A stretch of 64,000 nt of DNA from Aliiroseovarius sp. F20344 (GTDB lineage Bacteria > Pseudomonadota > Alphaproteobacteria > Rhodobacterales > Rhodobacteraceae). A program made the position numbers and the translations under genes. The notes under the pieces were generated by a model. That model made no database searches. It had not been told where the DNA came from and saw nothing but the letters and a program-made list of their open reading frames with translations. Each line of letters begins with the position of its first letter. Positions within the stretch are counted from its first letter, which is position 1. The stretch covers positions 1,118,501 to 1,182,500 of the forward strand of contig NZ_JALKBG010000008.1 of the NCBI RefSeq assembly GCF_023016155.1. Reading direction: 5' to 3'. Of the stretch, positions 1 to 64,000 are shown piece after piece.

Positions 1-1763
1 CCTTTTTCCCAGAATTCCTCGAACGGGATCTCTTTCGCGGCGCCGGATGCTTCATAGGCGAGCTTGATGTGGTACATCTTGTCTTCGCCATCGGTGAACT
101 GTGCCCAAAGCCCCAGTTTGTCGGCCAGACCCTCGAAGATTTCATAGTCCGGTTTGCTGTCCCCAACTGGTTCAATCACCTTCTTCATCGCGTAAACACG
201 ATCGTTCGAGTATGTGCCGCCCGAAGTGATATCGTCCTGTTCCAGCGTCGAAGAAGCCGGGAACACGATGTCGGCCCAACGGGTTGCTGCCGTCCACCAG
301 ACGTCTACGCAGACAATGGTTTCGACTTTCTGCAGCGCGCGGATCAGCCGGTTGGTATCCTGCTGGTGCGACATGAAGTTGTTGCCCGCGTTGAAGATCA
401 TCTTGATGTCGGGATAGGTATTGGTCTGCCCATTGTAAAAGAAGTCTACATTTGGGTTTTCCAGCGCCTCGGTGATACGCGAAGCAGGCACCACTTTCTT
501 GATGAAGTTTCGGCCCTGGCTCATGCCAACCGGCGTGGCGTTGCCACCTTGGGGCATCCCGCCATTGCCATAATGCCAGCTGAAGCCAACGCCTTGACCC
601 GGCTTACCGATTTTACCCAACAGCGCCTGGAAATTGACGATTGACCAGTATGCCATTTCACCGTGCTGCGCACGTTGGATGGCCCACGAACCTGCAATGG
701 CAGTTTTCGAGGTGGCAATGGTTTCACAGAGATCTTTGATCTGCTGCGCTTCTATGCCGGTAATCTTCGACGCCCATGCCGGGGTTTTCGGTGTACCGTC
801 GGTTTCACCTTTCACATAGGCAATCCATTTGTCGGCACCGACCGTGTATTTCGCCATATACTCTTTGTCGTCCCAGCCGTTTTCCAGCGCGTGATAGGCC
901 ATGGCCAGGAACAGCGCGGTGTCGGTGTTGGGGACGATCGCAGTACGCTCAGCACCGAGGTATTCGTCGGTTGCCGTATGCTGCGGGTTGATCGAGATGA
1001 ACTTCACGCCGTTGTCACGGATCTCTTCCCAGTGGGCATACATGCCGTGGTCCGCAACGCGGTATTCGATCCGGTTGTTTTTGATCGGGTCACAACCAAC
1101 CAATACGAATACTTCGGTTTCGTCACGGATGGTTTCCCAAGCAGACTGAGCGGAATAGACTTCCATGTCACCGATGATATGCGGCATGACAACCTGACCC
1201 GCACCGGCAGACCAGTCGCCCGCGGTGTTGGTGCAGCCACCCATGAGGTTCAAAAGACGGCCCTGAAGCACGTTGGGGCGGAACACGCCTGCATTCGACC
1301 AGCCGCCATAGGACGAGCTGAAGATCGCTTCGTTGCCATGGTTTGTGGCGGTGTCCAGAAGTGCCTTGGCCGCAAGGGACCATGCAGTATCCCAGTCGAC
1401 GCGAACCCATTCTTCTTTGCCGCGAAGCTCGGGTTTGGTGTCGCCGGTTTCCCAGCCTTCCAAGTAGGATTTGCGCACCATCGGGTAATTGACGCGGGTT
1501 TTGTCATAGGTCCGGTCCATGACGCCATAGGTCAGCATCTCGGTCGGGCGGGCATCCAGCTCCATCATGGTGTTGATGCCGATAAGTTTCCCGTCACGCA
1601 CGACGGCCTCGAACGGGCCATAGTGGCTGGCGTGGAATGTACGACCCGAGAACGAGTTCGGGTCGATCGAAGCAAGCGCGGTAGTTCCGAATAGGGATGT
1701 CGCGCCGAATGCAGCAGCGCCCCCTTGAAGGAACGCACGGCGGGTTGGGTTCTGGAGTGTCAT
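1..1763 (-). CDS. torA: TMAO/DMSO-family molybdopterin reductase, 5' part (TorA-like)
   Basis: This is a periplasmic terminal reductase that reduces trimethylamine N-oxide (or a related N- or S-oxide) using a bis-MGD molybdenum cofactor. The first 587 residues are visible and the 3' end lies outside the window. The N-terminus has a twin-arginine signal (TRRAFLQGG, then a hydrophobic stretch ending in ALA), so the folded enzyme is exported by Tat. Typical family segments follow, such as GGWSNAG and VGCDPIKNNR. The start at 1763 is fixed by an excellent ribosome site (AAGGAGG, spacing about 6). Divergent torR and nearby torS/torT favour TMAO as the substrate over DMSO. A torC cytochrome and torD chaperone would be expected downstream but cannot be seen. 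Confidence 0.9.
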   Translation of the reverse strand, partial: MTLQNPTRRAFLQGGAAAFGATSLFGTTALASIDPNSFSGRTFHASHYGPFEAVVRDGKLIGINTMMELDARPTEMLTYGVMDRTYDKTRVNYPMVRKSYLEGWETGDTKPELRGKEEWVRVDWDTAWSLAAKALLDTATNHGNEAIFSSSYGGWSNAGVFRPNVLQGRLLNLMGGCTNTAGDWSAGAGQVVMPHIIGDMEVYSAQSAWETIRDETEVFVLVGCDPIKNNRIEYRVADHGMYAHWEEIRDNGVKFISINPQHTATDEYLGAERTAIVPNTDTALFLAMAYHALENGWDDKEYMAKYTVGADKWIAYVKGETDGTPKTPAWASKITGIEAQQIKDLCETIATSKTAIAGSWAIQRAQHGEMAYWSIVNFQALLGKIGKPGQGVGFSWHYGNGGMPQGGNATPVGMSQGRNFIKKVVPASRITEALENPNVDFFYNGQTNTYPDIKMIFNAGNNFMSHQQDTNRLIRALQKVETIVCVDVWWTAATRWADIVFPASSTLEQDDITSGGTYSNDRVYAMKKVIEPVGDSKPDYEIFEGLADKLGLWAQFTDGEDKMYHIKLAYEASGAAKEIPFEEFWEK

Positions 1764-1844
1764 TGGGTTTCCTCCTTGGACAATCTCGGGACGAGTGTGT
1801 GCCTACGAGGGTTCCGCCACGTTGACTCCAAGCAATTTGCTTTG

Positions 1845-1867
1845 TGTAAATTTGTAAATGAATGTAA
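1845..1867. promoter_or_regulatory. Three tandem TGTAA motifs, candidate TorR operator
   Basis: TGTAA occurs at 1845, 1853 and 1863, spaced 8 and 10 bases apart in an AT-rich stretch between divergent torA and torR. TorR-type response regulators bind tandem short direct repeats near torC/torA. The match is to the arrangement, not to the E. coli decamer sequence. It could equally be part of the torR promoter. Confidence 0.35.
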
Positions 1868-1876
1868 CTTGAGCGT

Positions 1877-2581
1877 ATGACACAGCACATCGTCATCGTC
1901 GAAGACGACCGGGTATCGCGCATGCGGTTGGCAGGGTATCTGCGCCAGCTGGGCTATCGTGTGTCTGAAACCGAAGACGCCGAGCAGATGGAACACCTGC
2001 TGGAATACGATCCCGCCGAATTGCTGCTGGTGGATATCAATCTGAACGGCAAAGACGGGCTGACGATCACACGCGAGCAGCGCGCCTTGTCCAAGATCGG
2101 CATCATCCTTCTGACTGCACGCAACGATCAGGTCGACAAAATCGTTGGTCTAGAGATGGGCGCAGATGACTATGTCACCAAGCCCTTCGATAAGCGCGAG
2201 CTTGCTGCGCGTGTCAAAAACCTACTGGTTCGGATCAGCGATATAGGGCAAGCACCCGAGGGGGCGCCTCCGATCGACACGTTTGGACATTGGCGGTTTG
2301 ACCGTATTCGCCGTCGGTTGATCAGTCAGTCCCGAACCGAGACGTTAACCGGAATCGAGTTCGGAGTATTGAAGGCCCTGACCGACAACCCCGGAGTCAC
2401 CCTCAGCCGTGTTCGCATTGATGAACTGCTGGGGCGTCAACATACGCGTGCCAGCGACCGAACCATTGATGTGGTCGTTGGTCGATTGCGCAAGAAGATC
2501 GAAGAAGATCACACCAACCCTGATTGGGTTTTAACCGTCCACGGGCAAGGCTATCGCTTTGTCGCGCCCGACGTGGATTGA
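1877..2581 (+). CDS. torR: OmpR/PhoB-family response regulator, TorR-like
   Basis: This is a cytoplasmic DNA-binding response regulator of 234 residues. The receiver domain is at residues 1-120, with acidic pocket D10/D11, phospho-acceptor D53 (in LLLVDINLNG) and K102 (TKPF). The winged-helix effector domain is at about 135-232, with the recognition region SDRTIDVVVGRLRKK. Its gene is divergent from torA, and its 3' end overlaps the 3' end of torS by 31 bases. It is therefore the likely partner of the TorS phosphorelay, switching on torA in response to TMAO. The identification as TorR rests on context, because the domain architecture is generic. Confidence 0.85.
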   Translation: MTQHIVIVEDDRVSRMRLAGYLRQLGYRVSETEDAEQMEHLLEYDPAELLLVDINLNGKDGLTITREQRALSKIGIILLTARNDQVDKIVGLEMGADDYVTKPFDKRELAARVKNLLVRISDIGQAPEGAPPIDTFGHWRFDRIRRRLISQSRTETLTGIEFGVLKALTDNPGVTLSRVRIDELLGRQHTRASDRTIDVVVGRLRKKIEEDHTNPDWVLTVHGQGYRFVAPDVD

Positions 2582-5346
2582 ATACCAGCCCGCTCCATAG
2601 CGGCACTCAGCATCTCTTCCGCATCCTTCGCGGTTTGGTGCAGGCGTTCCCACTGTTCGGACGAGATTTCGCCCTCGGTGCTTTCGAGTTCAGCAAGTGC
2701 TTCACGAATTGCTTCTAGCCGATAGTTGGACACAGCGCCCTTCAGACGGTGTGCCAACCGCTTCTTTTCATCGGTATCAGCAGCCGCAATCAGGTTGATT
2801 GCACGCGGAATGTCGGCCTGAAGTTCCAACAACACCTGCGTTGTCGTGTCGATCCCAAGATCGGAAATATCGTCTTGAATGCTTTTCAACACAGAGTCGA
2901 ACATGGCGTCCCCTGCGTCTTCAGGTTTTGAATTCTGCGGCAACAGCTCGATCAGATCCACCAACCGACGTGGAGATATTGGCTTTGCCAGAATGCGTCG
3001 GACGCCCAAACGTTCACGTTCAACCGAGCTGTCTTCGATGACATGGGCCGTCAACGCAGCCACCACCGTTGTTTCAGGAAGGGGATCAAGGCGTTTGATA
3101 ACCTCTTCGCCGCTGATGTCGGGCAAACCCAAATCCACGAGGATCAGATCAAACGGGTTTTTCTTCACCGCAGCAAGAGCGGCCCGTCCGGTCTCGGCTT
3201 CGGTCACATGACATCCCAAACGCTCAAGATAGCCGCGTGCAACAATACGGTTGACCGGATGGTCTTCGATGACCAGCACCGTTTTTCCGACATCCCCGAC
3301 GGGGGCAAACGTATGCTGCTCGATCTTTTCGGGATCTCCGGCGATGACGGGCAAGCTAAGAGTAAAGCGGCTTCCGACACCGGGTTCGCTTTCCACCTTA
3401 AGCGCCCCGCCCATTGCTTCGGTCAAATTGCGCGAAATGGGCAGTCCAAGCCCCGCCCCTTCGATCCAGCTGCTTTTGGCTTCGTCGGTGCGGGAATAGG
3501 GATCAAAGGCGCGTATCAGAAAGTCCTTGGACATACCGACGCCAGTATCCTGCAACACAAAAGACAAGAGCATCTGACCATCATCTCCCGTCGGCACACA
3601 CTCGATCGACAGCGAGATCGCCCCCTCGTTTGTGTACTTAACCGCGTTAGAAATTAGATTGGTCAGAACCTGCCTGATCTTCACAACGTCACCTAACAGA
3701 ACCGGAGGACCGTCCGAGGAAAGATCAACCGTGGCCGCCAATCCCTTGGCTTGCGCATCCCCCGTCAAATGGTGGTTAAGTTGCCCAGCGAATTCACGTA
3801 GGTTGAAGTGAACCGGGCTGGTGCGCGCAGCCAATGGTTCGCTTCCGGAATAGACCAGAATGTCGTTGCTAAGTTCCAAAAGCTCGCGCGCTGATACGAG
3901 TGCCGTGTTGATGCGCGCTTTCTGAGCATCGTCATCTACTTCGGCCAATAGCAAGTCGAGCATCCCAATCACGCCGTTCAGTGGCGTGCGAATTTCGTGG
4001 CTCATCCGCGCCAGGAATTCGGACTTGCTGCGGTTGGCGGCTTCAGCCTCGGTCCGGGCAGCATCCGAGACCTTCATCTCTTGCACCACTTCCCCGGTCC
4101 GTGCCAGCACCGCATCCTCGAGTGAACTGCGCAATTCGGCAGCCTGTATAGCTCGGCGGCGCAAAACATTGATGGCTTTTTCCATGCGCCCGATTTCGTC
4201 ATGACGGGTAATCTCGATCGGAGTGCCGAAACGCTCGCGTGCCAGGTCGACGACTCGGTCAACGACCAGCCGAAGTCGCGTGATCAGCTCGCGCCGAGCA
4301 TAACCCCAGCTTAACGCCGCCACTACCCCGGACAGCAGCACCAGAACCAACAGTCCATTGGCCAGACGTCCGGTCAGCTTATTGCTGTGTTGGATTCTTT
4401 GAAGGCTTGCGGCTTGAACGTCGCGTCGCACGATCTGCGCGTGCCGCGATAGTCCGTCGACCGCATCGAGCAGCCGTGCGCTGTCGGCTTCGACCGTCGC
4501 GCGTAGGGTCAGCCTACGTATTGACAGATCGAGCAACCCGCCGGCTTCAAGCACGTCACTTTGCATCTGCAATAGCCTGCGCGCTTCTGCGCGACCCGCC
4601 TTCGTCGGCAGGAAAGGAATGCGGCGCAAGAACAGCGCCTGATTTTGTCTGACCAGGTTACCCGCTTCTTCAACGTCCATTGGCGTGTTTAGAAGATGAA
4701 CCTCTTGTAATGTAAGGCGTGTCGCCTCTGAGGCGCGTAAAAGTTCGGTCATCCTGTCGAACGCGAAGAAATCCCGATCAGCCAATCGGTCAAGCTCGGT
4801 GCGCCCATCCGATTGATGTTCGGAATACAGATCGGCGATCGTGGAGGTGATTTTCAATCGGGCAAGATCAAGCTCTGTCTCTAGCAAAGCGGCAAGCTCC
4901 CGTCCGGTTTGACCAGACGTTGCCGTGATCTCGTGGACCAAGGTGGTCAACTCAAGTGCGTCGCGTGCATTTTGCGCCAAGCTGACAACGATTGCGACGA
5001 TGTCGGGCCGTTCCCCGGCAGGCGACGGGTCTGTGACGATGGATTCCAACGAGCGCATTCCGTCTTGAATGCGCACAACCGTCCGTCTTAGTGCCTCGGC
5101 AAGCTCTTCCTGTGTTGCTTGTGTATCGGCCTGTACAAATGACGTCGCCAGCGAGCGTACTAGGCCAGCCTCGGCCGCGACCCTGCCGGAAAGCTCCATC
5201 ACCGGGCCATTTTCTTCTATGAGGCGGGTGTTGGATTGAATGAGATAGCGGTTGACGCCTACAGCTGCGATGCCCACCATGACGGCCAGAAAGCCCATGA
5301 GCGAAAAAACGAGCATTAATTTCTTGTCAAAAGACTGGCGTCGCAT
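2551..5346 (-). CDS. torS: Tripartite hybrid sensor histidine kinase, TorS-like
   Basis: This is an inner-membrane phosphorelay kinase of 931 residues. Its order is: TM segment at about 12-33, a long helical periplasmic sensor at about 35-330, a second TM at 331-349, HAMP at about 350-400, HisKA with H450 (FLARMSHEIRTPLNG), HATPase_c with DTGVGM near 600-605 and GLGLPIS near 632, a receiver domain with D738, and a C-terminal HPt domain with H866 (AHRLKGAVSNY). This is the full His-Asp-His layout of TorS, about the length of the E. coli protein. It should sense TMAO together with TorT and pass phosphate to TorR. It overlaps torR at its 3' end and torT at its 5' end. Confidence 0.9.
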   Translation of the reverse strand: MRRQSFDKKLMLVFSLMGFLAVMVGIAAVGVNRYLIQSNTRLIEENGPVMELSGRVAAEAGLVRSLATSFVQADTQATQEELAEALRRTVVRIQDGMRSLESIVTDPSPAGERPDIVAIVVSLAQNARDALELTTLVHEITATSGQTGRELAALLETELDLARLKITSTIADLYSEHQSDGRTELDRLADRDFFAFDRMTELLRASEATRLTLQEVHLLNTPMDVEEAGNLVRQNQALFLRRIPFLPTKAGRAEARRLLQMQSDVLEAGGLLDLSIRRLTLRATVEADSARLLDAVDGLSRHAQIVRRDVQAASLQRIQHSNKLTGRLANGLLVLVLLSGVVAALSWGYARRELITRLRLVVDRVVDLARERFGTPIEITRHDEIGRMEKAINVLRRRAIQAAELRSSLEDAVLARTGEVVQEMKVSDAARTEAEAANRSKSEFLARMSHEIRTPLNGVIGMLDLLLAEVDDDAQKARINTALVSARELLELSNDILVYSGSEPLAARTSPVHFNLREFAGQLNHHLTGDAQAKGLAATVDLSSDGPPVLLGDVVKIRQVLTNLISNAVKYTNEGAISLSIECVPTGDDGQMLLSFVLQDTGVGMSKDFLIRAFDPYSRTDEAKSSWIEGAGLGLPISRNLTEAMGGALKVESEPGVGSRFTLSLPVIAGDPEKIEQHTFAPVGDVGKTVLVIEDHPVNRIVARGYLERLGCHVTEAETGRAALAAVKKNPFDLILVDLGLPDISGEEVIKRLDPLPETTVVAALTAHVIEDSSVERERLGVRRILAKPISPRRLVDLIELLPQNSKPEDAGDAMFDSVLKSIQDDISDLGIDTTTQVLLELQADIPRAINLIAAADTDEKKRLAHRLKGAVSNYRLEAIREALAELESTEGEISSEQWERLHQTAKDAEEMLSAAMERAGIQSTSGATKR

Positions 5347-6337
5347 AGCGCGACCCTACGCGCGGCCGATTGCAACTGCAATCATCGGGCTTTCGTTTGC
5401 GGTCGGTCTATCTGCCGAGGACGTGAAAGCTCAGACCAACGAAGCTGAACTTTCAATTTGTGTTCTGGTCCCGCATTTCAAGGACGAATACTGGCTGAGT
5501 GTGGGCTATGGGCTTGAGCATGAGGCGCAAGGACACTCGCTGGACCTGATGTTCTTCGAGGCAGGTGGCTATCAATCTCGGGACAGTCAAATCTCTCAGC
5601 TGAACGAATGTGCCGCACGGCAGGTCGATGCGATTCTCATCGGTGCCGTTTCCTCTGACCATCCAGATATGCTGGCAACAATCCGTGACGTCTCGCAAAA
5701 GCTACCTGTCTTCGGGCTAGTAAATGAATTGCACAGTGAAGATCTCTCGGGGCGGATCGGTGTTGATTGGCAGCAAATGGGGCAGGTGCTTGGGGATTAT
5801 TTGGCTCTGAGGCATCCCTTTGGTTCGCCGCCAAAGCGCGCGGTTCTGATTTCCGGTCCAGTGGAATCCGGATGGGCCCCACCGCTTGAGCTGGGCCTGC
5901 GTTCAGGGCTATCGGACAGCAGCATCGAGATCGTCGGTGTGTTCAGCGCAGATACCGGCTTGCGTCAGCAGCTCAAGGCAGTCGAAGACGCCTTCGCAAC
6001 CATTCCCGATATCGACCTGTTGATAGGCAGCGCGCCTGCAGTGGAGTCGACCGTTGGCTTAAGCAGGGTTACGGACATGAACGCCGATGTGGATTTGGTT
6101 TCGACCTATATCAGTCATACGATCATGCGCAGCATCTTGAACGGAAGAGTATTGGCGGTTCCATTCGACGACCCCGTGCAACAGGGAGAGCTTGCCCTCA
6201 ATCAGGTTCTGAGGTCCCTGCAAACTGGTCGCAAAGGTGGACTCGAAGGGCCTACAATCAGGCTCTTTACTCACGACGAGAAAAGCAAGATGGATATACC
6301 GCTATCTCCTTCTGGATATTTTCCAGAGATTCAGTAG
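5297..6337 (+). CDS. torT: Periplasmic TMAO-sensing binding protein, TorT-like
   Basis: This periplasmic substrate-binding protein of the LacI/ribose-binding fold works with the TorS sensor domain. After a signal region (hydrophobic core IATAIIGLSFAVGLSA, likely cleaved after VKA) it reads VLVPHFKDEYWLSVGYGLE, characteristic of TorT. The C-terminal half contains a DLLIGSAPAVE segment. Start choice is uncertain. ATG at 5297 gives 346 residues, TTG at 5324 gives a shorter signal, and upstream starts lie deeper in torS. Every plausible start is inside the torS coding region, so the two divergent genes overlap head to head by roughly 20-50 bases. The last gene before the non-coding gap and transposon. 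Confidence 0.82.
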   Translation: MSEKTSINFLSKDWRRIARPYARPIATAIIGLSFAVGLSAEDVKAQTNEAELSICVLVPHFKDEYWLSVGYGLEHEAQGHSLDLMFFEAGGYQSRDSQISQLNECAARQVDAILIGAVSSDHPDMLATIRDVSQKLPVFGLVNELHSEDLSGRIGVDWQQMGQVLGDYLALRHPFGSPPKRAVLISGPVESGWAPPLELGLRSGLSDSSIEIVGVFSADTGLRQQLKAVEDAFATIPDIDLLIGSAPAVESTVGLSRVTDMNADVDLVSTYISHTIMRSILNGRVLAVPFDDPVQQGELALNQVLRSLQTGRKGGLEGPTIRLFTHDEKSKMDIPLSPSGYFPEIQ

Positions 6338-6680
6338 CCGATAATTTCCGTTCGCCACTTCGGCTGCAAGCAGTGAATACAGTTGCTTTTCCAAGCATTC
6401 GCTAGTTTGGGCAGCTTTGCTGCGTTAAGGGAAAACTCGGTTCCTCAATTATCAGAGTGTCTGCTTTAAACTGTGCTGCTGGAACAGTTCGCGTCTGTAG
6501 CGAATGTCTGCTCTCCGCCCGATGTGCCTAAAGTAATTACAGCATTGGGCAGGGATTTCAGGAGCCGCGATCTGGGCAGACGGGATTAATGGGCGGAAGA
6601 CGGCCATCTTAGACTCTAGGATCCAATACTTGCGTTCCTGCTGGATGCTTCTTGTGGTGCCGCAGAGAACCCATCAGTGT
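6338..6680. repeat. Non-coding stretch with degenerate inverted repeat (6504-6607)
   Basis: No coding region is convincing here. The segment ATGTCTGCTCTCCGCCC (6504-6520) is mirrored imperfectly by GGGCGGAAGACGGCCAT (6591-6607), 12 of 17 matching, about 70 bases apart. A further GTCTGCT copy lies near 6461. This resembles an old interspersed palindromic element rather than a gene. I cannot tell whether it recurs elsewhere in the genome. Confidence 0.3.
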
Positions 6681-6707
6681 AAAAAACCCCAGCTTTCTGC
6701 TGGGGTT
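6681..6707 (-). terminator. Intrinsic terminator
   Basis: Read on the minus strand: AACCCCAGC, loop AGAAA, GCTGGGGTT, with six consecutive Ts closing the stem and continuing past it. This is a textbook Rho-independent terminator oriented with the candidate transcript that starts near 6852. Confidence 0.8.
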
Positions 6708-6852
6708 TGGGTGTCTCGACCGGGTGCGCTTCCTTAGCCCAAGGGGTCGGAGCGGCCTTGCGACCTATCGAGAAATGCGGATTTGACGCTAAATCCGCCG
6801 CCGCCACCCCAGCTATCGTGTGCGCCAAACACCAGGGCTAAAGCTCTTTGCG
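6681..6852 (-). ncRNA. Candidate small RNA or small-peptide transcript (about 170 nt)
   Basis: The unit is bounded by a strong minus-strand promoter (-35 TTGACA, 17-base spacer) and a perfect intrinsic terminator (9-bp stem plus six Ts). Inside it a GTG-initiated frame of 32 codons ends at 6734; it encodes a glycine-rich peptide with the run GGGGGFSV and ends in DPLG. Its ribosome site is weak (AAAGAG about 10 bases upstream). So it is either a regulatory small RNA or a short mRNA. It is GC-richer than the adjoining transposon and lies between torT and the recombinase-like gene. I do not recognise it as 4.5S RNA, 6S RNA or tmRNA. Confidence 0.45.
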
Positions 6853-6858
6853 AGCGTG

Positions 6859-6887
6859 AATATGACCTTACCAATAGAAATTGTCAA
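6859..6887 (-). promoter_or_regulatory. Sigma70-type promoter
   Basis: On the minus strand a perfect -35 TTGACA (6882-6887) is followed after exactly 17 bases by CATATT (6859-6864), which matches four of six positions of the -10 consensus. Transcription would start near 6852. No annotated gene follows directly. The only downstream signal is the intrinsic terminator at 6681-6707. Confidence 0.55.
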
Positions 6888-7031
6888 AATCTGCTAACAC
6901 CAACGAACGATCCAAAGTTGTTGTCAGGCAATCCTCGATAGTGCTTTGAAATCCATTGGATCCTTCTTTTGCCGCCATTTGCGGCGGAGATTTCGAATGA
7001 CTGTTTCTCTTTCTCGAGCGCTAGGTTGCGA

Positions 7032-7745
7032 TCAAACTCGACCAATATAGCGCTTGCTTATCAGTCGCGACAGCCCCGAAGCTGGCGCCCAAGTGGGTTC
7101 TCCGACAGGCCCCATTTCTGTCAAATCTAGCTTTGCGTCAAAACGATCCGTAAGCCGCTTGAGTGCTGGCAGAACAGATTTGTAGCCGGCTAGTTCCGCG
7201 GCGGCGTATGGGTGGTATCCCTCGTTAATGAGATAGGGCAAGCCAGCGGATCGAATGACGGTTGCATTTAACAATCCAGCTTCCGCCATCTTTTGCTTGG
7301 TTCCGTATTTTCTTATGATCGCTGAAGCTGATTTGGCAGCGAGAGATCGGTTGCCTGGTACGGTGCCAGCCGATTGAAAACCAGGAAATATTAGACTGTC
7401 TCTGTTGAGTTGACCGCGAATGCCTTCTAACCGATCAAGCCATGCCTCAAGTTGTTTGCGCGCGGGATTGAGAAGTAAAAAGGTCCTGTTGTCCAATCTG
7501 AGCGCGTTCTGACGGCTGAGTTCATATTCCTGCTGACCGACTTTCAGGGCGATAACCCCCACCAAATTTTTCAATCGAGCACTCAACAGATATCGCAACG
7601 GGCAAGCAGAATGATACAGAATGGATAGTATTGCCTTGTTTCGATAGTCGATCAAACGACGTGATCGCTCGTGACGGATAGATTCCCTTAAAGCAGCCGT
7701 ATTGCGTTCAACATCTCGTTTAAATTTTCGAGGTAGTGTGAGCAT
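7032..7745 (-). CDS. Tyrosine-recombinase-fold protein, apparently catalytically dead
   Basis: The protein has 237 residues. The start at 7745 is set by a strong ribosome site (AGGAGGT, 5-base spacer). It follows the layout of a tyrosine recombinase catalytic domain: RNKAILSILYHSACPLRYLL matches the box I helix with its arginine, SLIFPGF matches the strand before the core, and TVIRSAGLPYLI matches the HxLRHxxATHLL box. XerD of this same window serves as an internal guide. Against it the box II histidine is Thr (its arginine is kept), the LGH histidine is Tyr (LAGYKS), and the nucleophilic tyrosine position is Leu (RLTDRF). It should bind DNA without cutting. It is divergent from tniA and may be element cargo, a regulator or a targeting factor. 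Function is not known. Confidence 0.55.
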   Translation of the reverse strand: MLTLPRKFKRDVERNTAALRESIRHERSRRLIDYRNKAILSILYHSACPLRYLLSARLKNLVGVIALKVGQQEYELSRQNALRLDNRTFLLLNPARKQLEAWLDRLEGIRGQLNRDSLIFPGFQSAGTVPGNRSLAAKSASAIIRKYGTKQKMAEAGLLNATVIRSAGLPYLINEGYHPYAAAELAGYKSVLPALKRLTDRFDAKLDLTEMGPVGEPTWAPASGLSRLISKRYIGRV

Positions 7746-8256
7746 TTCCGACCTCCTGACGGGAAGTGTTTTTCGCCAATGTTTGCGCAATGCACAGGTG
7801 ATTTTCTCTTCTAGATGCCGTGGTCCAGGCACCCACAAGGTGTTGGTGTAGAAGGAAGCTGAGATGCTTTCTCCATTTTATCAACGCCTTAGAAAAGCAT
7901 ACATCGGCATTAGCTCTTTCGCCCAGCACGTGTTTTCCAGAAAACCTATTTTGTGGACGATATATCGTTGTCGAACAGCCGTCCTGCATCAACAAAATAA
8001 TTATTGCAAAAACAAAGCCTTAAATCGGAAAATATATGTGAGCATTGGCTCAAAATTTAACCAAACAAAGGAGCACAAAATATGTAGAGCAGGGATGAAA
8101 AAGGCAAAGCTCACGTCCGGCAAGACGCGGGCCTTTTGCACCTCAGTTGAGGCGTTTCGGTAGTTCACCGTTACGATGATCATCTCACAAAACCAATGAA
8201 AGTCAACTCGTAACTGCTGCGGCAGAACAGTGAGTTATTGCCTAAGGAAATGTGAA
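7746..8256. promoter_or_regulatory. Divergent leader of the transposon genes
   Basis: These 511 bases lie between the recombinase-like gene and tniA. They hold a perfect 12-base palindrome ACGATATATCGT (7957-7968), a TGAGC/GCTCA hairpin near 8040, a nested stem-loop at 8099-8137 and a CCTCA-GT-TGAGG dyad (8141-8152). No coding region is convincing; short open frames lack good ribosome sites. The palindrome is well placed as an operator for both directions, and transposase-binding sites may also lie here. Confidence 0.4.
8099..8137 (+). terminator. Nested stem-loop upstream of tniA
   Basis: The outer stem AAAAGGC (8099-8105) pairs with GCCTTTT (8131-8137), and the inner stem CGTC (8114-8117) pairs with GACG (8124-8127) around CGGCAA. 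The plus-strand product ends in TTTT, so it could terminate or attenuate transcription running towards tniA. A 22-codon frame (8095-8163) overlaps it, which would suit a leader-peptide arrangement, but this is speculative. Confidence 0.35.
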
Positions 8257-9870
8257 ATGACCCATGATCTAGAAGTAGAGAAAGAGAGGCGAGCTCAGGA
8301 AATTGCTTTCGCTCTCATGCCCTATGCTGATGGCGAAAAGCTGACGAAAGCGGCGATCGTCGACCTGAGAAAACAACTTGGTTTGTCCAGGGCGACGATA
8401 TTCAAAAAACTGAGAACACTCCGGCGGCACGGTACAGTGTCGAGCTTGATCCCACTCAAGCCCGGGCGACGACCATTGAGTAGGTTCTTGTCGCCGCTGC
8501 ATGAAAAAATAATCGAGAAGAAGATCCTGAAATCGTTCTTGTCACAAGATCATATATCACCGCACGCGCTATATAAGTGGATCATCGGCGAGCTCCAATC
8601 TCGTGGCCTGGAACCTGTCGACAAATCAACTCTGTTAAGCCGAATACATGAGATCGAACCTCGCAAGGTTGTTGCAAAACAAAAAGGGATGGCTCAAGCG
8701 CGTACAGAGTTTGATCTAGTTAAAGATCACTTTGTTGCAGACCATCCTCTGCAATGCGTTCAAATCGATCACACAAGAGCAGACATTATACTGGTTGATC
8801 CCGTCACTGGCGAACCAATCGGACGGCCACTTCTTACGATCTGTCTGGATGTCCACACCAGGATGCTTGTTGGGCTGACACTTTCTATGACCACACTCAG
8901 CGCACATGCGTTGGCACGTGTTTTCTATGACGCCGTGATGCCAAAACAGAAGCGATTGGAGGAGCTGAAACTATCAGTTCGATGGCCATGCTTTGGTTTG
9001 CCCGAGATTGTGCATTCTGACAACGGCTCCGACCTAGTTTCAAACGCTTTCGAAGCAGGCTTGGAAGACAACGTAATCAAACATTGGAAGCGGCCGGTTC
9101 GAACGCCGCGCTATGGTGGGCATATCGAACGAATGTTTCGAACGTTAAACAACTACATACATTCTTTGCCAGGTTCGACCTTGTCCGACACCAAAAAATT
9201 GGATGGTCGCAAACCTGAACACGCCGCGTGCCTTACGCTCAATCAGTTCGAGCGATTGCTCGTAAGCTACGTATGCAACGTTTATCATAAGGAGAAGCAT
9301 TCTGGCCTTCACGATACCCCTGAAAATGTTTGGGACCGATGGTGGCGCGCGCGAGATGCGCAGCCAATACTGCCGCGAGACGCAGAGCGTTTCCGCCTGA
9401 GCTTTCTTCCGCACAAAACAGGGGCGATTGGCAAGGACGGCGTCACATTTAATCATTTAAAGTTCCGATCCCGCACGCTGCAAAGAATGCGTAATTGTGG
9501 GGTTCGATCTGTTCGATATCACTATGACCCTGAGGACATTCGCAAGATCTATGGATGTGACGACAAGGGAGGTATATTTGAGATCCCCTGTGTCAAATCC
9601 TTCCATCAGAAAATTTCTCTGTCAGAATGGGGAGAGATGCACGAAGAAATCGCGCAAAATGGATCGCGTTACACGGATGCCGATCTGGCTCGACAATATC
9701 AACTGCATGATGAGATTTTGGGGCAGGGGGCAAAACTTAGAACTAAGCGACGGAAATCCAAGCGGTTGTCTAAACGGGGTAGCAAACCAATTCCAGCACC
9801 CTTTGCAGCGTTGAAGCCTTCCGCACTCACCCGCAGATTTGGTCAAGACGGGGAGGGGAGTGATGCGTGA
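8257..9870 (+). CDS. tniA: TniA/TnsB-type DDE transposase
   Basis: This is the transposase of the Mu/Tn7/Tn5053 group, 537 residues, which cuts and joins the element ends. An N-terminal helix-turn-helix (about 30-60, LGLSRATIFKKLRTL) should bind the end repeats. The RNase-H-fold core has D171 (CVQIDHTRAD), D255 (VHSDNGSD) and E291 (GHIERMFRT), giving the D-x35-E spacing. A Mu-type beta-barrel and a basic tail (RTKRRKSKRLSKRGSK) follow. The ATG at 8257 is preferred, with AAGGA upstream, over a GTG nine codons earlier. The stop overlaps the tniB start (ATGCGTGA), so tniA, tniB and tniQ are translationally linked. Base composition is AT-richer than the chromosomal neighbours. Confidence 0.93.
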   Translation: MTHDLEVEKERRAQEIAFALMPYADGEKLTKAAIVDLRKQLGLSRATIFKKLRTLRRHGTVSSLIPLKPGRRPLSRFLSPLHEKIIEKKILKSFLSQDHISPHALYKWIIGELQSRGLEPVDKSTLLSRIHEIEPRKVVAKQKGMAQARTEFDLVKDHFVADHPLQCVQIDHTRADIILVDPVTGEPIGRPLLTICLDVHTRMLVGLTLSMTTLSAHALARVFYDAVMPKQKRLEELKLSVRWPCFGLPEIVHSDNGSDLVSNAFEAGLEDNVIKHWKRPVRTPRYGGHIERMFRTLNNYIHSLPGSTLSDTKKLDGRKPEHAACLTLNQFERLLVSYVCNVYHKEKHSGLHDTPENVWDRWWRARDAQPILPRDAERFRLSFLPHKTGAIGKDGVTFNHLKFRSRTLQRMRNCGVRSVRYHYDPEDIRKIYGCDDKGGIFEIPCVKSFHQKISLSEWGEMHEEIAQNGSRYTDADLARQYQLHDEILGQGAKLRTKRRKSKRLSKRGSKPIPAPFAALKPSALTRRFGQDGEGSDA

Positions 9871-10744
9871 TCTCAGCCACCTCGAACCAGCCAGCCGTCC
9901 GATAGTCCAACGGACAATACCTGAACGCCTCGTGTATCTTCAGAACGCAGTTAACTTTCCACTAAAGCCGCTCGACGAACTTCAAGAGGGGCTGAGGCAG
10001 CTTGCATCCGGTACGACACAATCCCTAAAACCGCTTACCGTCCTTTTCGCTCCTTCAGGCATGGGTACGAGTTCTATGTTGGCGCGTTTGAAGGACAGCC
10101 TTCCAAGTGTATTGGATGCAACTTCCCAAACTCATGTGCAGCGGTTTGCACTGGGGACGTTATCTGAAAACATTTCGATACCAGACCTCTGTGCCGAACT
10201 ATGCAAATCAGTTCATTTTGCGAACCATCCCTTTGGCACTGTGCCATCGACAGGTCCACGTACATCAGAAGCATTGCATTCGGTTGGTGTAAGAATGATT
10301 GCGATTGACGATCTATCGGCACTTCGTGGAAAGCCAAACGACAGACGATCACAGCTCTTTGACTTTGTTCGAACGGCGATTTCACGTTACGGTTTGCATG
10401 TCGTCCTGAACGCAACTCCAAAAACCGCGCGGATCGTTGCCCAAGATGAACAGCTTTTGGCGCGCGCGAACTTCATCGAGATCCTACCGTTCAAGTCGAA
10501 TTCGACGGAGTTCCTCGCGTTCCTGGAGGCTTATTGTCGTTGGTGTCCATTGGAACGTCAGTCAGATCTGCTCGACGATCAATCCCTCAGAAAAGCTCTG
10601 GTGCAGCGAAGCAATGGAAATACCAGGAACACTTTGGACATACTCGGGCGTCTGGCAGAGTACGCAATCCTGTCTGGTGAAGAACGGATCACATACAGGC
10701 TTCTACGAGACTATTTCGATGGTGTCAGCTATGGCGACGCTTAA
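9863..10744 (+). CDS. tniB: TniB/TnsC-type AAA+ regulator with altered Walker A
   Basis: This 293-residue protein should be the AAA+ ATPase that links the transposase to the target selector. The fold is clear from order and position, but the P-loop reads APSGMGTSS. The invariant lysine of GxxxxGK[ST] is Thr69 here (codon ACG, one base from AAG). Walker B is IAIDDL (D149, D150), with Asp where a catalytic Glu is usual. Other segments look normal for the family, including the C-terminal helical lid (RSNGNTRNTLDILGRLAEYA). The start at 9863 has GGGGAGGGG just upstream and overlaps the tniA stop. ATP binding or hydrolysis may be weak or lost. The gene is otherwise intact. Confidence 0.85.
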   Translation: MRDLSHLEPASRPIVQRTIPERLVYLQNAVNFPLKPLDELQEGLRQLASGTTQSLKPLTVLFAPSGMGTSSMLARLKDSLPSVLDATSQTHVQRFALGTLSENISIPDLCAELCKSVHFANHPFGTVPSTGPRTSEALHSVGVRMIAIDDLSALRGKPNDRRSQLFDFVRTAISRYGLHVVLNATPKTARIVAQDEQLLARANFIEILPFKSNSTEFLAFLEAYCRWCPLERQSDLLDDQSLRKALVQRSNGNTRNTLDILGRLAEYAILSGEERITYRLLRDYFDGVSYGDA

Positions 10745-11825
10745 ACCTTTTGTCCGGTATCGGTTGCCGATGCCGGGCGAGGCTTTCCCGTCATTTCTTG
10801 CCAGGAACGCGGCAATCCTCTTAAGCAGTCCGGAGCAACTACTACTGTCGACAGTTGACGCGATAAACGGCGCGATGGAACCCGGGCCGGATCTCGCGCT
10901 GCGCTTGACGCTCGCACCTGCGCATGAGGTTACTGAGCACTTGGCCCGGATGTTCTCTACTGATGCGAAAGCGATCTCGAGCCTGTTTCCGCGCTCTATA
11001 TGGCCTTATGTAAAACGTCGGGACCTAACCGCCGATGGCGGGGCAAAATCCTTGGATGGCATTGGCACGTCGTTTTCTGACAGGTTTCGATACGGATGGT
11101 GCCAACAATGTCTTCTCGAGGACCGGGCAGGGGGCAAGGATCACTTTATCCGTCAGCATTGGATATCCACCTACACCACGATTTGTCCAGTTCATAACAG
11201 GCCGCTCAACGGCTATTGCGCGAGCAACTCTTGTCGCAAGCAAGTTACGCTGCCCATCTTCGTCGATTATGGCAAATCCCTGGTGCTGATCTGTCCGAAA
11301 TGCCATCTGCCGCTCGACAGTCCAATCGGAGTTGACTTCGTCACACAATCAAATGCCCGGCAGCTCCTCAACGATCCCGAGGCAGTGACGCTTTATCGCC
11401 AGCTGGCAAACATGGAGGCGTTTCTGCTGGACGGGTTGTGTGTGCGGACACCCAGAAGCAAACGACACGCACTCGCAAACCGCTTGCTCAAGTGCTGCAA
11501 TCTGATGCTGCGTGCAGAATTCGGAAACGCGCTCCGAGCTATCGATTGCTATGATAACACGTTCATTCGTGTTCCGGTGAAATTGGGGGCCGCGGTGAGA
11601 GGCTTATCGGAGCCGTTTCCCGCAGCAACGCTTGTGGAGCGTCGAAAATCGATCGCATTGCTCTCATCGCTGATGACCAATCGATATCGCGCATATGGCT
11701 TTAATCGACCGGTGGTGACATTGGAGCAATTCGGCGATGCAATGACGCGCGATCTGTTTGAGCAGTTTCAGCGCAACATCTACGACATCGCGCAAATGGC
11801 TTTACCTACAAATCTAGATGTCTGA
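10731..11825 (+). CDS. tniQ: TniQ/TnsD-type target-site protein
   Basis: This 364-residue protein of the TniQ family selects the target for Tn7-like elements. The N-terminus PMPGEAFPSFLARNA resembles the conserved TniQ opening. Zinc-finger ligands are visible as C124/C127 with C152/H155 (WISTYTTICPVH), and a second group around C163, C168, C188 and C191. The C-terminal third is helical without a recognised domain. The start at 10731 lies inside tniB and overlaps it by 14 bases, so it is probably translated by coupling. Shorter than the classic TnsD of Tn7, closer to the TniQ of Tn5053-type elements. Confidence 0.9.
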   Translation: MATLKPFVRYRLPMPGEAFPSFLARNAAILLSSPEQLLLSTVDAINGAMEPGPDLALRLTLAPAHEVTEHLARMFSTDAKAISSLFPRSIWPYVKRRDLTADGGAKSLDGIGTSFSDRFRYGWCQQCLLEDRAGGKDHFIRQHWISTYTTICPVHNRPLNGYCASNSCRKQVTLPIFVDYGKSLVLICPKCHLPLDSPIGVDFVTQSNARQLLNDPEAVTLYRQLANMEAFLLDGLCVRTPRSKRHALANRLLKCCNLMLRAEFGNALRAIDCYDNTFIRVPVKLGAAVRGLSEPFPAATLVERRKSIALLSSLMTNRYRAYGFNRPVVTLEQFGDAMTRDLFEQFQRNIYDIAQMALPTNLDV

Positions 11826-11927
11826 TGGCAGTATGCGACGTATACGATGGCCAGGTTGAATCCCGTCAGCACAGCCAAGATCACGCAAGTCCCGAAAACA
11901 TCCGGTCATTGAAAACATTAAAGAACG

Positions 11928-11955
11928 AGTCTACCTAATTGAGTCTCATTAATTA
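11928..11955 (+). repeat. Tandem 14-bp repeats in the transposon right tail
   Basis: GAGTCTACCTAATT (11928-11941) is followed directly by GAGTCTCATTAATT (11942-11955), 11 of 14 matching. They sit in the AT-rich 257-base gap (11826-12082) after tniQ, with further AATTAAC copies near 11952 and 11991, an ATGCGCAT palindrome (12009-12016) and TTTGATCAAA (12028-12037). Repeated short sites near an element end are what TnsB/TniA-type transposases bind. No matching inverted copies were found on the left side. Confidence 0.35.
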
Positions 11956-12082
11956 ACCAGTTCTACAATGATCACTGTGTTAAGATAACAATTAACATAA
12001 TATAGATTATGCGCATTATAGACGACCTTTGATCAAACGTATAATAATTCCCCCCCGGTTCGAGTTTGGACTGAATTTTGTG

Positions 12083-14515
12083 CTAACTCCGAACTTTCTC
12101 CATTTTCGGGTCATAAAGTGGACTTAAGGTAACCTCAGCGGGCACACGTTTGGTTGCCACCTCGAGCTCATATGTACCTTTAAGCACATAGTCTTTGTCG
12201 ATCGGTTCAGTGGCACGCACATATCCCATCCCGATTGAGCGCTCTAATGTATGTCCATAACCCCCCGACGAAAGCCAACCGCAGCGTTCTCCATTCCGGT
12301 AGATCGTTTCACGGCCAGACAGAATGGTGTCACCATCTGTCGTGAAGGTTGCCAGGATCTTATGAAGCCCGTTTTTACGTTGATTAACAACGGCTTCACG
12401 ACCTTTGAACGGAATGCTGGATTTTATCTTCACTGCCCAGCCAAGACCCGCTTCATCGGGTGTGTGATCCGGCCCGATATCCGCCGACCATGCGCGGTAG
12501 CCTTTTTCAAGTCGAAGGGTCTCAATCGCTCTATAGCCAGCATTTCTAAGCCCATGAGACGCTCCTGCCCTATGCAGCGCGTCATAGACAGTTTGTGCGT
12601 ATTCCGTGGGCAGATGAAGTTCCCATCCCAGCTCACCTACATAAGTGATCCTAAGGGCTAGTATTGGACAACCCGCAATTCCTATTTGTTGCGATGTCGC
12701 AAAGGGTTGCGCCTCATTACTTATGTCATCTCTGGTGACCTTGGACAGGATATCTCTTGCCTTTGGTCCAAACAAAGACAGAACCGCATTCGAAGATGTC
12801 ACATCGACAAGCTGCGCATTCAGACCCTCAGGAATGTTTCGACGGATCCAGTCGAAATCATGGGTGGCAAATCCGGTCCCAGTGATAATGTAGTAGCTGT
12901 CATGGCCCGTGCGGACACAGGTTAAATCGCATTCGATCCCACCTTTGTCGTTCAGCATCTGGGTATAGATGATTGATCCCACGGGCTTGTCGACGCGATT
13001 GGCTGCAATCCATTGCAACGCGGCTTCTGCATCCGGCCCTTGTAGGATGAACTTGGCAAAGGAACTTTGGTCAAACAGCACGGCCGCATCGCGCGCGGCT
13101 TTGTGTTCGCGGCCCACGGCTTCGTGCCAATTGGGGCGTTCAAATGTGTAGATATCGCGGGGCTCCTCGCCCTTTTCTGCAAACCAGTTTGGCCGTTCCC
13201 ACCCAAGCTTCTCTCCAAACACCGCGCCTTCGGACTTGAGCCTGTCATAGAGGGGTGAGCGACGGCACGGCCGACCGCTTTCATGTTCCTCTGATGGCCA
13301 TGCCATCGTGTAATGCTTTCCGTAAGCTTCAAGCGTGCGGGTCCGCACCCAATCGGTGTCCGTATGGGGCCGGCCAAAGCGTCGAATGTCGACGGGCCAC
13401 AAATCATAGGGCGGCGCGCCCTTGGCAACCCATTCCGCCAGCGCCATCCCTGCCCCGCCGCCCGATGCGATGCCGAACGCATTAAAGCCCGCGCCGATAA
13501 ACACGTTCGCCATTTCGGGCGCTTCGCCCAAGATGAAATTGCCATCAGGCGTAAAGCTTTCAGGCCCGTTGATCAGCTGTTTCACCCCTACGGTTTCGAG
13601 CTTTGGAACACGAGGCAAAGACAGTTCCATCAACTGTTCGAAATGGTCGAAATTTGATTCCAAGAGCTGGAAGTCAAAGGGATCAGGAATGCCATCCTTG
13701 GCCCAAGGGATGCCGTTCGGCTCATAGCCTCCCATCACCAGCCCGCCGACTTCTTCTTTGTAGTAGGTCAGCCTGTCGGGATCGCGCAGCGTTGGAAGGT
13801 CTTTGGGCACACCAAACGCCTCGGTCACCATGTACTGATGTTCAACCGAAACAAGCGGTACGGTCACGCCGATCTCCTTGGCAAGTTCGCGTGTCCATTG
13901 CCCACAGCACAGCACCAGTTTTTCGCAAGAAATGTCTCCTTGCGGCGTGCGCACGCCAATCAGCTTCCCTTTTTCGGATAGGATTTTCGTGACCGGCATG
14001 TTTTCGATCAGAACCGCGCCCTTGGCCCGTGCCCCGCGCGCAAGTGCCTGGGTGATGTCCGATGGGCTCGCCTGCCCGTCTGTCGGCAGAAACGCCGCAC
14101 CTACAACGTCCGAAATATCCATGAGCGGCCAGAGGGCTTGCGCCTCTTGCGGTGTCAGCAACTGCATGTCCAACCCAAAGGAATGTGCTGTGGTGGACTG
14201 CCGTTTCACCTCGGTCCAGCGTTCTTCGTTACAGGCCAGCCGCAACCCGCCATTCATTTTCCAACCGGTTGCCAGACCGGTTTCCGCCTCGAGCTTGTCG
14301 TAAAGATCAATCGAATAGCCCAGCAACTGCGTGATGTTGGCGTTTGAACGGAGTTGCCCGACCAATCCTGCAGCGTGCCAGGTGGAACCGGACGTCAACG
14401 CGGCTTTCTCAAGTAGCAGTACCTCTTCCCCCATTTGGGCAAGGTGATACGCGGTTGAGCAGCCGATGATGCCGCCGCCGATGATGAGTGTTTTGGCAGA
14501 TGGAGGAAGCGTCAT
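12083..14515 (-). CDS. FAD-dependent dimethylglycine/sarcosine dehydrogenase-like with GcvT domain
   Basis: This is a cytoplasmic flavoprotein of 810 residues that should demethylate a secondary or tertiary amine such as dimethylglycine or sarcosine and pass the one-carbon unit to tetrahydrofolate. An N-terminal DAO domain (1 to about 370) has the dinucleotide motif IIGGGIIGCSTAYHLAQMG, with STWHAAG (H47) where family members attach FAD covalently. A linker domain and a GCV_T folate domain (about 430-800, YVGELGWELHLP, RLEKGYRAW) follow. The gene lies 9 bases downstream of the kinase-like gene, at the end of the ABC-transporter operon. Exact substrate cannot be read from sequence; related proteins act on several N-methyl compounds. 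Confidence 0.85.
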   Translation of the reverse strand: MTLPPSAKTLIIGGGIIGCSTAYHLAQMGEEVLLLEKAALTSGSTWHAAGLVGQLRSNANITQLLGYSIDLYDKLEAETGLATGWKMNGGLRLACNEERWTEVKRQSTTAHSFGLDMQLLTPQEAQALWPLMDISDVVGAAFLPTDGQASPSDITQALARGARAKGAVLIENMPVTKILSEKGKLIGVRTPQGDISCEKLVLCCGQWTRELAKEIGVTVPLVSVEHQYMVTEAFGVPKDLPTLRDPDRLTYYKEEVGGLVMGGYEPNGIPWAKDGIPDPFDFQLLESNFDHFEQLMELSLPRVPKLETVGVKQLINGPESFTPDGNFILGEAPEMANVFIGAGFNAFGIASGGGAGMALAEWVAKGAPPYDLWPVDIRRFGRPHTDTDWVRTRTLEAYGKHYTMAWPSEEHESGRPCRRSPLYDRLKSEGAVFGEKLGWERPNWFAEKGEEPRDIYTFERPNWHEAVGREHKAARDAAVLFDQSSFAKFILQGPDAEAALQWIAANRVDKPVGSIIYTQMLNDKGGIECDLTCVRTGHDSYYIITGTGFATHDFDWIRRNIPEGLNAQLVDVTSSNAVLSLFGPKARDILSKVTRDDISNEAQPFATSQQIGIAGCPILALRITYVGELGWELHLPTEYAQTVYDALHRAGASHGLRNAGYRAIETLRLEKGYRAWSADIGPDHTPDEAGLGWAVKIKSSIPFKGREAVVNQRKNGLHKILATFTTDGDTILSGRETIYRNGERCGWLSSGGYGHTLERSIGMGYVRATEPIDKDYVLKGTYELEVATKRVPAEVTLSPLYDPKMEKVRS

Positions 14516-14524
14516 GGCGTGTCC

Positions 14525-15400
14525 TTATGTGTTTTGAAAATCTTTAAGGGAAGCGTTAAGCCGCTCCATGTTTTCGGCGGTATAGGCGACGAAATCGAAA
14601 TCCAATTCGGAATGGATTTCTGACGTCATGGACCAAAGGGTTTCACGCATGAGCGATACACATTTCATGGCTTGATAGGGGCGCCAGTGGGTCTTAGCGG
14701 GGACCTCGAAATACTGCTCAAGCATGTCGCGCTCTTGCGCTTCTGAATACCCGTTGTTTCCGGCAAGACCGGCCAAATCAAACAAGGGGGTATTGAAGCC
14801 GCCATATTCCCAATCGATCAGCCAAAGTTTTTTTCCATCATCAAGGATATTGGCGGCCAGCAGATCATTGTGACCAATCACCAGAGTGACCGGGCCAGTT
14901 GCCTCTTCCAACCTGTCCAAATCCTCCATCAGTGCGGGCAGTTTGGCGATGTTCCGGGACCCTTCTGCGCGCAGCCGTGTGGCATAAGTCCTGTTCACCT
15001 GAAATGGCCAAAACGTTAGAACCGGCCCCGTCAAATGCTGACTGAGTGCGTGATGCGTGTGTTTTAAGAGCTTGATGATGCGGGGCACGTTTTCAGGGTC
15101 TCGCGCCATTTCTTCCGTGAATGTTTGCGCGTCGATGAAATCCAGCACCAGAGCGCCTGGTTCGTGGTAATGCACCGCGGGTGAAATGCCAGCCGCCTCG
15201 GCCGCCCGACTAAGCGCCAACTCGTTCCAACGCATAACCCCGTGTTCCGGGATGTCGCTCCCAAGCCTGACAACATAGTCACGTCCTTCGTCAGTCACCT
15301 TCAGGTTCACATTGGTGATCCCACCACTCAGCGGTTCAGTTTGCTGAGGGTTTTTGAAGCAAGGCAAAGCCGCCGCTTTGGCAATTGCGTGTTCTGTCAT
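14525..15400 (-). CDS. Choline-kinase-like phosphotransferase (LicA/APH fold)
   Basis: This 291-residue kinase belongs to the aminoglycoside-phosphotransferase/choline-kinase fold. An N-lobe SGGITNVNLKV is followed by the catalytic loop HNDLLAANIL (H177, N178, D179, N184) and the metal-binding IDWEYGG (D196). It should transfer phosphate from ATP to a hydroxyl, with choline the model substrate. The start at 15400 overlaps the permease stop as ATGA, so it belongs to the transporter operon. A kinase next to a betaine importer and a dehydrogenase suggests the imported compound is phosphorylated or carries a hydroxyl; this is inference. A longer upstream frame without a start signal was not used. 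Confidence 0.85.
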   Translation of the reverse strand: MTEHAIAKAAALPCFKNPQQTEPLSGGITNVNLKVTDEGRDYVVRLGSDIPEHGVMRWNELALSRAAEAAGISPAVHYHEPGALVLDFIDAQTFTEEMARDPENVPRIIKLLKHTHHALSQHLTGPVLTFWPFQVNRTYATRLRAEGSRNIAKLPALMEDLDRLEEATGPVTLVIGHNDLLAANILDDGKKLWLIDWEYGGFNTPLFDLAGLAGNNGYSEAQERDMLEQYFEVPAKTHWRPYQAMKCVSLMRETLWSMTSEIHSELDFDFVAYTAENMERLNASLKDFQNT

Positions 15401-17388
15401 AAGCCCAGCCTTTGTTTTTGAGTGTCTGAAAGGGCATGCACGATGCGATCGGCGATGATTGCAATGAAGGCCACGGAAAGCCCCGCCACAATCCCCTGCC
15501 CTGCGTTGGCTTTTGTTAAGGCGATATAGACCTCTTGCCCAAGGTCGCGTGTTCCCACCAGCGCTGTGATCACCAACATGGAAAGCGCAAGCATGATCGT
15601 CTGGTTCAGTCCAAGTAGAAGCTGCGGCATCGCCAAGGGCAGCTTGACCCGCCATAGAAGTTGTCGCGGAGTACAGCCGGCCATCCTTCCGGCTTCCAGT
15701 AGCTGTGGAGGCACCTCGCGGATCCCATGCGCCGCATAACGCACCGCAGGAGCGAGAGCGTAGAGAACGACAGCAATCATCGCGCTGAAGTCGCCCACGC
15801 GAAACAGCATCACCACCGGGATCAGGTAGACAAAAGACGGCAAGGTTTGCAGCGTATCCATTACGGCAAGAATTACGCGCCCCGCCTTTGGCTTCTGCGC
15901 GGCCCAAATGCCCAAAGGGGTGCCGATCAGAACGGCAATGAAGACCGATACGCCGCACAGATAAAGCGTGACCATGGCTTTGCCCCACAGTCCGCTTGCG
16001 GCGATGAAGGCCATCATCAAAGCGGCGATAACGCCAAGTTTCCAGCCCGCGATACGCCAAGCAATCAGACCCGTGACGAATATCCCCCAGAGCCACGGAA
16101 TCCCGACAAAGAACTTTTTAACGGGCAGCAAAACACCCTTCAGCAACATGGTTTTAAGCGCGTCCAACGTGTCGAAGAAGTTGACGTTGATCCACTCCAT
16201 CGTGCTGGACCAGAAGGTTCCGGTGCTGATCGTTAGAACCTCGGGATAGGTTTGAACGGCCGGGATCAGAAGCCCGAGCAGGAAAGTTCCGACAACGATC
16301 ACAAGCGTTGCACTGGTCCAAGGGTGACGGTTCAAAAAGGTGCCGCTGCGGGCATGCATCATGCGGCGTTCTGAAAAGGCCTGACTGGTGCGATCAAGCG
16401 CAATGGCCATCACGACAATGGCCAATCCGGCCTCGATCCCGCCGCCAATATCCAGCCTGCGTAGGCTCGCCAAAACGTCGAACCCCAGCCCGCCTGCACC
16501 GATCATAGATGCGATAATCACCATGTTCAGCGTCAACATGATCACCTGATTTGCGCCGACCATAAGCGTGGGCGTTGCTGACGGGACAAGCACTTTCCAC
16601 GTCATTTGACGCTGGGTGGCCCCCATCATCCGGCCTGCTTCCAACAACTCTTTCGGCACGCCCTTAAGCGCGACAATGGTGACGCGGATCATCGGGGGCA
16701 TCGCATAGATTACGGTGGCCACAAGTGCAGCCACTGGTCCAAAGCCAAACAGGATCAGGATCGGCACCAGATAGGCAAAGACGGGCACGGTCTGCATCAA
16801 GTCAAGGATGGGTCGTAAAAGCAGCTCAACCCAGTGCACGCGGTAGGCCAAAATGCCCAACAGCAGCCCACCAATCGCCCCTATTGGCACCGCAACCAGC
16901 ACAGAGGCCAGCGTGATCATCGCGCTTTCCCACTGGCCGAACACTGCAAGATACAGGAAACATGTCCCTGAAAGTGCCGCCAACGACCAGTCGCGAGCAA
17001 ACTGTCCAATGGCAATGACGATGCCGATCACCGCAATCCAGCTAAGCGATGGCATGATCTGGACGGCCGTATCGCCTATGCCGGTTTGAAACCCTTCGAT
17101 CAAAAGGTTTCGTAAAAACTGGTAGGGGATCTCGATCACCCACGCGATCGCGCGGGTCATGTCTCGGAATGTGAAGAGCCAGAAATTCGCGGTATTGACC
17201 AGCCAATCCATGAAGTCGCCGACAACAACATCAAAATTCAGTTGATATTTCTTTGGGAACCGGATGATCCAACGTGCGTCGAGCGCTTTGTAGATCTGGA
17301 ACGAAAATTGCGATAGCACCCAAGTGGCCAGGAAAAGGACTGCCCAGAACAGCCTTGATCGCGTGATATGTCGCGCGAAACCGGACAT
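15397..17388 (-). CDS. Betaine-type ABC permease, two transmembrane domains in one chain
   Basis: This 663-residue inner-membrane protein contains two copies of the ProW-type permease domain (about 110-320 and 440-650). Each has the ATPase-docking loop: PKELLEAGRMMGATQRQMTWKV in the first and PPQLLEAGRMAGCTPRQLLWRV in the second. Most ProW permeases have one such domain and dimerise; here both halves are fused. The start overlaps the stop of the ATPase gene by one base (TGATG). With the ATPase and the OpuAC-type binding protein it forms an importer for glycine betaine, choline, proline betaine or a related compound. Confidence 0.88.
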   Translation of the reverse strand: MSGFARHITRSRLFWAVLFLATWVLSQFSFQIYKALDARWIIRFPKKYQLNFDVVVGDFMDWLVNTANFWLFTFRDMTRAIAWVIEIPYQFLRNLLIEGFQTGIGDTAVQIMPSLSWIAVIGIVIAIGQFARDWSLAALSGTCFLYLAVFGQWESAMITLASVLVAVPIGAIGGLLLGILAYRVHWVELLLRPILDLMQTVPVFAYLVPILILFGFGPVAALVATVIYAMPPMIRVTIVALKGVPKELLEAGRMMGATQRQMTWKVLVPSATPTLMVGANQVIMLTLNMVIIASMIGAGGLGFDVLASLRRLDIGGGIEAGLAIVVMAIALDRTSQAFSERRMMHARSGTFLNRHPWTSATLVIVVGTFLLGLLIPAVQTYPEVLTISTGTFWSSTMEWINVNFFDTLDALKTMLLKGVLLPVKKFFVGIPWLWGIFVTGLIAWRIAGWKLGVIAALMMAFIAASGLWGKAMVTLYLCGVSVFIAVLIGTPLGIWAAQKPKAGRVILAVMDTLQTLPSFVYLIPVVMLFRVGDFSAMIAVVLYALAPAVRYAAHGIREVPPQLLEAGRMAGCTPRQLLWRVKLPLAMPQLLLGLNQTIMLALSMLVITALVGTRDLGQEVYIALTKANAGQGIVAGLSVAFIAIIADRIVHALSDTQKQRLGL

Positions 17389-18401
17389 CAGCTGCGCCCT
17401 ACCAACACGTCGATGACTGCGCGCGCGGTGATTTGACCAATCACCTTGCCGTCTTTGATAACCCTGAAGGGCAGATCTGCCCGTTCAACTTCATCCGCGA
17501 TGGAGTCAATTGTCGCGTCATGGGCGACGTCGCCTGCGAAACTGTCGCTGGTGGCAGGCTCCATATGGCTTTGCGCACGCACTACTTTTGACCGCGCAAC
17601 ATGGCGCGTGAAATCCGCGACATATTCGGTGGCCGGGTTCTGAACCAGTTCTTCCGGCGTTGCGACCTGTTCGATCTTTCCGTCTTTCATCACCGCAATT
17701 CGATCCGCCAGCCTTATGGCCTCGTCGAAGTCATGGGTGATGAAAACAATTGTCTTTTTCAGCATGTTTTGCAGACGAATGAATTCGTCCTGCATCTCGC
17801 GACGGATCAATGGATCAAGAGCAGAAAAAGGTTCATCGAGGAACCAAAGATCAGGCTCAACGATAAGGCTGCGGGCAATTCCTACGCGTTGCTGTTGCCC
17901 GCCCGACAATTCGCGTGGGTAATACTCCTCGCGCCCGTGCAGGCCTACGAGTTCTATAACCTTACGGGCACTGGCCTCGCGTGTGGCGCGATCTACGCCT
18001 TGAATTTCAAGCGGGAACGCGACGTTTTCCAGAACCGTTAGATGGGGCATCAGTGCGAATTGCTGAAAGACCATTCCCATCTTTTTGCGGCGAATCTCGA
18101 TCAACTCTGCATCTGAGGCGCTAAGCAGGTCCCGCCCGTCAAACTCGATTTCGCCTGCGGTTGGTTCGACAAGGCGCGATAAACATCTGACAAGAGTTGA
18201 TTTTCCAGAGCCTGAGAGGCCCATAATCACGAATATCTCGCCCTGATGTATCTGCACATTCACGTCCCGCACCGCGCCAATCACACTGGCTTTGGCCAGA
18301 GTTTCGGCATCCGGTGTTTTGCCATCATTAAACAAAGCATCCGCCCCTGCCCCGTAGAGCTTCCAGACATGGCGACAGTCAAGAATGACAGGTTTGTTCA
18401 T
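17388..18401 (-). CDS. Betaine-type ABC ATPase (ProV/OpuAA-like)
   Basis: This cytoplasmic ATP-binding subunit has 337 residues: Walker A GLSGSGKST, signature LSGGQQQR, Walker B LWFLDEPFSALD and switch THDFDEA. The C-terminal 110 residues contain a CBS-like region ending in a VIGQITARAVIDVL motif, as in osmotically regulated ProV/OpuAA. Here it seems to be shorter than a full pair of CBS domains. The ATG at 18401 is preferred over one eight codons upstream because GAGGA precedes it. First ORF after the binding-protein gene, from which it is separated by 115 bases containing a hairpin. Confidence 0.88.
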   Translation of the reverse strand: MNKPVILDCRHVWKLYGAGADALFNDGKTPDAETLAKASVIGAVRDVNVQIHQGEIFVIMGLSGSGKSTLVRCLSRLVEPTAGEIEFDGRDLLSASDAELIEIRRKKMGMVFQQFALMPHLTVLENVAFPLEIQGVDRATREASARKVIELVGLHGREEYYPRELSGGQQQRVGIARSLIVEPDLWFLDEPFSALDPLIRREMQDEFIRLQNMLKKTIVFITHDFDEAIRLADRIAVMKDGKIEQVATPEELVQNPATEYVADFTRHVARSKVVRAQSHMEPATSDSFAGDVAHDATIDSIADEVERADLPFRVIKDGKVIGQITARAVIDVLVGRS

Positions 18402-18478
18402 ATGGTCCTCGGGCGCAGAATTCATCCACGGTCAAAACCTGACCGATGTGGCATGTACTGTTTAGCAGATTTCGGGAA

Positions 18479-18502
18479 CTGGGCGCGGCGAACCACGCCC
18501 AG
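18479..18502 (-). terminator. Hairpin between binding-protein and ATPase genes
   Basis: CTGGGCG (18479-18485) pairs with CGCCCAG (18496-18502) around a 10-base loop. No T-tract follows. It is likely to be a partial terminator or mRNA-stabilising structure that lets the binding protein be made in excess over the membrane subunits. Confidence 0.45.
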
Positions 18503-18516
18503 AAAGGTCAGTTGGA

Positions 18517-19449
18517 TTACTGAGCGATCCAGCTCTGCCAAGTCGCTTCATTGTCGGCCATCCACGCTGCCACAACATCATCAACAGATTTCCCGTTCAA
18601 ATCCACATCCGCCACCATGGCGCTCATGTCATCGTTTGAGATGTTGAAGTTACCGATCGTTTTAGCGGCGTTCGGCCATTGATCAGGAAGTCCCGACCAC
18701 GCGGCTTTCCAGATCGGTCCTGTTGGTTTGCCACAGTCATAAGCAGCATCAACGTTCATACCAACAGAGGGATCATTGTAGCATTCAACCGAATACGGCG
18801 GAAACTCTACAAAGCTGCCTTCGTATTTCGTCAGCGCCCAATGCGGAGCATAAACCCATAGAACAATTGGATCTTTTCGTTGATATGCGGCTTCAAGCTC
18901 TGCGAACAACGCAGCATCCGTACCCGCGTGGACAACTTCGAAATCCATGCCCAAAGCCTCGACCCGTTCATCATCAAAACCGCCCCAGGTTACGGGGGCG
19001 CCAAGATAACGCCCTAAAGGCGCGGTTTCGGCCGTCGCGAATTCCTGCGCGCAATCGTTTAGTGCTTTCCAATCTGGAAGCCCCGGGCAGCGTTCTTCCA
19101 TATAGGCCGGATACCACCATTCTTCGATGGCGATCATGCCGGTTTCGCCCATGTTGATAACGTTCCCGGTCCCAACAGCTTCATCCAGCGCTTCGCGTCC
19201 GGTGGTTTCCCAGATCTCCATCGCCAGGTGCAGGTCTCCGGTTTTGAGACCTGCGAACTGCGCAATATAGTCAGCTTGCAGATATTCGACGTTGTTTCCG
19301 GCTTTCTTCAGAACCTCGCCCATAAGCGTGGTGGTGATTAGCTGACCGGACCAATCATGCAGCGTCAGTTTGATCGGGTCGCTGGAATCTTTCGCCATTA
19401 GGGGCGTTGCGGCAAGGAAAGCTGCAGTCAGAACAGACAAGTGTTTCAT
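18517..19449 (-). CDS. Betaine/quaternary-amine ABC substrate-binding protein (OpuAC domain)
   Basis: This periplasmic binding protein of 310 residues has signal peptide LSVLTAAFLAATPLMA and mature start near residue 20. The OpuAC fold is indicated by KLTLHDWSGQLI, LAMEIWETTGR and IEEWWYPAYMEE. Abundant Trp/Tyr suit a cation-pi box for trimethylammonium groups. The pair GLPDWKALNDC and SVECYNDP supplies cysteines that may form disulfides. First gene of the minus-strand importer operon; the phosphatase/DeoR pair is divergent across a 197-base regulatory gap. Confidence 0.86.
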   Translation of the reverse strand: MKHLSVLTAAFLAATPLMAKDSSDPIKLTLHDWSGQLITTTLMGEVLKKAGNNVEYLQADYIAQFAGLKTGDLHLAMEIWETTGREALDEAVGTGNVINMGETGMIAIEEWWYPAYMEERCPGLPDWKALNDCAQEFATAETAPLGRYLGAPVTWGGFDDERVEALGMDFEVVHAGTDAALFAELEAAYQRKDPIVLWVYAPHWALTKYEGSFVEFPPYSVECYNDPSVGMNVDAAYDCGKPTGPIWKAAWSGLPDQWPNAAKTIGNFNISNDDMSAMVADVDLNGKSVDDVVAAWMADNEATWQSWIAQ

Positions 19450-19492
19450 GTGATAACTCCCATTGAATGCCGACGCTCTGGTTCCATGCAGA

Positions 19493-19531
19493 TGTTGTTT
19501 GGCACCGGCTTGATGCCAATAATCAACAACA
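19493..19531. promoter_or_regulatory. Dyad in divergent control region, candidate DeoR operator
   Basis: TTGGCA (19499-19504) is mirrored by TGCCAA (19514-19519), and outside these TGTTGT (19493-19498) is mirrored by ACAACA (19526-19531). The nested dyad sits 43 bases upstream of the binding-protein start, in the gap shared with the phosphatase-deoR operon. It is the best candidate site for the DeoR-family regulator encoded here. Confidence 0.4.
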
Positions 19532-19646
19532 GTTCACCCTCAAATCAACAAAAATCGACATATTGCCAAAACTAATGTAGATATTATTTGTAAATTGTTT
19601 GCCCTCAGGGAAGTTTTGACGGGGACTAAAGGACATCGGATCACGT

Positions 19647-20417
19647 ATGGAAACGCTACGCACACGCTTTGATATTGCTCGCAAAATCTCTGTTGATGTA
19701 TCGCCGGTCGCGATGGAGTTTTTTCGGAAAGAGCTGGATATCACCTCAAAATCCGATGAAAGCCCCGTTACCATCGCCGATCAGAACACCGAGACGGCAA
19801 TCCGGACAGCGATTGCGGCGTCATTCCCGGAAGAATCTATTCTGGGCGAAGAATTTGGTCAAAGTGGAGACCGTTCTGACATGTGGATCGTTGATCCTAT
19901 TGACGGCACGCGCTCTTTCATTACGGGGCTGCCGCTGTTTGGGATCCTGTTGGGGTACCTATCCGATGATGTTCCCCAACTGGGCGTCGTTAACATGCCA
20001 GCCTTGGGCGAAGTCTATTCAGGTGCGCAAGGCCTGGGGGCTTATTTGAACGGTGCGCAGATATCGGTGTCTGCCTGTAAAACTCTAAAAAGGGCGCGCC
20101 TGTTCATAAATGAAGCGGACAAGCTGGCGCAGGAAGCGCCCCAACAGTTTGTGCGAATGATCACAGCTGGGGACCTTCGCAGATTTGGGGCCGACTGCTA
20201 TCCCCACATGTTGGTGGCCAGCGGGTACGCGGACGCCGTTATTGACTTTGGGCTTCAACCATATGATTACCTGCCGGTTGCTGCGGTGGTCGAAGCGGCA
20301 GGCGGGATCATGACGGACTGGCATGGACGGCCGCTGTCTCTGACCTCTGACGGGCGCACCGTGACTGCCGCAACACCTGAATTGCATGCTGAATTGCTGG
20401 AGCTGGTTCGCCCATGA
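19647..20417 (+). CDS. Inositol-monophosphatase-family phosphatase
   Basis: This 256-residue Mg-dependent phosphatase has metal-site motifs E91/E92 in ILGEEFG and DPIDGTRSFITG (about 106-117). The usual C-terminal WDxAA is replaced by YDYLPVAA, as in histidinol-phosphatase-like members. It should hydrolyse a small phosphate monoester. It overlaps deoR by four bases (ATGA) and is divergent from the importer operon, which encodes a choline-kinase-like enzyme. The opposing kinase and phosphatase suggest a phosphorylated intermediate in this pathway. A role in general inositol or histidine metabolism is the alternative. Confidence 0.85.
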   Translation: METLRTRFDIARKISVDVSPVAMEFFRKELDITSKSDESPVTIADQNTETAIRTAIAASFPEESILGEEFGQSGDRSDMWIVDPIDGTRSFITGLPLFGILLGYLSDDVPQLGVVNMPALGEVYSGAQGLGAYLNGAQISVSACKTLKRARLFINEADKLAQEAPQQFVRMITAGDLRRFGADCYPHMLVASGYADAVIDFGLQPYDYLPVAAVVEAAGGIMTDWHGRPLSLTSDGRTVTAATPELHAELLELVRP

Positions 20418-21184
20418 GCACACCAACCTCGAAATACAGTGAAGAGATACTTCGCCGAGTCGACATGATGGGGACTGTCAGCGTGCAGGAGCTGTCGCAG
20501 ATCATGGGCGTGTCGGACCAGACCATTCGCCGGGTCACGCGCCCGCTTGCCGAACGCGGAGCGCTCAGCAAAGTGCATGGCGCGCTTGTGTCCAACAAAT
20601 CCGCCATGGACCCCCCTTTCCTGTCTCGAATGAACTTGAACCGCGACGCGAAGGTCGCGATTGCAAACAAAGTGGCGGAGCTTGTGAAAGATGGTGACAG
20701 CCTCACCATCGACACCGGATCGACATCGGCTTTCATTGCACAGGTTTTGCGGGAACGCCGCGAACTGACCGTGGTAACTAATTCGGCTTTTGTGGCCAGC
20801 ACATTGGCCATGATCCCCGGAAACAATGTTTCAATGGCAGGAACGCAGTTGCGGGATCACGATGGTGCGTCCTTTGATCGCTCGGCCTTTCAGGTGGTAG
20901 AGCGCGCGCAGGTTGATCACTGCGTTCTATCCGCCTCCATGGTGCACCCGGACAAAGGTTTTATGGTGCATGAACAATGCGAGGTCGACATGGCTTATGC
21001 CATGATGAACAGCGCGTCTCGGTCGATCATGGCGGTGGATGCGTCGAAGTTTCAGCCGCAAACACGCAAACCGTCCTTGCGTCAGCCGGATCTGAAGACA
21101 GGAGATGCTCTGGTCACCAATGAAACCCCGCCCGAGGCGTTTTCAGAGGTCCTATCGCATCTGGAAATACACATCGCGGACTAG
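20414..21184 (+). CDS. DeoR-family transcriptional regulator
   Basis: This 256-residue repressor has an N-terminal DeoR-type helix-turn-helix (about 15-60, VQELSQIMGVSDQTIRRV) and a C-terminal DeoRC sensor domain (about 78-235, LTIDTGSTSAFIAQVL, VVTNSAFVASTLA). These sensors bind phosphorylated small molecules, usually sugar phosphates. Co-transcribed with the phosphatase and divergent from an importer-kinase operon, it probably controls both, with the kinase product as a plausible inducer (inference). A strong terminator follows the gene. Confidence 0.87.
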   Translation: MSTPTSKYSEEILRRVDMMGTVSVQELSQIMGVSDQTIRRVTRPLAERGALSKVHGALVSNKSAMDPPFLSRMNLNRDAKVAIANKVAELVKDGDSLTIDTGSTSAFIAQVLRERRELTVVTNSAFVASTLAMIPGNNVSMAGTQLRDHDGASFDRSAFQVVERAQVDHCVLSASMVHPDKGFMVHEQCEVDMAYAMMNSASRSIMAVDASKFQPQTRKPSLRQPDLKTGDALVTNETPPEAFSEVLSHLEIHIAD

Positions 21185-21203
21185 GTGCAAGTCGCATAGA
21201 AAA

Positions 21204-21223
21204 GGGGGCAGTCCCCTGCCCCC
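21204..21223. terminator. Bidirectional terminator between deoR-type gene and katG
   Basis: GGGGGCAG (21204-21211), loop TCCC, CTGCCCCC (21216-21223), with an A-rich flank on the left (AAAA), which gives a T-run on the minus strand. It serves convergent genes: the DeoR-family gene from the left and katG from the right. Confidence 0.75.
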
Positions 21224-21255
21224 AAATCAATCATGTAATCTAAGGCGCGGTTGGC

Positions 21256-23484
<2,229 letters not shown>

Positions 23485-23512
23485 TTATGCCGCAAGTTTA
23501 GCGGGTAAAAAC

Positions 23513-23560
23513 GATAAGAGGAAATTGCACCTTTTAATCCCTGTGATAAGATTACCTTAT
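23513..23560. promoter_or_regulatory. Candidate OxyR binding region
   Basis: GATAAG occurs at 23513 and 23545, and the second copy forms the palindrome ATAAG-ATTAC-CTTAT (23546-23560), which fits the T-N11-A form of LysR-type sites and overlaps the oxyR start codon. The position between divergent katG and oxyR is expected for OxyR autoregulation and katG activation. Confidence 0.5.
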
Positions 23561-24458
23561 GAGCAATATCACACTCCGTCAGCTTCGTTATTTTGATGCG
23601 CTTGCCCAGCACGGCCATTTTGGGCGCGCGGCAGAGGCATGTTCTGTTTCACAGCCTGCGCTGTCTGTTCAAATCAAGGAACTCGAGGACGCCTTGGGGT
23701 GTGTCTTGTGCGAACGGATGCCCAGACAGGTTCGTCTGACCACGCTTGGCCGTGAATTTCTACGGCGTACGCAAGACATTCTGCGTGCTGTAGACGAGCT
23801 GGAGGACGTGTCACGCGCCGCGCGGGATCAATGGGTGGGCGAGCTGCGGATTGGCGTTATCCCAACCATTGCCCCCTATCTTTTGCCGCGCATCGTGCAA
23901 GAGCTCTCTGCCAGTTTCCAAGGTGCAGAGATTCACATGCGCGAAACGATGACATCAAACCTGATCCGCGAACTTGTAGACGGTCGGATCGATACGGCTA
24001 TCTTGGCCCTACCCATTTCTGATCCAGCCCTGACCGAGGTGGCGTTGTTCGACGAGGAATTTGTCTTGGTGCGTCCAGAGGCTGACAAAGACAAGCCGGT
24101 TCCAAACCGTGATGGTCTGCGCGAGATGCGCTTGCTTTTGCTGGAAGAGGGTCATTGCTTTCGCGATCAGGCCCTATCGTTTTGCGACATGCAATCCAGC
24201 AATCCACGCGAAACACTGGATGGTAGCGCCCTGTCGACATTGGTGCAGATGGTTGGCGCGGGGATGGGTGTCACACTCATCCCAGATATGGCCGTCGGGG
24301 TGGAAACCCGTTCCGCGCCCGTTGCAGTTTCACGCTTTAACGCGCCCAAACCCAGCCGCACCATTGGCATGGTATGGCGCGCAAGCTCGCCCTTGGCGCA
24401 GCAGTTTCATTTGATGGCAGACTGTGTGAAACGCGCGGCTATGGTTGAATCGGCCTAA
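23559..24458 (+). CDS. oxyR: Peroxide-sensing LysR-family regulator OxyR
   Basis: This 299-residue regulator has a LysR helix-turn-helix (about 18-38, HFGRAAEACSVSQPALSVQI) and the OxyR redox segment EGHCFRDQALSFC, with two cysteines nine residues apart as in E. coli C199/C208. Oxidation to a disulfide should activate katG, encoded divergently. Its 3' end overlaps the 3' end of rseP by four bases. Confidence 0.93.
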   Translation: MSNITLRQLRYFDALAQHGHFGRAAEACSVSQPALSVQIKELEDALGCVLCERMPRQVRLTTLGREFLRRTQDILRAVDELEDVSRAARDQWVGELRIGVIPTIAPYLLPRIVQELSASFQGAEIHMRETMTSNLIRELVDGRIDTAILALPISDPALTEVALFDEEFVLVRPEADKDKPVPNRDGLREMRLLLLEEGHCFRDQALSFCDMQSSNPRETLDGSALSTLVQMVGAGMGVTLIPDMAVGVETRSAPVAVSRFNAPKPSRTIGMVWRASSPLAQQFHLMADCVKRAAMVESA

Positions 24459-25795
24459 GGGCAGAACAAATCATTTGTCAGCCCAAACACCATCAACGTC
24501 ACAACCAACGCCAGACCAATTGCAAGAAGAATGTTCAAGGCTTTGTCGGACGGGGGGCGACCGGTCACGGCCTCCCAGGCATGGAACACAAGGTGGCCGC
24601 CATCCAGAATTGGGATTGGGAACAGGTTCAACATGCCGATGGCTGTGGACAACATGGCGATGAAGGACACAAAGGTTATTGCGCCTTGCGATGCAGCTTG
24701 GCCCGAGACCTGAGCAATCCCAATCGGCCCGGATAGATTACAGCTGGAAATCGCGCCGGTGATCATATGCCAAAGGCCGGACAGGCTGCTTTGAATGATA
24801 TAAACCACCCGATCGGCCCCAGATTTCAGGCTCTCCCAGACGCCCGCCGGACGTGTGGCCGGCTCGAATACAAGCCCTGAGGTGATCCCGATCAACCAAC
24901 GTGTTTCAAACCCGCCATCGCCTGTTGGAATGTCTTGCCTACGCGGGGCCAGCGTCACATCAAGCGGTGACCCGTCCCGCAGAATGCCCAAAGACAGCTC
25001 TTCTCCATCCCCATTCACGACGATTTCGCGCAAAGAGTTGAAGGTCGGAACGGGCGTTCCGTTTACAGATTGAATGAAGTCACCCTCTTGCAACCCTGCT
25101 GCCATCGCAGCCGATTGTGGGCTCACAGACCCCACCAAAGCTGGATAGGGATGCGTGGCCGTGATCGTCAGATCTTGCCCGTCACGTTTGACCCGATAGT
25201 CAATCAAAGCCGTTTCGGGCAGTTTTTCAATCACGGTATAGAACTCGGTCAAAGGTGGCGTTTCGAACCCTGCAATGGAAAGAACTTCATCACCTGCGCG
25301 CAATCCCTGCTCCATCCCGGGAACGTCTTTTACTGCCTTAACCGCCAAAGGGTCCCGCGCGACGCCTGATGACATGACCAGCCCGGCAAAGATGAGGATC
25401 GACAGGATAAAGTTAAAAATCGGGCCCGCTGCCACAGTCGCAGCGCGCGCCCAAAGTGGCGCCCCGTGCATTGTGTGGCGACGATCTTCGTCGGACATCT
25501 CGGCCATGACGGCCTCGTCCGCCCCACCAGATGCTGCATTCGCGTCGCCACTGAACTTAACGTAACCACCGATCGGGAACGCCGCGACCTGCCATTGAGT
25601 GCCATGTTTATCTGTGCGTGCAAACAGGACAGGTCCCATTCCGATTGAGAAGACATCTGCTTTGATGCCGCTCCAACGCCCGACGATATAGTGACCATAT
25701 TCATGCACGGCTACGATCACCGTCAACGCGACGATGAAGGCAAGGATCGTGAAGGCAAGGTTGCCGAAATCGGGCAGAAAACTGATCAGATCCAT
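24455..25795 (-). CDS. rseP: Site-2 intramembrane metalloprotease RseP
   Basis: This inner-membrane zinc protease of 446 residues cuts transmembrane anti-sigma factors and signal-peptide remnants. The active site is VAVHEYGHYIVGRW (HExxH) in the first TM, with the distal metal site in NLFPIPILDGGHLVF. Two PDZ-like regions lie between (VPGMEQGLRAGDEVLSIAGF and SAAMAAGLQEGDFIQSVNG). It is the last gene of the pyrH-to-rseP run. The usual next gene, bamA, is absent and convergent oxyR follows instead. Confidence 0.94.
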   Translation of the reverse strand: MDLISFLPDFGNLAFTILAFIVALTVIVAVHEYGHYIVGRWSGIKADVFSIGMGPVLFARTDKHGTQWQVAAFPIGGYVKFSGDANAASGGADEAVMAEMSDEDRRHTMHGAPLWARAATVAAGPIFNFILSILIFAGLVMSSGVARDPLAVKAVKDVPGMEQGLRAGDEVLSIAGFETPPLTEFYTVIEKLPETALIDYRVKRDGQDLTITATHPYPALVGSVSPQSAAMAAGLQEGDFIQSVNGTPVPTFNSLREIVVNGDGEELSLGILRDGSPLDVTLAPRRQDIPTGDGGFETRWLIGITSGLVFEPATRPAGVWESLKSGADRVVYIIQSSLSGLWHMITGAISSCNLSGPIGIAQVSGQAASQGAITFVSFIAMLSTAIGMLNLFPIPILDGGHLVFHAWEAVTGRPPSDKALNILLAIGLALVVTLMVFGLTNDLFCP

Positions 25796-25842
25796 ATGTC
25801 AGGGGTGTCCTTTGGTTTCATGCGCGCGGGTGGCGCGTCTGT

Positions 25843-27030
25843 TCAGTTCTTCGCTGCGATCAGTTCGCGGGCGACATCTCGTCCCATTTGGTCAGCGGCC
25901 AGCACATTATCAAGGGTCATAGCGGTGTGATTGAGGCCGCTATCCCCGTCAAGCCGTGTCAGGGTGTCTTCGACAAGCCCCGCCATATCCATGAAGCCAA
26001 TTTGACCTGCGATAAAGCCATCAAGGGCGATTTCTTTTGCCGCGTTGAAGATGGCACCGGTCAGACCGCCAGCAGCCATCACCTCGCGCGCCAGACGTAG
26101 GGCCGGGTAACGCGTTTCATCAGGGGCGCGGAAATCGAGCGTAGCTACCTTTGCCAGATCCAACCGGTCAACCGGCAATTCACGCCGCTCGGGCCAATGT
26201 AGCGCATAGCCAATGGCGTGGCGCATATCAGGTGCGCCCAAATGCGCCATAAGCGCACCGTCGTTGAAGCCAACCAACGCGTGCACAAGGCTTTGCGGGT
26301 GGACCAGAACTTCAATCTGATCCGGATTGATCTGGAAAAATTCTTTTGTTTCTATGACTTCCAGCGCTTTATTGAACATCGAGGCGCTGTCGATGGTGAT
26401 CCGTTGCCCCATGTCCCAATTGGGGTGAGAGCTGGCTTCGGCCAAAGTGGCCGTGGCGAGTTTCTCCATCGGCCAGTCACGAAATGCACCACCAGAGGCG
26501 GTGATGATCACACGCTCAACCGCATCAATGTCTTCACCCACCAAGCCCTGAAAAACCGCCGAGTGTTCACTATCGACAGGTAGGATGCGCGCATGGTGCG
26601 CTTGTGCCGTCGCCATGATCAATGGACCGGCCGTCACAAGGCTTTCTTTGTTGGCAAGCGCCAGCGTGGCCCGCGCTTCGAGGGCGCGCAGCCCTGGCAG
26701 AAGACCCGCCGCCCCCACGATAGAAGACATGACCCAGTCACATGGACGCGTGGCGGCCTCTTCCATGGCCGTGGGGCCCGAAGCAGCTTCAATCCCAGTG
26801 CCCGCGAGTGCTTGTTTTAGGTCGCCTAGTTTTTCTTCGTGTGCGGTGATGGCAATGTCGGCATTCAGGTCGATTGCATCTTTCGCGAGCTGCGCGATGT
26901 TATGCCCGCCAGTCAGCGCAACAACATCGTAAGCCAATGCATCGCGCCGGATCAGATCGATGGTTGATTGCCCGATGGAACCTGTTGCTCCAAAAATCGA
27001 GATGCGGCGTTTGCCTGTGTCCGTACCCAT
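25843..27030 (-). CDS. dxr: 1-deoxy-D-xylulose 5-phosphate reductoisomerase
   Basis: This 395-residue NADPH-dependent enzyme makes 2-C-methyl-D-erythritol 4-phosphate in the MEP isoprenoid route. The nucleotide motif is GATGSIGQSTIDL near the N-terminus, and LANKESLV and PVDSEHSAVFQ carry substrate and metal residues. It lies 9 bases downstream of cdsA and 47 bases upstream of rseP. Product feeds, after several steps, the substrate of UppS encoded nearby. Confidence 0.96.
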   Translation of the reverse strand: MGTDTGKRRISIFGATGSIGQSTIDLIRRDALAYDVVALTGGHNIAQLAKDAIDLNADIAITAHEEKLGDLKQALAGTGIEAASGPTAMEEAATRPCDWVMSSIVGAAGLLPGLRALEARATLALANKESLVTAGPLIMATAQAHHARILPVDSEHSAVFQGLVGEDIDAVERVIITASGGAFRDWPMEKLATATLAEASSHPNWDMGQRITIDSASMFNKALEVIETKEFFQINPDQIEVLVHPQSLVHALVGFNDGALMAHLGAPDMRHAIGYALHWPERRELPVDRLDLAKVATLDFRAPDETRYPALRLAREVMAAGGLTGAIFNAAKEIALDGFIAGQIGFMDMAGLVEDTLTRLDGDSGLNHTAMTLDNVLAADQMGRDVARELIAAKN

Positions 27031-27039
27031 CCCCTGCCC

Positions 27040-27849
27040 TCAGCCTGCGAAGATCAAGGTTCCGACGCCGGCCAGAAGCACCAAAGCCCCCGCGGCGCCG
27101 ATCATCGCGTCAAACCGGTCTAGCACTCCGCCGTGACCGGGAATTAGGTTAGAGCTGTCTTTGACCCCCACCATGCGTTTTATGGCGCTTTGAACGATGT
27201 CGCCCATTTGCCCGGCAAATGCGATCAAGGGCACAAGGAACGCCTCGAGCGGTGTGAAAATCCCTTGCGACATGCCGATAAGGCCGAGGATCAACGCCCC
27301 AATCCAACCCGCAATAGTCCCGGACCATGTTTTCTTTGGGCTTACGCGCGGCCAAAATTTCTTACCGCCGATCAATCGCCCTGCAAAATACCCGGCCACG
27401 TCAGATACGATTATGATCAGGATAAACCAGATAAGCGCTGGCCCGGGCCCCATTGCCAGAAAGCCAAGCCCCGCCAACATGATCAGCAGACCATAAGCGA
27501 AGCAAAGCAGACGGTGGCTGGTCAACAGAATTGCACCAACAAGCGGAGCAACGAACAACACAGCGATTTTTGGAGAAAACGCGATGCCCGGCGCGGCTTC
27601 AGCCCCGAGGCTTGAGACAAGCAAACTAACTGAGGCCGCAACACCTAGTGCGATGGGCACAGTGCTTGGTTCGGGCTGAAGCAGGCGAATAAACTCCCAC
27701 ATACACAAGCCAATCACGACAATGATCATCGCCTGATAGACGACCCCACCGGACCAAATTGCGAATATTGCTATACCAGCCATCGCCACCGCGGACAAAA
27801 CACGCGGGGCAAGATCGGCCCATTTTGAGGTGGAACTGTCTGAACTCAT
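27040..27849 (-). CDS. cdsA: Phosphatidate cytidylyltransferase
   Basis: This integral-membrane enzyme of 269 residues makes CDP-diacylglycerol from phosphatidate and CTP for phospholipid synthesis. Seven to eight hydrophobic segments are followed by the family signature near the C-terminus: SAIKRMVGVKDSSNLIPGHG, then GVLDRFDAM. The gene lies between uppS and dxr in the usual order. It is close to the normal family length. Confidence 0.95.
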   Translation of the reverse strand: MSSDSSTSKWADLAPRVLSAVAMAGIAIFAIWSGGVVYQAMIIVVIGLCMWEFIRLLQPEPSTVPIALGVAASVSLLVSSLGAEAAPGIAFSPKIAVLFVAPLVGAILLTSHRLLCFAYGLLIMLAGLGFLAMGPGPALIWFILIIIVSDVAGYFAGRLIGGKKFWPRVSPKKTWSGTIAGWIGALILGLIGMSQGIFTPLEAFLVPLIAFAGQMGDIVQSAIKRMVGVKDSSNLIPGHGGVLDRFDAMIGAAGALVLLAGVGTLIFAG

Positions 27850-27908
27850 TTAGGGGTTATCGCATCGCACTGCTTTGGCCTCAAGTCAAAGTAAGGCCAG
27901 TTTGATGA

Positions 27909-28658
27909 CTATTCTGCCGCGGGTTTCACAGCGCCGAAACGCCGATCCCGACCTGAGAAGCGATCCACGACTTCCTGAAACACCTCTGACGTGAAATCGG
28001 GCCACAGAGTCTCGATGAACTCGAATTCGGCATAGGCCGATTGCCAGAGCAGAAAATTGGAAACGCGGGCTTCACCGGATGTACGAATGACAAGGTCAGG
28101 ATCCGGTAAAATGCTTGTATCTAAATAGCTTGTAATGGTTTCTTCATTCACGCCTTCGGGCTTCAGCGCGCCATCCGCGACGTCCTGCGCCATACGTCTC
28201 GAGGCGCGGGCAAGTTCGTCCCGGCCACCGTAGTTCAAGGCAATGGTCAGGTTTACGTAGTCATTGTGGCTGGTCATCTCTTCCAGCTCGTTCATCAGGG
28301 CAACAAGTTTTTTGCCCAAACGGCTGCGATCACCGATGAACCGTACCCGTACGCCCTCTTCCACTAGGGCGCGCGCTTCTTTTTTGATGTAACGGCGAAA
28401 TAGAGACATAAGGCCAGTCACTTCGGCCTCGGAGCGTTTCCAGTTCTCAGTCGAGAAGGCAAAGATCGTGATGTATTTTACACCTAGATCAGGGCAACTG
28501 CGTACGATCTCTCGCACACGCTTGGCTCCGGCACGATGGCCAAACAGACGCGGCTTTCCGCGGCTCTGCGCCCAACGACCATTGCCATCCATGATGATGG
28601 CAACGTGCCTTGGCGACTTAAGCACTTGCGCTTCCGTATCGGCCATTGCCTTGTTCAT
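27909..28658 (-). CDS. uppS: Undecaprenyl diphosphate synthase (cis-prenyltransferase)
   Basis: This 249-residue enzyme builds the C55 carrier lipid for peptidoglycan and other cell-wall polymers from isopentenyl diphosphate. Signature segments are VAIIMDGNGRWAQSRG (catalytic Asp), FAFSTENWKRS, and the C-terminal SGEARVSNFLLWQSAYAEF. The ATG at 28658 was chosen; a GTG one codon earlier and a Met four codons later are alternatives. It lies between frr and cdsA. Confidence 0.95.
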   Translation of the reverse strand: MNKAMADTEAQVLKSPRHVAIIMDGNGRWAQSRGKPRLFGHRAGAKRVREIVRSCPDLGVKYITIFAFSTENWKRSEAEVTGLMSLFRRYIKKEARALVEEGVRVRFIGDRSRLGKKLVALMNELEEMTSHNDYVNLTIALNYGGRDELARASRRMAQDVADGALKPEGVNEETITSYLDTSILPDPDLVIRTSGEARVSNFLLWQSAYAEFEFIETLWPDFTSEVFQEVVDRFSGRDRRFGAVKPAAE

Positions 28659-28697
28659 CACCTAATCCAATACCTGCTACATACTGACCACGCAGGT

Positions 28698-29261
28698 TTA
28701 AACCTGCATGATCTCTTCTTGTTTTGTTTCCAAGGATTTATCGACATTGGCTACAAATTTGTCGGTAAGCTCCTGCACTTCATCTGACCACATCTTCGCA
28801 TCATCTTCCGACATGCTGTCCTTGGCCTTTTTAATCTGCTGCATGCCATCCTGACGGACGTTACGCACGGCTACGCGCGCGTGTTCGGCATATTGCGCAG
28901 CGACGCGAGTCAATTCACGACGGCGTTCTTCGTTCAATTCCGGGATTGGCAGCATGATGATTGTACCGTTCAGCTGCGGGTTAATTCCCAGACCGCTTTC
29001 ACGAATGGCCTTTTCAACGGCCTGAACCATGCTTTTGTCCCAAACATTCACCGTAACCATACGCGGTTCTGGCACGTTGACTGTCCCAACTTGGTTCAGC
29101 GGCGTGCGCTGCCCATAGGCCTCAACGGTGATCGGATCCAGCATTGCGGCCGATGCACGCCCAGTACGCAAGGATGCGAATTCAGTTCTGAGTGCTCCAA
29201 TAGCGCCTTCCATCCGACGTTCCAGATCATCAATATCCAGTTCAAACTCTTCGTCAGCCAT
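28698..29261 (-). CDS. frr: Ribosome recycling factor
   Basis: This 187-residue factor splits post-termination ribosomes together with EF-G. Family features include [13 protein letters not shown] near residue 32, the [14 protein letters not shown] segment of the compact domain, and the long helical bundle ending with [17 protein letters not shown]. It lies between pyrH and uppS, 147 bases after pyrH. Confidence 0.97.
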
Positions 29262-29381
29262 CCCTAGGTCATCCCTTCGTCTTTCAAGCTCTTATTAACG
29301 AGCGTGTTTCGCCCGGTATAACGCCACCGCCCCCTAATTGTATAGGTCAGGTTCTACTGACAGTGGCAAAGAAGAATTTCT

Positions 29382-29397
29382 GGGCGAAATTCCGCCC
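29382..29397 (-). terminator. Weak hairpin downstream of pyrH
   Basis: GGGCG (29382-29386) pairs with CGCCC (29393-29397) around a six-base loop, just beyond the pyrH stop, with a modest T content after it. It may reduce read-through into frr, but the stem is short. Confidence 0.3.
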
Positions 29398-29408
29398 CGC
29401 GTGTGCAG

Positions 29409-30161
29409 TTACCCGCCAACCCGAGTGTATGTTCCCTGGCCGTCCAGAATTCCACGGAACCCGCCTGGTTCATCCAATGAAAACACGATGATCGGCAGGT
29501 TGTTGTCACGGGCCAGCGCAATTGCCGAAGCGTCCATCACCCCAAGGCGTTTGGCCAGAACATCGTCGTAAGACACGGTGTCATAACGCACGGCGTCGTC
29601 GTTTTTAACGGGGTCTTTGTCATAAACGCCATCAACCTTGGTGCCTTTAAAGATCGCTTCGCAGGCCATTTCGTTGGCGCGCAAGGTCGCGGCTGTATCC
29701 GTTGTGAAATACGGGTTGCCAGTTCCGGCTGCGAAAATACACACACGCTTTTTCTCAAGGTGGCGCACGGCGCGACGGCGAATATACGGCTCACACACCT
29801 GGTCCATCGGGATAGCCGAGATCACGCGCGTATAAACACCCAGACCTTCCAGCGCCGATTGCATGGCCAGAGCGTTCATAACTGTGGCAAGCATCCCCAT
29901 ATAGTCCGCCGTGGTCCGCTCCATCCCCTGCGCCGAGCCCTGAAGCCCGCGGAAAATGTTGCCCCCGCCGATCACCATGCAGATCTCGACCCCCATATCG
30001 TGGACCGATTTAACTTCGCGCGCGATACGCTCGACCGTTGGTGGGTTCAGGCCAAATCCCTGATCCCCCATCAGGGCCTCGCCCGAGATTTTCAACATGA
30101 CACGTTTATAGGTCGGCTGCGGGGTATCACCCTCTGCCGTCGTCTGGGCCTGATCAGTCAT
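29409..30161 (-). CDS. pyrH: UMP kinase
   Basis: This 250-residue amino-acid-kinase-fold enzyme phosphorylates UMP to UDP. Motifs are [20 protein letters not shown] at the N-terminus, [12 protein letters not shown], and [17 protein letters not shown]. The start at 30161 is preferred over a longer frame whose first 14 residues look unlike the family. It heads the pyrH-frr-uppS-cdsA-dxr-rseP run; rpsB and tsf, often upstream, are absent and miaA is divergent instead. Confidence 0.95.
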
Positions 30162-30274
30162 CTGTTGCCACTCTCTGATTGTCGTGATTGTGTTGCGCGG
30201 CAATTTGACCGATTAGGGCGGAATGTTCAATGAGCGATCCACCTATCGCTCATAAAAAATGAGGACGGGAATTC

Positions 30275-31183
30275 GTGTCGAAAACGCAGGGATCACTTGA
30301 ACGGCTGGCAAGACAAGTCGGACCGGATCAACCGGTCCTGATTGCAGGGGCCACAGCGTCAGGGAAATCCGCGCTGGCTTTGGCCATTGCCGAGCAATCC
30401 GGCGGTGTGATTGTGAACGCCGACGCCCTTCAGGTCTTTGAGAACTGGCGCATCGTCACAGCGCGCCCATCAGCGGAAGAGGAAGCCCGCGCGCCACATC
30501 GTCTTTACGGGCATATTCCGGGTCACCAAGACTACTCGGTCGGGCACTGGTTGCGCGAAATTGCGCCCCTGCTGTCTGGCCCGCAACGTCCCATCATCGT
30601 AGGGGGTACTGGCCTGAACCTGACGTCTTTGACGGAAGGATTGGCCGATATACCGCTGACACCGCCTGTCATTCGACGCGAAGGCGAGGCGCGTTTAGCC
30701 GAAGGTGGTCTTTCTGCTTTGCTGGCGGACTTGGACCCGGAAACACTCTCTCGCATCGATATTCGCAACCCCGCCCGTGTCGCGCGCGCATGGGAAGTTC
30801 AGCACACAACAGGGCGCAGCCTTGCAAGTTGGCAAGATGAGACGCCTCCTCCCCTTCTCCCTCTGTCAGATGCATTTCCGATCCACCTGGATGCAGATCG
30901 TGATTGGCTGCGCGATCGGATTGAGCGGCGTTTTGACATGATGTTGGACGCGGGCGCGTTGGAAGAAGCGCAACGGAACCTTCAAAGTTGGGATCCTAAG
31001 GCGCCTTCCTCAAAAGCGATTGGCGCGCCTGAACTGATCGCCCATCTGAAAGGTGAGATCACTTTGGACGAGGCCCGCAGCGCTGCGATTATCGCCAGTC
31101 AGCAATATGCCAAACGCCAGCGCACGTGGTTTCGCAAACGTATGAAGGATTGGAATGTGATTCCCTTGGGCGTGAATTCCTGA
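30275..31183 (+). CDS. miaA: tRNA dimethylallyltransferase
   Basis: This 302-residue enzyme adds the dimethylallyl group to A37 of tRNAs reading codons that start with U. The P-loop is [16 protein letters not shown], followed by [13 protein letters not shown] (catalytic Asp) and later [16 protein letters not shown] at the C-terminus. The start is GTG at 30275 with GAGGA nine bases upstream; no better ATG exists. Its dimethylallyl donor derives from the MEP route that includes dxr. tRNA-Leu(CAA) at 59291 has A at position 37 and is a plausible substrate. Confidence 0.94.
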
Positions 31184-31238
31184 GCTTCCATAGCAATTTT
31201 GGCGATTTCGATTCGGCTTCACGAATCGCATATCAGAC

Positions 31239-31284
31239 TTATCCACAGCTTTTGCGTTAATCCTGTGGATCATCCTGTGGATAA
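31239..31284. promoter_or_regulatory. Cluster of three DnaA boxes
   Basis: TTATCCACA (31239-31247) matches the strongest DnaA box exactly. In opposite orientation TGTGGATCA (31264-31272, one mismatch) and TGTGGATAA (31276-31284, exact) follow within 46 bases. The stretch lies between miaA and the AraC-type gene, followed by an A-run and an AT-rich segment. It is short for an oriC and lacks the usual neighbours, so a DnaA-titrating, DnaA-reactivating or gene-regulatory site is likelier. Confidence 0.5.
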
Positions 31285-31378
31285 GGTATAGTCTGCCAAA
31301 AAAAATGAGACAGGTCGAACAGAGTAAGCTAGCGATTGGACAGTAAGAATTATTACTGGCTGCTGCGATTGTTGTGTT

Positions 31379-32185
31379 ATGACTGATGCTTTCCTACCGA
31401 AATCACCGTTTCGCGTCCTGCCATTGGCCCGTTTAGGTGTTGGTGGGCGCTGGCGAACCGAGGCGATGCGATCCTACGGAGCACCCGTGCTTTTGTGGTT
31501 CACCCGCGGACAAGGTCGGATCACGGTAAACGGCGTGACATCTGGTTATGGACCCCACAACTGCATTTTCCTGCCCGCAGGAACGATGCACGGGTTTGAA
31601 ATGTCTACGCAAGTTGCAGGCACGATCATCGTTTTCCCGCAAGGAAGCGAAGAACAGCTTGGCCTGCCGCAAGACCCGGTTCATCTGCGCCTGCGCGAAG
31701 CGGACAAACAGATCGAGCTTGGAAAGCTTGTCGACGATCTTCAACGCGAAGTGGGAAAAGAGACCTCGCGAGCCTCGCGCGCCATGATGTGTCATGCAGG
31801 TCTGATTTCTGTCTGGTTGGATCGTCAGCTTGAACAGATTGACGAAGAAGATCGAGAGCTTAAATCCGGCCAACGCTTGGTCAACGCATATACTGCGCTT
31901 GTCGAGCAAGACTTTCACAGCCCTAAAACAGTTCGTGACTATGCGGCTGACCTTGGGATCACGCCAACGCATCTTAGCCGCGTTTGCAACAATGCCTGCG
32001 GGCGCCCTGCTTCGGCAATCCTACAAGATCGCGTCACATACGAAGCACGCCGCCTGCTGACAGAGACACGAGTTCCCATCAAAGACATTGCTGCGTCGCT
32101 TGGATTTGCCTCGGCCGCCTATTTCACTCGGGCCTTCCAAAAGCAAACCGGCCAAACTCCGTCCGCCTTCCGAAAACAAGGTTAG
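31379..32185 (+). CDS. AraC-family transcriptional regulator
   Basis: This 268-residue regulator has an N-terminal cupin-like sensing domain (about 10-95, with ITVNGVTSGYGPHNCIFLPAG) and a C-terminal pair of helix-turn-helix motifs (about 175-266). The motifs include VRDYAADLGITPTHLSRVCN and the AraC signature IAASLGFASAAYFTRAFQKQ. The effector is unknown. It precedes the VOC and ABM genes on the same strand (95-base gap), which may be its targets. Three DnaA boxes lie upstream. Confidence 0.88.
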   Translation: MTDAFLPKSPFRVLPLARLGVGGRWRTEAMRSYGAPVLLWFTRGQGRITVNGVTSGYGPHNCIFLPAGTMHGFEMSTQVAGTIIVFPQGSEEQLGLPQDPVHLRLREADKQIELGKLVDDLQREVGKETSRASRAMMCHAGLISVWLDRQLEQIDEEDRELKSGQRLVNAYTALVEQDFHSPKTVRDYAADLGITPTHLSRVCNNACGRPASAILQDRVTYEARRLLTETRVPIKDIAASLGFASAAYFTRAFQKQTGQTPSAFRKQG

Positions 32186-32279
32186 GTTGGATCCCCCACC
32201 CTGAATTTGAACTTGTTTACTATATTCGTTGCATATGAAATGAATCTGGCGTATATCCTTTCGCTAAAGGAGGACGCCC

Positions 32280-32822
32280 ATGAAAATTGAACAGATTCAC
32301 CACGTCGCGTATCGCTGTAAAGACGCCAAGGAAACCGTCGAATGGTATGGCAAGATGTTGAACATGGATTTCATCCTTGCCATTGCAGAGAACCACGTGC
32401 CCTCTACACATGAGCCAGACCCCTATATGCATGTGTTCCTAGATGCCGGAAACGCAAACGTTCTGGCCTTCTTTGAACTTCCAACCAAGCCTGAAATGGG
32501 CCGCGACCCGAACACTCCAATCTGGGTTCAGCACATCGCCTTCAAGGTCAAAGACCGCGCGGAACTAATTGAATTCAAGGAACATTTGGAAGCCAATGGT
32601 GTTGAGGTTCTGGGTGTGACAGACCATTCTATCTTCCACTCGATCTACTTCTTTGACCCCAACGGACACCGGGTTGAACTGGCATGTCCAGACCCCGAAG
32701 AAGAAGCAATGCTGAAGCGCATGGACGAAGTAAAATGGGACATGCTGAATGAATGGTCCAAAACCAAGCGCGCGCCCAAACATGCTGAATGGCTTCACAA
32801 GAAAGAGCTTTCGAACGTTTGA
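32280..32822 (+). CDS. VOC-superfamily (glyoxalase/dioxygenase-fold) protein
   Basis: This 180-residue protein has two vicinal-oxygen-chelate modules. The likely metal ligands are His in IHHVAYRC, His in VQHIAFKV and Glu in GHRVELA, the usual HHE pattern. The helical tail WSKTKRAPKHAEW is unusual for glyoxalase I. It could be a lactoylglutathione lyase, a dioxygenase or a lyase; the sequence does not decide. A very strong ribosome site (AAAGGAGG) precedes the ATG. It is followed 65 bases on by an ABM-fold protein. Confidence 0.8.
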   Translation: MKIEQIHHVAYRCKDAKETVEWYGKMLNMDFILAIAENHVPSTHEPDPYMHVFLDAGNANVLAFFELPTKPEMGRDPNTPIWVQHIAFKVKDRAELIEFKEHLEANGVEVLGVTDHSIFHSIYFFDPNGHRVELACPDPEEEAMLKRMDEVKWDMLNEWSKTKRAPKHAEWLHKKELSNV

Positions 32823-32887
32823 TGTCGCTGGCTGACGCCGGAACAAATATGATCTAAATATGGGCGTATCTGAAAAAGGATGCGCCC

Positions 32888-33253
32888 ATGTCATTTGATC
32901 CCGATCGTTTCGCCCCCCTTCCCGAACCACCTTATTACGCAGTGATCTTCACCAACCAATTGGGCCCTTCACCAATGGGTTATGAACATATGGCCGATAA
33001 AACCCTCGAGTTGGCTCAAAAACAGGACGGGTATTTGGGGATTGAAAGCACGCGAGATGCCTTTGGGGTTGGCATCACTGTGTCATACTGGAAAGACGAA
33101 GCATCCATAGCGGCATGGAAAGCTGACACCGATCACCTGATGGCGCAGAAACTGGGACAATCGCGCTTCTATGCGCATTACCACCTGCGCGTGGCGAAGG
33201 TTGAACGGTCCTATTCTGGTCCAGAAGGTCGCGCGGTGCCTGGGCAGGATTAA
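32888..33253 (+). CDS. Antibiotic-biosynthesis-monooxygenase-fold (ABM) protein
   Basis: This 121-residue protein has the dimeric alpha-beta barrel ABM fold: [32 protein letters not shown], then the [17 protein letters not shown] segment and the HxxAQ-like region [14 protein letters not shown]. Members include heme- or quinone-handling monooxygenases and stress proteins; specific activity is unknown. AAGGA lies upstream of the ATG. Likely co-transcribed with the VOC gene. It overlaps the end of the convergent lytic transglycosylase gene by four bases. Confidence 0.8.
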
Positions 33254-33861
33254 CCGCCCAAAATGGCTTTCACGTAACCGCGTGTTTCCTTGTAGGGCGG
33301 AACGCCATTGTATTTGGCGACGGCCTCAGGCCCGGCATTATAGGCTGCAAGCGCAAGGCGCCATGACCGAAAACGATTATACTGTTGCCGCAGATACCGC
33401 GCACCACCTTCAAGGTTTTGCGTCGGGTTCCAAGGATCAACACCAAGCGTACGTGCAGTAAATGGCATCAACTGTGCAAGTCCAATGGCACCCGCATGGC
33501 TTTTAGCACGTGGGTTCCATCCGCTTTCCTGCTGCACAAGGCGCAGGAACAGATCCTCGGGGATACCATGCTTACGCGCCATAGATTTTGCGATCGGCAG
33601 ATACTGGCCTTTGTACTTTCCCGAATAGTTGGGAATGCCATAGCTTGCCGGCGTCGACGGAGGCTTGGGCATCAAACGGGTTGAGTTCGAGTATTGCTGC
33701 GCTGCACGCGAGTCCAAGACGCTCGTCTGTGCAGTGAACGCACTTCTTCCACCCGAGCTGCCAAACAGGCTCTCGGCATGTGCAATGTTTTTAGGTGCCT
33801 CAAAACCTAGGCTGACAGCAACACTCAGCCCGGCAATCATAAATACTCTTTGGCGCAACAT
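33250..33861 (-). CDS. Lytic transglycosylase (SLT domain)
   Basis: This exported muramidase of 203 residues cleaves peptidoglycan strands. It has a signal peptide ([13 protein letters not shown], cleavage near AHA) and a SLT domain with catalytic Glu in [14 protein letters not shown], then [20 protein letters not shown] and [18 protein letters not shown]. The start at 33861 gives a good signal peptide; an upstream frame adds 30 residues with no secretion logic. It is divergent from ssb. Confidence 0.87.
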
Positions 33862-33992
33862 CCCGCCCCCAGATTGAATACCTACATAATATAGTGCGAA
33901 CGAGCTGCCGTGGGAAGTACGGATAAAAGATAAGCGCAAAACTGCGCGCATTCCACGGGCAAACCTGCATAAATCCCGTTCCCCTCGGCCCT

Positions 33993-34009
33993 ATATGGTG
34001 TAACCATAT
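33993..34009. promoter_or_regulatory. Inverted repeat upstream of ssb
   Basis: ATATGG (33993-33998), TGTAA, CCATAT (34004-34009) lies 30 bases before the ssb start. It could be an operator or part of the ssb promoter. It does not match the GTTC-N7-GTTC form of the alphaproteobacterial SOS box. Confidence 0.3.
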
Positions 34010-34038
34010 GGCCCAATTGAGAATCGAAAGGACGCAGG

Positions 34039-34530
34039 ATGGCAGGTTCGCTTAACAAGGTCATGCTTATTGGAAATCTGGGTGCAGATCCCGAAGTACG
34101 GACCTTCCAGAACGGTGGTAAAGTGTGCAACCTGCGCATTGCAACGTCGGAAACCTGGAAAGATCGCAACACGGGCGAACGCCGTGAAAAGACGGAATGG
34201 CACACTGTGTCCGTCTTCTCGGAAGGGCTTGTTCGCGTGTGTGAGCAATACCTGCGCAAAGGATCGAAGGTCTATGTGGAAGGCCAGCTGCAGACCCGCA
34301 AATGGCAAGATCAATCCGGCAATGACCGCTATTCGACCGAAGTTGTTCTGCAAGGCTTCAACGGTACGTTGACCATGCTGGACGGACGCAGCGGCGGCCA
34401 AGGCGGTGGCGGACAAGGTGGCGGAGGCTACGGTGGTCCAAGCGGCGGCAGCCAAGGCGGTTACGGCGGCGACAGCGGCCCTGCCCCAGCGGGCGGCGGC
34501 GGTGGTTTCGACGACGAAATCCCGTTCTAA
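34039..34530 (+). CDS. ssb: Single-stranded DNA-binding protein
   Basis: This 163-residue protein has an OB-fold domain (1-110, [34 protein letters not shown]), a glycine-rich flexible linker (about 125-157) and the acidic C-terminal tip DDEIPF that recruits partner proteins in replication and repair. Normal length and layout for a chromosomal SSB. Confidence 0.97.
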
Positions 34531-34558
34531 GACACACGAATAAATAAGGAGGCGCGCG

Positions 34559-35629
34559 ATGTCATGGTCATTTCCTATCGGGCGCCTCTTTGGCTCGCAG
34601 CTGCGCGTCCATGTAACGTTTTTCCTGCTGCTGGCCTTTATCGGCGCCTCCACATGGTCTGAAAAAGGCCCCGAGGCAGCACTCTGGACCATCGTCTTCA
34701 TCCTTTTACTTTTTGCATGTGTCGTGGCGCATGAGTTCGGGCACGCCCTGATGGCGCGCCGTTTTGGCATTCGTACACCCGACGTAACGCTTCTGCCGAT
34801 CGGAGGGCTGGCGCGTTTGGAACGTATGCCCGAAAAACCAGGGCAAGAAATCTTGGTGGCTCTGGCCGGTCCTGCGGTGAATATCGTCATTTGGGTGGTA
34901 TTGACGGTGCTGTTTGGTGCGCCGACTGAGCCTGACCAGTTGACCGGAATGGCCATCACGCCGTCCACCCTGCCCGCACAATTGGCTACGCTGAACCTGA
35001 TCCTGGCCGTGTTCAACATGATCCCAGCCTTCCCGATGGATGGCGGCCGGGTTCTGCGCGCGGTGTTGTCGTTGTTTACCGACCGGATCAAAGCAACGCG
35101 CATTGCCGCCGCTGCGGGACAGTTCGTAGCTTTCCTAATGGCCTTAACCGGGCTGATGTCGGGAAACCTTATGCTGGTTCTGATCGCTGGTTTCATCTTC
35201 ATCGCAGCAGGCGGAGAAAGTGCTGATGTTGCCATGCGTGACGTTGCACGCAAATTGATGGCACGTGATGCCATGATCACGGAATACGAAAGCCTGCGCC
35301 CTGACGATCCAATCAGTCTTGCGGCATCCACCCTAATTCGAACCACGCAACACGAGTTTCCGGTGCTGGACGTAGAGGGTCATCTGGCCGGTTTTCTTAC
35401 ACGTGAGGCCCTGTTTCACGCTATGGCCGAGGGCGCTCCGAACACTCGGGTGGACAGCGTGATGCAATCTGTTCCGAGCGCAGAGCTGACGGACGGGCTT
35501 GAATTGGTACTGGAACGGATGGGTTCGAACCCAACGGTGGCGGTTGTAGATAGCGAGGGTCATCTTTTGGGCTACATCACCCGCGAGAATGTGGGTGAAT
35601 TGATGGTGATCGCCAACGCGCGTCGCTAA
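34559..35629 (+). CDS. Site-2 protease family membrane protein with CBS domains
   Basis: This 356-residue membrane zinc protease is of the SpoIVFB/CBS type. The active site is VVAHEFGHALMARRFG (HExxH near residue 60), with the distal ligand in NMIPAFPMDGGRVLRA. Five to six TM segments occupy about 10-230. Two CBS domains follow (about 240-355), which may sense adenine nucleotides. Substrate is unknown. Distinct from RseP elsewhere in this window, since it lacks PDZ domains. It lies 28 bases after ssb on the same strand. Confidence 0.9.
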   Translation: MSWSFPIGRLFGSQLRVHVTFFLLLAFIGASTWSEKGPEAALWTIVFILLLFACVVAHEFGHALMARRFGIRTPDVTLLPIGGLARLERMPEKPGQEILVALAGPAVNIVIWVVLTVLFGAPTEPDQLTGMAITPSTLPAQLATLNLILAVFNMIPAFPMDGGRVLRAVLSLFTDRIKATRIAAAAGQFVAFLMALTGLMSGNLMLVLIAGFIFIAAGGESADVAMRDVARKLMARDAMITEYESLRPDDPISLAASTLIRTTQHEFPVLDVEGHLAGFLTREALFHAMAEGAPNTRVDSVMQSVPSAELTDGLELVLERMGSNPTVAVVDSEGHLLGYITRENVGELMVIANARR

Positions 35630-35642
35630 CGACATGCAAACC

Positions 35643-36752
35643 TTACTGGTCCGGCAATGCCTCGGTTAGGACGTCATTGACTACGCCCATATCCACGTCA
35701 TCTGCAACAAATGCATCTCCGATCGAGCGGGCCAAAATGAAGCGCAGTTTGCCCTGAACGACCTTCTTGTCCTGCGCCATTAGCTGAATCAGCCCGTCCG
35801 CATCCGGCAGATCGCCCGGAATGTCGGTAATGTCTTTTTTCATTCCCATGGCGGCCAGATGCGCCCGAAACCGTGATGGGCTTTCCTGGCTCATCAACCC
35901 CAGCCGTGCCGAGGTCTCAAACGCCAACGCACACCCGATGGCAACGCCTTCACCATGCAAAAGCCGGTCGGAATACCCTGTGGCAGCTTCAAGCGCATGA
36001 CCGAAGGTGTGACCCAGATTTAAAAGCGCGCGATCACCCTGTTCGGTCTCATCGCGCACCACAATGTCGGCTTTCATCTGAACGGAACGACGGACAGCTT
36101 CGCCCCGCAGTTCAAGATCACCTGCGGCCAAGGCGGGTCCGTTTACTTCCAGCCAGTCGAAGAACTCTGCGTCGCCCAAACCGCCATATTTGATGACCTC
36201 GCCATACCCGGCAAGGAAATCACGGGGCTGAAGTGTGCCAAGTACGTCAATATCAGCCAGAACCAAAGACGGCTGATGAAAGGCTCCGATCAAGTTCTTC
36301 CCGTGCGGTGCATTGATCCCGGTTTTGCCACCAACCGAACTGTCCACCTGCGCCAAAAGCGATGTTGGCAGCTGAACAAAGCGCACTCCACGGCGCAGAA
36401 TTGCGGCTGCAAAGCCAACAAGATCCCCAATGACACCACCACCAAAGGCCAGAACAACGTCTTTGCGTTCAACTTTCTGATCGAGCAGCCACTCAACGGT
36501 TTGCATCAAATAGGGCCAGCTTTTGGTGGCTTCGCCCGGCGGAAGAACCAAAGCCTCTGCCGAGATGCCTGCCGCCGCCAAGCCGTCCTTCAGCGCGTCC
36601 AGATGCAGACCCGCGACAGTCTCTTCAGTCACGATCCAAACCTTGGGCCGCGTCAAAAACGGAGCGATTTCCTCTCCTGCCCGCGCGATCAGACCCGAGC
36701 CGATGCGGACATCATAGGCGCGATCCCCCAAGGGCACATGAACTGTGGTCAT
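35643..36752 (-). CDS. aroB: 3-dehydroquinate synthase
   Basis: This 369-residue NAD-dependent enzyme makes 3-dehydroquinate from DAHP, the second step of the shikimate route. Motifs are VLAFGGGVIGDLVGFAAA, FVQLPTSLLAQVDSSVGGKT and the zinc histidine segment NLGHTFGHALE. Its start overlaps the aroK stop (ATGA), so aroK-aroB form an operon. The DAHP substrate is made by the class II synthase at 47217-48590. Confidence 0.96.
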   Translation of the reverse strand: MTTVHVPLGDRAYDVRIGSGLIARAGEEIAPFLTRPKVWIVTEETVAGLHLDALKDGLAAAGISAEALVLPPGEATKSWPYLMQTVEWLLDQKVERKDVVLAFGGGVIGDLVGFAAAILRRGVRFVQLPTSLLAQVDSSVGGKTGINAPHGKNLIGAFHQPSLVLADIDVLGTLQPRDFLAGYGEVIKYGGLGDAEFFDWLEVNGPALAAGDLELRGEAVRRSVQMKADIVVRDETEQGDRALLNLGHTFGHALEAATGYSDRLLHGEGVAIGCALAFETSARLGLMSQESPSRFRAHLAAMGMKKDITDIPGDLPDADGLIQLMAQDKKVVQGKLRFILARSIGDAFVADDVDMGVVNDVLTEALPDQ

Positions 36753-37312
36753 CCAGTGGTCTCCTCAAGCACATCAGGTCGCGTTCTCAAAACGTCAATT
36801 ACAGCATCCGTCATCTGCGCAATCGAATAATCCGGGTGCGCATCCACAGCCAAATCAGCTTTCTCGTACACAGGTACACGCACGTCGTAGATTTCACGCA
36901 GCGTGGCTTTGGGATCTCGGGTGCGCAGTAACGGACGCGTGTCCTTGTGTCTTACTCTGTTCCACAATAGCTCAATATCAGCACGCAGAAGAACTGACAC
37001 GCCACGCTCGCTGATCATTTCGCGATTGCGGTCAGCCATGAAGGCCCCGCCACCGGTCGAAAGGATGGCACATTCCCCATCCAAAAGCCGTCCAATTACT
37101 TCAGTCTCGCGGTCACGGAAAAACTGTTCTCCATCCCGCTCGAAAATCTCGGCGATTGTCATGTTGGCCGCACGCACGATCTCTTCATCGCTGTCCAGAA
37201 AAGGCACGCTCAATCGGGCGGCTAAAGCCTGTCCGACCGCGGTTTTTCCCGCCCCCATCATGCCGACCATGACGATGGATTTTTTTACCTTGAATGCCAA
37301 AGCGGCGCCCAC
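36749..37312 (-). CDS. aroK: Shikimate kinase
   Basis: This 187-residue kinase phosphorylates shikimate. The P-loop is GMMGAGKTAVGQALAARL, the shikimate-binding region is DSDEEIVRAA, and GGGAFM and RPLL are also present. The start is uncertain: GTG at 37312 is used here and TTG at 37300 is possible. An upstream ATG at 37366 lies in promoter-like AT-rich sequence and was not used. Coupled to aroB by ATGA overlap. Confidence 0.92.
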   Translation of the reverse strand: MGAALAFKVKKSIVMVGMMGAGKTAVGQALAARLSVPFLDSDEEIVRAANMTIAEIFERDGEQFFRDRETEVIGRLLDGECAILSTGGGAFMADRNREMISERGVSVLLRADIELLWNRVRHKDTRPLLRTRDPKATLREIYDVRVPVYEKADLAVDAHPDYSIAQMTDAVIDVLRTRPDVLEETTG

Positions 37313-37416
37313 TTGCCCAAAACCAGATTTCTTTCCTGAATGGCGTGATCTTGGGGAAAATACCATATATAAAATCAGCAAAACGAAGACCGAGGCAGAA
37401 AAATAGGTGACCCACC

Positions 37417-37554
37417 ATGCTGATCCGCTTGATCAAGCTATTGTTATTCCTTTCGATTTTAGGTGTGATAGGGCTGTCGGGCTATGCCTATTTGGGCGAT
37501 ATGTCGCCCCCCAGCGCGCCCCAAAGTACCACTGTGACGTTGAATGGCGGCTAA
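37417..37554 (+). CDS. Small single-pass membrane protein (45 residues)
   Basis: The peptide is MLIRLIKLLLFLSILGVIG followed by a short polar tail ending in TLNGG. It has one transmembrane helix with positive residues at the N-terminus. A TAGGTGA ribosome site precedes the ATG. Its last 11 bases overlap the start of the 529-residue secreted protein gene, and the operon continues through xerD. No known family is recognised. The overlap and ribosome site support a real gene. Confidence 0.6.
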   Translation: MLIRLIKLLLFLSILGVIGLSGYAYLGDMSPPSAPQSTTVTLNGG

Positions 37555-39133
37555 GGGGTTCCCCAAAGTCGCGTTGATATGCGCGACATGTGCCGCGATG
37601 ATGGGCGCAGCCCAGGCGCAAACCGCGCCGGGGTCAGCCCCGATGTCGGCAATTGGCTGGCTGTCTGACAGCGTGGCCCTTCCACCGCCTTCAATGGACA
37701 GCGCGGTGCTTCCCCCCGACCCGAACGAACCCGAGACCGCCACCGGTGCATCGGTCGCGCAGGTCACCATGAGCCTTCTAGAAACGCCGATATTGGATTC
37801 TGTGGGGCTGCTGTCCAGCTCAACCACAGGCCTTGCCAGTGATCTGTGGGGGCAATCGCGTCCGAATGATTTGGCCCGCCGCATCTCCAGCATGCCATTG
37901 CAGCTGTATCCCTCGACCCAAGAACTTTTGAACACGCTTTTGCTGGCTGAACTCAACCCACCCAAAGGCGCGCGCACCGGAGATGACCGGCTGTTCATGG
38001 CGCGCGTGGACCGGCTTCTTGCCATTGGTGCTTTGGATCAAGCCGAAGCGCTTCTTGACCGAGCGGGGAACGTAAATGCGCGTGTCTTCCGCAGGGGATT
38101 TGACACGGCCCTTCTTCTTGGGACCGAAGATCGCTTTTGCGAGGTTCTGAAAAACTCTCCAGACCTAAGCCCTACCTTTCCAGCGCGGGTGTTTTGTCTT
38201 GCGCGATCTGGCGAATGGGAAGCAGCTGTTCTTACGCTCGAGACCGGGCGGGCCTTGGGATATATCAACGATTTCGAAGATGCGCTTTTGGCGCGTTTTC
38301 TTGATCCGGAATTGTTCGAGGGCGAAGACCCGCCCCGTCGCCCAGAAAACATGACCCCCCTGACCTATCGCATGTTCGAAGCGATTGGGGAGCATATTCC
38401 GACAACCAACCTTCCCTTGGCCTTTGCGCAGGCAGATATGCGCGCAAATATCGGATGGAAAGCGCGCGCTGAGGCTGCCGAACGGTTGGCCCGTGTTGGC
38501 TCCGCAACGCCCAACCAGCTTCTTGGCCTGTACACCGAACGTCGACCCTCTGCCTCCGGTGGCATCTGGGAGCGCATGCATTCTGTACGGCGTTTGGAAC
38601 AAAGCCTGTCCAGCGGGAACGACGCGGCCCTGTCAGCGGCATTGACATCCCTTTGGCCACGGCTGGAAGACGCGTCGCTTGAGGTGCCCGTTGCGCGGCT
38701 CTTTGGCGACCGGTTGATTGCGAAAACCCCTTCCGGTCCGAAAGCACGCAGCGCCGCATTATCCCTTGGACTTCTGTCTGACAGCAGCGAGGAATTTGCG
38801 GCCTCTTGGGCTGTTCGCCCCGGGGACCGGAAAGAACCCGTTCTGACCTCCATTGCACTTGGAAACACCCAAGGGATTCTGGCCTATAACGAAGAATCGC
38901 GCGCAGTACTGGAAGGTCTAAACGCAACCAGCGCGCCTGTCCGTCTGAAGTCATTGATGGAGAGCGATCGCATGGGCGAAGCCATTCTACGCGCCATTTC
39001 ACTGTATGAATCCGGCACGAACGGCAACTTGGATGAAATCGCAGATGCGCTGGCCTTTTTCCGTCAAATCGGGCTGGAACGCGCCGCACGACAGGCCGCG
39101 CTTGAGTTTCTTATCCTCGAGAGGCGCGGATGA
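37544..39133 (+). CDS. Exported protein of unknown function (529 residues)
   Basis: A signal peptide (VALICATCAAMMGAAQAQ, cleavage near residue 26) marks it as periplasmic. The mature part is Ala/Leu-rich and mostly helical, with repeated helix pairs such as RVDRLLAIGALDQAEALLDR and RAEAAERLARVGSATPNQLL, suggesting TPR/SEL1-like scaffolding rather than an enzyme. It overlaps the small membrane-protein gene upstream and xerD downstream (ATGA), so all three are probably co-translated. Function is not known. Confidence 0.75.
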   Translation: MAAKGFPKVALICATCAAMMGAAQAQTAPGSAPMSAIGWLSDSVALPPPSMDSAVLPPDPNEPETATGASVAQVTMSLLETPILDSVGLLSSSTTGLASDLWGQSRPNDLARRISSMPLQLYPSTQELLNTLLLAELNPPKGARTGDDRLFMARVDRLLAIGALDQAEALLDRAGNVNARVFRRGFDTALLLGTEDRFCEVLKNSPDLSPTFPARVFCLARSGEWEAAVLTLETGRALGYINDFEDALLARFLDPELFEGEDPPRRPENMTPLTYRMFEAIGEHIPTTNLPLAFAQADMRANIGWKARAEAAERLARVGSATPNQLLGLYTERRPSASGGIWERMHSVRRLEQSLSSGNDAALSAALTSLWPRLEDASLEVPVARLFGDRLIAKTPSGPKARSAALSLGLLSDSSEEFAASWAVRPGDRKEPVLTSIALGNTQGILAYNEESRAVLEGLNATSAPVRLKSLMESDRMGEAILRAISLYESGTNGNLDEIADALAFFRQIGLERAARQAALEFLILERRG

Positions 39134-40074
39134 ACGCAGATCACGCGCGGTGGATCTCAAGCTTTCTGGATGCTCAGGCGGCAGAACTTGGGGCATCGGA
39201 TAACACGCGCATGGCCTATGGGCGGGATTTGAAAGCGTTCTCAGAATTTCTGGAGACGCGCGCCCCCCGATTTGAAACGCTGTCCCGTGAGGACATTGAA
39301 AGCTATCTGATTGACTGTGACGCGCAGGGCTTGGCGGCTTCGACGCGGGCCCGGCGCTTGTCTTCCATTAAACAGCTGTTTCGATTTGCCTATGAAGAAG
39401 GCTGGCGTGACGACAATCCGGCGCTGAAGATACGCGGTCCCGGACAGGCAAAATCACTTCCGAAAACTCTGACAGAAGCGCAGGTCGAAGCCCTTCTTGG
39501 TGCCGCACGCGAGGTTGGGCGAAGCGACGCCGAACAGCTTCGCAACACGTGTATGATGGAGCTTCTTTATGCAACGGGTATGCGCGTCAGCGAACTTGTG
39601 TCCCTGCCTGTGTCCGCGGCGCGCGGGGAGCCGCAACTGCTGCTGATCCGTGGCAAAGGCGACAAGGATCGGCTTGTGCCTTTATCAAACGAGGCGCGTA
39701 TTGCGCTTTCAGACTGGTTGGAGCACCGGGATGCGGATGAAGAGGCCGCACGTCTGGAAAAGGGGGCGAAACCCTCTCTCTTCCTATTTCCTTCCGGCAG
39801 TTCCGTCGGCCATCTAACACGACACCGGTTTTACGGCATCATCAAACAAATCGCGGTCAAAGCAGGCGTTTCGCCAAGCGACGTTACCCCCCACAGGCTT
39901 CGCCACGCCTTCGCAACGCACCTTCTGGCCAACGGGGCTGATCTTCGGTCAATTCAGGCTCTGCTTGGACATGCTGACCTTGCCACAACCGAAATCTACA
40001 CGCATGTTCTTGAGGAACGTTTGCGCGAACTTGTGTTCACGCATCATCCATTGGCCAAGAAGGACCCGTCATGA
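39130..40074 (+). CDS. xerD: Tyrosine site-specific recombinase XerD
   Basis: This 314-residue recombinase resolves chromosome dimers at dif. The N-terminal SAM-like domain covers about 1-95. The catalytic domain carries Arg in ATGMRVSELVSL, His and Arg in HRLRHAFATHLL, His in LLGHADLATT and the nucleophile Tyr in EIYTHVLEERLREL. All catalytic residues are intact, unlike the recombinase-fold gene at 7032-7745. XerC should lie elsewhere. The start overlaps the preceding stop (ATGA). Confidence 0.92.
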   Translation: MNADHARWISSFLDAQAAELGASDNTRMAYGRDLKAFSEFLETRAPRFETLSREDIESYLIDCDAQGLAASTRARRLSSIKQLFRFAYEEGWRDDNPALKIRGPGQAKSLPKTLTEAQVEALLGAAREVGRSDAEQLRNTCMMELLYATGMRVSELVSLPVSAARGEPQLLLIRGKGDKDRLVPLSNEARIALSDWLEHRDADEEAARLEKGAKPSLFLFPSGSSVGHLTRHRFYGIIKQIAVKAGVSPSDVTPHRLRHAFATHLLANGADLRSIQALLGHADLATTEIYTHVLEERLRELVFTHHPLAKKDPS

Positions 40075-40433
40075 GCCTTATCACAATCCTTCTGATCCTT
40101 CTGATCGCCGCCTTCCATTGCTATATCCTGTGGTTCGAAATGTTTGCCTGGGAAAGCCGAGGACCCAAGATCTTTCGCCAGTTTCCACGCGACCTGTTCG
40201 CGCCGACAAAAGCTATGGCGGCCAATCAAGGTCTGTATAACGGGTTTCTAGCTGCGGGCTTACTCTGGTCGGTGATCATCCAAGACCCAAGCTGGTCACA
40301 GAACGTCGCAGTGTTTTTTCTTGGGTGTGTGGCTGTGGCTGGTATCTTCGGGGCGGTTACAGCGTCTAAGAGGATATTCTACGTGCAGGCCCTGCCCGCC
40401 CTTGTCGCTTTGGTTCTGGTTTTGATCACCTGA
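40071..40433 (+). CDS. DUF1304-family small membrane protein
   Basis: This 120-residue inner-membrane protein has four predicted TM helices (about 3-22, 52-70, 76-93 and 100-119). Family features are HCYILWFEMFAW and NQGLYNGFLAAGL. Function is unknown. It overlaps xerD by four bases (ATGA) and ends at the 3' end of the convergent START-domain gene, with no gap between them. Confidence 0.85.
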   Translation: MSLITILLILLIAAFHCYILWFEMFAWESRGPKIFRQFPRDLFAPTKAMAANQGLYNGFLAAGLLWSVIIQDPSWSQNVAVFFLGCVAVAGIFGAVTASKRIFYVQALPALVALVLVLIT

Positions 40434-40883
40434 TCAGCTTGGATAAAGCACAGCCGCACGTTTTTCGAAAGCGGCAACGATACGATGCATCGCCTCGTTG
40501 AACACAAGGCCAATAACCTTCTGCAACATCGGGCTTTTGAACTCGAAATCGACGTAGAACTCGACCTCACACCCTTGCGGGTGATCTTTAAAGATCCAGA
40601 ACGATTTCAGATATTTAAACGGACCGTCCAGATATTCGGTATCAATACGCCGCGCGTCCTGATCCAGCGTTACACGACTGGTAAACCGCTCGCGAAACAC
40701 CTTGAAGCTGATCACAAGATCCGCCTCCATCATCACACGCCCATCATCCATGGGAGCCGTCCGGCGCACCCGCGCTGCTGAGTTCCACGGCAGGAACTCT
40801 GGATAGCGACCGACATCCGCAACAAGATCATACATCTGCTGCGGCGTGTACGGCATCACACGTTTTTCGCCATGTGTAGGCAT
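40434..40883 (-). CDS. START/COQ10-RatA-family lipid-binding protein
   Basis: This 149-residue polyketide-cyclase/START-fold protein resembles mitochondrial Coq10 and bacterial Rat[23 protein letters not shown], then [16 protein letters not shown] and [23 protein letters not shown] role in ubiquinone binding or delivery is likelier than toxicity to ribosomes. In many relatives this gene neighbours lipA, as here within about 800 bases. Confidence 0.85.
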
Positions 40884-40954
40884 TTTCAGGCGTTTCCCCT
40901 TCTAAGATCGTTGCACATGTCTTAGGAATACGAGTGAAAATCAAGGGGGGCTTC

Positions 40955-41512
40955 ATGGTTCAGCGACCATATGTCATTGATACGCTTATATCCGCCAAGC
41001 AAATTGCGGCTAGGGTTGAAGAGCTATCCAAAGAGATTCACGATGAATTTGATGGTACCGACAAGTTGGTTGTCGTTGGGTTACTAAGGGGTTCGTTCGT
41101 CTTCATCGCCGATGTTGTACGTGAATTGGACCTGCCTGTCGAAGTCGATTTTCTGGAAGCGTCCTCTTACGGAGACTCAACCGAAAGCAGCCGAGAAGTG
41201 CGTATTCTCAAGGACTTACGAGGGGAAATTGCCGGGCGTGACGTTCTTGTCGTTGAGGACATCATTGATACTGGTTTCACCCTTCAACACGTGGTTAAGC
41301 TGCTGAAGGCAAAAGGCCCAAGCAAACTGCGAACAATTGCTCTTCTTGATAAACCCACACGGCGAGAAGTGGATGTGAAGGCCGATTGGACCGGTTTTGA
41401 AATTCCAGATGAGTTTGTCGTCGGCTATGGCATCGACTATGCCCAACGCAATCGCAACCTGCCCCATATTGGCAAAGTGCGGTTTCTAGACACCCAAGAT
41501 TCCGAGAGCTAG
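40955..41512 (+). CDS. hpt: Hypoxanthine phosphoribosyltransferase
   Basis: This 185-residue purine-salvage enzyme converts hypoxanthine (and often guanine) to the nucleotide using PRPP. Family motifs are [19 protein letters not shown], the PRPP loop [17 protein letters not shown], and [11 protein letters not shown]. The ATG at 40955 follows a G-run; a GTG seven codons upstream is less likely. A 59-residue membrane protein follows after three bases. Confidence 0.93.
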
Positions 41513-41515
41513 GTT

Positions 41516-41695
41516 ATGAACCTGCATTGGCTTTTGCGCATGTCAAAATGGGCGCGCAATCCGCCTTCAGCCAAACGGGTAGTATTCGGTCTGATTGTGA
41601 TTGCGATCTGTTTGGCACTTTTCGCCTATGAATACTTCATAGGCGCGCCCGAATGGATGGAAATCGAGCGCTTGAGAAAGCCTAAACTTTATTAG
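41516..41695 (+). CDS. Small membrane protein downstream of hpt (59 residues)
   Basis: The peptide opens MNLHWLLRMSKWARNPPSAK, contains one TM helix (VVFGLIVIAICLALFAYEYF) and ends in a charged tail RLRKPKLY. The gene starts 3 bases after the hpt stop with AGGT upstream, and ends 2 bases before the convergent lipA stop. Coding is supported by the tight fit and coherent TM topology. No known function. Confidence 0.65.
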   Translation: MNLHWLLRMSKWARNPPSAKRVVFGLIVIAICLALFAYEYFIGAPEWMEIERLRKPKLY

Positions 41696-41697
41696 CA

Positions 41698-42648
41698 TCA
41701 AGCCTTTGCAAGGCTTTCTTCACGCGCTTTGCGCAGGCGTTCGAAATCGTCACCAGCATGGTACGACGACCGTGTCAGCGGCGTCGCAGACACCATCAGG
41801 AAGCCCTTGCCATAGGCAGCAGTCTCGTAATCTTTGAACTCGTCCGGATGGACGAACCGTTCTACCGCATGGTGTTTCGGTGTGGGCTGCAGATACTGGC
41901 CAATGGTCAGGAAATCGATGTCAGCTGCGCGCATGTCATCCATGATCTGCATCACGGATTGACGATCTTCACCCAGCCCAACCATGATACCTGACTTAGT
42001 GAACATGGACGGATCCAGCTCTTTCACGCGCTGGAGCAGGCGCAATGAATGGAAATACCGCGCGCCGGGGCGCACTTCCGGATAAAGGCCCGGTACGGTC
42101 TCGAGGTTGTGGTTGAACACGTCAGGACGCGCCTCAACGACGGTTTCCAGCACGCTGTTTTTGCATTTCAGGAAGTCTGGAGTCAGGATTTCAATCGTGG
42201 TGTCTGGCGACTGGTGACGAACGGCGCGGATCGTCTGGGCAAAGTGCTCTGCCCCACCGTCTTTCAAGTCGTCTCGGTCCACGGACGTGATCACGACGTG
42301 GTTCAGACCCAGTTTCTTAACAGCGTGCGCCACGCGACCGGGTTCGAACGCGTCCAGATCATCTGGCTTGCCGGTGGCCACGTTGCAGAAGGTACAGCCA
42401 CGGGTACAGATCTCACCCATGATCATCATGGTGGCGTGACCTTGGCTCCAGCATTCGCCCGCGTTGGGACAGCCTGCTTCTTCGCACACGGTGACAAGGT
42501 TGTTTTCGCGCATGATCTTGTGCGTTTCCGCATAGCCCTTCCCGCCGGGCGCTTTCACGCGAATCCAGCTGGGTTTTTTGGGCTGAGCGTTGTCCTTGCG
42601 ATGCGCCTTCTCGGGATGGCGGCTTTCAGGAATTTTCAGATCACGCAT
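41698..42648 (-). CDS. lipA: Lipoyl synthase
   Basis: This 316-residue radical-SAM enzyme inserts two sulfurs into octanoyl chains on lipoyl domains. The auxiliary cluster cysteines are in [16 protein letters not shown] and the radical-SAM CxxxCxxC is CTRGCTFC. The C-terminal [10 protein letters not shown] supplies the usual final Ser ligand. Length is normal. The downstream gene is convergent (two-base gap). Confidence 0.96.
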
Positions 42649-42806
42649 GGCTTTCCTCCGGGCCAGTGGTTCTGACCTATATAAGTGCCTCCTGCCCCCA
42701 AGTCACCTTGAAACCTTGGTTTCCAGATATGCAACCGATGCATAGCGCAAGCCATTGTCGAACGAAAATGCCGCACTGCAGTAAATCGCCGTTGAGCACC
42801 TTTTGG

Positions 42807-42822
42807 AATCGTTCTAATCGTT
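42807..42822. promoter_or_regulatory. AATCGTT direct repeat upstream of the peroxiredoxin gene
   Basis: AATCGTT occurs at 42807-42813 and 42816-42822, nine bases apart, in the 231-base gap between lipA and the peroxiredoxin gene. It may be a regulator site. The rest of the gap shows nothing recognisable. Confidence 0.2.
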
Positions 42823-42879
42823 ACATCAACGCGCGCAGCGATTCCCAGCCACGCGTCTAAACTGTAAAGGAATTTCCCA

Positions 42880-43425
42880 ATGAAAGCAGGCGTAACCGTC
42901 CCCAACATCACCTTCCACACCCGTGTACGTGATGAAAGCATCGAAGGCCCGAACCCCTTCCGCTGGCAGGACATGACCTCGGACGATTACTTCAAAGGAA
43001 AGCGTGTTGTTCTGTTCTCGCTGCCCGGCGCGTTCACCCCAACCTGCTCGACCTATCAACTGCCCGGTTATGAGAACGGCGCTGCCGATTTTGCCGCCGA
43101 AGGCATCGACGAGATCTACTGCATGTCCGTAAACGACAGCTTCGTCATGAACGCCTGGGCCCGCAACCAGGAACTGGAAAACGTGAAAGTTATCCCTGAT
43201 GGCGCTGGCGAGTTTACCCGCCTGATGGGCATGCTGGTCGACAAATCCAACATCGGCTTCGGCGCCCGCTCGTGGCGCTATGCTGCTGTCATCAATGACG
43301 GTGTTGTTGAAGCATGGTTCGAAGAGCCCGGCCGCGAAGACAACCATGGCGAAGACCCCTATGGTGAAAGCGCGCCGGAAACCGTTCTGGCGTGGCTGAA
43401 AGAGGCCAAAGAAGCCGTCGCGTAA
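42880..43425 (+). CDS. Glutathione/glutaredoxin-dependent peroxiredoxin (Prx5 type)
   Basis: This 181-residue thiol peroxidase reduces peroxides. The active-site motif is FSLPGAFTPTCSTYQLPGY, with the peroxidatic cysteine in PTCS, and Arg lies in GARSWRYAAVI. The family (AhpC/TSA, Prx5 subgroup) uses glutathione or glutaredoxin. AAAGGAA lies upstream of the start. A strong terminator follows. Confidence 0.92.
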   Translation: MKAGVTVPNITFHTRVRDESIEGPNPFRWQDMTSDDYFKGKRVVLFSLPGAFTPTCSTYQLPGYENGAADFAAEGIDEIYCMSVNDSFVMNAWARNQELENVKVIPDGAGEFTRLMGMLVDKSNIGFGARSWRYAAVINDGVVEAWFEEPGREDNHGEDPYGESAPETVLAWLKEAKEAVA

Positions 43426-43446
43426 GCGATTGCTGACGAAATGACG

Positions 43447-43472
43447 AAGGGCCGCCCGATTGGGTGGCCCTT
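43447..43472. terminator. Bidirectional terminator after the peroxiredoxin gene
   Basis: AAGGGCCGCCC (43447-43457), loop GATT, GGGTGGCCCTT (43462-43472), one G-T pair in the stem, with T/A-rich flanks. It serves the peroxiredoxin gene and the convergent P-loop kinase gene, which ends at 43474. Confidence 0.75.
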
Positions 43473-43473
43473 A

Positions 43474-44004
43474 CTATTCGGCCTCATTGACTCGCTGCAC
43501 AACCCTATCAAGATCAACGGTATTCTTGCACACCACTAATTTCTCAGATGGACAGTTTTTTAACGCCGCCGAGATTTTCTGATGGAATGCTTTGGATCGC
43601 CACAGACTTTGAAACGCAAAACGGTACTGCTGTACTGGCCAGTCGATGTTTCCGTCCGGAAGTTCTGGGCGTGTATGGCCGCGATGCTTCCATGGTCTGA
43701 TCAGCAACCGCACAGCACGTCGCCAAAATGGTGGATCAAGCCAAATGACTAAATCTGTCCGATTAACGGTTTGCTCAAGCAGGGACGGCCCACCTTCTAT
43801 GATCCAACTATCATCGGCAACTATTGCCGCAAGCGCGCGCTGGATGTCGACTTTGGATTTTTGCTTCCAGCTTTCTGTTAGCTTGATCGCATCAAACGAC
43901 ACAAGCTGGGCAGCGGGTATGGAGTCTGACAATCGGGCGGCAAAGTGAGTTTTTCCACTTCCATTGGCTCCGGTGATAACGATGCGCTTCACCGGGAAGG
44001 CCAT
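43474..44004 (-). CDS. P-loop kinase-like protein (adenylate-kinase-like)
   Basis: This 176-residue protein has the P-loop ITGANGSGKTHFAARL and the paired segment WIIEGG, then DLVIWLDPPFWRR, as in the small AAA/FlaR-type 'topology modulation' kinases. Substrate is unknown. The start at 44004 is used, two bases after the carbonic-anhydrase-type gene ends; an alternative ATG 18 bases earlier overlaps it. Lower GC than adjoining genes. Confidence 0.7.
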   Translation of the reverse strand: MAFPVKRIVITGANGSGKTHFAARLSDSIPAAQLVSFDAIKLTESWKQKSKVDIQRALAAIVADDSWIIEGGPSLLEQTVNRTDLVIWLDPPFWRRAVRLLIRPWKHRGHTRPELPDGNIDWPVQQYRFAFQSLWRSKAFHQKISAALKNCPSEKLVVCKNTVDLDRVVQRVNEAE

Positions 44005-44005
44005 G

Positions 44006-44539
44006 TCAGCAGCACCCCCCATTCGCGGATTTTAACCCCGTCAAAAACCGCGCCGCGTTCTGCTGATAGTGTACCGCGGACGCCTCGATCCCTTCGATCG
44101 CCGCGTCATCCAGCTCGCGCACCACTTTGCCCGGAGCACCAAGCACCATCGCCCCATCGGGGATCACCTTGCCTTCCGTCACCAAGGCCCCTGCCCCGAT
44201 CAGGCAGTTTTTGCCGATCACCGCGCCGTTCATCACAGTGGCGTTCATGCCGATCAGAGTGTTGTCTCCGATGGTGCAGCCATGCAGCAGAACCTTATGG
44301 CCGACGGTCACATTCGCGCCGATGGTCAGCGGGAAGCCCAGATCGGTGTGAAAGACGCTGTTTTCTTGCACATTCGTGCCCGCTCCGATGGAGATTTGTT
44401 CGTTGTCACCACGAATCGTTGTCCCGAACCAGACCGAGGCTTTGGCTCCAATTTTCACCCGTCCGATGACATTGGCATCAGCAGCAACAAAGACATCCTC
44501 GGCAATCTCGGGGGCGATCCCGTCCAACTCATAGATCAT
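44006..44539 (-). CDS. Gamma-carbonic-anhydrase-family hexapeptide protein
   Basis: This 177-residue left-handed beta-helix protein has hexapeptide repeats throughout ([29 protein letters not shown]). Metal-ligand histidines lie in [18 protein letters not shown]. Members may be carbonic anhydrases or PaaY-like thioesterases; activity cannot be inferred. Overlaps the gmk stop by four bases. Confidence 0.85.
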
Positions 44540-45192
44540 GCGCTTCCCTCTTCGAACTCGGATTGCAGTTTGCGGACATGCTCCAGCAGGGTTGGCTGCT
44601 GATTGCGGCGCTGGCGCGTGGCCTCGACGATGGTGATCAGCTTCTGCGCCGTTTCTTCCAGATCGTCGTTGACCAACACGTAATCGTAGCTGCCCCAGTG
44701 GCTGATCTCGTCCCAGCTTTTCTGCATGCGCTTCTGGATCACGTCATCGCTGTCCTGCCCACGCCCTTCCAGGCGCGATCGCAACTCGTCGATTGAGGGC
44801 GGCAGGATGAAAATCGATAAAGAATGCGAGGCCATGGACGAATTGCGGATCTGCACCTCGCCCTGCCAGTCCACATCAAACAGAACATCCTTGCCGCTTT
44901 CGATGGCTTTGCGCACGGGTTCTGCGGGCGATCCATAGAAGTTGCCGAAGACGTGAGCGTGCTCCAGCATTTCGCCTTGAATGACCATTTCGCGAAAGCG
45001 GCTTTCATCCACGAAGTGATAGTGTTCACCGTCCTTTTCACCCTCACGCGGCGCACGGGTGGTGGCCGAAACCGAGAAGCTGAGCGTCGGGTCCCACTCC
45101 ATCAACCGTTTGGCCAAGGTTGATTTGCCAGCACCCGAGGGGGACGACAGGATGATAAGAAGGCCGCGTCGTTTGGTGTCAGGGGCGTTCAT
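44536..45192 (-). CDS. gmk: Guanylate kinase
   Basis: This 218-residue enzyme phosphorylates GMP. The P-loop is [16 protein letters not shown], followed by [18 protein letters not shown] and [14 protein letters not shown]. The start at 45192 has GGAG nine bases upstream; a longer frame was rejected because it runs into the yicC-type gene. It lies just downstream of the yicC-type gene, a common arrangement. Confidence 0.95.
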
Positions 45193-45196
45193 GGGG

Positions 45197-46090
45197 TCAC
45201 TCCACGTTCTGAACTTGTTCGCGCATCTGATCAATCACGTGCTTCAGGTCAAGCCCCACACTGGTCAGTTCGTTAAATTGTGCCTTTGAACACAAGGTGT
45301 TGGCCTCGCGATTGAACTCTTGCATGAGGAAATCGAGCTTTCGGCCAGCGGGCTCTCCGGCGTTCAGGTGGGACCGCGCGGCGATGACATGGGCCTTTAG
45401 GCGGTCCAGCTCCTCGCGCACATCGGTCTTCACGGCGATCAAGGCGAGTTCCTGCGCAATGCGGTCAGGGTCGGCCCCTTCCGTGGCATCGATGATGCGG
45501 GCCATCGCGTCGCGAAGACCATCCGCTTGCGCCTGCGACCGGGCATCCAGCAACCCTTCGGCTTTCTCGACCAGTGTTTCAACCGTGTCGACCTGCCCCG
45601 ACAGGATCGTCGCCAAAGACCGGCCTTCTTCAAGACGCGAGGCTTTGAAGGCGTCAACCAAACTGGGGATTTGTTCCTTAAGCGCTACGATCAGGGGGGC
45701 GCGGCTGTCTGCATTTGCTGCGCGCACTTCGATAACGCCACGTAGTTGCGCGATGTCTGCCGCAGACACTTGGGCCACCGGAAGCCCGCGCATCTCGGCC
45801 TCGGCCGAAATTGACGACAGATGAGATATCGCCTGCGCCAGACGTTCCGGGTTCACCGCGTATTGCCCGTCATCTTCGGGATGGGACACGCGCAACGTGA
45901 CCGAGATATTCCCACGCGCAACATTTTGTTTCAGAGATTTTCGCAGCTGATCTTCTACGCCATCCAGCCCATCTGGCAGGCGAAGCCGAATGTCCAAACC
46001 GCGCGCATTGACCGATCGCAAGTCCCAAATCCAGGTAAATCCGTTAAGCTCACCTGTGGCGCTGGCGTATCCGGTCATCGAGTAAATCAT
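45197..46090 (-). CDS. YicC-family endoribonuclease-like protein
   Basis: This 297-residue protein opens [17 protein letters not shown], has the middle [10 protein letters not shown] and ends with the DUF1732 signature [16 protein letters not shown]. YicC of E. coli is an endoribonuclease; a similar role is likely but unproved here. Upstream of gmk, as in many proteobacteria. Confidence 0.9.
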
Positions 46091-46096
46091 GTTAGG

Positions 46097-46184
46097 TTAA
46101 CCATTTGATAAGATTTTCCGCCAAATTCGATCTGAATGTGACATATTAAGACATCGGTAAGCATTACCTATTTATTCGTTAACA
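46097..46184 (+). promoter_or_regulatory. Candidate CtrA-like sites upstream of the PAS gene
   Basis: TTAA-N7-ATAA (46097-46111), TTAA-N7-GTAA (46146-46160) and GTTAAC (46179-46184) lie in a 160-base gap before the PAS-domain gene. CtrA binds TTAA-N7-TTAA, so each is a one-base-off match. Several in a short span is suggestive, not proof; the gap is AT-rich. Confidence 0.3.
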
Positions 46185-46250
46185 AACGGTCACCAATTGA
46201 ACAAGGATCAGACAGCATCCAATCGGGGGCCAAACCGTCGGGAACCAAAG

Positions 46251-47075
46251 ATGAAAATCGAGTATCTTCAGAACGGCAATGTTGTTTCACTGTCGTCTGC
46301 CCGTCAGGTCCAGAAGTTCAATTCGATCGCACTGGTCGAAGCCTATTGGCATGGCCTACGCAATGGTCGTCTCTGCCCAACCCGGCAAGAGGTAGATCCA
46401 CGTGGCATGGCAGGTGCGCTGCACGAAGCCTTTATGCTTGAAAAGATCGCGCCGGGTTTGGCGCGCATTCGGCTTGCCGGCCAACACATGAATGATGTGT
46501 TGGGTATGGAGGTGCGCGGGATGCCCATTTCGGCCTTCTTCACTACTGAAGCCCGAAAAGAGCTTCATCGCGCGCTTGAAAGCCTGTTTGATATGCCGGC
46601 CCAGATCACATTGTCGCTGGTCACCGAAGGGCGCGCCTTTCGCAAAGGGCAAGAGGCACAGATGATCTTGCTTCCTTTGCGAGACGAAACGGGCCTGATC
46701 ACGCGTGTACTTGGGGCCTTGCAGGTCGAAGGTGATCTAGACCGTACTCCGCAAAGATTTAATATCCGGTCTGCCGAGGTCACAGCGATCGTGGCCGATG
46801 ACGACGCGGCTCCGGCCTTTGATCAGATTGAGAAAGATTACCGCGCCGGTTCGAAATCTCTGCGCTCGGATCAAAAGGACGTTGATCAGCGGCTTGGAAC
46901 GAGCCCGCGGGGCATGTCCGGTCACGTGTTTCGCGAGCCGAAACGGTTTGAAGGCGAAACGCTGCACGAGTTTGCAGAAGCGCGCCGTCACTTTGATCTT
47001 GGCGAGCCGCAAGAGATCGTGACGGGCCAACGTAAAGCGAAAGTTCATCACCTGAGGCTAATCAAAACGGATTAA
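46251..47075 (+). CDS. PAS-domain protein (PAS_5 type)
   Basis: This 274-residue cytoplasmic protein has a single PAS_5-like domain (about 20-160), marked by VEAYWHGLRNGRLCPTRQEV and EKIAPGLARIRLAGQHMNDV. The C-terminal 110 residues are charged and low in predicted structure. No output domain. PAS_5 proteins in alphaproteobacteria are often linked to the cell cycle and motility. The ATG at 46251 is preferred over a TTG 18 codons upstream, which lacks a ribosome site. Confidence 0.8.
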   Translation: MKIEYLQNGNVVSLSSARQVQKFNSIALVEAYWHGLRNGRLCPTRQEVDPRGMAGALHEAFMLEKIAPGLARIRLAGQHMNDVLGMEVRGMPISAFFTTEARKELHRALESLFDMPAQITLSLVTEGRAFRKGQEAQMILLPLRDETGLITRVLGALQVEGDLDRTPQRFNIRSAEVTAIVADDDAAPAFDQIEKDYRAGSKSLRSDQKDVDQRLGTSPRGMSGHVFREPKRFEGETLHEFAEARRHFDLGEPQEIVTGQRKAKVHHLRLIKTD

Positions 47076-47163
47076 AGCGTTTCGACGTATTGTTGAGGCA
47101 CTACAATGAGGCGAAACGCGCGGAACCTATTGATGTCTTGGGCGTTGCACCCTGTGGGCAAAG

Positions 47164-47193
47164 AAAACGCCCCGGTTTTGGCCGGGGCGTTTT
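47164..47193. terminator. Bidirectional intrinsic terminator
   Basis: AAAACGCCCCGG (47164-47175) pairs perfectly with CCGGGGCGTTTT (47182-47193) around a six-base loop, giving Ts on both strands. It separates the convergent PAS gene and class II DAHP synthase gene. Confidence 0.9.
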
Positions 47194-47216
47194 GCATTTT
47201 ATACTGTGCTTTAGGC

Positions 47217-48590
47217 TTAGCTGGCTTTGGCTGCCAGTGTATTGCCACTGCGCATGGATGACAGCTCTTCCGCGACAAGGAAGGCCAGTTCCAGCGACTG
47301 GCTGGCGTTCAGGCGCGGATCGCATGCGGTGTGATAGCGATCCGAAAGATCCTCGTCCGTTACAGCGCGTACCCCACCGGTGCATTCGGTCACGTCCGAG
47401 CCGGTCATCTCGAAATGCACACCACCAGGGACCGAGCCCTCGGCTTTATGAACACCGAAGAATTCCTGCACTTCGCGCAACACGCTGTCGAACGGGCGGG
47501 TTTTGTAACCCGAGGCCGATTTGATCGTGTTGCCATGCATCGGATCACAGGACCAAACAACATTGGCGCCTTCTTCCTGCACGGTCTTGATCAGACGCGG
47601 CAGGTGTTCAGCAACACTGCCCGCTCCGAAGCGCGCGATCAGGGTCAGGCGGCCAGGATCATTTTCCGGGTTCAGCTTCTCAAGCAGAACCTTCAGATCT
47701 TCCGCAGTTGTGGTCGGGCCACATTTCAAACCAATCGGGTTGATCACGCCACGCAGGAACTCGACATGCGCACCGTCAGGTTGGCGGGTGCGGTCGCCGA
47801 TCCACAGCATGTGACCAGAGCCGGCAACGGTTTTGCCAGTTGTCACATCCAAACGAGTCAGAGCCTCTTCATATTCAAGCAGAAGGCTTTCGTGCGAGGT
47901 GTAGAAATCAACCGTTTGCAAGCTGTGCATACGATCGGCGGTCACACCAGCGGACTGCATGAAATCAAGGCTGTCCTGAATACGCTCGGCCATGGCGCGG
48001 TATTTCTCGGCTTCACCTGACGCCGTGAAGTCCAACGTCCATTTGTGAACCTGATGAACATCAGCCAAACCACCTGTCGAAAAGGCGCGCAAAAGGTTCA
48101 GCGTGGCAGCAGATTGCGTGTAGGCCTGCAACATTTTCTGCGGATCCGGGATCCGAGCGCCCGATGTGAAATCCAGCTCGTTGATGATGTCACCACGGTA
48201 GCTTGGCAACTCCAGCCCATCCACGGTCTCGGTCGGAGCCGAGCGCGGCTTGGCAAACTGACCCGCCATGCGGCCAACCTTGATCACCGGAACTTTGGCA
48301 CCAAAGGTCAGAACCATGGCCATCTGCAGCATCACTTTGAACGTGTCACGAATGCCGTCAGCCGAGAAATCAGCAAAGCTCTCTGCACAATCGCCGCCCT
48401 GCAAAAGGAATGCTTCACCGCGCGATGCACGGCCCAGCTCTTCACGCAGGCGCATGGCTTCGCCGGCAAAAACCAACGGTGGATACTTTGCAAGCTGCGC
48501 CTCGACCTCGGCCAGTGCGGCCGGATCGGTATAGTCTGGCATCTGTACCCTTGGCTTATTGCGCCAGGTCGACTTGTCCCACTCCGTCAT
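47217..48590 (-). CDS. Class II DAHP synthase (shikimate pathway first step)
   Basis: This 457-residue enzyme condenses phosphoenolpyruvate and erythrose 4-phosphate. It belongs to the plant/actinobacterial class II type: [30 protein letters not shown], the PSYRGDIIN segment and [14 protein letters not shown]. Full length. It supplies AroB, encoded about 11 kb to the left. No regulatory leader peptide is evident. Confidence 0.95.
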
Positions 48591-48708
48591 GGTTTTTCTC
48601 CGTAAACTATAGTGCTTCGCCCTCTTTTCAGGGCAAGGCCCCTTCTACCGCGTCATAGGCCTGCGTGCAAACAATGTTGTGTGACGTAATTCTCTCATCG
48701 TTTGTCGC

Positions 48709-48731
48709 ATTCCTATTGGTGCGGTAGGATT
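48709..48731. promoter_or_regulatory. Dyad upstream of GlxA-type regulator
   Basis: ATTCCTA (48709-48715) is mirrored with one mismatch by TAGGATT (48725-48731), about 85 bases before the regulator start. It may be an autoregulatory site. Nothing else recognisable lies in the 227-base gap 48591-48817. Confidence 0.25.
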
Positions 48732-48817
48732 GATAAAAAAGCGACTTGCTGTAAGGTCTTAAACCTGCTGAATTCGTCGTTACCTTTATAGAACCCACAA
48801 CGCGAAGGGTGAGTCGT

Positions 48818-49804
48818 ATGACCAATCTGACAGATAAGAACGAACAGGCCACACGCCGGTTTGTTTTTGTACTGGTTGACGGATTTACCCTGCTGAGTTT
48901 TGCGGGCGCAGTTGACGCGTTGCGCATTGCCAATCGGGCAAGCGGCCAGAAGCTGTATGACTGGAAAATTCTGACCGAAGACGGTAGCGAAGTTAAGTCT
49001 TCCGCTGGGCCAAGCTTTCTGGCCGATGGTCCGCTGGAAGAGCTACGACGTGACGATACGCTGGTTCTGGTGTCTGGTGTGGATGTGCAAAGCAACTGCA
49101 GCACAAAACTGCTGAACTGGTTGCGGCGTGAAGCCCGTCGTGGGGTTCGTATGGCAGGTCTTTGCACGGCAGCTCACATCTTGGCCAAGGCCGGGTTGCT
49201 GAACGACAAGCGTGCGACCATTCACTGGGAAAACCACGACAGTTTTGCGGAAGAGTTCGACGAGGTTGAACTGACCAAGCGCGTCTTTGTAGTTGATGGT
49301 AAGGTCATGACAGCGGCTGGCGGGACTGCCGCAATTGACCTGATCCTGAAAATCATCGCTGAAGATCAGGGCGAAGACGTTGCCAATGTGGTTGCCGATC
49401 AGCAAATCTACACAACCATCCGTACGGAAAGTGACAGCCAACGCCTGTCCGTGCCGACTCGCATTGGCGTTCGCCACCCCAAGCTCAGCGACGTTATCCG
49501 TAAGATGGAAGCCAATATCGAAGAGCCGATTTCGCCGTCCGTTCTTGCGACCGAGGTCGGCATGTCGACTCGCCAGTTGGAGCGTTTGTTCCGTCGCTAT
49601 CTTAATCGTTCTCCCAAACGCTATTACATGGAACTGCGCCTGCAAAAAGCGCGCAACCTGTTGATGCAAACCGATATGAGCGTGATTAACGTCGCCCTGT
49701 CCTGCGGGTTCTCCAGCCCCTCACATTTCTCGAAATGCTATCGCTCGCATTATGATACCACGCCGTATCGGGAACGCGGGAGCCGCGGTGCAAGACCGGC
49801 GTGA
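48818..49804 (+). CDS. GlxA-family AraC-type regulator
   Basis: This 328-residue regulator has an N-terminal DJ-1/PfpI-like domain (about 12-185, FVLVDGFTLLSFAGAVDALR, AGLCTAAHILAKAGLL) and a C-terminal AraC helix-turn-helix pair (about 225-320, ATEVGMSTRQLERLFRRYL, VALSCGFSSPSHFSKCYRSH). This family includes GbdR and CdhR, regulators of glycine betaine and carnitine use, so an amine effector is possible. The ATG at 48818 has AAGGGTGAG upstream. It overlaps the GNAT gene (GTGA). Confidence 0.88.
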   Translation: MTNLTDKNEQATRRFVFVLVDGFTLLSFAGAVDALRIANRASGQKLYDWKILTEDGSEVKSSAGPSFLADGPLEELRRDDTLVLVSGVDVQSNCSTKLLNWLRREARRGVRMAGLCTAAHILAKAGLLNDKRATIHWENHDSFAEEFDEVELTKRVFVVDGKVMTAAGGTAAIDLILKIIAEDQGEDVANVVADQQIYTTIRTESDSQRLSVPTRIGVRHPKLSDVIRKMEANIEEPISPSVLATEVGMSTRQLERLFRRYLNRSPKRYYMELRLQKARNLLMQTDMSVINVALSCGFSSPSHFSKCYRSHYDTTPYRERGSRGARPA

Positions 49805-50313
49805 TTATCAAGACCGAACGCTTGATATTGCGCCCTCCTGTTGAGGATGACCTAGAAGCGCTGCATCACATATTCTCTCAAGAAGCGGCTATGGCCTATT
49901 GGAGCCACCCTGCTCATACGAGCCTTTCCAGAACGCAGGAAACTCTTGATGGCATGATCGCATCCCATGCAGAAACTGGCTTAGAATTTGTGATCGAGCA
50001 TAGCGGGCAACTGATTGGCAAAGCCGGGCTTTGGCGCCTCGCCGAGATTGGCTATATCATACACCCGGATTTCTGGCGGCGTGGGTTCGCGTGGGAGGCG
50101 CTGAACGCGATCATCCAGGTCACTTGGAAAAAACACCCTGCCCTACCTGAAATCACCGCCGAAATTGATCCAAGAAATGACGCGTCAAAACACCTGCTGG
50201 CGCGTTTGGGTTTTCGTTTGACGCATTCTGAGCGCGCGACAATCAAGATCAATGGTGAATGGTGCGACAGCGATTACTTTGCCCTTGCACGACCACAGAA
50301 TGACGACCCGTAA
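49801..50313 (+). CDS. GNAT-family N-acetyltransferase
   Basis: This 170-residue protein opens with IKTERLILRPPVEDDLEAL, the RimJ-type pattern, and has the acetyl-CoA pyrophosphate loop in HPDFWRRGFAWEALNA and the ASKHLLARLGF segment. It may acetylate a small molecule or a protein N-terminus. GTG start overlaps the regulator stop. Confidence 0.85.
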   Translation: MIIKTERLILRPPVEDDLEALHHIFSQEAAMAYWSHPAHTSLSRTQETLDGMIASHAETGLEFVIEHSGQLIGKAGLWRLAEIGYIIHPDFWRRGFAWEALNAIIQVTWKKHPALPEITAEIDPRNDASKHLLARLGFRLTHSERATIKINGEWCDSDYFALARPQNDDP

Positions 50314-50410
50314 AGCCAGTGGGTTTTTGCCGATTTCCTTTGGTTCGGCCTTTTCTTTTCCGAAGCTCGCGCCTAGGCTCACGCCCACAAAGACCTAAAG
50401 GGAGAAAACA

Positions 50411-51598
50411 ATGAAACGATTTCTGATGGCAACCGCCGCAACTGCTCTTGTTGCTGGCGCCGCACATGCAGATGATCACGCAATCAAGCTGGGTACCATT
50501 CTTGGTTACACCGGCCCGATTGAAAGCCTGACCCCACATATGGCGGCTGGCGCTGAGCTTGCAATGAAAGAAGTGTCGGATTCGGGTCTGCTGCTCGGCG
50601 GTAAATCTGTTGAATCCGTACGCGCAGATTCGACCTGCGTAGACAGCGCGGCTGCCACCGCAGCAGCTGAAAAGCTGATCACCTCGGATGGCGTAAAAGG
50701 CCTGATGGGTCCGGATTGTTCGGGTGTCACCGGCGCAGTACTGGCCAACGTCGCACTGCCCAACGGCATCGTGCTGATTTCACCCTCGGCGACCTCTCCG
50801 GGTCTGTCGTCTGCTGAAGACAATGGCCTGTTTTTCCGCACCGCACCCTCGGATGCACGTCAGTCCGAAGTCATGTCGTCGATCCTGAAGGAAAAAGGCG
50901 TAGGCTCGGTTGCTGTAACCTATACCAACAACGACTACGGCAAGGGCATGGCTGATGCATTCAAAGCCGCCTTTGAAGCTGCAGGTGGCGAAGTGACCAT
51001 CGTGGCCGCGCACGAAGACGGCAAAGCCGACTACACCGCTGAAGTTGGCGCGCTGGCCTCGGCCGGTGGTGATCTGCTGGTCGTTGCTGGCTATGTGGAC
51101 CAAGGTGGCGCAGGCATCGTTCGCGGTGCGCTGGACACAGGTGCATTCGACACCTTCCACTTCCCCGATGGCATGATCGGTGCCAACCTGGAAACCAACT
51201 TCGGCGCTGATATTGATGGCTCAAGCGGTCAGGTTCCGGGCACCGACAGCCCAGGCGCAGCAACTTTCGCCGAAATGGTGGGTGACAAGTTCGACGTAAC
51301 CTCGCCCTATACCGGCGAAAGCTACGACGCCGCTGCCCTGATCATGTTGGCCATGCAAGCTGCTGGGTCGGCCGAACCGGGCGACTATGCATCGAAAGTG
51401 GAAATGGTTGCCAACGCTCCGGGCGAAAAAATCTATCCGGGTGAGCTGGCCAAAGGTCTGCAAATCTTGGCCGATGGTGGCGAGATCGACTATGTCGGCG
51501 CAACCGCTGTTGAGCTTGTAAACGGTGGCGAGGCCGCTGGTTCCTACCGCGAGATCACCTTTGAAGGTGGCAAGATGCAGACGGTAAAATACCACTAA
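50411..51598 (+). CDS. Branched-chain amino acid-type ABC substrate-binding protein
   Basis: This 395-residue periplasmic protein of the LivK/type-I fold has the signal peptide MKRFLMATAATALVAGAAHA. The ligand-binding core includes IKLGTILGYTGPIESL, GPDCSGVTGAVL, and YTNNDYGKGMADAFKAAFE. The operon follows with two ATPases and two permeases, so the importer takes an amino acid or related compound such as leucine, an amide or urea; the ligand is unspecified. AAAGGGAG ribosome site precedes the start. Confidence 0.9.
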   Translation: MKRFLMATAATALVAGAAHADDHAIKLGTILGYTGPIESLTPHMAAGAELAMKEVSDSGLLLGGKSVESVRADSTCVDSAAATAAAEKLITSDGVKGLMGPDCSGVTGAVLANVALPNGIVLISPSATSPGLSSAEDNGLFFRTAPSDARQSEVMSSILKEKGVGSVAVTYTNNDYGKGMADAFKAAFEAAGGEVTIVAAHEDGKADYTAEVGALASAGGDLLVVAGYVDQGGAGIVRGALDTGAFDTFHFPDGMIGANLETNFGADIDGSSGQVPGTDSPGAATFAEMVGDKFDVTSPYTGESYDAAALIMLAMQAAGSAEPGDYASKVEMVANAPGEKIYPGELAKGLQILADGGEIDYVGATAVELVNGGEAAGSYREITFEGGKMQTVKYH

Positions 51599-51622
51599 AC
51601 GTCAGTTGATGAAAACGGAACG

Positions 51623-51642
51623 GCCCGGAATTTATTCCGGGC
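51623..51642 (+). terminator. Stem-loop between binding protein and ATPase
   Basis: GCCCGGAAT (51623-51631) pairs with ATTCCGGGC (51634-51642), followed by TGTTTC. It is a partial terminator that could keep the binding protein more abundant than the rest of the operon. Confidence 0.55.
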
Positions 51643-51690
51643 TGTTTCAATATGTTAAGCAGCTATCTTAAAGTTGCAAAGGGGATGGAC

Positions 51691-52473
51691 ATGATCGTCA
51701 TAGAAGACGTTCACAAGCATTTTGGTGGCTTTCGCGCCGTTGATGGTGCGACGATGCGCATCGAAACCGGTTCTATCACAGGGTTGATCGGACCGAATGG
51801 GGCGGGAAAGACCACACTTTTCAACGTGATTGCTGGGGTTCTGAAACCAACCTCTGGTCGCGTTACTATGGCAGGCGAGGACATCACCGGCCTGCCCCCG
51901 CATGAGCTGTTTCACAAGGGCCTTCTGCGTACGTTCCAGATCGCGCATGAGTTCAGCTCGATGACGTGTCGTGAGAACATGATGATGGTTCCTGGCAGTC
52001 AAACGGGCGAACGGCTTTGGGACACCTGGTTCGGACGCAAACGGATCGCCGACGAGGAGCGCGCTCTGCGCGCCAAGGCAGATGAAGTGCTTGAATTCCT
52101 GACGATTTCCCACATCGCAGACTTGCGCGCGGGCGAGATCTCGGGCGGGCAGAAGAAGCTTCTCGAACTTGGCCGCACTATGATGGTCGACGCCAAAATC
52201 GTCTTTCTGGATGAGGTTGGCGCAGGCGTGAACCGTACCCTGCTTTACACAATCGCAGACGCCATCAAACGTCTGAACGAAGAACGCGGCTATACCTTTG
52301 TTGTGATCGAACACGACATGGATTTCATCGAGAAGATCTGTAACCCGGTGATCTGTATGGCCGAGGGCAAAGTACTGGCCGAAGGCACGCTGGCCGAGAT
52401 CAAAGCCAATGAACAAGTGATCGAAGCCTATTTGGGCACGGGCTTGAAAAACAAAGACAAGGTGGGCGCATGA
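51691..52473 (+). CDS. livG: ABC ATPase, LivG type
   Basis: This 260-residue ATPase has Walker A GLIGPNGAGKTTLFNVI, the signature EISGGQKKLLELGRTM, Walker B KIVFLDEVGAGVN and the switch HDMDF. The ATG at 51691 follows AAAGGGG at good spacing; a Met two codons earlier is too close. It overlaps the next gene by four bases (ATGA). Confidence 0.9.
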   Translation: MIVIEDVHKHFGGFRAVDGATMRIETGSITGLIGPNGAGKTTLFNVIAGVLKPTSGRVTMAGEDITGLPPHELFHKGLLRTFQIAHEFSSMTCRENMMMVPGSQTGERLWDTWFGRKRIADEERALRAKADEVLEFLTISHIADLRAGEISGGQKKLLELGRTMMVDAKIVFLDEVGAGVNRTLLYTIADAIKRLNEERGYTFVVIEHDMDFIEKICNPVICMAEGKVLAEGTLAEIKANEQVIEAYLGTGLKNKDKVGA

Positions 52474-53297
52474 GCGGCAATCCCTATCAGGACGATCGCG
52501 GCAACAAGGATGCCTCGATCACCAATCCCAAAGGCCAAGGTTCAATGATCCCGGCAACGGGTACGGATCAGGCCGTACACAGCAAAGATGCGTATCTGAT
52601 CGGTGACAGCATGACCGGCGGGTACGGTAAAAACGGCCCCGACATCCTGCATGACTGCACGATTGCGGTTGAGAAAGGCGAGATTGCGGTCATCGTAGGC
52701 CCCAATGGCGCAGGCAAGTCGACCGGCATGAAGGCCGTTTTCGGCATGTTGCACCTGCGCCAGGGCGCGGTTCGCTTGGGTGGCGAAGACATCACAAACC
52801 TCGCCCCTCAGGCTCGTGTGCGCAAGGGCATGGGCTTTGTCCCGCAAACCAACAACATTTTCGGCTCGATGAGCGTGGAAGAGAACTTGGAAATGGGTGC
52901 GTTCATCCGTGAAGACGGCGTGCAAGAGACCATGGAACAAGTCTATGAGCTGTTTCCGATCCTGCGCGAAAAGCGCAACCAGCCCGCGGGCGAGCTGTCC
53001 GGCGGCCAGCGTCAACAGGTGGCTGTTGGCCGTGCACTGATGACCAAGCCAACCGTGTTGATGCTTGACGAACCTACAGCGGGAGTCAGCCCCATCGTGA
53101 TGGACGAGCTGTTTGACCGGATCATCGAGGTCGCCCGCACAGGCATCTCGATCCTGATGGTCGAACAAAACGCCCGCCAAGCACTTGAGATTGCAGACAA
53201 AGGCTATGTCCTTGTGCAAGGTCGCAACGCGCATACCGGATCGGGCAAAGAGCTTCTGGCCGACCCCGAAGTCCGCCGTTCGTTCTTGGGGGGCTGA
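52470..53297 (+). CDS. livF: ABC ATPase, LivF type, with N-terminal extension
   Basis: This 275-residue ATPase has Walker A IVGPNGAGKSTGMKAVF, the signature LSGGQRQQVAVGRALM, Walker B VLMLDEPTAGVSP and HNARQ-type switch EQNARQALEIA. About 40 residues of Gly/Asp-rich, probably disordered sequence precede the core, longer than usual for LivF. It is followed by two small secreted-protein genes before the permeases. Confidence 0.9.
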   Translation: MSGNPYQDDRGNKDASITNPKGQGSMIPATGTDQAVHSKDAYLIGDSMTGGYGKNGPDILHDCTIAVEKGEIAVIVGPNGAGKSTGMKAVFGMLHLRQGAVRLGGEDITNLAPQARVRKGMGFVPQTNNIFGSMSVEENLEMGAFIREDGVQETMEQVYELFPILREKRNQPAGELSGGQRQQVAVGRALMTKPTVLMLDEPTAGVSPIVMDELFDRIIEVARTGISILMVEQNARQALEIADKGYVLVQGRNAHTGSGKELLADPEVRRSFLGG

Positions 53298-53300
53298 GGG

Positions 53301-53723
53301 ATGAGTAACGCGATATGCATTCGACCACATTACACTCTTCTTGGGCTGTCGGCATTCGTTGCGCTTGCCTCGCCGATCACAGCAGAAACTGTTCCAACCG
53401 AAGACGAAATGGTGTTTGAAATCATTTGTGACTTCGACAGAAGTTTTAGCGACGAGTCAGAAAAGCCCAAAGAAAGGAATGATGTTCGGGTGATTGCCTC
53501 AACATCAAAACCCGAGTTGATTGATAGAAACCATGATTCCTTTGAGGTTCAAAGCTATGACGGCGCGAGACACTTTATCTCCCCGTATGTCGGGGGTGTT
53601 CTTCGTGGGATACATACCACCATCTACAAAGATGGGACTGGCGTCAGGGTGACCCAATCTGTTTTTTCCGATGGAGTGCATGTCAGCGTCGAGACAGGAA
53701 AATGCGAGGTGAATGAGAAATGA
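53301..53723 (+). CDS. Small exported protein in the liv operon (140 residues)
   Basis: It has a signal peptide (LLGLSAFVALASPITA) and a mature region of about 110 residues, beta-rich and acidic, with one cysteine near the start (EIICDFD) and one near the end (SVETGKCEVNEK), which could form a disulfide. GC content is lower than in neighbouring genes. It starts 3 bases after livF and overlaps the next gene by four. No known family recognised; a periplasmic partner of the importer is a guess. Confidence 0.7.
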   Translation: MSNAICIRPHYTLLGLSAFVALASPITAETVPTEDEMVFEIICDFDRSFSDESEKPKERNDVRVIASTSKPELIDRNHDSFEVQSYDGARHFISPYVGGVLRGIHTTIYKDGTGVRVTQSVFSDGVHVSVETGKCEVNEK

Positions 53724-54079
53724 TCTTTCGGAACTCGCTCGCGACTCGTCTTACCTTTGCACTGATCCTGAGCACCTTGTCCCTGCCTGCCTTTGCACAA
53801 GAATGCTTGTTTGAAACCGAATGCTACGAAGCTGACGCCTGTCAAGAAACCGCGTTCTCTCTGACCGCTGACCTTGATGGCGAGCGTCTGATCACGGATT
53901 TCGGTGACCTGACCATCGTTGCCGCCAAACAATCCGGCGCATTAACCACGATCTTCTCCACCGGTGACGGCGCTGAATATCTTCTGTCCCGCAACGGGGA
54001 TACCGCGCGCTTTACGGCGCATGCCAATGATGGCCCAACGGTGATCACCTATTTGGGCACCTGTAAGGGAGAGTTCTGA
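53720..54079 (+). CDS. Small exported protein in the liv operon (119 residues)
   Basis: It has a signal peptide (LTFALILSTLSLPAFAQ) and four cysteines in the mature part, three near the start (ECLFETECYEADAC) and one at the end (LGTCKGEF). Beta-rich, with a layout like that of the preceding gene's product, ending in a Cys-containing strand. ATGA overlap upstream and one-base overlap with livH downstream place it firmly in the operon. Unknown function. Confidence 0.75.
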   Translation: MIFRNSLATRLTFALILSTLSLPAFAQECLFETECYEADACQETAFSLTADLDGERLITDFGDLTIVAAKQSGALTTIFSTGDGAEYLLSRNGDTARFTAHANDGPTVITYLGTCKGEF

Positions 54080-55089
54080 TGGACTTTCTGAACGCGCTTG
54101 TGGCGCTTTCCAATTTTGTACTGATCCCGGCCATCGCCTATGGCAGCCAGTTGGCGCTTGGCGCGCTGGGGGTCACGCTGATCTACGGCATCCTGAGGTT
54201 CTCGAACTTCGCGCATGGTGACACCATGGCTTTTGGGGCAATGGTAACGATCCTGTTCACCTGGTGGTTCCAGAACATGGGCCTGTCCATCAACCCTCTG
54301 CCGACCGCCCTTCTTGCTCTGCCCTTCGGAATTGCGGCAACGGCCGTCCTGCTGATCGTCACAGATCGCACGGTCTATCGTTTTTATCGTCGGGTCAAAG
54401 CAAAGCCGATTGTGTTTGTTATGGCCTCGTTGGGTGTGATGTTCATCATGAACGGCATCGTTCGCTTCATCATTGGCCCCGGAGAGCAGAGATTTGCAGA
54501 TGGTGCACGTTTCATCATCAAAGCGCGTGACTTCAAAAACGCCACGGGCCTGAACGAAGGTCTGGCCTTCAAGACAAGCCAAGGCATCACCATTGTCACC
54601 GCGATCATTGTTGTGGCCGCGCTGTTTTGGTTCCTGAATCGAACACGCACCGGTAAATCCATGCGCGCGTTTTCGGACAACGAGGATTTGGCGCTGCTGT
54701 CAGGCATCAACCCCGAGCGTGTCGTGGTCATCACTTGGATCATTGTCGCGGCTTTGATCACCATCGCAGGCACGCTTTATGGGTTGGACAAATCCTTTAA
54801 GCCATTCACCTATTTTCAACTTCTGCTGCCAATCTTTGCGTCCGCAATTGTTGGCGGATTGGGGAACCCGTTGGGCGCCATTGCAGGCGGATTTGTCATC
54901 GCCTTTTCCGAGATCACCATCACCTACGCGTGGAAGAAGGTCGCAACTTATCTGTTGCCGGAAAGCCTTGAACCCTCAAGCCTCGTGCAGCTGATGTCTA
55001 CGGATTATAAATTTGCGGTCAGCTTTGTGATCCTGATTGTGGTCTTGCTTTTCAAACCCACCGGTCTTTTCAAGGGGCAATCGCTATGA
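54079..55089 (+). CDS. livH: ABC permease, LivH type
   Basis: This 336-residue inner-membrane permease has about eight TM segments and the family features GALGVTLIYGILRFSNFAHG, GKSMRAFSDN (ATPase-contact loop) and GGLGNPLGAIAGGFVIAF. It overlaps livM by four bases. Confidence 0.92.
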   Translation: MDFLNALVALSNFVLIPAIAYGSQLALGALGVTLIYGILRFSNFAHGDTMAFGAMVTILFTWWFQNMGLSINPLPTALLALPFGIAATAVLLIVTDRTVYRFYRRVKAKPIVFVMASLGVMFIMNGIVRFIIGPGEQRFADGARFIIKARDFKNATGLNEGLAFKTSQGITIVTAIIVVAALFWFLNRTRTGKSMRAFSDNEDLALLSGINPERVVVITWIIVAALITIAGTLYGLDKSFKPFTYFQLLLPIFASAIVGGLGNPLGAIAGGFVIAFSEITITYAWKKVATYLLPESLEPSSLVQLMSTDYKFAVSFVILIVVLLFKPTGLFKGQSL

Positions 55090-56441
55090 ACCAGTCTCTT
55101 CGTACTCCGCTTTTGTTCGCAGCTGTCGCGCTTTTGTTTATCCTTCAGGGATCGACAAATTGGTGGGTCTTTGCAGGCAGCTGGAACTCTTCGTTGTCCA
55201 TTCTGAACATGGCGCTGATTTCAGCCATCATGGCTTTGGGCGTGAACCTTCAATGGGGCTATGCCGGGCTGTTTAATGTCGGGATCATGGGGTTTGTGGC
55301 CCTTGGTGGTCTTGCAACCGTATTGGTCGCGATGCCAACGACGCCAGGCGCGTGGAGCTCTGGCGGTCTTGGTATCGTCTTTGGCCTCTTGGTTGGTGCC
55401 GCGACCGTTATCCTGGCGGTTTTGATCTATGGCCGCATGGCTGCGGGTCGTGGTCGAATGCTGGCAGTGGCTGGCACCTTGATCGCTGGGTTTGTCCTCT
55501 TTCGTTTTATCTTCGACGCTGGTGTGGCAGGGGTCGAGGCGATCAATCCCGCACAAACCGGGTATCTGGGGGGCCTGAACCCCGGTGGTCCAGACAATTA
55601 CAAAGCTCATGGCTACATGACCATTTTGGCGTGGCCCGTAGGTGGTCTTTTGGCCGCTGGTGTTGCATGGGTCGTTGGCAAAACCGCTTTGGGTCTGCGC
55701 TCGGATTATCTTGCGATTGCGACGCTTGGTATCTCGGAGATTGTGCTTGCCGTTATCAAGAACGAAGACTGGCTGGCACGCGGCGTGAAAAACGTCATCG
55801 GCATTCCCCGCCCGGTCCCGTACGAGATTGATCTGCAAAAGAACGCGGATTTCATCGCGCGCGCGGACAGCATTGGTCTAGACACGACGACCGCATCAAC
55901 CTTGGCGGTGAAACTGTCTTACTCGGCCCTGTTCACAGTGGTTCTGGTCGCACTGATCATCCTGGCGCAGCTTTCGCTGAATTCACCATGGGGCCGCATG
56001 ATGCGCGCCATTCGCGACAATGAAGTCGCGGCGCAGGCGATGGGCAAGGACGTCACAAAGCGCCACTTGCAGATCTTTGTGCTTGGGTCGGCCCTGTGCG
56101 GATTGGCGGGCGCAATGATGACCACGCTTGATGGGCAGCTGGTTCCCGGCACCTATCAGCCCTTGCGCTTCACCTTCCTGATCTGGGTGATGGTGATTGT
56201 TGGGGGGTCAGGTAACAACCTTGGATCTGTTCTTGGCGCGTTCCTGATCTGGTTCCTCTGGATCCAGGTGGAGCCGATTGGCTATTGGTTGATGTCCGTG
56301 GTCACGATGGGGCTTGAGGAAGGCTCTGCGCTGAAATCCCACCTGTTGGATTCCGCGGCGCATATGCGCCTCTTCTCGATGGGGATCGTATTGCTTTTGG
56401 TCCTCAGATTCAGCCCACGCGGCTTGATCCCGGAAAAGTAA
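55086..56441 (+). CDS. livM: ABC permease, LivM type
   Basis: This 451-residue permease has the LivM pattern: NLQWGYAGLFNVGIMGFVAL, RSDYLAIATLGISEI, RMMRAIRDNEVAAQAMGKDV and VIVGGSGNNLGSVLGAF. Longer than E. coli LivM because of inserted TM segments near 100-160. Four bases separate it from the nucleotidyltransferase gene. Confidence 0.92.
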   Translation: MNQSLRTPLLFAAVALLFILQGSTNWWVFAGSWNSSLSILNMALISAIMALGVNLQWGYAGLFNVGIMGFVALGGLATVLVAMPTTPGAWSSGGLGIVFGLLVGAATVILAVLIYGRMAAGRGRMLAVAGTLIAGFVLFRFIFDAGVAGVEAINPAQTGYLGGLNPGGPDNYKAHGYMTILAWPVGGLLAAGVAWVVGKTALGLRSDYLAIATLGISEIVLAVIKNEDWLARGVKNVIGIPRPVPYEIDLQKNADFIARADSIGLDTTTASTLAVKLSYSALFTVVLVALIILAQLSLNSPWGRMMRAIRDNEVAAQAMGKDVTKRHLQIFVLGSALCGLAGAMMTTLDGQLVPGTYQPLRFTFLIWVMVIVGGSGNNLGSVLGAFLIWFLWIQVEPIGYWLMSVVTMGLEEGSALKSHLLDSAAHMRLFSMGIVLLLVLRFSPRGLIPEK

Positions 56442-56444
56442 ATC

Positions 56445-57038
56445 ATGTCGGCGGCCGATATTGCGATAGTGCTTTTGGCCGCCGGTCGGTCCCGCCGTAT
56501 GGGACAAGACAAGCTGATGCGGATGCTGCCCTCCGGGCAGCTCCTTGTTGAAAACCGCATCGAAATGATCAATCAAGCCGGGTTCGTTCCCTATGTTGCT
56601 GTCCCACACGACAGCGATATTAAACAGCTTGTGGAGCAATCTAGGGCGACCTGCGTTCCAGTGTCGACAGACATCCAAGGGATGGGGCATAGCCTGTCAA
56701 CGGCGGTGAAAGCTCTTCCACCTATCTCGACCGGTATTGTGGTTGTGCTGGCGGACCTGCCAGACCTGACGGCACAGGATCTTACGTCAATCCTGAACGC
56801 TTTCGACGGCCAGTCGATCCTGCGCGCAACCAGCGATGATGGCAAAGCCGGACATCCCGTGGTCTTTCCGGCAAGGCTCCGACCAGAGTTGGAAGCTTTA
56901 ACAGGGGATAATGGGGCCAAACAGGTGATGTCGTCTGAAGCGGTTCAGCACCACCCATTGCCCAAGAAAAATGCCATTCGGGATTTGGATACCCCGGAAG
57001 ACTGGCGCGCTTGGGAGAAAACTAAGCGGAAAAAATAA
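56445..57038 (+). CDS. MobA/MocA-like nucleotidyltransferase
   Basis: This 197-residue protein has an NTP-transferase domain with VLLAAGRSRRMGQDKLMRML, VVLADLPDLTAQDL and GHPVVFP. The family includes MocA (cytidylyltransferase for the molybdenum cofactor) and related enzymes. A link to the molybdoenzyme TorA in the same window is possible but unproved. It lies at the end of the liv operon and its last 17 bases overlap the Hint gene end. Confidence 0.83.
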   Translation: MSAADIAIVLLAAGRSRRMGQDKLMRMLPSGQLLVENRIEMINQAGFVPYVAVPHDSDIKQLVEQSRATCVPVSTDIQGMGHSLSTAVKALPPISTGIVVVLADLPDLTAQDLTSILNAFDGQSILRATSDDGKAGHPVVFPARLRPELEALTGDNGAKQVMSSEAVQHHPLPKKNAIRDLDTPEDWRAWEKTKRKK

Positions 57039-57711
57039 CGCTGGCTTCGCGGCGGTCGATTACCAGATGGTCGCGCAGATACGAGGCGATGCCACGTTGG
57101 CTACGAAGTCTTGGAAGCGCTGCCAAGATCTCATCCGCAGCTTCTGGTGCATCGCGACGGATCAGATCGATCTCAGGGATCAGGCTTTCCACCCAGTAGT
57201 CACCGCAACGGATCATTTCAGTCTTATCCAATAGAATATGCACCATCATCGGTGCGACTGTGTCATCAACTTCTGCCTGACCAAAATCTGCCAGCATATG
57301 GGCCCCACAAACGACCTGCGGCTCCCCCGTTAGCATTTCACAGAAAGGGTGATCAACCAAAACCAGGCTGCCGGGAGTGAGAAGAGCACCAGATTGTCCC
57401 CCTGACACTTCAGGGAAGCGAACAGGTGCAGCGCGTTGAGTTTTGGTGATGCTCGAATGGCCCAACCAACGGATCGGAACAAAACGGCCTTTAAGTGTTT
57501 GGACCTTATCCCCAACTTGCAAGTCACGTGCGGCAACCGGACCACGCGAAGTTTCCACCATCGTGTTGGCCGAGACACCTGACAGAGCGACACCAAGTTT
57601 TGCGCGACGGGATTCATTCTGCGCCGAGACAGAAGCCTCACTGCGCACCACCGGAACCCCCGGCCACGAAACGCTCAATTCGTCCTCAATTTTATAGTCA
57701 CGAAGTACCAA
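57022..57711 (-). CDS. Hint-domain protein (hedgehog/intein fold)
   Basis: This 229-residue protein has a Hint domain at about 45-190: GVSANTMVETSRGPVAARDL, GDKVQTLKG, then LVLVDHPFCEMLTGEPQVVCG. The N-terminal Cys of self-splicing domains is not obvious (Asn-Thr-Met), so it may be a non-splicing form. The starts are TTG, at 57711 or, with GAGGA upstream, at 57678. Function unknown; roseobacters carry several such proteins. Confidence 0.7.
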   Translation of the reverse strand: MVLRDYKIEDELSVSWPGVPVVRSEASVSAQNESRRAKLGVALSGVSANTMVETSRGPVAARDLQVGDKVQTLKGRFVPIRWLGHSSITKTQRAAPVRFPEVSGGQSGALLTPGSLVLVDHPFCEMLTGEPQVVCGAHMLADFGQAEVDDTVAPMMVHILLDKTEMIRCGDYWVESLIPEIDLIRRDAPEAADEILAALPRLRSQRGIASYLRDHLVIDRREASVIFSA

Positions 57712-58103
57712 CTGTTAACTCACAACTCACCATTTGTGGACTGGATATATGGAACTCCAGTTCTCATTAAGGGGAATATAATCCGAAAAAATGCCTAAAG
57801 TGTGAAAATGATCAAAAGAAAAAGGGTGAGACGTGATTTTTCGGTCGCAGTCGTTAATGAAAGCCATCAGGAAATTTCCAAAATGACTTATCTTATTGTT
57901 ATTTCGTGATTTATATTTCCGGCCGAACAAAAGTAAAATCGTTAAAGCTTGGGTAACGCTTACGTTTGTCTTCTTGTTTTCTCCGAAACAACAAACATTA
58001 GACTTATCAATAAATCGCATTCATGGTTTTGAATGGCTTTGAAGCGACCTATGGTAGTGCAATCGTTAACGCGACTGTCGATTGTGACAACAATAAGGCT
58101 GAG
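57712..58103. other. AT-rich intergenic region with candidate CtrA half-site
   Basis: The 392 bases between the Hint gene and the trans-sulfuration gene are AT-rich with no convincing gene. TTAA-N7-GTAA lies at 57942-57956, 231 bases upstream of the Hint gene start. A 97-codon frame (57727-58020, minus) has composition and ribosome-site context unlike a real gene. Confidence 0.3.
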
Positions 58104-59237
58104 CTACCGCTGACCCAAATTGTTCAAAGAATCACTCAAGTCTTGCAGCAAGGCATCGACAGGTTCGCACCCGACAGATAGTCGGACATAGCCCGGCGAC
58201 ACTTCATCCCCCCACCGCGCCCGACGCTCCGCAGAACTATGTACGCCGCCAAAAGAGGTCGCGGGTCTTAAAAAACGGCACCCTTCGATAAACTGCTCGG
58301 CGCGGACTTCTGACCCAAAGTCCAGCCCGATCAAAAATCCAAATCGCTCCATTTGCGACGTGGCCAGATTGTGGGACGGATCGGTTGGAAGACCCGGAAA
58401 GCGCACGGATTGCACCGCAGGGTGATTTGCAAGCACCGGGGCCAACTGCTCTGCCGTGTCGCACATTCTGGCGAAGCGCAGTTCAAGCGTTTCAAGCCCA
58501 CGGTAAAGCGCCCATGCCGCATGGGGCGATGGTATGGCACCCGACATTTTGCGCCAATCCCTGATACGGGCCAGAAGCGCTGTGTCACGCGTCGCCACAT
58601 GACCCATCAACAGATCGGAATGACCGCCCGGTGCTTTGGTGTCAGACGCCACGACTACATCTGCGCCCAGATCTAACGGGCGTTGCCCAAAAGGCGTCAT
58701 CGTTGTGTTGTCGACGATTGTGATCCCACCAGCCGCGCGAACCTCTGCACAGATGGCACGCAGATCACATAGATCCAGCCCCGGATTGGACGGTGTTTCG
58801 ACAAACACCACATCAAATCCCGCAAAACCACCTTCACCAAATTGCGCCGATGGCCGCTCTGTGACGGCCACCCCAAAGCTCGCCAGAAACTCGGAAGACA
58901 GCACACGGGTGACGTAATACCCGTCCGAGGGCACCAACAGGCGCTTGCCCGCGCCAAGGCACGCGAACAGAGCCGCCGATATGGCCGCCATGCCAGACGG
59001 CAGTGCCACACAAGGCGCATCTTCCAAAATGGCCAGCGCGTTCTCCAGCGCCTCCCATGTTGGATTGTCAACGCGTCCATATCCCGGCGTATCTGCCGGA
59101 TCCCCCGGCAGATGAAACATCGAGCTTGTCGTGATCGGAAGCGCAATCGGATCCCCCTTGGACAGACCCAGCCCCCGGTGATGCAACAGCTCTGCTGCCC
59201 GTTTCATCGAATTGAGATCTTTAGAAGAATCGCTCAT
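58104..59237 (-). CDS. PLP-dependent Cys/Met-metabolism enzyme
   Basis: This 377-residue enzyme is of the cystathionine gamma-synthase/lyase family. It binds pyridoxal phosphate at Lys in ASDTKAPGGHSDLL and has the Tyr/Arg segments GYGRVDNPTWEALE and PSGMAAISAALF, plus FVETPSNPG. Gamma-lyase, cystathionine beta-lyase or methionine gamma-lyase are all possible. The start at 59237 has GGAG upstream. It lies next to tRNA-Leu. Confidence 0.88.
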   Translation of the reverse strand: MSDSSKDLNSMKRAAELLHHRGLGLSKGDPIALPITTSSMFHLPGDPADTPGYGRVDNPTWEALENALAILEDAPCVALPSGMAAISAALFACLGAGKRLLVPSDGYYVTRVLSSEFLASFGVAVTERPSAQFGEGGFAGFDVVFVETPSNPGLDLCDLRAICAEVRAAGGITIVDNTTMTPFGQRPLDLGADVVVASDTKAPGGHSDLLMGHVATRDTALLARIRDWRKMSGAIPSPHAAWALYRGLETLELRFARMCDTAEQLAPVLANHPAVQSVRFPGLPTDPSHNLATSQMERFGFLIGLDFGSEVRAEQFIEGCRFLRPATSFGGVHSSAERRARWGDEVSPGYVRLSVGCEPVDALLQDLSDSLNNLGQR

Positions 59238-59290
59238 GTCATGCTCCGGATTGCCGCCGGAGTACATGTATCACGAATTCGGCGGGAAAG

Positions 59291-59376
59291 TGGTGCCCAA
59301 GGAGAGACTCGAACTCTCACGATGTTACCATCGGGGGATTTTGAATCCCCTGCGTCTACCATTCCGCCACTTGGGC
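59291..59376 (-). tRNA. tRNA-Leu(CAA)
   Basis: An 86-nt gene on the minus strand with acceptor GCCCAAG/CTTGGGC, A discriminator and encoded CCA, a D arm with GGTAGACGC, the anticodon loop TTCAAAA (anticodon CAA), a long variable arm (CGATGGTAACATCG) and T loop TTCGAGT. The long variable arm and CAA anticodon identify leucine, reading UUG. Confidence 0.95.
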
Positions 59377-59452
59377 ACTGTTTGGGTGAAATACCTAAGC
59401 CACGGGGCAAGGTCAACGGCATTTCCGCCCCTGCCCCGTGCAATTTTTCACG

Positions 59453-60805
59453 TCAGAACAATACGCCGACTAACCAGAGCGTGATGCCCGGGAAAGCCAC
59501 CAGAACCACCACGCGGATCAGGTCTGACAATACGAAGGGGGCAACGCCGCGATAGGTTGCGCTCATCGGGATGTCGCGCGCCATGGAGTTGATGATAAAG
59601 AGGTTCATCCCAACGGGTGGTGTGATCAGGCCAACCTCGACCACGATCAGGGCAAGGATGCCGAACCAGATGCCAGCCTCTTCTGGTGTCAGGCCGAAAT
59701 CCAAGACCTCGATGATCGGATAGAAGATCGGGATGGTCAGAAGGATCATAGACAGGCTGTCCATGACGCACCCGAAAATCAGATAAGCCACCAGCATCAA
59801 CGTTAACACCAACAACGGCGCATAGCCTTGTGCGGTTACCCATTCAGCCAACATCTGCGGGGCCTGGGTGAACGCGAGGAACGAGTTGAAGATCTGCGCA
59901 CCCAACACGATGAAAAAGATCATCGCAGTGGATTGTGCGGCCGCCAAAACGCTGTCCAGAAAGCCCTTCCAGTTCAGGCCACCCGTCATCACACCGTAAA
60001 GGCCGGTTGCTACCGCACCAACGGCCGCACCCTCGGTCGGGGTGAACAGCGCTTGCACGCCGTCTTTGGTCCAGTTCCAGTCAGCCGCGATGCCACCCAT
60101 AACCAGTCCAAAGATGACAACAACGGGCCAGATGGACAGAAGGGTTTTGAAACGGTGTGCATAGGGCACACGCTCGGCCGTGGTTGCACTGTCAGGATTG
60201 ATGCGCACCATAACAGCGACGGTCAGCATATAGCCCAATGCGGCCAGAATGCCCGGCACCAAAGCAGCGATAAACATTTTCACGATGTTCTGCTCGGTCA
60301 GGATCGCGTAGATCACCAGAATAACGGAAGGTGGGATCAGAATGCCCAGCGTGCCGCCGGCGGCCAGTACGCCTGTGGACAACGCGTCGGAGTAACCGCG
60401 CTTGCGCATTTCCGGCAGTGCCACCTGCCCCATTGTGGAAGCTGTTGCCAGCGACGATCCGCAGACCGCGCCGAAACCGGCACAGGCACCAACAGCAGCC
60501 ATGGCCACACCACCTTTGCGATGGCCAAGCCAGTCGCTTGCCGCCTCAAACAACGCGCCGGACATGCCGGACTTTGTTGCAAACTGCCCCATCAGCAGGA
60601 ACAGCGGTACAATCGACAGCGAGTAGCTGGAAAACGTGTCATATGAGAGCGTCTTAAGCTGGCTCAGCGTCACGGATGGACGCCCCATCATATACCAGAT
60701 GCCAAAGAACCCGGTCAGACCCATAGCCAAACCAATGGGCAGACGCAGGAAGATCGCCAGAAGCATCAGAGCAAAGGCGACAATCGCAAGTTCGATACCG
60801 GTCAT
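59453..60805 (-). CDS. dctM: TRAP transporter large permease (DctM type)
   Basis: This 450-residue inner-membrane subunit has about 12 TM segments. Signatures: PIGLAMGLTGFFGIWYM, GAVCGSSLATASTMGQVALP, GGTLGILIPPSVILVIYAIL and IVVEVGLITPPVGMNLFII. It drives uptake of organic acids or similar solutes with the Na+ or proton gradient. Overlaps dctQ by four bases. Confidence 0.94.
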   Translation of the reverse strand: MTGIELAIVAFALMLLAIFLRLPIGLAMGLTGFFGIWYMMGRPSVTLSQLKTLSYDTFSSYSLSIVPLFLLMGQFATKSGMSGALFEAASDWLGHRKGGVAMAAVGACAGFGAVCGSSLATASTMGQVALPEMRKRGYSDALSTGVLAAGGTLGILIPPSVILVIYAILTEQNIVKMFIAALVPGILAALGYMLTVAVMVRINPDSATTAERVPYAHRFKTLLSIWPVVVIFGLVMGGIAADWNWTKDGVQALFTPTEGAAVGAVATGLYGVMTGGLNWKGFLDSVLAAAQSTAMIFFIVLGAQIFNSFLAFTQAPQMLAEWVTAQGYAPLLVLTLMLVAYLIFGCVMDSLSMILLTIPIFYPIIEVLDFGLTPEEAGIWFGILALIVVEVGLITPPVGMNLFIINSMARDIPMSATYRGVAPFVLSDLIRVVVLVAFPGITLWLVGVLF

Positions 60806-61386
60806 ACGCGTTGTTCCTTACCGTCAAGAACCCAGTTGAAGGACCGCCACATCGTGTAGATGGCGACCAAAAGGAAGAAAGCAGCACCAATCAGGCACAG
60901 CCCGAAGGGGATCCACAGAGGGACCTCAAGCTCATAGGTGCTTTCTGCAAAGAAAGGTTTTGATCCCATGCCAAACACTGCACGGAAGGCATCTGATCCA
61001 AAGGGGAACTTTTCGCCAAAACCCAGCCAAAGTCGCCACAAGATGATGAAAGCTGCACCGGTCAGGAACACATCGCCGATAAAGCCAAGGAGGGCCTGAA
61101 TGCGTTCCGGAAGGCGGGTGATGAAGATGTCGACGGTGACGTGGCCCCGTTTGTACTGGCACCATGGCATGAAGGCGAAGACGGCAATGGCACAGCCCAT
61201 CTCGACAATCTCAAAGTCACCTTTGACGGGCGACAGTCCGTAACCTGACAGCGCGCGTCCGATGATCGACACCACTGTGGTCATCGCAATGCCAACCAAC
61301 ACTGCGCCACCTGAATAGGCCATCCAGCGGCTTAGAAATTCCATGATACGCCCCACCCGGAGCTCGGCAGATTTCGCGATCGCCAC
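60802..61386 (-). CDS. dctQ: TRAP transporter small permease (DctQ type)
   Basis: This 194-residue membrane protein has four TM segments. WMAYSGGAVLVGIAMTTVVS is the first, and a VKGDFEIVEMGCAI segment with the MPWCQYKRGHVTVDIF motif is the family core. The GTG at 61386 is used because of AGGGGG upstream; ATG at 61344 (GGTGGGG) is nearly as good. Confidence 0.9.
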   Translation of the reverse strand: MAIAKSAELRVGRIMEFLSRWMAYSGGAVLVGIAMTTVVSIIGRALSGYGLSPVKGDFEIVEMGCAIAVFAFMPWCQYKRGHVTVDIFITRLPERIQALLGFIGDVFLTGAAFIILWRLWLGFGEKFPFGSDAFRAVFGMGSKPFFAESTYELEVPLWIPFGLCLIGAAFFLLVAIYTMWRSFNWVLDGKEQRV

Positions 61387-61486
61387 GACGTTTCCCCCTA
61401 ATTTCCCTTTGCTGCGAGATTTGCAGCAGCGCAAGAAAAACTCCGGGCAGACGGTCAGGCCACCCGGAGCGTTCATTTACACCAGA

Positions 61487-62524
61487 TCACTGGTCCGAAT
61501 ATTTAGCAACCAGCTCTTTGGCCAGTGCAACCATGCCTTCGCCGTCCAGACCTTTCGAGGTCATGTCAGCGGCCCAGGCTTCAACCTGTGCATCACCAAT
61601 GGTTTTGATTTCAGCGACCAGTGCCGGATCCAGCTCGTGGATTTTGTTGTCGGTACCAGCAACGATCTCGCGACCGATCACGTCACCTTTGTCGAACGAA
61701 GCACCCGCCCAGCCCGAAGTCTCAAGACCCGAGTTTGCGTCGATGACAGCTTTCAGATCATCAGGAAGACCAGCATAGGTGTCTTTGTTCATCGCCCAGA
61801 TGAAGAAGGTGTTATAAAGCGAACGGTCACCGGGGATCTCGGTGTGGCTGTCAGCCAGTTCATGCACTTTCAGCGGCGGAACGATTTCCCACGGGATCAC
61901 GCCACCTTCAACAACGCCTTTGGACAAGCTTTCGGGGAAGGTCGGCAGAGGCATGCCAACAGGCGTGGCACCCAGCGTTTCGAACAGAGTGTTTGCCTGA
62001 CGCGACGGGCCGCGCAGTTTCAGGCCATCGAAATCGGCCAGAGCCATTACGGGCTCGCCTTTCTTGTGGATGACGCCGGGGCCGTGAACGTGCACTGCAA
62101 GCAGCTTAACGTCGCCCATACGTTCCATCAGGTACTTTTCCGAAAACTCCCATGCCGCTTTCGACGATGCTTCTGCATTACGTGCGGTCATGAAGGGCAG
62201 TTCAAAAGCTTCTGCTTCCGGGAAACGGCCCGGAGTGTATGCAGGCAGTGCCCAACCACAGTCGATCACGCCGTCACGGATTTGGTCGTAAAGCGCTTGA
62301 GGCTTACCGCCCAGCTGCATCGCTGGGTACAGTTCAACCTTGATGCGGCCACCCGAGTCTTTCTCGATTTTCTCGGCCCATGGCGCCATGAAGTAAAGCG
62401 GCGTCGAGCCCTTTGGCGGCAGGAAGTGTTGACAGCGCAGTGTCACGTCCTGTGCAAAGCTGGCTGTTGCGCTCAATCCTACGGCAAAGGCGCCGGCCAG
62501 AGTGGCTTTGGTCATAAATTTCAT
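61487..62524 (-). CDS. dctP: TRAP transporter substrate-binding protein (DctP type)
   Basis: This 345-residue periplasmic protein has the signal peptide MTKATLAGAFAVGLSATASFA. The core carries CQHFLPPKGSTPLYFMAPWA, the conserved carboxylate-binding Arg in KLRGPSRQANTLFETLGATP and GVIPWEIVPPLK. Ligand unknown. A strong ribosome site (GGGAGGAAGCGA) fixes the start at 62524. The gene order dctP-Q-M on the minus strand is standard. Confidence 0.92.
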   Translation of the reverse strand: MKFMTKATLAGAFAVGLSATASFAQDVTLRCQHFLPPKGSTPLYFMAPWAEKIEKDSGGRIKVELYPAMQLGGKPQALYDQIRDGVIDCGWALPAYTPGRFPEAEAFELPFMTARNAEASSKAAWEFSEKYLMERMGDVKLLAVHVHGPGVIHKKGEPVMALADFDGLKLRGPSRQANTLFETLGATPVGMPLPTFPESLSKGVVEGGVIPWEIVPPLKVHELADSHTEIPGDRSLYNTFFIWAMNKDTYAGLPDDLKAVIDANSGLETSGWAGASFDKGDVIGREIVAGTDNKIHELDPALVAEIKTIGDAQVEAWAADMTSKGLDGEGMVALAKELVAKYSDQ

Positions 62525-62624
62525 TTCGCTTCCTCCCAAACGCGAGTGTATATCCCTGCCCGAGTGGTCTACCCGGCATTGGCAACAATAAGATCAGTCT
62601 CGGCTGACTCGCGCAAGTTTTTTT

Positions 62625-62636
62625 GACCGCTTGGTC
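62625..62636. promoter_or_regulatory. TetR-like dyad upstream of the TRAP genes
   Basis: GACC-GCTT-GGTC, 101 bases upstream of dctP, resembles the GACC-N4-GGTC operators of some TetR-family regulators. No TetR gene lies in the window, so a distant regulator would be needed. Confidence 0.3.
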
Positions 62637-62764
62637 GGCTTTGTTTGATCCTGTCGCTAAAACGTGTTTAGCTGGATTTCGTTGCGTTCGCAACATTGTT
62701 TGTACTATTATATATTATCAACATCTTACGCGCCATGAATGACAAAAAAGAGCGGCTGATGTGT

Positions 62765-62791
62765 GTTGCCGGCTCAAATACTGAACCGGCA
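62765..62791 (-). terminator. Hairpin after the zinc metallopeptidase gene
   Basis: TTGCCGG (62765-62771) pairs with CCGGCAA (62785-62791), with a TCA/TGA inner stem. It lies 6 bases beyond the metallopeptidase stop on the minus strand; a T-run comes only further along. Confidence 0.5.
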
Positions 62792-62796
62792 AAGAA

Positions 62797-63639
62797 TCAC
62801 AAATTACGGGCGGAAAAAGTGTCGCAGCTGCGCATGTCACCACTGTCGAACCCACGCGCAAACCAGCTTGCACGCTGTTCCGAGGTGCCGTGCGTGAAGG
62901 TGTGTGGCATCGGAACGCGCCCTGCATTTCGTTGCAACGTGTCGTCCCCAATCTGCCGCGCCGCATTGATGGCCTCGGCAAGATCCCCGCTTTCCAACGT
63001 TCCAAACCGCTGTTGAACTTCGCGTGCCCAGATGCCCGAATAGCAATCTGCCTGAAGCTCAATCCGCACAGATATGGAATTGCTTTCAGCTTCGCTGACT
63101 TGCTGACGAATACGGTTGGCTTGCATCAAGATGCCAAGTTCGTTCTGGACATGATGCGCCACCTCATGGGCCACAACATAGGCCGCCGCGAAATCTCCGC
63201 TTGCGCCAAGCTTGCGCGACATCGTGGTGAAGAAGGCTGTGTCCAAATAGACTTTGCGATCTCCGGGACAGTAAAACGGCCCGGTCGCACCCGAAGCTCC
63301 GCCACAAGGGCTTTGCGTGACACCTTTATAAAGAACCAATGTGACCGGGTTGTAGCTTTCGCCAACCTGCGATCGGAACAGGCTTGACCAAACATCTTCC
63401 GTGTCTGCCAAGGTGACCGAGACGAATTCACCGGCCTGACGATCAGCTTCAGTTATTTCACCACCACCGCTGTCACCAGAGCCGCCGCCGCCCTGCAACA
63501 GAGGTGTCACATCCACACCCATGAAATAGCCAATGGCAAGCACTGCCAGCAAGCCCAGCCCACCAACTTGCGCCTTGCCCGCGCCTGCGCGTCTGCGATC
63601 TTCGATGTTACGGCTTCCGCGCCGACCCTGCCATTTCAT
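62797..63639 (-). CDS. Neutral zinc metallopeptidase (YpfJ family)
   Basis: This 280-residue single-pass membrane protein has an N-terminal cytoplasmic RR-rich stretch, a TM helix at about 28-45 (LGLLAVLAIGYFMGV) and a glycine-rich linker, followed by a periplasmic protease domain. The zinc site is YVVAHEVAHHVQNELG. Further motifs are SYNPVTLVLYKGVTQSPCGG and IELQADCYSGIWA. Substrate is unknown. Confidence 0.9.
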   Translation of the reverse strand: MKWQGRRGSRNIEDRRRAGAGKAQVGGLGLLAVLAIGYFMGVDVTPLLQGGGGSGDSGGGEITEADRQAGEFVSVTLADTEDVWSSLFRSQVGESYNPVTLVLYKGVTQSPCGGASGATGPFYCPGDRKVYLDTAFFTTMSRKLGASGDFAAAYVVAHEVAHHVQNELGILMQANRIRQQVSEAESNSISVRIELQADCYSGIWAREVQQRFGTLESGDLAEAINAARQIGDDTLQRNAGRVPMPHTFTHGTSEQRASWFARGFDSGDMRSCDTFSARNL

Positions 63640-63778
63640 ACTGAGCTTCCTTTACCTGTTACGCATCGGTGTCGTTCACAGGCAGTTTACCGACCTAATC
63701 GCTAGCATCAAGCACAGCTCACTTGACCTTGGGCCATGCACGTGGTTCGTCAGGGCCAAGAAATTTACAGGCACAGAC

Positions 63779-64000
63779 ATGATCAAAAAGCTTTACGATT
63801 GGACGATGAGCTTGGCTGACACGCCACATGCCCTATGGGCACTGGCAATCGTCGCCTTTGTGGAAAGCTCGGTTTTTCCCATTCCGCCTGACGTATTGAT
63901 GATCCCGATGATCATCGCCCGCCCCTCGCGTGCATTTGTGATTGCTGGTGTGGCGCTTGTCGCGTCGGTGCTTGGTGGGATGTTCGGCTACTATATCGGC
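63779..64000 (+). CDS. YqaA/DedA-type membrane protein, 5' part
   Basis: The first 74 residues (window ends inside the gene) open MIKKLYDWTMSLADTP and run into hydrophobic helices with VESSVFPIPPDVLMIP and GVALVASVLGGMFGYYIG. The family is involved in membrane lipid transport or integrity. The downstream part cannot be assessed. Confidence 0.8.
   Translation, partial: MIKKLYDWTMSLADTPHALWALAIVAFVESSVFPIPPDVLMIPMIIARPSRAFVIAGVALVASVLGGMFGYYIG

Follow-up and report, generated by a model that had tools for sequence, protein, structure and literature searches.

A Tn5053-like transposon family inserted at a near-constant distance from dif, with a degenerate tyrosine recombinase in one branch

Transposons of the Tn5053/Tn402 family, which have 25-bp terminal repeats and a serine resolvase (tniR) with a res site, are known as "res site hunters", inserting at the res sites of serine resolvases. 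The dif site, at which bacteria separate joined chromosomes through the action of the Xer tyrosine recombinases, is conserved on most bacterial chromosomes and present on some plasmids; elements integrated by Xer (IMEX) leave one dif copy at each end. The ISAjo2 group of the IS1202 family has been termed "dif site hunters"; these are 1.5-kb insertion sequences with one TnsB-like transposase, without tniB, tniQ or cargo, that lie at a fixed distance from dif or pdif and have TGT...ACA ends and a 5-bp duplication (PMC10132070). Tn7-like Tn6022 combines a short TniQ with TnsF, a 498-aa accessory protein with an inactivated tyrosine-recombinase domain, N-terminal zinc fingers and tandem core-binding domains; its gene forms a putative operon with tniQ, and it targets comM (PMC10293859).

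The element described here resembles Tn5053/Tn402, as the latter has been described, in having tniA, tniB and tniQ in a row, a serine recombinase, TGT...ACA ends, a 5-bp duplication and a site-specific recombination site as its target; however, this target is the Xer site dif rather than a serine-resolvase res site, and the branch to which the element belongs has a dead tyrosine-recombinase gene (rec) and metabolic cargo. The fixed distance to dif, the ends, the duplication and a TnsB-like transposase are shared with IS1202/ISAjo2, whereas the distance itself is 5 bp from the XerC arm there (PMC10132070) and 21 bp here, or 22 bp from the XerD arm for the element under study. The short TniQ and the inactivated recombinase recall Tn6022, but Rec, set against TnsF by description, has only about 237 aa, is encoded on the opposite strand from the tni genes and is found at dif, not at comM.

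The element spans 24,764 bp (G000:C8:1105704-1130467), of which the right part occupies positions 1..11967 (+ strand) of the window, the whole 64,000-nucleotide stretch of Aliiroseovarius sp. F20344 DNA that was analysed. These limits are supported by 5-bp duplications, related terminal sequences and an empty site in relatives. The right terminal repeat (11940..11967, +) ends outward in ACA and is followed by the target duplication ATGAT (11968..11972), the other copy of which (G000:C8:1105699-1105703) adjoins the left end at G000:C8:1105704, 12.8 kb to the left of the window. The repeat shares the sequence TAATTAATGAGACT with both ends of a related element in genome G248, and TAATTAATGAGAC-like cores are common to the ends of the elements examined here. 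The ends were located through a motif common to three elements; no convincing pair of repeats flanked by duplications emerged from window positions 6338-7100 and 11700-12110. In 10 dif regions chosen from relatives there was no TniA match, and rpsB, tsf and luxR lay close to dif in all ten and aroQ in eight. The flank beyond the element's left end aligned to dif-adjacent sequence in each of the five relatives tested, with scores of 14-22 vs. maxima of 8-11 from 200 shuffles. The sequence-only reading had set the borders of a "minimal" module near 7032 and at 12040; both have to be moved, the first to the mapped left end outside the window and the second to 11967, and its overall observation is partly confirmed.

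The 28-bp site at 11990..12017 (- strand), which that reading had included in the element, is the chromosomal dif; it lies outside the element with its XerD arm proximal, 22 bp from the right end. It deviates from the dif pattern at one of 19 positions and is the sole site in the window with four or fewer mismatches. Over 184 kb, KOPS motifs number 47 forward and 1 reverse to the left of dif and 0 and 16 to the right, so that KOPS polarity switches at dif, as does GC skew, and dif occurs near the same genes in relatives. Of 32 genomes, 7 lacked the pattern when up to three mismatches were allowed; at the same stringency, a genome search found none at the element's left end. An Xer-integrated element of the IMEX kind was rejected on the presence of only one dif, outside the right end, and of a 5-bp duplication. 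A tRNA, tmRNA or other RNA as target was likewise rejected: the window's single tRNA is at 59291-59376, the single Rfam match in window positions 5300-12300 scored far under the gathering threshold, six loci yielded only a tRNA, in L082, and ARAGORN found this same tRNA alone in 15 loci.

The three tni genes overlap on the + strand, as first proposed, and their identities are borne out by Pfam: tniA (8230..9870), a DDE transposase, matched Mu-transpos_C over the cut-off (2e-06) and rve under it (4e-04); tniB (9839..10744), an AAA+ ATPase, matched TniB over the cut-off (1.9e-08); and the short-form tniQ (10731..11825, about 364 aa) matched TniQ over the cut-off (5.5e-10), this last score being that of the ORF from 10437 (10437-11825), with the start at 10731 chosen by homology. 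The lower GC noted for this stretch also stands (0.513 for tni and 0.497 for rec, against 0.552 in the right flank). The divergent rec gene (7032..7838, - strand) encodes a degenerate tyrosine-recombinase catalytic domain; its ORF of 268 aa would shorten to about 237 aa from the likely start at 7745, which by eye is preceded by AGGAGG. Alignment shows Rec to have lost catalytic residues and to lack a counterpart of the XerC/D N-terminal domain. Rec had no Pfam or NCBIfam match of its own, and profile-profile comparison with XerC/D was weak (P 0.003, probability 10%); however, a profile of three Rec proteins, run against 394 genomes, retrieved only tyrosine recombinases besides the three themselves at E up to 0.01, which together with the lost catalytic residues upholds the initial description of a degraded recombinase. 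AlphaFold models from three-sequence alignments were unusable (pLDDT 42 and 39). That Rec is the integrase of a separate island was ruled out by the lost catalytic residues and by its position inside the mapped ends.

Strong Rec homologs (E below 1e-100) numbered only three in 394 genomes of the family, own included, and all were at tniABQ loci: the window and genomes G221 and G248, representing three genera. The three proteins share only 19-25% identity. Both the window and G221 have the gene upstream of tniA and divergent from it (0.6 kb away in G221); in G248 it lies tail to tail behind tniQ, the mapped element ends (3203-12037, duplication TGTTT), and tniB is split over two frames. The right end of the G221 element was placed by alignment only, and a search of the 92-kb contig yielded no left end. 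The suspected partnership of Rec with tniABQ, which chance would have explained had Rec lain outside the ends or the pair been found nowhere else, thus holds on both counts, and the sequence-only interpretation as a whole is partly supported.

A first scan of genome contigs revealed no relative; a second yielded 39 loci, among which the dif pattern with four or fewer mismatches, a cut-off that overlooks weaker sites such as those in G397 and G409, was present only at L084 and L085, the G221 and G248 loci. The Rec-bearing elements had dif at offsets of 24 (G221), 24 (G248) and, with dif reversed, 22 (window), the last being 1 bp off the common distance to the dif centre. Rec-bearing and sister elements formed two clades within one group. 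Four sister elements were complete with exact 5-bp duplications (L255 2114-17688, L205 2714-16044, L207 1674-15530, and L256 421-10595); none had a Rec-like ORF, and a dif-like site lay at nearly the same distance. In total, 17 sister-type right ends were read, several of those on plasmids being from strains of one species and thus not independent, and ten read for the end and the dif-like site only, in stretches of about 640 bp. Three abut another element and 14 have a dif-like site, on chromosomes and plasmids, with the best 25-mer at offset 24 in 12 and at 23 in two and with 1-7 mismatches of 19; the plasmid sites were often weak, at up to seven. At random places in window DNA, which is possibly less AT-rich than plasmid flanks, seven or fewer mismatches occur at offset 24 in 0.045% of cases and at any offset in 2%. 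The right-end motif occurred in 16 plasmid records, of which 12 were included (H40, H43, H44 (Bacillus, 57% of query), and H46 were left out), and L204, L206, and L254 had no end motif within six mismatches. Outward ends on the other strand, the left ends of L255, L256, and L207, had no dif (best 9-10 mismatches). In two cases elements were stacked at the same base, with precisely the 5-bp duplication separating an old right end from a new left end.

Reading the whole element also changed the picture of its content. The absence of cargo and resolvase held for the stretch first read but fails for the element, the "minimal" module being part of a transposon that carries a serine recombinase along with genes for the molybdenum cofactor and TMAO respiration. 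Within the window the cargo comprises a gene for a TorA-like molybdenum N/S-oxide reductase (3..1763, -), which crosses the window's left edge and whose partial protein matched NCBIfam bisC_fam (2.5e-178) and TorA (1.6e-143), both under curated cut-offs; a torR-like response regulator gene (1877..2581, +; TorR 5.4e-71, under cut-off); a torS-like sensor kinase gene (2551..5346, -; TorS 4e-119, under cut-off); and torT, for a periplasmic TMAO reductase system protein (5252..6337, +; PRK10936 1.7e-88, over cut-off). Besides these, the interior includes moaA, moaC, moeA, moeB, genes for a molybdopterin adenylyltransferase and a serine recombinase, and others; tnsA, a feature of Tn6022/TnsF elements, was absent from the subset of element ORFs scanned. 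The serine recombinase ORF (L153 12863-13798, NCBIfam matches under cut-off) is far from tniQ. The proposal that Rec stands in for a resolvase is unsupported because a serine recombinase gene is present in the window element and in that of G248.

The ends, the 5-bp duplications, the empty site, the near-constant spacing to dif or to dif-like plasmid sites and the repeated insertion at the same base are established at the level of sequence; a Tn5053-like, dif-targeting transposon family acting through TniQ, Xer and, in one branch, Rec is in our judgment the probable explanation of the whole. In the proposed mechanism, the landmark would be dif bound by XerC/XerD. The short TniQ would read it, directly or via a partner, and load first TniB and next TniA, the right end thereby being joined about 35 bp from the centre of dif. 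For the window's branch the likely partner would be Rec, in contact with TniQ and, at its other face, with Xer or dif; elements of the sister branch would need nothing beyond host Xer. Transposition is presumably replicative, and the serine recombinase would resolve cointegrates. Since Rec-less sister elements occupy dif-like sites, Rec is not the family's general dif selector, and the sister branch has no need of it for the choice of dif; within its own branch it may link TniQ with dif or with host Xer. Tentatively, and at somewhat less than even odds, a dead Xer relative reduced to its catalytic domain was adopted as an adaptor that docks on XerC/XerD-dif and recruits TniQ, the dimer-resolution complex thereby becoming a landing signal on chromosomes and plasmids.

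That the elements lie by dif by chance, as islands that collect at replication termini, is hardly credible: terminus regions do tolerate insertions, but on chromosomes and plasmids alike the spacing varies by no more than 1-2 bp, and stacking is exact. Direct reading of dif DNA by TniA or TniQ, with neither Rec nor Xer, we regard as decidedly unlikely. It would suit a spacing exact to the base, and the TnsB-like transposase of the IS1202 family is reported to find dif without further transposon proteins (PMC10132070); however, the authors suggest contact with bound XerC (PMC10132070), and sites on plasmids that deviate at 5-7 of 19 positions are still used at an unchanged offset, which suits a protein-occupied site better than a strict reading of sequence.

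The remaining alternatives concern Rec. It could itself be the dif-binding selector in its branch, like TnsF, with host Xer dispensable and TniQ bridging to the transposase. All three Rec-bearing elements found adjoin dif, the dead tyrosine-recombinase domain is as in TnsF, and a short TniQ is named as a hallmark of an additional target selector (Faure et al., PMC10293859); but a protein of about 237 aa without an XerC/D-like N-terminal domain may be unable to bind DNA by itself, the sister elements find dif in its absence, and we think this role unlikely. Somewhat unlikely, too, is a Rec outside target choice, as an anti-Xer factor that shields the element inserted at dif, as a regulator of tniABQ or as a passenger. 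Since sisters without Rec sit at the same kind of site, Rec may indeed do something else, and its position varies, upstream of tniA twice and behind tniQ once. Regulation would agree with its divergence from tniA in two of three elements and with a tblastn search that detected no window copy of the small HTH gene present upstream of tniA in the others tested, so that rec could have become a regulator. Against this, the dead domain belongs to a family acting at dif, and Rec has been kept in the branch's elements despite 19-25% identity.

Among the literature matches listed, with subscription papers mostly outside their scope, no report of tniABQ elements at dif appeared; dif is an added target class for Tn7/Tn5053-like elements. 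Two branches that share a kind of target, one with a dead recombinase and one without, constitute a natural experiment on TniQ, whose reading of occupied recombination sites has been a question since the "res site hunters" were described, and the element illustrates a route by which a block of cofactor and TMAO-respiration genes reached a terminus. A TniA profile run on 385 genomes of the class gave E below 1e-60 in eight, own genome included; the other seven scored 270-314 bits vs. 991 for the own genome, and some of them may belong to the sister branch. Separately, one viral contig matched at 32%.

The transposition genes of the window element, tniA (8230-9870), tniB (9839-10744) and tniQ (about 10731-11825), lie on the forward strand, with the Rec ORF (7032-7838) divergent from them on the reverse strand. 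Rec matched no Pfam or NCBIfam model, and used as a single-sequence query against 394 family genomes it was positive in two, its own and Pseudaestuariivita rosea (G221). A profile built from the Rec proteins of the window, G221 and an uncultured Rhodobacteraceae (G248) matched 27 of the 394 genomes at an E cut-off of 0.01, comprising the three source proteins (E <1e-100) and 24 weak matches (E 4e-4 to 0.01), all 24 of the Pfam class Phage_integrase. In 23 of these the matched stretch spanned catalytic-domain box II (HxxRH...GH), and the remaining one (L242) stopped at HxxRH. Profile-profile comparison gave P 0.003 (probability 10%) against the host XerC/D-type pair and P 0.0017 (15%) against seven recombinases, with P 0.28 (0.2%) for the TniA control; the PDB, at E up to 10, yielded two XerD entries only (E 0.79 and 0.89), which alone carry little meaning.

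Catalytic columns were identified by eye in an alignment of the three Rec proteins with Xer proteins, with the residues of boxes I-III and the tyrosine assigned their usual catalytic roles. The position of the box-I arginine is occupied by P, P and S (two residues further along, the window protein does have an arginine), the box-II histidine by T, S and H, the box-III histidine by Y, Y and L, and the catalytic tyrosine by L, I and I (G221 has a tyrosine two places earlier); the box-II arginine is retained in all three. The Xer catalytic-domain match begins near residue 26 of 233 in the G221 protein, and the N-terminal domain is thus absent. Judged from its sequence, Rec is a degenerate tyrosine recombinase. 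About 27 kb from dif, the window also encodes an XerC/D-type tyrosine recombinase that belongs to the host and is intact (39130-40071; PF00589, 1.1e-44).

The target of the window element is dif, the chromosome-dimer resolution site of the Xer recombinases. The site at 11990-12017 (reverse strand), 22 bp beyond the element's right end, has 1 mismatch in 19 to the dif pattern and is the sole window site with ≤4; three other matches in the genome have 3. At ≤3 mismatches, the pattern found a site in 25 of 32 genomes and none in seven. Over 184 kb around the window dif, KOPS are oriented towards it (left, 47 forward and 1 reverse; right, 0 forward and 16 reverse), and GC skew switches sign there in 20-kb samples, some of them near zero. 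G248 has 4 forward KOPS left of dif and 8 reverse to the right (109 of 117 kb), and in G221 all 31 (30 forward, 1 reverse) lie to the left, the contig stopping 2.3 kb beyond dif.

The empty site is seen in ten hand-picked relatives, eight from the genus and two from the family, each with a chromosomal-type dif. There, rpsB, tsf and luxR were close to dif in all ten and aroQ was detected in eight; the distance from dif to aroQ or luxR was ≤0.5 kb in nine and 1.4 kb in one (L183), and any TniA matches lay outside the dif region. In the window genome, the same aroQ is on the opposite side of the element from dif, and the flank beside the left end aligned to dif-adjacent sequence in all five relatives tested.

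The right end of the window element, at 11967, is marked by the same repeat core as the terminal repeats, TGTGARGGTTYGTAATTAATGAGACT, of the G248 element (L085; L035 3203-12037), which has TGTTT duplicated. The left end was placed at G000:C8:1105704, with an ATGAT duplication, as the best in 132 kb scanned (6 mismatches in 18, and 10 for the next-best TG start with this duplication), and the element is 24,764 bp long. Within it, NCBIfam models scored above their cut-offs for moaA, moaC, torT, MoeB (a single model) and a molybdopterin adenylyltransferase; those for MoeA, TorA, TorR and TorS, for serine recombinases and for a LysR regulator stayed below. In the congener G408 (L082 13497-16252), a torT 84% identical to that of the window adjoins a putative integrase-like ORF in a different part of the genome; other islands may thus also mobilize tor genes. 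The G248 tniB is broken across two frames (L035 9291-10201); this copy may be inactive or contain a sequencing error.

Related tniABQ genes occur in three genomes of the window's genus (TniA 35-36% identical), in two of which (G397 and G409) they are in the dif region. No Rec-like ORF was found with the Rec profile at L204-L207 and L254-L257 (E 0.075 or more), a search that at L255, L256, L205 and L207 took in the entire element, bounded by two ends and by exact duplications. Right ends at these four loci read ...GTCTCATTAATTACGTACTCCGACA or near it, and a dif-like site comes next, on the chromosome for L255 and L256 and on plasmids for L205 and L207. Seventeen right ends were read, including ten plasmid stretches from an end-motif search and L123, an end beside a dif match. 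Three are followed after 5 bp by another left end; at the other 14, which are not 14 independent events since the strains are partly related, the best dif-like match is at offset 24 (n=12) or 23 (n=2), with 1-7 mismatches in 19. By chance, ≤7 mismatches occurred at offset 24 in 0.045% of 20,000 random window positions and at any offset in 2% of 2,000. L123 was located through its dif in a genome (G411) that lacks a family TniA above 26% identity, so some right ends belong to partial elements. Insertion beside dif, the spacing and the duplications are shown by the sequence comparison.

At L255 and at L205, old and new elements are separated by 5 bp identical to the duplication past the new right end, and the newer copy therefore inserted at the same base. 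Head-to-tail stacks, their members 5 bp apart, were seen at L255 2084-2114, L205 2684-2714 and L259 320-355, and suggest that target immunity is absent among copies. From tniQ to its right end (L255 12941-17688), one Rec-less element at dif has several unnamed ORFs (172-597 aa).

We propose that TniQ reads an occupied dif through Xer and that, in one branch, Rec would act as the adaptor for this reading. The XerC side of dif is proximal to the element in 16 cases (14 sister-type ends, G221 and G248); in the window the XerD side is proximal and the centre distance is 1 bp longer. A nearly symmetrical protein-DNA complex as the landmark would allow either orientation. IS1202-family elements are named dif site hunters (PMC10132070), resolution sites are targets of Tn5053-family elements (PMC11406308), and TnsF, with an inactivated tyrosine-recombinase domain, targets comM (PMC10293859). 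Among the literature matches listed, none described tniA/TniQ, Tn7-like or Tn402/Tn5053 elements at dif or with Xer/XerD.

In a TniA tree (19 rows, midpoint root, long branches flagged), the Rec+ rows, three in number, form one branch (100/99). A second branch (100/100) unites the four Rec-less rows placed at dif with three that are unplaced, and both branches are separate from the nine other rows. Upstream of tniA, the loci G221, G248, L204, L205, L207, L255 and L256 have a small HTH gene; tblastn did not find it beside the window tniA. In G221, a broken sister-type tniABQ element (L034 2951-6395; TniQ 65%, TniB 63% and TniA N-part 59% identical to G397) adjoins the Rec+ element, so both types reached this locus. 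Between the two are two ORFs (6888-8321) within a 22-bp inverted repeat (6881, 8406), perhaps an IS.
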